In this document: piece after piece, positions 1 through 20,893 of the stretch
How the letters are laid out: each line of letters opens with the position of its first letter
Position numbering within the stretch: position 1 is the stretch's first letter
IMG/VR virus record: IMGVR_UViG_3300031957_002968
Location: 1 to 20,893 of that record
Source: a virus
Strand: one strand, 5' to 3'
Length of the DNA: 20,893 bases
Position numbers and translations under genes: made by a program
The notes under the pieces: generated by a model
What the model was told of the DNA's origin: nothing
Database searches by the model: none
The model's input: the letters and a program-made list of their open reading frames with translations, nothing else

Positions 1-614
1 TGAGCCAGTCGCCTCTCCCACACCGAATCAACGTGGACAGGTTTCCCCCTTACCTGTGAAACCTTTTTCACCACCTTCTTAACGGTGGGTTTGATCAGCT
101 TGAGAATTAAGTCCGCCAGCGGTTTGGCCACCAAGGCAGAAGTTGCAGCCACCAAGGCAATCGTTGTCGTCGTGACCACAGCCTCCACAGGCGGTAGTCC
201 GTCAATCGCTTTTTCCAGAAACGGCTTGGGGAGACCGCTCTCCTCCGTTGCCTTTGGTGTCGGCGCATTTGGCTGAGGTAATCGCGGGATTGCCGGTACG
301 TCAGGGGTTTGGGGTTTCTCGTTCTCGGCATCATCGGTCCGTGGTCTCGCAGGCTGGATTAGCTGAAATTCATGCGGCACGAAATCCATCGGATTGAACG
401 ATGGCACCTGCCCGTGCGGACAAAATGCTCCAACCCGACCTGGATCATCCTGCAGGAGGCTGGGGTTGAGCTTGGCGTCCGGGTGCACTGGAACGCAACC
501 CGGCATTTCAATAATTGGTGGCCCCAGCTCCAGCGTGACTGGTGGTGCCGTGGGCGGTGTACCTGTGGGTATCTCCCGGATCTGCGGGATGCGGATCTCT
601 GGGATATCAGGCAT
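1..614 (-). CDS. Proline-rich single-TM phage protein, 3' end outside the window
   Basis: I translated this frame codon by codon: it starts at the ATG at 614 and stays open for 204 codons to the left edge, so the C-terminus is missing. The start overlaps the stop of the upstream gene by one base (TGATG). Residues 1-135 are very rich in Pro, Ile and Glu, beginning MPDIPEIRIPQIREIP. Residues 143-163 form a hydrophobic Ala/Val/Thr segment that looks like a membrane helix, and residues 172-184 are Lys-rich (KPTVKKVVKK). I recall this plan (proline-rich head, one TM, basic stretch) and its pairing with a small TM gene from T4-like marine cyanophages, where the function is unknown. No catalytic motif is visible. 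Function is not assigned; a virion or envelope-associated role is only a guess. Confidence 0.82.
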   Translation of the reverse strand, partial: MPDIPEIRIPQIREIPTGTPPTAPPVTLELGPPIIEMPGCVPVHPDAKLNPSLLQDDPGRVGAFCPHGQVPSFNPMDFVPHEFQLIQPARPRTDDAENEKPQTPDVPAIPRLPQPNAPTPKATEESGLPKPFLEKAIDGLPPVEAVVTTTTIALVAATSALVAKPLADLILKLIKPTVKKVVKKVSQVRGKPVHVDSVWERRLA

Positions 615-838
615 CAGAAGGGCAGAGCCGGACCAGTCACGTCAGGCATCTTGGGCATGGCGCCCTTGATCTTGCCCTCCAGCTCAGCCTCGATGTGCTC
701 GGTCACCTTGCCGCCGATTCGCTCCATGCTGTCGTCCATGAATTTGTCGAACTGCAGGTAGCTGATAACCAGCGCTGCGGTCATGGAGCCGCTCAGCAAA
801 AAGCTGGTGATGGCCATCAAATCAATGATCTTTCGCAT
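614..838 (-). CDS. Small one-TM membrane protein (74 aa)
   Basis: The protein begins MRKIIDLMAITSF. Residues 5-29 form one hydrophobic helix, followed by an acidic/basic amphipathic stretch (DKFMDDSMERIGGKVTEHIE, about 31-50) and a Pro-containing end (PALPF). The frame could extend upstream to 901, but I chose the ATG at 838 because the N-terminus then has the basic-then-hydrophobic form of a membrane anchor, and because the region above 838 carries another coding-like frame. A weak AAAGG lies upstream of the start. The stop overlaps the ATG of the proline-rich TM gene by one base, so the two are probably translated together and may form a membrane-associated pair. I recall similar pairs in cyanophages. 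A single-TM protein could suggest a holin, but nothing specific supports that. Confidence 0.78.
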   Translation of the reverse strand: MRKIIDLMAITSFLLSGSMTAALVISYLQFDKFMDDSMERIGGKVTEHIEAELEGKIKGAMPKMPDVTGPALPF

Positions 839-960
839 TGAGGATTGCCTTTTCGTTGGCGTATGGCTCGACTGTAAGGAACTCGATGGCATCCTGCACA
901 TAGGGCTCCAGCCAGTCAGGCGGCCAGCAATACTCCCAGTTGTCCGGGTTGGTTAGACAT
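822..960 (-). pseudogene. Small Trp-rich ORF disrupted by a one-base frameshift near its start
   Basis: From position 950 down to a TGA at 822 one frame reads 42 sense codons of convincing protein (NPDNWEYCWPPDWLEP, then YVQDAIEFL and EPYANEKAIL), overlapping the next gene's start by 17 nt as phage genes often do. This frame has no ATG. An ATG at 960 lies in another frame, which reads only 14 codons (MSNQPGQLGVLLAA) before a stop. Removing one base near 947-952 would join ATG-Ser-Asn to the NPDNWEY frame. The site contains CCC followed by G, so +1 slippage is conceivable, but a simple indel or sequencing error is the plainer explanation. Function unknown; I loosely recall similar WPPDWL proteins in cyanophages. 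Confidence 0.55.
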
Positions 961-962
961 GG

Positions 963-999
963 AAAAACAACTACCCGCCAGAAGGCTGACAGGTAGTTG
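963..999 (-). terminator. Intrinsic terminator downstream of the barrel-protein gene
   Basis: On the minus strand a 14-bp stem (arm 999-986 pairing with 981-968, one T-G wobble and a second wobble in the inner part) closes a CCTT tetraloop and is followed directly by TTTTT (967-963). This is a textbook rho-independent terminator for minus-strand transcription. It lies about 50 nt past the stop of the barrel-like gene and just before the ATG of the frameshifted small ORF, so it separates the barrel gene from the left-end membrane genes. Confidence 0.85.
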
Positions 1000-1015
1000 C
1001 GCGTGACGATGAGTT

Positions 1016-1052
1016 GATCGAAGGCCTGCCGAAACAGGCCGTGGTTTCGATC
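1016..1052. repeat. Two-part inverted repeat at the 3' end of the barrel gene
   Basis: The arms 1016-1022 and 1046-1052 (GATCGAA/TTCGATC) pair, and directly inside them 1023-1028 pairs with 1035-1040 (GGCCTG/CAGGCC) around a 6-nt loop. A 5-nt bulge (1041-1045) separates the two helices on one side. The structure begins at the stop codon of the barrel gene and is not followed by a T run, so it is more likely an mRNA 3'-end or transcript-stabilising hairpin than a second terminator. Confidence 0.6.
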
Positions 1053-1419
1053 AGAACTTGTACTTGGAGCCGAGCTTGAGGCCGTAGCTGTTGCTTTTGG
1101 CGCCAGTGGCCATGCTCACTTCGGTGTAGAGACCGAGCTTGCCGTCAGCGGTGACAGGTGCACTCAGACCAGTCTTGGCGGAGAAGTTGTAGTCGGTTGC
1201 GCCACCCTCGGGGAACACAATCTGGGGGCCGCCTTGGATGTACCAGGCGCCGGCCTCGTAGCCGACGTGGGCATCAATGGCACCACCGCCGGAGGTCTGG
1301 TTACCAGCAAAACCCAAGTTGTACTCGGGGTTCACGTAGAAACCGTCAGCTTTGGCTGCAGGAGCCATAGCGACACCCAGTGCCACAACGGCGAGAGCAG
1401 CAGAAGCAGTCTTAAACAT
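1051..1419 (-). CDS. Secreted outer-membrane beta-barrel-like protein (122 aa)
   Basis: The protein begins MFKTASAALAVVALGVAMAP with a clean Sec signal peptide; cleavage is likely after AAKA-DG at about residue 24-25 (AxA-type site). The mature part is Gly/Tyr-rich with alternating hydrophobic residues (FYVNPEYNLGF, HVGYEAGAWYIQGGP, LGLYTEVSMATG, YGLKLGSKYKF) and ends in Phe, the classic C-terminal signal of outer-membrane beta-barrels. At about 98 mature residues it could make only a very small barrel or a multimer. An in-frame ATG 7 codons upstream (1440) exists, but starting at 1419 gives the standard signal peptide. Similar proteins occur, to my recollection, in cyanophages and cyanobacteria. 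Its role (altering the host envelope, or superinfection exclusion) is inference. It is closed off downstream by a strong terminator, so it may be expressed as a unit with the small genes upstream. Confidence 0.75.
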   Translation of the reverse strand: MFKTASAALAVVALGVAMAPAAKADGFYVNPEYNLGFAGNQTSGGGAIDAHVGYEAGAWYIQGGPQIVFPEGGATDYNFSAKTGLSAPVTADGKLGLYTEVSMATGAKSNSYGLKLGSKYKF

Positions 1420-1445
1420 TGGAGTGTTGTAACACAACATCCCCG
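1420..1445 (-). promoter_or_regulatory. Hairpin in the translation-start region of the barrel gene
   Basis: A perfect 6-bp inverted repeat, TGTTGT(1439-1434)/ACAACA(1430-1425) with a 3-nt loop, sits between a GGGG run (1444-1441) and the chosen ATG at 1419. The outer GGGG can also pair with CTCC (1424-1421), lengthening the stem and burying the only purine-rich ribosome-binding candidate. Folding of the inner stem alone would bring GGGG to about 6 nt from the ATG. Translational control, or an operator palindrome, is therefore possible; both are inference. Confidence 0.4.
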
Positions 1446-1463
1446 AGAGTTTACCGGCGTTGT

Positions 1464-1616
1464 CTACGTGGGCGGTTGATTAACTGGATCGTCAAACGGA
1501 TCCTTGCTGCCCCGGCAAATGGCGACTGCCCGCCGGTAGAAAAAAGAATCCGTTTTACCCGCTTCTTCAAGCGCTTGTTTGATCTTGCGCCAGTTGTCGC
1601 GGGTGTGCTGATCCAT
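1464..1616 (-). CDS. Small conserved-looking phage protein (50 aa)
   Basis: The ORF runs from an ATG at 1616 to a TAG at 1464-1466; its ATG immediately abuts the TAG of the upstream 44-aa gene, with GGCAGG a few bases before it as a possible ribosome binding site. The protein begins MDQHTRDNWRKIKQALEEAG, probably a charged helix, followed by TDSFFYRRAVAICRG and a short acidic/Pro-rich tail (DPFDDPVNQPPT). There is no signal peptide or TM segment. I believe I have seen close relatives in cyanophage genomes, without a known function. The head-to-tail packing with two other tiny genes and protein-like composition support it being real. Confidence 0.7.
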   Translation of the reverse strand: MDQHTRDNWRKIKQALEEAGKTDSFFYRRAVAICRGSKDPFDDPVNQPPT

Positions 1617-1751
1617 CTACCTGCCCTGACCGCGATACTTCTTCCTACCGTGGCTAGGTTTTGAGTGTTGACCCGCACCTTGACGGGTTTTCTTAGGCTT
1701 TCCAGGGCGGTGTTCAATTCGCCCCAGCGCCGTCTTTGACTTGACTGCCAT
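1617..1751 (-). CDS. Small strongly basic protein (44 aa)
   Basis: The ATG at 1751 overlaps the TGA of the preceding gene by one base (TGATG) and the ORF ends in TAG at 1617-1619, right against the next ATG. The protein begins MAVKSKTALGRIEHRPGKPK and continues KTRQGAGQHSKP to KKYRGQGR. It carries many Lys/Arg and almost no acidic residues, suggesting nucleic-acid binding or an intrinsically disordered tail; this is inferred from composition only. I recall near-identical short basic proteins starting MAVKSKTAL in cyanophages, annotated only as hypothetical. Too short for most ORF callers. Confidence 0.72.
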   Translation of the reverse strand: MAVKSKTALGRIEHRPGKPKKTRQGAGQHSKPSHGRKKYRGQGR

Positions 1752-1906
1752 CAGTCGTCAGCCGGGAGCGGTTCGTTGCCTTCGGCTAGCCATTCCTGGA
1801 ACGGCGGATGATCGGCAGTGCAGGTGACTCGAATCAAGCCGTCATCATCGACACGAGCGTAAATAGTTTCTCCTGAGGAGTTTGTGTTGAAGATTTTGTA
1901 AGTCAT
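1751..1906 (-). CDS. Small acidic phage protein (51 aa)
   Basis: The ATG at 1906 overlaps the stop of the receptor-binding-like fibre gene by four bases (ATGA), with GGAG about 9 nt upstream inside the fibre gene. The protein begins MTYKIFNTNSSGETIYARVD and ends in an acidic, Pro-containing tail (WLAEGNEPLPADD). The middle (DDGLIRVTCTADHPPFQEWL) resembles short cyanophage proteins ending in a similar EWLAEGN motif, as far as I remember. No catalytic residues are apparent. Coupling to the fibre gene suggests co-expression with the adhesion module; a structural or chaperone role is possible but not shown. Confidence 0.72.
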   Translation of the reverse strand: MTYKIFNTNSSGETIYARVDDDGLIRVTCTADHPPFQEWLAEGNEPLPADD

Positions 1907-3045
1907 AGTTCAGCACTCCAAGCGAGGTAAGCGTCTGCAGTTTTAGCAACTGCCTTTGATCCTTGCCCTGCAGTCAAGCCGCTTGCGACTTGGAAATAAA
2001 AATCGGAACCATAAGCAGAAGCATGGTCAAAAAATGGCACAGCGCTACAAACAGAATCTGAAGTCTGATAAAAAATTTGGTAATCAGTTGCATCACCCGA
2101 GGTTTCGATCGCGGTCGGTGCAGTTCGCATAGTTACTGGAAATGCCTTAAACGCTTGGCAAAGGGTAGTGTTTCGGTTGTAACCCATGGCGAAAGAGTCA
2201 CTACCAGTGCCGCTGTCCTGAATTTTGTAGTAATACCGCTGACACTTCGCCAGCTCATCGCCGTAGCTCCTGTGCTCAAACGGTGTGGCGACAGAACCGA
2301 CTTCTAGTTGGACGCCGGTAATAAGCCATTCATTAGAAGTGCTATCACCCAGGTTTAAGCTAGGTGAGCGATTGCTGAGCGTTGTTTGCCACGTCTCCGA
2401 AGGTGTTCCTGCCAAGTCTGGTCCAATTTGCATATAAAACCTAAAAGCAAGACCCACAGTGTTATCATTGGCAAGTGCAGTCGAAGTGTTTCCCGGTATC
2501 GTAATTGTTTTGTATTCCCAAGTGTCAGCAGACGAAATAGTGTAAGTCGTTGCATATTGACTGGCGTCATCGTAATGATAAATCCATAGACCGTAATCGC
2601 CAGTTTTATTAGACCTAACCCAAAAAGAAAGCGTCATAGATTGCGCTCCAGAAGTTCCGTACTGGAGATGCTGTAGGTTTTGAGATTCAACCTTTGTCTC
2701 AACAAACGCTTCTTGACTACCAGTAGGGGTTCCTGTAGTTGTGCAGTCAACCTTGAAACTGGTTGAAAAACCTGCTGGCGCAATAGACGATTGAGCTACA
2801 TCAAAAACAGCAGAAGTACCTTCACTGAACTTCCACATGTCAAGAGTGCTGCCGTTGGCACCTGTAAAACTCGTCCCCCGTTGAGCCACCTGCATCGCAC
2901 CGTTGATGAGCAGGTTGCGATTGCTAAGCGGTCCAGCAGTCGGATACGCCACGCCATCAACTGTGACGTGACCGCTGGTGTCAATGGAAATGCCGCCGTC
3001 AGTTGTTGACGTGCTCTTGATCGAATTGACCTTGATCGTAGACAT
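1903..3045 (-). CDS. Tail fibre / receptor-binding-like protein (380 aa)
   Basis: The N-terminus (MSTIKVNSIKS, then Thr/Asp-rich to about 40) looks like a short attachment segment. Residues 42-57 carry the phage adhesin motif NRNLLINGAMQVAQRG, followed by a beta-rich region, and residues 243-272 carry the matching closing motif (TGVQLEVGSVATPFEHRSYG, then ELAKCQRYYY). These two motifs bracket a jelly-roll-like, carbohydrate-binding-type domain common in phage fibres and cyanophages. A separate C-terminal domain spans about 274-380. The ATG overlaps the TGA of the upstream fibre gene by one base, and a perfect AAGGAGGTG lies 7 nt before it. The domain type suggests it contacts the host surface and could set host range; receptor unknown. 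Confidence 0.85.
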   Translation of the reverse strand: MSTIKVNSIKSTSTTDGGISIDTSGHVTVDGVAYPTAGPLSNRNLLINGAMQVAQRGTSFTGANGSTLDMWKFSEGTSAVFDVAQSSIAPAGFSTSFKVDCTTTGTPTGSQEAFVETKVESQNLQHLQYGTSGAQSMTLSFWVRSNKTGDYGLWIYHYDDASQYATTYTISSADTWEYKTITIPGNTSTALANDNTVGLAFRFYMQIGPDLAGTPSETWQTTLSNRSPSLNLGDSTSNEWLITGVQLEVGSVATPFEHRSYGDELAKCQRYYYKIQDSGTGSDSFAMGYNRNTTLCQAFKAFPVTMRTAPTAIETSGDATDYQIFYQTSDSVCSAVPFFDHASAYGSDFYFQVASGLTAGQGSKAVAKTADAYLAWSAEL

Positions 3046-4175
3046 CAGCTGGCACCTCCTTCAAGTGCGGTAAGGCGAGCCTCAAGGGAGGCGTTGGCGG
3101 TTTCTAGGGTCTCGATCTTGGCGATAGCTTCTTGGAGCGCAGCGGTCAACAGTGGGACAAGCTTGGATTGGTCGATGCCTTGATAAACAGGATTGCCGTC
3201 GTCGTCAACCGCATCCTTTTCACCTGAGATTGCTTCAGGCACAACATCCTGCACTTCATGGGCAAGAAAACCATCAACTGTTTTATTTGGATCCGCAATA
3301 AAGTTGAAACGTGCAGGGTTCAGTTGCTGCAAGCGAGTAATGCCGTCAGTAACTGGAACAACGTTTTCCTTCAGGCGGTAGTCGGAAGATGTGCTGTAAT
3401 CAGTAGATGAGCCACTTGTGCGAATGCTTCCAACAACCCCGTTATTGTTTCTGAACTCAATGTGGGCAATATCAGACGTGGTGGCTTGCCTGAAGTAAGC
3501 AGATGCCTGAGAGACATCACCCTCAACTGCTAGTCTTGGCGTCCCAAAAATGTTGCTAGCGCCATTGGAAGGGAGAGATACTGTTCCAGCCCTTGTTATA
3601 CTCATCCGCCCCGTCGGAGAAGACGCGCCATCCGCAGTAGTGGAGAACACTAGGCGCCCTGGCATGTCGTTGGCGCCAGGGGTGGCATCTATTTCTGCTT
3701 CAATCCGTGCGGCCTCTACAAACTGTGTACCATCATTTCCACTAAAACGTATATCACCAATGTTCCAATTGCCGCCCACTGCTCCATTAGATCCAACGGT
3801 GCTACCGTCACTTTTGGCTAAATGAAGGCTAGCTACTGCAACACCGCCGCCGTTGTTGCAAATCAACGCAAGACTAGACGTAGCCGCATCTGTTCCTTCA
3901 ACCTGAAAACGGGTTGTATCTGTTGAATTGTTAAAGTTTGCCCGCGCAGTAGACGTGCCAACTAAGAGGCGACCCGAGCCGTCGATGTTGACCGAATCGT
4001 CAGAGGCGTTGCCGTTGATGTCTAGCGGTCCCAGGTCGATGTTGCCGGTGCTTTCCTCAACAATGAAGGTGCCGCCGTTCTTCGCCGGGATGGTGATGCT
4101 GGTGTCCGTACCAGCAACTGCGGGAACATCAATCTCGATGCTGCCGGAAGTAGAGCCGTTAATTTTGAGTCCCAT
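3045..4175 (-). CDS. Tail fibre protein with C-terminal S74 intramolecular chaperone (376 aa)
   Basis: The N-terminus (MGLKINGSTSGSIEIDVPAV) matches the attachment segment of many phage fibres. The middle is beta-rich and contains DGSGRLLVGTS at about 65-75. From residue 264 a peptidase S74 (endosialidase-type) intramolecular chaperone domain begins, with the signature SDYRLKENV; the predicted auto-cleavage pair is Ser264 and Lys269, as known for the family. It continues to a C-terminal coiled coil (about 340-372) ending EGGAS. S74 domains trimerise the fibre and then cut themselves off, so about 112 residues would be released. The ATG overlaps the stop of the previous fibre gene (TAATG) and has AAGGAGGTG 7 nt upstream. 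It shares a 30-bp identical repeat with the neighbouring S74 gene. Confidence 0.88.
   Translation of the reverse strand: MGLKINGSTSGSIEIDVPAVAGTDTSITIPAKNGGTFIVEESTGNIDLGPLDINGNASDDSVNIDGSGRLLVGTSTARANFNNSTDTTRFQVEGTDAATSSLALICNNGGGVAVASLHLAKSDGSTVGSNGAVGGNWNIGDIRFSGNDGTQFVEAARIEAEIDATPGANDMPGRLVFSTTADGASSPTGRMSITRAGTVSLPSNGASNIFGTPRLAVEGDVSQASAYFRQATTSDIAHIEFRNNNGVVGSIRTSGSSTDYSTSSDYRLKENVVPVTDGITRLQQLNPARFNFIADPNKTVDGFLAHEVQDVVPEAISGEKDAVDDDGNPVYQGIDQSKLVPLLTAALQEAIAKIETLETANASLEARLTALEGGAS
3053..3061 (-). promoter_or_regulatory. Shine-Dalgarno site embedded in an upstream coding end
   Basis: AAGGAGGTG on the minus strand, 7 nt before the ATG at 3045, is a near-consensus ribosome binding site. 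It is also codons of the conserved EGGAS C-terminus of the S74 fibre gene upstream. It fixes the start of the receptor-binding-like gene at 3045. Confidence 0.85.
3950..3979. repeat. 30-bp direct repeat, copy 1
   Basis: These 30 bases are identical to 5029-5058, in the same orientation and reading frame, and encode the SGRLLVGTS motif of the two S74 fibre proteins. Flanking sequence diverges. The copies lie 1079 bp apart. Confidence 0.9.
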
Positions 4176-5215
4176 TAGGAAGCACCTCCTTCGAGTTGGG
4201 CGACGCGGGTTTCAAGCTGTTCTATTCGTTCCATCGCCTCCTGCAGAGCCTTGACCGACTTCATGTAAAGCACCGAATAGTTAACCGACTTGGTGACAGT
4301 GCCGGTTTCGCGCTCTTCGGTGGTGTAGGTGGGATCACCGTTTTCATCAAGTACCGGATCACCGTTCTTGTCAAGAAGGGGGATTTGAACGGTTTCGCGG
4401 TCAGGAGATTCAGTGACCAAACCGGGGGAGACAAGTTCAACCTCTTGGGCGATGAGACCGATTTGAGTATGGGTCTGACCTTCCTTGAAGTTGTAGTTGC
4501 GGACTTGAAGAGCTTTTAGGTCGTCCCACTGCGAAGATGCGTCAACGATGTTCTCCTTTAGCTTTACGTCGGAGATGCCGGTGTAGCTGTTGTTAGTGTT
4601 CTGGACGTTACCGTTTGACCACACATAGTAGGAAATTGTGCCGCCCGAGTTGATTGTTGATCGGTTATATCCACCAGAGTAAATAGATATTGAAGTTCCA
4701 GCAGCAGATCCTGTATAAGACTCATGCACCTCGTCTGCGCCAAAGCAACGGTTGCGTCCATTTGCCTGAATCCGCATCCGCTCCGTCGTAGTAGTCGCTC
4801 CTTGAGCAGTGGTGTTAAACCTTAAGTTAGTTGAGGCGGAACTGGCTGTATGGTCGTGCTCTGCATAGCACTCAATTTGGGCGCAAGTAACACCTGTGCC
4901 GCTGTCATTAGAAGCGAAATAGAAATGACCTATGTCATTACCGGCAACAACGCTGTCATCATTTCGCGCAATGGTTATTTCACCACCGCCGCCAGCAACA
5001 ACTTGAAGGTCGCCGCGGACAAAGTTACTAGACGTGCCAACTAAGAGGCGACCCGAGCTGTCAACCGTGGTGCGAGTGCTGCCGCCCGTGACAACGTTGA
5101 CCGTATCCGTACCAAACGAAATGCCGGTGTTTGTATCAGTGCCCTGAAGTGCAGGGGTTGTAGCTGAGCCGTTGACTCCTGCTACTCCGTCGTCGCCGCT
5201 AAGAGTTAATGCCAT
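4175..5215 (-). CDS. Tail fibre protein with C-terminal S74 intramolecular chaperone (346 aa)
   Basis: The N-terminal part (MALTLSGDDGVAGVNGSATT) is a phage fibre attachment-type segment. VDSSGRLLVGTS (51-62) and ERMRIQANG (145-153) are the recurrent motifs of phage fibre shafts. The S74 chaperone starts at SDVKLKENI, with Ser215 and Lys220 as the expected self-cleavage pair, followed by the typical GLIAQEVE (253-260) and a terminal coiled coil (about 318-342) ending EGGAS. Auto-cleavage would release about 131 residues. It starts 3 nt after the stop of the 203-aa fibre gene; no good Shine-Dalgarno is visible there, so it probably depends on coupling. It is paralogous to the next fibre gene in architecture but diverged in the shaft. 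Confidence 0.88.
   Translation of the reverse strand: MALTLSGDDGVAGVNGSATTPALQGTDTNTGISFGTDTVNVVTGGSTRTTVDSSGRLLVGTSSNFVRGDLQVVAGGGGEITIARNDDSVVAGNDIGHFYFASNDSGTGVTCAQIECYAEHDHTASSASTNLRFNTTAQGATTTTERMRIQANGRNRCFGADEVHESYTGSAAGTSISIYSGGYNRSTINSGGTISYYVWSNGNVQNTNNSYTGISDVKLKENIVDASSQWDDLKALQVRNYNFKEGQTHTQIGLIAQEVELVSPGLVTESPDRETVQIPLLDKNGDPVLDENGDPTYTTEERETGTVTKSVNYSVLYMKSVKALQEAMERIEQLETRVAQLEGGAS
4183..4191 (-). promoter_or_regulatory. Shine-Dalgarno site embedded in the EGGAS coding end
   Basis: AAGGAGGTG lies exactly 7 nt before the ATG at 4175 and is encoded within the final EGG codons of the upstream S74 fibre gene, the same arrangement and spacing as at 3053-3061. Confidence 0.85.
5029..5058. 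repeat. 30-bp direct repeat, copy 2
   Basis: Identical over 30 bases to 3950-3979, in the same orientation and frame, encoding SGRLLVGTS within the second S74 fibre gene. It could support homologous recombination between the two fibre genes. Confidence 0.9.
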
Positions 5216-5218
5216 GGC

Positions 5219-5830
5219 TCAGACGATAACCCAGGTGGACCCTGATGGGATTGTAACTGTGGCGCCGGAATCAATAGTGATCGGACCAGCTGACATTGCG
5301 TTGGTGGACGAGGTGATCGAATAGTCAGTGGTCACATTCTGCCCGTTTTCGTAGAAAACAGCATCTGATCCACCGCCTGACGCTCCACCACCGCCGCCAA
5401 TCGCACCCCACGCCCCATTCGCATATCCTTCAAATGCGTTGTCGTCGGTGTTGTACCGGAACATGCCATTGCTGGCAGTCGGTCGCTGAGCAGTCGTACC
5501 AGCAGCCACATCAATGGCGCCAGTGCCGGTCATGTTCACGTCACCGGCAAAACTCACCGTGCCAGTGAAACTTGGAGAAGCCAGCAGCGCTAAGCCGAAG
5601 TTGGCAGTGCCAATCCCGCCAGCTGCCGAAACCTCAATCCAGGCATCATTTGCCGAGTTGCGGATCTTCAGCGTGTTGGCGTTAGTGTCCGCCCAAATCT
5701 GATAAGCGTACGTCGTCCCGGGTTCGGTGCTGGAACTGTTCTGGCTGACGATTGCCGCCAGGGCGTTGTTGAGATCGCTACGAACGGCGCTACCCGTTCC
5801 ATTGGCGATCACATAATCATGAGTTGCCAC
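5219..5830 (-). CDS. Tail fibre / virion structural protein (203 aa)
   Basis: The GTG start (5830-5828) gives MATHDYVIANGTGSAVRSDL, a module I recognise at the N-terminus of many cyanophage fibre proteins, continuing with WADTNANTLKIRN-type beta repeats. Residues about 143-157 are Gly-rich, and the C-terminus (ITIDSGATVTIPSGSTWVIV) is a short beta-repeat cap shared by many phage adhesins. No catalytic motif is seen. It lies between the J-like tip gene and the S74 fibres, so it is probably a proximal fibre or tip-attachment subunit. No convincing Shine-Dalgarno precedes the GTG. The GTG is preferred because the DYVIANGTG segment directly follows it. Confidence 0.8.
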   Translation of the reverse strand: MATHDYVIANGTGSAVRSDLNNALAAIVSQNSSSTEPGTTYAYQIWADTNANTLKIRNSANDAWIEVSAAGGIGTANFGLALLASPSFTGTVSFAGDVNMTGTGAIDVAAGTTAQRPTASNGMFRYNTDDNAFEGYANGAWGAIGGGGGASGGGSDAVFYENGQNVTTDYSITSSTNAMSAGPITIDSGATVTIPSGSTWVIV

Positions 5831-5858
5831 GGCGGCCTATGCGCTCATATCCGCCACT

Positions 5859-8800
5859 TTAACCTGCCTTGCCGTAACCCACAGCGGAGTAGTTGAAGTT
5901 ACGGTCGATGCCAACATCTGACGAGTTGAAGAACGCCACATCAAACCCCGTGCCAGTGATATTGGACAGGGTGAAGTAGTCGCCGCTTTGCATGTTGTTG
6001 GCGGTAATGCCCACCGTCGGCAACTTGCTGTTGGCGCCAAGCAGCGTTGTCGTCCCAGTGAAGAAGGCGTTGGCAAACGTGACGGACTTCGTTCCGGTGC
6101 CGCTGGCAATCACTGACTCGCTGGATTCCGTGCGGCGCTCAAATTCTGCGACGTAGCCCAGCTCGTCAATCAAGATGTTCTGCGCAGTGTTGCTCGACTC
6201 CAGCTCTGCCTTGAACTGGAACGCCCTGCCCTTAAACGTGCCATTCGCAAATTCGTTCCAGCTACCCCAAGTCGGCGTGCCTGTTGGATCGTCGTCGGTC
6301 TTTCGCACGTAAAGCTTGGCATTGACCTGATCGACCTCATCACCATCAAACTCGTCCCAGTCGTCGATGCTTTCACTGCGCGAGTCGATCAGATCGCTTG
6401 GATAGAAGCCCCGAGTGACAAATCGCCGTTTCAAATCCAGTGAAAATACGCCTTCGAGATCAAGCGTGTTGACAAACTCGTATTCAGCGCTGCTCAGGAC
6501 ATCGCCGGAGAAATCAAAGTTGTCGATATCGTCAAAGTCGGTGACATCATCAATGTCGTCATCGCCGTCAATCGTTAGGGCGTCGTACTCATCGCTGTAA
6601 AAACAGTCGGTTCGAGTGCCTTGGAACGGTGGATCATCCAAGTCCTCACGCCTTGTCTGCAGTGCCAGCTTGCCTTGTGTATCAGGCAGGTCAATGATGA
6701 TGCTCGTCTCATTGGTGCTGAGCCTGCCGCCGTCATCGGCAAACTTGACCAGCACCTCGCCTTCAATCAATGAGATCTTGGCGCTAGTTGCCGAACCAGC
6801 AACCGCTTCAATCAAATCAACTGAGTTCGACCACGTTCCAGTGCCGTCCGTCTTATTGGAGTGGCGGATGTAAACCTTGCCGCCGTGTTTCACGTCAAGG
6901 TCAACGGTTTCATCCCACTTCAGCGTGCCTTCCTTGCTGCTCGTCGCTTCAAAACTCAGGTTTTGAACTTGGCCCGGAACAGCTGTTTTACCGATAGCCG
7001 TAAACGTCAGACTGCCAAAGTCAGTCGATTGCCGTCCCAGTGAGTTGATCGTGTAAACCTCGAACTCATACGTGCCGTCAGTCGTGTCCAGAATTTCAAC
7101 GTCTGGTTTGCCTGGGTGCATCGTTTCCCAGTTGTCGCTACCACGCCGATACCTGACCTTGTACTGAGGTGCGCCCTTAACGGCCTCCCAGCTCAAAATA
7201 ATCTTGACCTTAGCTTTGTCGTTACTGGCGTAAAACTTCTCCTCAGCCTGAAGATTGCCTGGCGCTCCAGGGATCGGATTAAGGTTGGTAATGTCACGGG
7301 TGTCAAGCTTGAAGCCGTCTTCAACGTGTCCGTACTTATTGGCGTTGTATTCAAGCGCTGTGATCTCATAAATCGCTGGCTCTTTTTCATTAACAGTCAG
7401 CACCCTAAATTGCTGCGTTTGAATTGAATCGGTCTGCACGATCCAAACGCTGTTTGTGTTTGGCGCGGAAGTGAAGTCAGAAGAAACAGTAATCGTCGTT
7501 CCGTCGCGAGATGATATATCCCGAGTTTCCAGCGTTCCATCGGACAGCAACACCGAAAGCGTGGCGTCGCCTTCGGGCAGTCCATCCGCGTCGTCAACGG
7601 TGACTGTCGAAACCGTAGCGCTGCTAATCCTTCCGCCGTAACGGACCCCAGCTCGCACTGGATCCTGTACGTCAATAACAGCGCCAGGGCGTACCACCGC
7701 TCCAGCATCAATCGACGCTGAAAACGTGATGACGTTGGTCTCGTTCTGTTCGCTAAACAGGATCCAGCGGCCTAGTCGATTTGCTTGACCCCGTGACGTG
7801 CAGGCAAACGCCTTGACCTGTGTAGCGACCCAACCGTACTTTTCAATGCCGTCACGGTCTTCAACCATTTCATAGTTCTGCTCCCGTCGTTCCAGGTCCA
7901 GATAACTGACGACTGCGACTGTGTGGCGCGTTTTAACGTCCGAACCGGCATAGCTAAAGCCTGGCTCCAGCACATTGGCGCGGTTAAATAAATACGTTGC
8001 ATCAGTCGGTTTGTCCTGAGTCAACGTCAGCGACCCAGTGGACCAGAACGGCTGGCAACGCATGACCGAGCAAAGGTCGTTGACCAGCTTGTAAGCCTCG
8101 TATTGGTTCTGAATTAGCGCGTTACAGCTAAATCGTGCTTCCTCGCCACCTTGGCCGTCATCCACCAATTCGTTGGAATACTTGGATGCAGCTAAAAAGG
8201 CAAACTTGTCCAGCTGCGCTTCAGCAATGTGATCACCAAAGCCATACCGCTTATTTATGAGCAGGTCGTACAGGATCCACGCAGGGCAGGTCGTCCACTG
8301 CGCAGCGCCAAACGTCCCAGTCCAAGTGCCGCTATACGTCAGCCTGCCTGTGGCAGCGTCAACAGTCGCGTTATTTGGAATCTTGACCTTGATTCCACGA
8401 ACGCGATACGACCGAGCAGGGATATTGTTGAACTGTTCTGCCGCAAACCGAACTGCCGCTAACGCACTGTTGGGATAGCGTAGTTTCTTGCGAATAATCT
8501 CCGTATAAGCCGTCCAGAAAGTAGGGTTTACGTTGGTGTCAGTGCTGTCGTCAGAAACCCGCTTGACGCGAATATCAACAGGAAAATCACCATCCAGCTC
8601 GACCAGATAATCCCGTTCGTATTTGTCAGCTGTACGGCCACTAATATCAGCATCTTTGACCTTGGTAAAGCCGCCCCCGTTGTACTGGACCTCGATGTCC
8701 AGCTCGACGCTCGTTCCAAGGATGTCGCCTTGTGCGTTTGACGCCTCAAGACGAGGTACAGCAATACTTACTCGAACAGCATCGACGTTCGTATCCGTGA

Positions 8801-9275
8801 TCTGGCGCGTTACAGGCGTTGCCTGAACCACCTCAGTATTAACACTAATAATGTCCTCAACATCGCCAAACCCTGTGGCGCTGATATGCGTTTGAGCGTT
8901 AGTGCCGTACCGAGTCGTAACCGTAACGCCCTTAAAGTTGTAGTCGCTGTCGCTCAGGTTGGTAACATCCGCCCCAGCGCGCAAAATTGGCGTATCTGTT
9001 AAAAATACATCCTTAAGAAGCGCTTTGTTGTAGTTATCCGTCCCACGGGTATAGCTTCGCGCAGACGGAAAGCCTTCAATCTCGCCCTCGCTAATCAGGT
9101 CAAGAATCGTGGCGTGAGCTGTTGATGCAAGGTTGTCTGCTGTGCGAGTTGGTGTCCTCGCAGGAGGTGGCGCAGCCTGTTGAACAACAACAGTCTGTTG
9201 GACGACTGTTTGGCCACCACCACCGCCGCCACCACCACCGGCACCGATGATCTGTTTACGGTCTTTCTTGGCCAT
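5859..9275 (-). CDS. Lambda gpJ-like tail tip / host-specificity protein (1138 aa)
   Basis: This is the central tail-tip (baseplate hub) protein. A Lys-rich start and a run of 9 Gly (about residues 14-22) with a Gln/Val/Pro linker are followed by NLASTAHATILDLISEGEIE, the conserved entry into the J/TipJ core. The core continues to about 640 with motifs such as RVRGIKVKIPNN and CPAWILYDLLINKRYGFGDH. At least one fibronectin-III-like domain follows (about 670-770, VKIILSWEAVKGAPQYKVRYR-like) and probably a second. An Asp-rich stretch (895-925) and a beta-rich C-terminal domain close the protein, giving a length similar to lambda gpJ. I start at the ATG at 9275, one base after the gpI stop, not at the upstream TTG (9290) inside gpI. 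The C-terminus probably carries receptor contacts or fibre attachment. Confidence 0.92.
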   Translation of the reverse strand: MAKKDRKQIIGAGGGGGGGGGQTVVQQTVVVQQAAPPPARTPTRTADNLASTAHATILDLISEGEIEGFPSARSYTRGTDNYNKALLKDVFLTDTPILRAGADVTNLSDSDYNFKGVTVTTRYGTNAQTHISATGFGDVEDIISVNTEVVQATPVTRQITDTNVDAVRVSIAVPRLEASNAQGDILGTSVELDIEVQYNGGGFTKVKDADISGRTADKYERDYLVELDGDFPVDIRVKRVSDDSTDTNVNPTFWTAYTEIIRKKLRYPNSALAAVRFAAEQFNNIPARSYRVRGIKVKIPNNATVDAATGRLTYSGTWTGTFGAAQWTTCPAWILYDLLINKRYGFGDHIAEAQLDKFAFLAASKYSNELVDDGQGGEEARFSCNALIQNQYEAYKLVNDLCSVMRCQPFWSTGSLTLTQDKPTDATYLFNRANVLEPGFSYAGSDVKTRHTVAVVSYLDLERREQNYEMVEDRDGIEKYGWVATQVKAFACTSRGQANRLGRWILFSEQNETNVITFSASIDAGAVVRPGAVIDVQDPVRAGVRYGGRISSATVSTVTVDDADGLPEGDATLSVLLSDGTLETRDISSRDGTTITVSSDFTSAPNTNSVWIVQTDSIQTQQFRVLTVNEKEPAIYEITALEYNANKYGHVEDGFKLDTRDITNLNPIPGAPGNLQAEEKFYASNDKAKVKIILSWEAVKGAPQYKVRYRRGSDNWETMHPGKPDVEILDTTDGTYEFEVYTINSLGRQSTDFGSLTFTAIGKTAVPGQVQNLSFEATSSKEGTLKWDETVDLDVKHGGKVYIRHSNKTDGTGTWSNSVDLIEAVAGSATSAKISLIEGEVLVKFADDGGRLSTNETSIIIDLPDTQGKLALQTRREDLDDPPFQGTRTDCFYSDEYDALTIDGDDDIDDVTDFDDIDNFDFSGDVLSSAEYEFVNTLDLEGVFSLDLKRRFVTRGFYPSDLIDSRSESIDDWDEFDGDEVDQVNAKLYVRKTDDDPTGTPTWGSWNEFANGTFKGRAFQFKAELESSNTAQNILIDELGYVAEFERRTESSESVIASGTGTKSVTFANAFFTGTTTLLGANSKLPTVGITANNMQSGDYFTLSNITGTGFDVAFFNSSDVGIDRNFNYSAVGYGKAG

Positions 9276-9276
9276 G

Positions 9277-9948
9277 TCAGATCGTGTCAACGTCGATGCC
9301 GGCAGAAATCACCACCGATCCAACAATAGTTTCGCCGTAGACCAGCGGGACTGGCAATCCAACTCTCGAAGTATTCTGAATCCCGCTAAAGCTGTACGAC
9401 TCCTGTGGGTCCAGTTCAGTTCCCTCGCTAGTCGTTGTTCGCCCGCCCCCAGCAGACATACGTGTCGGTCCTATTTGACCTAACTGAGGTGTTGGGCTTA
9501 AAAGCTGTGAAACCCCTCCCAAGATTAAGCTGACACCAATAGCGCCAACAATGTTTGCGGCACCCACGCCCAACGTAAAACCTGCCGCTGTAAGCGCACC
9601 TCCTCCCGCTCCACTAAAACCAAGCACTGCTGCGCCAGCTGGTGCCAGCAAGATTGCGGTCGCCACTAATGCCACACCAGCCAAAATCTTTCCGACGCCG
9701 CCACCAGCACCTCCCAGTACCGGCACAATCTTGATCGTTTGGCTTGCCGGATAATTCAGTTGCTCCAGGTCGGATTCATATCCATCCACGATCACCTTGT
9801 AATGCTGGTCCGCCATGTGGCGCTCCAGTCCTGGAAAGTTAGCCAGCAACATCCGTACTGCTTCGCCAGCACTGCTGATCTCAGCTAAAAATCGCCTCTG
9901 GCCAACAAATTTGGCGAGCGGACCATAGACCCTAACTTCTCGTTCCAT
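9277..9948 (-). CDS. Lambda gpI-like tail assembly protein (223 aa)
   Basis: Residues 1-75 look like the ubiquitin-like fold of the gpI family ([20 protein letters not shown], then [15 protein letters not shown]). Residues 79-150 are a long Gly/Ala-rich hydrophobic stretch ([35 protein letters not shown]). The C-terminus, 184-217, holds the conserved [20 protein letters not shown] and GSVVISAGI motifs. gpI is needed for tail-tip assembly next to J and K and is often not found in mature virions. It overlaps the end of the gpK-like gene by 17 nt and precedes J by one base, in the canonical lambda order K-I-J. The hydrophobic region could be a membrane-active segment for genome entry; this is inference. 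Confidence 0.9.
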
Positions 9949-10639
9949 GCCGCAACACCCGTCCTGTGCATTTTAAGAGCCACTCGCCCAATAAATCACG
10001 GCTGGACAGCCTGCCTCGTAAGTGATGCAGCACCATCTGGTCGCCTAAGTAAACACCCACGTGATTCAGCTTGTTGGAATCAATCGCCATCAACATCGCA
10101 TCCCCCGCCTGCATCTCAGCAATATCCACCTCATAAAAACCAGCCTCTTCCCAACACCCGTCAAACATCGGATTTTCATTGAACTCATCCGGTGTTGTGG
10201 GACGGTCCCAGTCAGGCAGCTTCAACCCCTGCTCTCCGTACCAGTCGCGCACTAGCGTCCAGCAGTCGGTCACGCCCCAGATCCATGACCGCCCAATCAA
10301 TGGGGCTTTGTACCCTTCAGGCTTGCATTCGCCCCATCGCTCCAGCTTGGGATTGACGATGTACCAAGGCAGGCCAGACTTCTCACACGCAATCCGATCC
10401 GCTTCACTAGGAATTGGTGGCGTAACAGGATGACTATGGACGACTGCTACGACTTCACCTTTGTCCTCAGCGGCAGCGTAATCGACTGGATCAAGGATGA
10501 AGAACTCGTTAGTTTGAGCCAAATTTTTACATGGCCAATACCTCTCCCGCCCCTTGATAACGACCAGCAAACCGCATGACTCACGTGGATCCTCCGCTTT
10601 CGCGTGCTCCAGTGCGTTTGCCTTAGCAGTCGCCTTCAT
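9932..10639 (-). CDS. Lambda gpK-like tail tip protein: JAMM plus NlpC/P60 domains (235 aa)
   Basis: Two enzymatic domains are visible. N-terminal JAB/MPN metalloprotease: Glu20 in ESCGLLV, then [14 protein letters not shown] supplying His68, His70, Ser78 and Asp81, a complete JAMM zinc motif. C-terminal NlpC/P60 cysteine peptidase: [13 protein letters not shown] with Cys126, LNHVGVYLG with His193, and a third polar residue at His205 or His206. In lambda-type phages gpK is a tip assembly protein that can cut peptidoglycan during DNA entry. Both active sites look intact. The ATG overlaps the TGA of the gpL-like gene by 4 nt. Cyanobacterial peptidoglycan would be the likely substrate if the host assignment is right. 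Confidence 0.93.
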
Positions 10640-11379
10640 GAATTAAACGCGCCAATGCCGGGGAATCCTCCGAAAGGTAGCGCGGCATTCTCCCCAAAAC
10701 GAGCCTCACAACTGCTCAGACGCTTTCCGCATTTATCCAAATCCGTGTCAGTAACAGCATTGTCGTTTTCATCGAAAAAGTCGCTGCCGCTGTACCCACA
10801 CTCAGATCCTTTGTAAATCCAAGGACACAAGTTGGCGCTGCACTGACGTTTTGGGCTGCGAACTCCTGCAAGGTCGAATGAAGCAGCTAGCTCAAAAACA
10901 ACTACGTCCCTGCTCTCGCTGACTTTTCGCGCGACGTAGTAAATATCGTCGTTGAACTTTTGGGTTGCGTCCGGCGTCCCAAATGGGTTATCACCGTCAA
11001 AGTTGTCGTTGTCGATGTACCGCGCCAAGGTGCGGATTCGTGTCAGCTTTGCTCCAGTGAGATCGTTGCCGGCCGTGGTGTTATTAACGTCCAGCAGGAT
11101 TGTCGTAATACCGCCAAGCAGGTTTGCAACTGTCAGTGTCGGCCTGGGCAGGCTGCCACTTTCTGCGTTGTAGTCAAAACCCTCCGCTTGGATCGGAAGC
11201 TTGGTATAGGCCTCACCGTCCCAGACGATGTTCTGCACTCCAGAACCAACGTCGTTGATGCCGGCGTGAAATCGGTAAGTAAAATCGCTGCCGTGGAGCA
11301 GCTCCGTCGTTTCCAACTCAAACAGCTCAATAATGCTGCTTGGGTTGATTTTCTGTAGTTCCTCAAATGGAATTGGCAT
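10636..11379 (-). CDS. Lambda gpL-like tail tip protein with Fe-S cysteine set (247 aa)
   Basis: Residues 1-170 follow the phage minor tail protein L pattern ([43 protein letters not shown]). The C-terminal domain contains Cys180, 185, 194, 217 and 224. Cys185-194-217-224 has spacings of 9, 23 and 7 residues, which matches my recollection of the four [4Fe-4S] ligands of lambda gpL; the surrounding [14 protein letters not shown] text is typical. gpL joins the tail tube to the J hub. It overlaps the M-like gene by one base (TAATG) and the K-like gene by four (ATGA). Confidence 0.93.
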
Positions 11380-11726
11380 TACGGCTCAAACACTTGGATA
11401 AAAGTAGCGTTGATTGTGGCCCTGCCTGTATAAGGGATTGATTTTGTCCATTCAGGGCAAATCCATTTATACGTGTCGGTCTCATCCAAGGGACTCCAGT
11501 CAAAACTGGCAGAATCCTCAGCTCTGGCGTCTAAAAACGTTTCAATCGTGTCGGCGTCAGCCTCGGATACGTTCCAGGTCAACGTCCACTCCTTTGGATT
11601 CATGTGGGACGGAATGCCCTCAAGAATCCGCTGCTGGTAACCATCGCCGAACTGGACAGTCCTAGTCCTGGGACGGCTGCTCTTTTGTGCGCCGTATGCA
11701 GGTGTAATCGAAGGGAAAGTAGCCAT
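11379..11726 (-). CDS. Lambda gpM-like minor tail protein (115 aa)
   Basis: The sequence fits the short phage minor tail protein M family (Pfam Phage_min_tail): VQFGDGYQQRILEGI at about 24-38, KEWTLTWNVSEADADTIETF at about 45-64, FDWSPLD, KWICPEWTKS and a closing INATFIQVFEP. Its length is typical for the family. gpM sits between the distal tail tube and gpL in the tip. The ATG overlaps the tape-measure stop by one base (TAATG), as does its own stop with the L-like gene, so translation is probably coupled through tape measure, M and L. Confidence 0.92.
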   Translation of the reverse strand: MATFPSITPAYGAQKSSRPRTRTVQFGDGYQQRILEGIPSHMNPKEWTLTWNVSEADADTIETFLDARAEDSASFDWSPLDETDTYKWICPEWTKSIPYTGRATINATFIQVFEP

Positions 11727-14350
11727 TAGGCGAGCAAGCCTCCAGGACGCTTCTGTTTGATCAGCTCTTGACGGATAGCAACGCCAATGGCTTCGCCAAG
11801 CTGTTTTTGCTCGTTGGCATTGCCCTCGACACTGCTGCCGGATGCGTCCACATTAACCACGATGTTTGAACCGCCCATTCCGTGGTTTGGAACAATGTTG
11901 CCCTGAGCGCCAGGGACGAATAGTTCGGGGCCGCGTTCGCCCACCATGTAAGGTTTGCCGGCAGAAACAGCGCCACCTAATGCCTTACCTGGAAGAGCAG
12001 GTAGCGGTGGCGGTGTTGAGGGGAGTGCGCCTCCCTCGTAACGACCTCCAGGCGCAACAAGTGAGGCATAGGGGTTGGGGCTAAACAGGGTGCGCATAAA
12101 CCCAACTGCCTGTTCAATCACGTAGATCTGAATTAGCTGGCGGGCAATGTCCTGCAGCACATTCGCAGCAATGTCCCGAAGAGCCATGCCCCAGTTACTG
12201 GCGCCAGTGATCAGCAGATCGAACGAACGGGTCATCCCTTGACCCAACACGTCAGATACCTGCTGGGCGAGCTGCAGTTGTTGCTGCATACCCTTGTTCA
12301 GCTGGTTTTGCTGCTTGATTTTGTTTTGCATCTCCTCAAAGGCACGCTGAGCTGCTTCTTTGTTTATCTGCTCGATGTCGTAGGCAAGCTGCAACTCAGC
12401 ACGCTTGGCTTCAAGACCCAGATTGCTAATAGCGAGGTCTTTTTCTTTCTGCGGCACGTCGCTGGCGCGGATTTTTGCTTCTTTCTCGGCAAGCTCTGCC
12501 ATACGCATACGATGCTCAAGCTGGCGTACACCTAAATCATCGTCATTACGCTTCAACTCGAACATCGTGCGCTCAAGTCCCAGCAGCTGCTGAAGCTTTT
12601 GCTGCTCTGCTTGGAGATCAGGTATACGGCTGCGGCGGCCTTTTTTAGTTTTGGGAGGTGTAATACCAAGCCTATCTAGAGGTGTGACAGGGATAAGCGG
12701 TGTCGCTGGGGCCTTGATTCCCTCTTTGGTGGCTTGTTCGAGTGTTTGACGTAAAACTTCGTTCGTAATTGTTCCGGGTACAGTTATTTGTTTTGCGCGA
12801 CTTTGCGTGATAGGGGCAGTCTGGAAACGTGGATCGCTAAACGCGGCAGCTTGCTGTTGAGCAGAGATAACCCGAGTGCCCCTCTTCTCCGTCAAAATTT
12901 CTTGCAGACGTTTTGCCTGCGTTGGACTAACGCTTTGCTCCAGGGCGCTGAATTGGCTACGAAGAGTAATCCCGCCGACAAACTGGCTTACAAGCTTCAA
13001 GAAATTAGTTAATGGTCCTGCAATCAGAGCTTGGAGTTGCAGCGTTAGTTGTGCCCAAAGACGTGTGACTTCGCTTGTCTCATCTCCAAGCAACTTCAGG
13101 CTCTTAACGCCGTCGGTGCCAATAACTGTAGTCAATTCTTGAGTCAGTAACTTGGCTAGTTCTTCAGCCTTGCCTTGTTTCTCTAGCTCGATGGCACGGG
13201 CTTCAATCTGTTGAGAGCTGAACAAGCTCTTTTCGCGTACGAACTCAAACGCTTTAGACGTAGACGTAAACGCCTTTGATGCCTCCAAAGTGGAGCCAAC
13301 AAACTTGTCGAGCTGTTGACCTAAGGCACTAAGGGCGATTTGAGCAGCAAAACCAGCCGGTCCGCCAACTAGGCCGCCAGCTGCGCCACCAAGAACGGAG
13401 CCAGGGCCGCCGCCGAACAGCAGTGGGAAGCCTGCACCAAGTGCAACACCTGATGCTTGCTGGATGCGGCGTTGCCGACGTAAACCGGCGGGTGATCCTG
13501 GAATATTTGGAGCACCACCGATAGGGCTACTGGGAGCTACACCGCTAAAAGCCGGGAAAGGTCCGACAGGAGTCGTATATGCCCTTGGGTCGCCTCGTCT
13601 GGCTAGTTGTCTGGCTATAGGCGAACCAGGCAAAGACGCGCTGCCCTGGATGGGGTTAAACGGGGCGTTAGCTGCTGAAAGCTTGAGTTGTTTTTGAAGC
13701 TCGCGTGTTTGACGCTGTTGTAGAGCCAGTTTGTCGCGTTCTTTTTTAATGTCTAATGTCAGCTGAGCGCTTAACTGTTTGTGGGTACCAAAATTACGCT
13801 TTGCTTGTGCTGCAGTAATCTCACCAAGTTTTGCTCGTAACTTATCTGTTTTTACGCCCGCCTCTTCTAGGCGTCGGATCTGCTGGTCTAAAGTGTAACG
13901 TTTTACTTGTGCTTTGAAGAGAGCATCGATGCTCTCGGCTTGCATACGATTTGCCTTGGTTGATATACGCAGTTTTGCTGTTTCTTGGGCAATAAGTGTA
14001 CGTGCGACACTATTTTGTGCCCGCGCCATTGTGAGACGACCCTTGTCGTTCTCTTTGGCTGCTGCGCTTAATTTTTCGCGTATTTTCGCTACATTTACAC
14101 CTTTAGCCTCAAGCTCATTGGTCTTGCGGCCCAAGTTGTAAGTGACAATCTGCGTTGCCTGCCGTCGCTCAGCTAAACGCGCACTTTGCTTCTGTGTGGT
14201 TAAAGAGCGCCGTGCTGCGGCATCCTCGTTACGCAGCGGTGCAGCGAGGTTTTTCTTGAGGTCGTTTACTCTCTTTTCAAGAGTTTTCAGCTGATCGTCG
14301 AGCTTCTTGGCGTTCAGCTGGATATTTACTTCGTAGTTGACGCCAGCCAC
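11726..14350 (-). CDS. Tail tape measure protein (874 aa)
   Basis: The GTG start (14350-14348) gives MAGVNYEVNIQLNAKKLDDQ. Residues about 10-225 are almost continuous heptad-rich, Lys/Arg/Gln-rich coiled coil. Residues 299-346 form a Gly/Ala-rich hydrophobic region, the putative membrane-insertion segment of tape measures. A second coiled coil spans about 575-700. The C-terminal motif VGERGPELFVP (803-813) with NIVPN is diagnostic of lambda-type tape measure proteins. At the rule of about 0.15 nm per residue this length predicts a tail of roughly 130 nm, consistent with a siphovirus. It follows the two chaperone frames directly, as usual. A GTG start without an obvious Shine-Dalgarno suggests coupling to the chaperone gene. 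Confidence 0.94.
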   Translation of the reverse strand: MAGVNYEVNIQLNAKKLDDQLKTLEKRVNDLKKNLAAPLRNEDAAARRSLTTQKQSARLAERRQATQIVTYNLGRKTNELEAKGVNVAKIREKLSAAAKENDKGRLTMARAQNSVARTLIAQETAKLRISTKANRMQAESIDALFKAQVKRYTLDQQIRRLEEAGVKTDKLRAKLGEITAAQAKRNFGTHKQLSAQLTLDIKKERDKLALQQRQTRELQKQLKLSAANAPFNPIQGSASLPGSPIARQLARRGDPRAYTTPVGPFPAFSGVAPSSPIGGAPNIPGSPAGLRRQRRIQQASGVALGAGFPLLFGGGPGSVLGGAAGGLVGGPAGFAAQIALSALGQQLDKFVGSTLEASKAFTSTSKAFEFVREKSLFSSQQIEARAIELEKQGKAEELAKLLTQELTTVIGTDGVKSLKLLGDETSEVTRLWAQLTLQLQALIAGPLTNFLKLVSQFVGGITLRSQFSALEQSVSPTQAKRLQEILTEKRGTRVISAQQQAAAFSDPRFQTAPITQSRAKQITVPGTITNEVLRQTLEQATKEGIKAPATPLIPVTPLDRLGITPPKTKKGRRSRIPDLQAEQQKLQQLLGLERTMFELKRNDDDLGVRQLEHRMRMAELAEKEAKIRASDVPQKEKDLAISNLGLEAKRAELQLAYDIEQINKEAAQRAFEEMQNKIKQQNQLNKGMQQQLQLAQQVSDVLGQGMTRSFDLLITGASNWGMALRDIAANVLQDIARQLIQIYVIEQAVGFMRTLFSPNPYASLVAPGGRYEGGALPSTPPPLPALPGKALGGAVSAGKPYMVGERGPELFVPGAQGNIVPNHGMGGSNIVVNVDASGSSVEGNANEQKQLGEAIGVAIRQELIKQKRPGGLLA

Positions 14351-14377
14351 AGAAAACGCCCGCCTAGTAGACCCAGA

Positions 14378-14599
14378 TTAGCGAACTCTGCGATACTGGG
14401 CCTCTTGGCGGGCACGTTCGTACGCCTTCTCCTCGCGCTCGGACTTGAGGTTCAAGTAAGCGCTCCAGGCGTACAGCTCTTCGGTGGACATGCGCTGGCG
14501 TAGTTCGGCCAGCGTCATGCCCAGCGTTTCTGCGATAAAGAACTGCAGGTAAAGCTGCGGGTCCTTATCAATCTGCGCTTTTGACGGCCTCCGGCTCAA
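14378..14599 (-). CDS. Tail assembly chaperone, downstream frame (gpT-like)
   Basis: The only start-like codon of this frame is a TTG at 14599, inside the upstream chaperone gene; the frame is open back to 14626. Sequence from the TTG: SRRPSKAQIDKDPQLYLQFF, then IAETLGMTLAELRQRMSTEE, a Trp/Tyr helix and a strongly charged end (EREEKAYERARQEAQYRRVR). The helix rich in Leu, Glu and Gln and the TLAELRxRMSxEEL pattern are typical of the C-terminal half of tail assembly chaperones. I think it is mainly made as an extension of the upstream frame by +1 frameshift, giving a fusion of about 186 aa, rather than independently. It lies between the G-like frame and the tape measure, which it would coat during assembly. 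Confidence 0.8.
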   Translation of the reverse strand: MSRRPSKAQIDKDPQLYLQFFIAETLGMTLAELRQRMSTEELYAWSAYLNLKSEREEKAYERARQEAQYRRVR

Positions 14600-14939
14600 C
14601 CCCCTCTGCCATGCCCTGCATCTTGGTCATGATGTCGAGCAAAATTGACATCGGCAGCTCGTTCCGCAGCGCAGCACGATCGCCTTGGCTGAACAGCTTG
14701 ACGCCACCTTCATCCTCGGCTTTTTGGATGATGGTCTGGAGCGCAAACTCCAGGCTGTTTTCGTCGTCGCCCTTGTTCAGGGTTTTGATCACATCGTTGA
14801 TGCGGTCACGGTCGGCGATCGTCAGAGGGCGCCAGAAAACCTTTAGTACAACTGTGTCGCCGTCCTTAATCGTGTAGCTGCTGCGGGCTTCAACGCTAAA
14901 CGCCTTCCGCAGCTTGTCGATTGCTCTTGTACCAGCCAT
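14568..14939 (-). CDS. Tail assembly chaperone, upstream frame (gpG-like)
   Basis: The protein begins MAGTRAIDKLRKAFSVEARS and has VFWRPLTIADRDRINDVIKT at about residues 34-53, the hallmark region of tail assembly chaperones, then a mostly helical C-terminus. It sits immediately upstream of the T-like frame and the tape measure, the invariant siphovirus position. The last 32 nt overlap the T-like frame. Such proteins bind the tape measure and recruit tail-tube subunits, and are absent from virions. The 23-nt gap before the ATG is AT-rich with no clear Shine-Dalgarno. Confidence 0.85.
   Translation of the reverse strand: MAGTRAIDKLRKAFSVEARSSYTIKDGDTVVLKVFWRPLTIADRDRINDVIKTLNKGDDENSLEFALQTIIQKAEDEGGVKLFSQGDRAALRNELPMSILLDIMTKMQGMAEGVEPEAVKSAD
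14579..14604 (-). other. Candidate +1 programmed frameshift window (chaperone G to GT)
   Basis: The second chaperone frame lies at +1 relative to the first. Within the overlap two zero-frame codons can re-pair perfectly after a +1 slip: GGG followed by G (GGG at 14603-14601 in a five-G run, 14604-14600) and AAA followed by A (14582-14579). Either gives a fusion of about 186 aa. No canonical -1 heptamer fits, and a -2 slip pairs badly at both sites. Confidence 0.5.
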
Positions 14940-14962
14940 AAAAATTAGACTTGACTATTACA

Positions 14963-15451
14963 CTATACAGCGCTCATCTTGAAGCCTCTACCCACGAACG
15001 CCTTGCTCAAATCTTTAAGGATCTCGGCGTTTTCGTTATGGGCGGTGTAGACGTTGAACCAGTCGGGGTTGCGTGCTTTGGCTGTGAGTTTGAATATTTG
15101 CCCATGCTCTTCGTAGGTCTGGCCCTGACGGGTGGCATTGGGGTTGTTGACCGCAAAGCCGGCGTACTCAACAGTGTTGCCGATATAAAGCGGGCTGTTT
15201 AGCGGAAGCTTCAGCGCGGCGACGTTGGGAGGGATTCTTGATGTGGGCATATTCGAGTCGCGCCAGTCGCCTTCGCGCTTCTCTGTTGGTTTTAGGGGTT
15301 GGTCGCTGAGTTCCCAGCTGCGGCCAAATGTGCCAGTCCACCAAGGGCCGTCTTCGACGAGGGCTTGGATGATGATGGGGCCGGCGTCGGCGCGAGCTTT
15401 TTCGATCTCTCGCTTGAGATCCTTTGCGAGCCAGCCAATACCCCTAGCCAT
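14963..15451 (-). CDS. HK97 gp10-like neck/tail-completion protein (162 aa)
   Basis: The pattern of the HK97-gp10 / lambda gpZ-like family is visible: a helical N-terminus (LAKDLKREIEKARADAGPII), then WTGTFGRSWELS at about 38-49, and PLYIGNTVEYAGFAVNN at about 86-102, ending in a helix (EILKDLSKAFV). Members act at the head-tail joint or tail completion. Its ATG overlaps the tail-terminator-like stop by one base (TGATG). It occupies the slot where a tail-tube gene is normally found, but its sequence looks like gp10, not a tube protein. Confidence 0.72.
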   Translation of the reverse strand: MARGIGWLAKDLKREIEKARADAGPIIIQALVEDGPWWTGTFGRSWELSDQPLKPTEKREGDWRDSNMPTSRIPPNVAALKLPLNSPLYIGNTVEYAGFAVNNPNATRQGQTYEEHGQIFKLTAKARNPDWFNVYTAHNENAEILKDLSKAFVGRGFKMSAV

Positions 15452-15879
15452 CAGTGTGTAGCTGTGAAATTGCAGGTGATAACGCTCAGGAAGTGGCTGT
15501 CGTTTTCGCTGGCAACAGCAGAGGGTCCTGCAATCGTGCCAACGTGCGGGCGGGCGGAATAGCTGTCGGTGTAGCCCGAAGCGTTGACTGAAGTCAGGCC
15601 GTCGATCACAGATTCAGCAATGGCAGCAGCTGCAGCACTACCGCGATTCATTGGCGTGAAAATGGCACATCGAATAGTGCCGCCGTAGTAATCGATCGCT
15701 GCACCATGCGGCTGGTACGTGGATTGGCTGAAGTTGATGTTGACCAGCACGTAGCTGGTGTCTTTGCCGGGTGTGGTGTACGGCATGTTGTCAAACACCA
15801 CCGAAACACTGCTATCTGCGTCGGTGATAGCGGTGTTGAGGGCCTTCTCGAAGGCAGCGCGGGTGTTGACGAGTGTCAT
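15451..15879 (-). CDS. Tail terminator-like protein (DUF4128 type, 142 aa)
   Basis: N-terminal FEKALNTAITDADSSVSVVF followed by DNMPYTTPGKDTSYVLVNIN is the typical start of small tail terminator (gpU-like) proteins, which cap the tail tube and fix its length. The middle GGTIRCAIFTPMNRGSAAAA with a following helix (AIAESVIDGL) fits the alpha/beta fold of this group; I believe it matches DUF4128. It is joined by one-base TGATG overlaps to both the head-closure gene before it and the gp10-like gene after it. There is no signal peptide or TM segment. Confidence 0.78.
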   Translation of the reverse strand: MTLVNTRAAFEKALNTAITDADSSVSVVFDNMPYTTPGKDTSYVLVNINFSQSTYQPHGAAIDYYGGTIRCAIFTPMNRGSAAAAAIAESVIDGLTSVNASGYTDSYSARPHVGTIAGPSAVASENDSHFLSVITCNFTATH

Positions 15880-16265
15880 CAGAAGACCACCGTGAGAACG
15901 TACAAATACTCCTGACCACCCCGATAGGTCTGGATGTCTTGGAGTTTTGCAACGCGAGAAGATCCAGCAAATGTCAAGGAGATTTCGTCCTGCAAGCTGG
16001 GTTGGTTGTTGCCAATCAGGTTGGGGGTGACATACACCCGAGCGGTATTTTCTTGATAGCCGTTCTCTTCGTCGGAACGGATAAATTCGATCGGGACTTT
16101 AATGCTGGAGTAGCTGGTATCAGTAGTCGTCACTGCGCCAGTGTCTACGTCGTAAGACGGGGCGGTCTTGCGCACATAAGTGATACTGGTGTCGAGAGCA
16201 GTACCAAGGTCTGCCACCACTGATTTGGCGATTGCTTTGAAGGCAGTGTCGAGTGCGCCAGCCAT
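15879..16265 (-). CDS. Head closure / head-tail joining protein (128 aa)
   Basis: The protein begins MAGALDTAFKAIAKSVVADL and goes on to ITYVRKTAPSYDVDTGAVTT, the helix then RxTxxYDxxTGxV pattern of small head-tail connector proteins (HK97 stopper type). It then has VPIEFIRSDEE, a loop and a beta-rich C-terminus (LQDIQTYRGGQEYLYVLTVV). Position after the DnaT-like adaptor and before the tail terminator fits the stopper that seals the portal. The ATG lies 2 nt after the previous stop, with a GAGGGG ribosome-binding candidate just upstream. Confidence 0.75.
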   Translation of the reverse strand: MAGALDTAFKAIAKSVVADLGTALDTSITYVRKTAPSYDVDTGAVTTTDTSYSSIKVPIEFIRSDEENGYQENTARVYVTPNLIGNNQPSLQDEISLTFAGSSRVAKLQDIQTYRGGQEYLYVLTVVF

Positions 16266-16267
16266 GA

Positions 16268-16798
16268 TTAACCCCTCACAACACGTACTTGATAGCTGCC
16301 GCTACCTCCAAGGCAATAAGCGCCAAGATAAGACTGCAGCCAAGGATAAACGTCGAAGACGTTGTTGACGGTTCCAGTGGCTTGGCTTGCCTTGTTGTAC
16401 TTGACTTTGATGTCACCGAGTTCGACTGCTTCGTACAAGCCAGTATCACCAGTGGAGTCGGTGATGGCACCAGTGTCGTTAGCTAATGCACGTGCAAGTT
16501 CGTAGGTGGCGTATTTGATTTCGGCGGGGATTTCGCTGCAGGTCAGCTCGACGCTATCGACGTGGTAGTTGTTGCGGGGCCACTTCAGCGCTTGGTCGTT
16601 ATCGCAACGATCACCGTAAAAATTCAGGCTGTCGATCCAGCGGGTGGCTGAAATCAGGGCGCGGTTTTTGGCGTCATCGGTCTTGTCGTCCCAAGTCGCA
16701 GAGTCAGGGACCGTCTCGAAATATGAGTCTGCGGCGGCCAGCGTCACGTAGCTGTTAGCTGTCTCGCTCTTCAATGTGGCGTTGATAGTTGCGGCCAC
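16268..16798 (-). CDS. Head-tail adaptor, DnaT-like family (176 aa)
   Basis: Start codon GTG (16798-16796), giving MAATINATLKSETANSYVTL. The pattern SYVTLAAADSYFETV, ATWDDKTDDAKNRALISATR and ALKWPRNNY (Trp73-Pro-Arg) is the signature of the phage family often called putative DnaT-like ssDNA-binding protein, which in this genomic slot is the head-tail connector adaptor (HK97 gp6 type) that docks under the portal. The DnaT name is historical and I see no evidence for DNA replication. The gene follows an intrinsic terminator, so it depends on readthrough or on a promoter I cannot identify in the 90-nt gap after the capsid gene. Confidence 0.8.
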   Translation of the reverse strand: MAATINATLKSETANSYVTLAAADSYFETVPDSATWDDKTDDAKNRALISATRWIDSLNFYGDRCDNDQALKWPRNNYHVDSVELTCSEIPAEIKYATYELARALANDTGAITDSTGDTGLYEAVELGDIKVKYNKASQATGTVNNVFDVYPWLQSYLGAYCLGGSGSYQVRVVRG

Positions 16799-16835
16799 AG
16801 CACTACAACATACTTTTTGTCAGTCTAGCGGCAAT

Positions 16836-16860
16836 AAAAAACCCCACCCGAAGGTGGGGT
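16836..16860 (-). terminator. Intrinsic terminator after the major capsid gene
   Basis: On the minus strand a GC-rich stem, CCCCACC (16859-16853) pairing with GGTGGGG (16848-16842) around a TTCG tetraloop, extends by one more A-T pair and runs into a TTTTTT tract ending at 16836. The UUCG loop and six U residues make this a very strong rho-independent terminator. It lies 27 nt past the capsid stop and inside the morphogenesis gene order, so it probably truncates most transcripts after the capsid gene. Confidence 0.93.
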
Positions 16861-16887
16861 CCTGCCTCTCAACATCCGAACGGTAGA

Positions 16888-17967
16888 TCAGATGGTGGTG
16901 GTGTCCAGGGGGCTGTTGACGGTGAGCTGAACCATGGGGATCAGATCAACGTCGTAGGTGGCTGCCCAGTTGCTGGAGTCAGCCAGGTTGGCGTTGGTCG
17001 GGTTGTCGCCGGAATCATCCCACTTGGTGCCCATCACGTGATAGGTGGAGTGGTAGTCAACCGAGAGCACGTCCTGCTTGGACAGCACGTTGCGGTCTGC
17101 CTCGATCCGCAGATCCGACTGCACACCCTCAAGGATGGTGCCGGACTTGATCAGGTAGCAGTAGAACTCGCGCTGGTGGCCGGCGGTGCCAGGTGCGACG
17201 GTGTTGACTTGGGTGTCAACCACGACGCGCATACCGGCAAACTGGCCCACTTCGCGCGCACCGATGCCCACGCCGCCACCGCCCCAGGTCACTGCGCCAG
17301 AAGCGGCCAGTGAAGAGGTGGAGAAGGTCAGCATGCCCACCTGATACAGGTAGTAGGCGACCGAGGGGTGGACGACGAGGGTGTCGAGTTCTTCGCCGCG
17401 CTCACCCAGGAGCGAGCGAGCTTCTGCCACGGTGGCAGCAGTCAGGAAGTTGGCCTCAGCACCACCGTCAGCGGCGGCGACTGCCTTGTCCAGCGCATTG
17501 GCCGATAGAGCAGTACCGAACAGACCGGAAAGCTGGTTGAACAGGCGGGCGCTGTTCAGCTTGTTGATGGCGTCGGCCAGCTGGTTGCGGATGTGAAGCA
17601 TGGGGTCTTCACCAGCAGCCAGAACTGCAACGTCATCCACGGCATACGCAAAACCGCGATGGCAGATGGTTGCAACTTGGGTTCCGGTCCCGATCTTTTG
17701 AGGGGTCAGGTAGCCGGCCTCGCTGGTGCCCCAGGTGGCGGTGCCGTCCATGATCTCCTCAGTGGGAGACACGGGGTTGAACTCGGGGACCTGAATGCGG
17801 GTGCCGCCTTCGCGGGCATCCAGCAGGGAGTTGCGAACAACAGCGCCGCTCTTCAGGAAGAGGCTGCGCTCTTTGATCGCCTCAGACACATAAGTGCTGA
17901 GATTATTACGCTTGACGATGTCCGCCAGAAGGACACCGCCGGAATAGTTCTGAAATGGGGCGGCCAT
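16888..17967 (-). CDS. Major capsid protein, Gp13-like (359 aa)
   Basis: Begins MAAPFQNYSGGVLLADIVKR. Features of the Gp13-like HK97-fold capsid family: SLFLKSGAVVRNSLLDAREG with GTRIQVPEFNPVS (strand/E-loop region), CHRGFAYAVDDVAVLAAGED, a spine-helix region around LLGERGEELDTLVVHPSVAY (about 184-203), AGMRVVVDTQVNTV, and a beta-rich end (DVLSVDYHSTYHVMGTKWDD). Length is normal for the family, with no extra protease domain or N-terminal delta domain, so assembly should depend on the separate scaffold gene just upstream. A GGAG lies 6 nt before the ATG, after a 65-nt gap containing two hairpins. The terminator directly after it fits the need for high expression. Confidence 0.9.
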   Translation of the reverse strand: MAAPFQNYSGGVLLADIVKRNNLSTYVSEAIKERSLFLKSGAVVRNSLLDAREGGTRIQVPEFNPVSPTEEIMDGTATWGTSEAGYLTPQKIGTGTQVATICHRGFAYAVDDVAVLAAGEDPMLHIRNQLADAINKLNSARLFNQLSGLFGTALSANALDKAVAAADGGAEANFLTAATVAEARSLLGERGEELDTLVVHPSVAYYLYQVGMLTFSTSSLAASGAVTWGGGGVGIGAREVGQFAGMRVVVDTQVNTVAPGTAGHQREFYCYLIKSGTILEGVQSDLRIEADRNVLSKQDVLSVDYHSTYHVMGTKWDDSGDNPTNANLADSSNWAATYDVDLIPMVQLTVNSPLDTTTI

Positions 17968-17997
17968 TTCAATCTCCAGGGGAAAGGTTTACGTGGT

Positions 17998-18032
17998 TCA
18001 AGTCACAGACTTGAGTGGTGTCCCACGGGGAC
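17998..18032 (-). promoter_or_regulatory. Tandem hairpins between scaffold and capsid genes
   Basis: Immediately after the scaffold TAA (18035-18033) come GTCCC-CGT-GGGAC (18032-18020), then a 7-bp inverted repeat with 3-nt loop (TCAAGTC/GACTTGA, 18014-17998). Neither is followed by a T run. They sit just upstream of the capsid gene's GGAG ribosome-binding site. An mRNA processing or 5'-stabilising role that keeps capsid mRNA abundant is possible; this is inference. Confidence 0.4.
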
Positions 18033-18755
18033 TTAGCGACCCGCTTCCCTTTTCAGCACGGCTGCAAGGTCGGGGTCGCTGGCTTCCAAGGCCATTTGCC
18101 TCGTTAGGTTAATACTACCTTCCTTCCAAGGGTTAGCCATTCCAGGTGCAATCGCACTGTTGGGAGTGGGCTTTGCGCCCATTCCAGCTGCACTGCTTGG
18201 CTTGAAGTGGTGCTCATAACCTGAGCCCGGATTCTTCAAGTTAGAAAGGTAGGTGTTGATGTCTTGCTCAACACCGCCGTTCAAAACAACAACGTTGCCG
18301 CCGTCGTTTTTGCGGAGGTTGTTTTGCAAGAGCTGCAACATCTGCTCGGCGTTGATAGCGCCAGCCTGGCTGATGGCAGACAGGGCACTGGTCTTCACCG
18401 CAGCAGTTTCGTTAGAGGTGCGGAGTTCCTCTAACTGACGCTGCAGGTCGTTGATCTGCAGGTCTTTGTCTTGGGCAGTTTTGTTGGCCTCTTCCCAGAG
18501 GTCTTTCCACTGCCCTTGGTCTTCCAGCGTCTTTTTACGCTGGTCGTCCTGCTTTTTGTAGACCTCATCAAGCTTCGACTTGATGCCTTGGAACTTTTCC
18601 TCGGCCTCAGCAGCTTGAGCCCTAAAAGCAGCAATTTGACTCTCGTACTCAGCGCGGAGCTGAGCAGATTGGTCAATTTGGGGAGCGGTGTCGGCTCCAG
18701 CCACGGGCTGGTCAGGAGTCACCACGGGTGTCTCCTGGATGACTTGCTCTTCCAT
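18033..18755 (-). CDS. Capsid scaffolding protein (240 aa)
   Basis: Acidic and Pro-rich N-terminus (MEEQVIQETPVVTPDQPVAG), then a continuous charged coiled coil from about 30 to 115 (AEYESQIAAFRAQAAEAEEK, LEDQGQWKDLWEEANKTAQD, INDLQRQLEELRTS). A flexible Gly/Pro/Ala-rich linker follows (about 175-205), and a C-terminal helix with basic ends (NPWKEGSINLTRQMALEASD, then LAAVLKREAGR). NPWKxxxxNLTxQ before a basic tail is the common capsid-binding end of scaffolding proteins. The position between portal and capsid genes is canonical. No protease motif is visible, so it probably exits intact or is cut by a protease elsewhere. It starts 2 nt after the previous gene. Confidence 0.85.
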   Translation of the reverse strand: MEEQVIQETPVVTPDQPVAGADTAPQIDQSAQLRAEYESQIAAFRAQAAEAEEKFQGIKSKLDEVYKKQDDQRKKTLEDQGQWKDLWEEANKTAQDKDLQINDLQRQLEELRTSNETAAVKTSALSAISQAGAINAEQMLQLLQNNLRKNDGGNVVVLNGGVEQDINTYLSNLKNPGSGYEHHFKPSSAAGMGAKPTPNSAIAPGMANPWKEGSINLTRQMALEASDPDLAAVLKREAGR

Positions 18756-18757
18756 AT

Positions 18758-19003
18758 TCAGAGTTCAGTAGTTGAGTCGGTAGACGCTTCTACATTACTA
18801 CTTTCCACAGATTCTTCTGTAGTAGGAGCAGGAGCTGGTTCAGCGGCTTTTTTAGTGCGGGTTTTGCGTGCAGGCTTTGCTTCGGGCACTTCGGGGTTGC
18901 CGTTTTTATCGAGGATAACGCGGCCTTTGGCCTCACTAATTTCGACCATCTGCCAGCGAACAGAGCCGTCAGGCTGGACGACCCGATCTAACGATGCGCT
19001 CAT
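18758..19003 (-). CDS. Small Lys/Ala/Pro-rich protein (81 aa), unknown function
   Basis: Residues 1-38 look like a small folded part (MSASLDRVVQPDGSVRWQMV, then RVILDKNGNPE). Residues about 40-60 are low complexity and basic, histone-tail-like (EAKPARKTRTKKAAEPAPAP), and the end is Ser/Thr/Glu-rich. It sits between portal and scaffold, starting 34 nt after the portal stop and ending 2 nt before the scaffold ATG. I do not recognise the family. The basic linker suggests contact with nucleic acid or with an acidic partner such as the scaffold N-terminus; this is speculation. Confidence 0.7.
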   Translation of the reverse strand: MSASLDRVVQPDGSVRWQMVEISEAKGRVILDKNGNPEVPEAKPARKTRTKKAAEPAPAPTTEESVESSNVEASTDSTTEL

Positions 19004-19037
19004 AACACTGATGTAGCTACTTATTTACTCTACTGTG

Positions 19038-20474
19038 CTAAACGGGTTCGGATTCAGTCGCTGTAGGCAGCACCTCACCCTGCACCAGGATTTGGCGGAA
19101 CTCCTCGCGATCCAGTACGCCTTGGCCGAACAATGCATTGAGTGCGGTGATGTCTTGGCCGATCAAGCGGTCCATGTCGAAGTCGCGGCTGATCTTGACT
19201 TCGGGCGGCTCCAGCTGAAGATAGTCGGCCGCAAGATTGAAGCTCTTTTGCAGGCTCTGCTGAAGGTCCATCGAAACCATTGACATCATTGAGTTGGTGT
19301 CAACGCGGTCCAGGCGGCGGGCGTCGGCAGATTCGGCAACAAACTTCTGCTGGCTCAGCGTGCTAATGCCCAGAGTGGCCATCTGTTGCTGCAGTTCCTT
19401 GATCTCGGCGCTTTGGGCTTCAAAAGCGCTAGACGCGGGCTCGACGTAATACACCTTGTTGCCGGGCTGGGTAGCCATCGCGTAGTTCACGCTGATGGCC
19501 ATGTCCTTGGTCTGGTCGTCCCAGCCCTCAAGGACAAGCATTGGCTGGGAGGCGATGTGGAGGCTGTGGATGAGGTCGGCCTGGCGCTGGAAGTGGGCCA
19601 GATTTAGGTAGGCGATGTCCAGCAGCGGAGGCTTGCTAGTCATCGTGTCGGTCTTGTTTGAATACAGCGTGACAAGCGGGATTTCGCCCAAGCTGTAGTC
19701 GCCGGACTCAACTAGGTCGTAGTCGGAGGTGCTGGTCGTCGCATCAAACGAGTTCGGGTATGGAAAGCCGCCGGCGGTCTCTTTCTTGGTTTCGTTTTGG
19801 CGGAAGATGCGATAACGGCCCGGTTCAATGACGCGGACTTGCTCGAACAGCTTTTCGCCGAATTCACCGTCGGGAACAACGGCTTTTTCAGCGATGCGAA
19901 CCTGGATCAGCTTGCCGTAGTTGACCTCGCGGTCCAAACGCCAGCCGTAGATGTTGGCGGGGTCAACCTCGATCCAGTACGGGCGGCGGTTTAGGGCGCG
20001 TTCTTCGGCCAGGCTGCGGGCGCCGGTTGGGGCGGGGAAATCGACCAGCGTGTGGCTGTGGCCGTAAGTCAGCGCACAGGTCAGGGCGCGACGGGCGTAC
20101 TCATCTAGGTCAGAGCCGCAGCCGTCAACGTTTTGCGCAAAAACGTCCGTCCAGTACGGGTCGCCAGTCAGTGTGATCGGCTTACGCAGGATCAAACCTG
20201 CAGCAGCACGTACCAGTCGTTGGGTGTAGGGCGAAAAAACGGCGCGGTTGACGCGGGCCAGATACGCCGAGTAGTCCTCGCGGGGTTCCAGGGGGAGGAA
20301 GGCTTCGCTTTTTTCGCGGAGATACTCCGTGCCGTTGGTCACGGCTTTCATGATCTCCCAGCCCTTCATTTGGTCCATCACCGCTTGGGTGCGGGTGAAG
20401 GGGTTGTCGCTCCCGCCCATGTAGGTGGAGCTGACGAGGTGGGTACGGATGCGGCCGGGGACGGAGTAGGTCAT
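19038..20474 (-). CDS. Portal protein, DUF4055 family (478 aa)
   Basis: Begins MTYSVPGRIRTHLVSSTYMG. Matches the DUF4055 phage portal pattern: W-x-I-M-K-A-V-x-N-G-T-E-Y-L (about 38-52), EDYSAYLARVNRAVFSPYTQ, AAGLILRKPITLTGDPYWTD, LTYGHSHTLVDFPAP, then RPYWIEVDPANIYGWRLD, IPLVTLYSNKTD and LLDIAYLNLAHFQRQADLIH. It ends with a helical region (SMVSMDLQQSLQKSFNLAAD). The portal is the dodecameric DNA-entry ring of the head. I chose the ATG at 20474 over the longer frame start at 20612, because the longer N-terminus is only the shadow of the upstream basic gene and 20474 lies 4 nt past that gene's stop. Confidence 0.9.
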   Translation of the reverse strand: MTYSVPGRIRTHLVSSTYMGGSDNPFTRTQAVMDQMKGWEIMKAVTNGTEYLREKSEAFLPLEPREDYSAYLARVNRAVFSPYTQRLVRAAAGLILRKPITLTGDPYWTDVFAQNVDGCGSDLDEYARRALTCALTYGHSHTLVDFPAPTGARSLAEERALNRRPYWIEVDPANIYGWRLDREVNYGKLIQVRIAEKAVVPDGEFGEKLFEQVRVIEPGRYRIFRQNETKKETAGGFPYPNSFDATTSTSDYDLVESGDYSLGEIPLVTLYSNKTDTMTSKPPLLDIAYLNLAHFQRQADLIHSLHIASQPMLVLEGWDDQTKDMAISVNYAMATQPGNKVYYVEPASSAFEAQSAEIKELQQQMATLGISTLSQQKFVAESADARRLDRVDTNSMMSMVSMDLQQSLQKSFNLAADYLQLEPPEVKISRDFDMDRLIGQDITALNALFGQGVLDREEFRQILVQGEVLPTATESEPV

Positions 20475-20478
20475 TTGG

Positions 20479-20751
20479 TCACCACTTGGTGCGGTCCGCC
20501 CAATAAGCGGCTGACATCTTGCCTTTTGCGATGTTCTTCGCGTGACGAGCCTTGAACGATTCGCGACGAGCTTTGCTGGATTTGCTCTCGCCCTTACGCG
20601 CCGGTGAGCCACTGACTCCCTGTTGCCCGAAGCGGATTAACCGCACTTTGTCCCCTTCCTTGGCCAATACGGCATGGGATTTTGTCGGGTGGTTCGGGGT
20701 GCGCTTGGGCTTGTTATACCCAGCAAATTTTTCGCCGCGACGTTCAATCAT
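20479..20751 (-). CDS. Small basic protein of unknown function (90 aa)
   Basis: The ATG at 20751 overlaps the 3' end of the upstream gene by 8 nt; I prefer it to the in-frame ATG at 20769 because MIERRGEKFAGYNKPKRTP is the form I recall for this family. The protein is strongly basic, with KVRLIRFGQQGVSG at about 36-49, RKGESKSSKARRESFKARHA and a closing KGKMSAAYWADRTKW. I recall this ending from small proteins in cyanophages and algal viruses, possibly the DUF6321 group, function unknown. Position between the truncated upstream gene and portal suggests a packaging- or head-related DNA-binding role, inferred from charge alone. Confidence 0.72.
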   Translation of the reverse strand: MIERRGEKFAGYNKPKRTPNHPTKSHAVLAKEGDKVRLIRFGQQGVSGSPARKGESKSSKARRESFKARHAKNIAKGKMSAAYWADRTKW

Positions 20752-20893
20752 CGTCGTCCTCCACTTCAATCATCACCTCAATGCCAGCGGCTAGGCGCGT
20801 CATTAACGCTCCAAAGTCCACTGGGTCTGTGGGAGTCATGAACGTGAAGGTGGCTGAGGTCATGCGGGTCTCGGCCTCCACCTCTAGGTGGAT
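20744..20893 (-). CDS. Partial gene, 5' end outside the window
   Basis: The frame is open from the right edge to a TGA at 20744-20746 for 49 codons. It includes AETRMTSATFTFMTPTDP, DFGALMTRLAAGIEVMIEVE and a closing run of four Asp. Its 8-nt overlap with the next gene supports it being real. Too little is visible to assign a family; an acidic C-terminus is the only clear property. In most phages the terminase genes lie upstream of portal, but this fragment does not show terminase motifs. Confidence 0.55.
   Translation of the reverse strand: MHLEVEAETRMTSATFTFMTPTDPVDFGALMTRLAAGIEVMIEVEDDDD

Follow-up and report, generated by a model that had tools for sequence, protein, structure and literature searches.

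When the last codons of one gene double as the ribosome site of the next, which of the two does selection hold in place? Two consecutive tail-fibre junctions in a virus record offer a clean natural test of whether the peptide or the ribosome site wins where the two are written in one set of bases. Host changes in phages come about largely through changes of tail fibre. If one junction served together as the end of a coding sequence, as a ribosome site and as an exchange boundary, this would explain why a newly acquired fibre gene can enter an operon without losing its translation.

The stretch of DNA analysed here (20,893 bases, hereafter the window) carries a lambda-like tail operon on its minus strand. 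Its J-like protein best matches those of Prochlorococcus siphophages MED4-117 and MED4-184 (42–43% identity at 93–95% coverage), and a small gene near the fibre block (1440-1051, minus strand) encodes a cyanophage outer-membrane-protein-like beta-barrel domain (PF24653), so that the window phage is most likely a siphovirus of marine picocyanobacteria. The 20-mer ACCGCACTTGAAGGAGGTGC was absent from the bacterial and archaeal genomes searched, which leaves a prophage or host origin untraced. The fibre block, on the minus strand throughout, is laid out as follows:

5219..5830, minus strand: gene upstream of A, 203 aa, GTG start, 3-nt gap to A
4175..5215, minus strand: fibre gene A, ORF of 346 aa with a C-terminal Peptidase_S74 domain, ending QLEGGAS-TAA
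4183..4191, minus strand: AAGGAGGTG within codons GAA GGA GGT G of gene A, Shine-Dalgarno (SD) sequence for gene B, as read from the sequence
4173..4177, minus strand: TAATG, overlap of the A stop and B start, one base shared (the A of the stop codon)
3045..4175, minus strand: fibre gene B, ORF of 376 aa with a C-terminal Peptidase_S74 domain, ending ALEGGAS-TGA
3053..3061, minus strand: AAGGAGGTG within codons GAA GGA GGT G of gene B, SD for gene C, as read from the sequence
3043..3047, minus strand: TGATG, overlap of the B stop and C start, one base shared (the A of the stop codon)
1903..3045, minus strand: fibre gene C, ORF of 380 aa, a tail-fibre relative without the S74 domain

Genes A and B both exceed the curated cut-off of PF13884 (22 bits), with 39.5 bits (E 7.1e-10) and 36.7 bits (E 5.2e-9), respectively, and match the tail fiber families phrog_9942 and phrog_18345, while gene C matches tail fiber family phrog_4492 (E 1.7e-57), lacks an EGGAS end and is followed, through an ATGA overlap, by a 51-aa ORF (1906-1751). 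As in other Peptidase_S74, or intramolecular chaperone, fibres (PF13884), A and B carry the domain with its conserved S-D start and C-terminal coil, and S48, D49 and K53 of the domain are invariant or nearly so across 37 sequences; when solved structures were searched with the sequence of gene B, only chance hits came back. Unlike most S74 fibres, A and B end in an EGG tail, which is present where another gene overlaps.

Gene A closes with CTC GAA GGA GGT GCT TCC TAATG and gene B with CTT GAA GGA GGT GCC AGC TGATG, the shared pattern being GAA GGA GGT GCN NNN stop. The initial annotation had read these bases as peptide code and SD at once, and the window agrees exactly: the ends are as it described them, GAA GGA GGT holds AAGGAGGTG at both junctions, the spacing from AAGGAGGTG to the ATG is exactly 7 nt in both, and each ATG overlaps the preceding stop by one base. 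Counting both strands, AAGGAGGTG occurs twice in the window, each time at a fibre junction, and GAAGGAGGTG likewise has just two copies. With anti-SD duplex energies of −15.8 and −15.7 kcal/mol, the two junctions are the strongest of the 24 genes examined, the other 22 starts reaching −10.4 kcal/mol at best and most being much weaker, and the tail codons of A and B give a stronger SD than their synonymous recodings. An SD-like site was absent from the start of gene A in the same comparison and a 3-nt gap separates A from the gene before it, so the strong site is confined to the fibre-fibre junctions. Across 614-20612, most operon genes, other overlapping pairs included, have a weak SD or none, and GGAGG outside the two fibre junctions occurs in the operon only at 11726. 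Strong SDs as a general property of the window phage were thus considered and rejected on the anti-SD energies of the 24 genes.

Among relatives, the tail goes with the overlap. In 122 non-redundant S74 gene ends gathered by two homology searches of IMG/VR, an overlapping ATG (at −1 or −4) follows 10/10 EGGxx ends versus 11/112 other ends (Fisher p 2.6e-9), which upholds the predicted link between EGG ends and an overlapping start. Separate searches that left the wobble positions open and did not require an ATG, and so give a non-circular test of the following ATG, found it overlapping in 29 of 30 non-redundant EGGA-ended S74 fibres. Stop and start overlap in 40 of 41 non-redundant relatives (25 at −1 and 15 at −4), a set that was in part searched with TAATG required. 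The sole exception among the 30 is a sequence present in two contigs that are identical over 1,500 nt, L175 (junction at 9024, minus strand) and L181 (junction at 4597, minus strand), in which ATGA has become ATAA: EGGAS and GGAGG are kept after loss of the overlapping ATG, and of the next gene a remnant of 12 codons is left.

Codon choice follows the ribosome site closely. In the 41 non-redundant tails, where open wobbles make the test of codon choice non-circular, Glu is GAA and the first Gly is GGA in 41/41, compared with 0.64 and 0.21 for these codons in pooled usage; at the second Gly the tails have GGT in 35, GGA in 4 and GGC in 2, and the two codons after it vary freely. The anticipated preference for GGA GGT is therefore real, and in LEG ends without an overlapping gene Gly is mostly GGC (13/16). 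Leu before Glu is CTT in 37/41 tails although it lies outside the SD, so the uniformity of the block partly reflects shared descent. Other overlapping S74 fibres end in LEN, LES or LEA (LENA, LEAK, LESK) and take GGAG from CTG GAG or TTG GAG; EGGAS is not required for GGAG at an overlap. Under synonymous recoding, overlapping tails are SD-enriched whether they end in EGG (mean z −2.17) or in other peptides (−1.54), whereas non-overlapping tails are not (+0.39 and +0.21), and the dual-use principle thus extends to the LENA, LEAK and LESK fibres.

The peptide itself was considered as the conserved element and rejected: fibre tails reading KGGAS, EGVAS, EGGTN and EGES occur, as do EGGAN, EGGAE and EGGAA, and GGAG is kept in all, within a junction set that had itself been chosen by AAGGAG. 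A family-blind search for AAGGAGGTG N5 TAATG found at least 120 IMG/VR stretches with many unrelated gene families before and after the site, and unrelated genes among the matches listed read KGGDK, KGGGM, EGGEK and the like ([K/E/Q]GGx). With AAGGAGGTG placed 7 nt before the ATG, the TAATG overlap fixes the frame, and the site consequently reads xGGxx. Because tail residues change while GGAG stays, and because unrelated genes read xGGxx too, the ribosome site is the apparent selected element; selection seems to act on it, with the EGG peptide as its passenger. The initial annotation's view that selection on either use preserves both was, on these grounds, too symmetric.

The same search speaks for a purely geometric explanation, in which any strong SD 7 nt before the ATG of TAATG or TGATG must read xGGxx-stop, so that EGG arises independently each time and there is no fibre-specific plug. 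Portal-like proteins also end in ALEGG, in purine-rich codons. Geometry by itself nonetheless seems unlikely to us as the full account. The consensus of 30 non-redundant upstream ends, cTtaCcGCaCTTGAAGGAGG, is conserved well upstream of the SD, and this, with CTT in 37/41, shows that common ancestry or exchange links the fibre tails outside the SD as well, whereas 27 non-redundant downstream starts have little in common beyond the ATG. The upstream block is also already seen on S74 domains of several quite different subfamilies, and similarity between genomes breaks off preferentially at the junctions, with BLAST similarity ending within −60..+40 of them 112 times versus 20.8 expected (5.4-fold), compared with 39 versus 27.7 (1.4-fold) at 59 other gene starts in the same regions; the junctions had been selected by AAGGAG and the regions centred on them, mostly in short metagenomic contigs.

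The mosaic pattern itself is extensive. The 45 S74 junctions fall into 29 combinations of 10 upstream domain groups with 17 downstream groups; 5 of the upstream groups have several downstream partners and 6 of the downstream groups several upstream partners. Redundancy was reduced in the sets of relatives, and independent events were counted without trees. In 31 genome pairs at least 85% alike on one side of the junction and <60% on the other, the likeness is upstream only in 17 and downstream only in 14. One pair, L208 and L210, is 99% alike after the start and 50% before it, yet the last 20 nt before the start are 95% alike. Since the same block of about 20 nt, CTTACCGCACTTGAAGGAGG, stands before many downstream genes and after many S74 domains, it acts as a module boundary. 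The idea of a plug-in end, put forward from the window alone, thus finds its expected pattern in the 29 combinations and the 5.4-fold excess of breaks, and viruses related to the window phage appear to swap fibre genes exactly at this junction, which may help fibre shuffling rather than merely survive it.

Evolutionarily, equal ends could also be inherited through fibre duplication, with tandem copying of S74 genes leaving similar tails through recent common ancestry rather than selection. Genes A and B are indeed in tandem and of the same Pfam family, and the coil ASLEARLTALEGGAS is common to many EGG ends. However, A and B agree at just 35% of positions over their final 160 residues. Within a single S74 subfamily, the members with an overlapping gene end in EGG, and those without one end in other residues, with TAG as the stop. 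The codon bias, too, is tight within the SD and relaxes behind it, and together these points make duplication a very improbable explanation. Least probable of all, and by a wide measure doubtful, is that the bases are a recombination or protein-level signal (e.g., a tail needed by the released S74 chaperone) that matches an SD incidentally: the tail does sit at the very end of a long C-terminal helix in the predicted S74 structure (residues 120-158 of 160, mean pLDDT 86.7), but the silent positions that do not vary are precisely those on which the SD depends, amino acids are replaced while the SD is kept, and the tail is missing from most S74 fibres. In that predicted structure the EGG residues form the last turn of the terminal helix, and residue changes there may be cheap.

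We therefore return to translational coupling combined with exchange, which we consider probable: termination-reinitiation would link the two genes, and the conserved block of about 20 nt would have become an exchange boundary as well. Functionally, the ends of A and B would be translationally coupled junctions in which a full-strength SD is held in the last codons of the upstream fibre gene, so that a ribosome completing the S74 chaperone coil at TAA or TGA could reinitiate immediately at the ATG of the overlapping next gene. EGG would then be simply the reading of the ribosome site in the frame that the overlap of stop and start imposes, and genes exchanged at CTTACCGCACTTGAAGGAGG would keep a working start signal. 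Both reinitiation and a role of the block itself in promoting or selecting exchanges are read here from sequence patterns, and it might be held against coupling that the next gene could start on its own strong SD without it. Other genes in the same contigs have a median anti-SD energy of −4.1 kcal/mol versus a mean of −14.7 kcal/mol at the junctions, a comparison that is partly circular since the junctions were selected by AAGGAG.

Overlapping gene pairs that carry an SD inside the upstream gene and are coupled by termination-reinitiation are a well-documented and common arrangement in prokaryotes (Huber et al. 2019, PMC6728339; review PMC12548453). In cyanobacteria the SD is rare at de novo starts and used mainly at overlapping pairs (PMC6728339), and the confinement of very strong SDs to the fibre-fibre junctions is in keeping with this. 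The fibre junctions resemble those pairs (PMC6728339, PMC12548453) in their overlaps of −1 (TGATG or TAATG) or −4 (ATGA) and in placing the SD in the upstream 3′ coding end, but they differ in that the full AAGGAGGTG stands among otherwise weak sites of the same phage, and in that one coding block recurs ahead of many unrelated downstream genes. It has likewise been described that the 3′ end of a coding sequence, the stop codon and the spacing are adapted to the SD of the following gene (Palleja et al. 2009, PMC2784483); there as here an SD in the upstream coding end shapes the coding choices made in it, yet that is a genome-wide tendency, whereas the fibre case concerns one family in which the codons are fixed. 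The concept of short boundary sequences, conserved where phage modules join, is cited in PMC3029335, and, as far as that citation describes them, they share with our junctions a short common block with unrelated sequence on one side or the other, while the fibre boundary is also protein code and ribosome site, and recombination at it is inferred. Each of the three elements, the overlapping start, the SD within an upstream gene and the short boundary sequence between modules, is thus known already; what the fibres add is one family in which all three coincide, with codon-level and mosaic evidence.

Fibre genes without an overlap may hand over to the next gene in an alternative way. Within 30 nt after 49 of 101 non-overlapping S74 fibre ends, usually directly after TAG, we found TCCTACTCACTA or TCCCCTTCACTA (for example L004:4861, L007:4624, L017:5365 and L043:4861), compared with 1/101 at a control position and 0/21 overlapping ends. 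We take this motif to resemble a T7-like phage promoter. Behind it, in two copies, lies a 17-codon mini-ORF that has the same T-ALEGG tail, overlaps the start of a fibre gene and replaces the upstream fibre gene: L194:13316-13371, plus strand (MKLLTMTTNIALEGGAS), and L286, minus strand near 3095 (MKFSIMTTKTALEGGAE). A further copy, in L247 (minus strand, near 3146), is frame-shifted by one base.

More tentatively, CTTACCGCACTTGAAGGAGGTGC could be a portable gene port of cyanophage fibre arrays, providing both homology for exchange and a ribosome site, so that a cassette placed behind it would be expressed at once, and the mini-ORFs of L194 and L286 could be the same port behind a promoter-like motif. 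If true, this would give fibre cassettes a ribosome site strong enough for phages and hosts that rarely use SD starts.

There is no AAGGAGG in the isolate Synechococcus phage S-SBP1, yet its fibre junctions carry GGAGGTGA and GGAG in the same layout. In this genome (L413; 3824 and 4897), a small gene ending in QLGGE (CTCGGAGGTGAGTGATG) precedes the S74 fibre gene gp43, which in turn overlaps gp44 by ATGA, with GGAG in the last codons of gp43.
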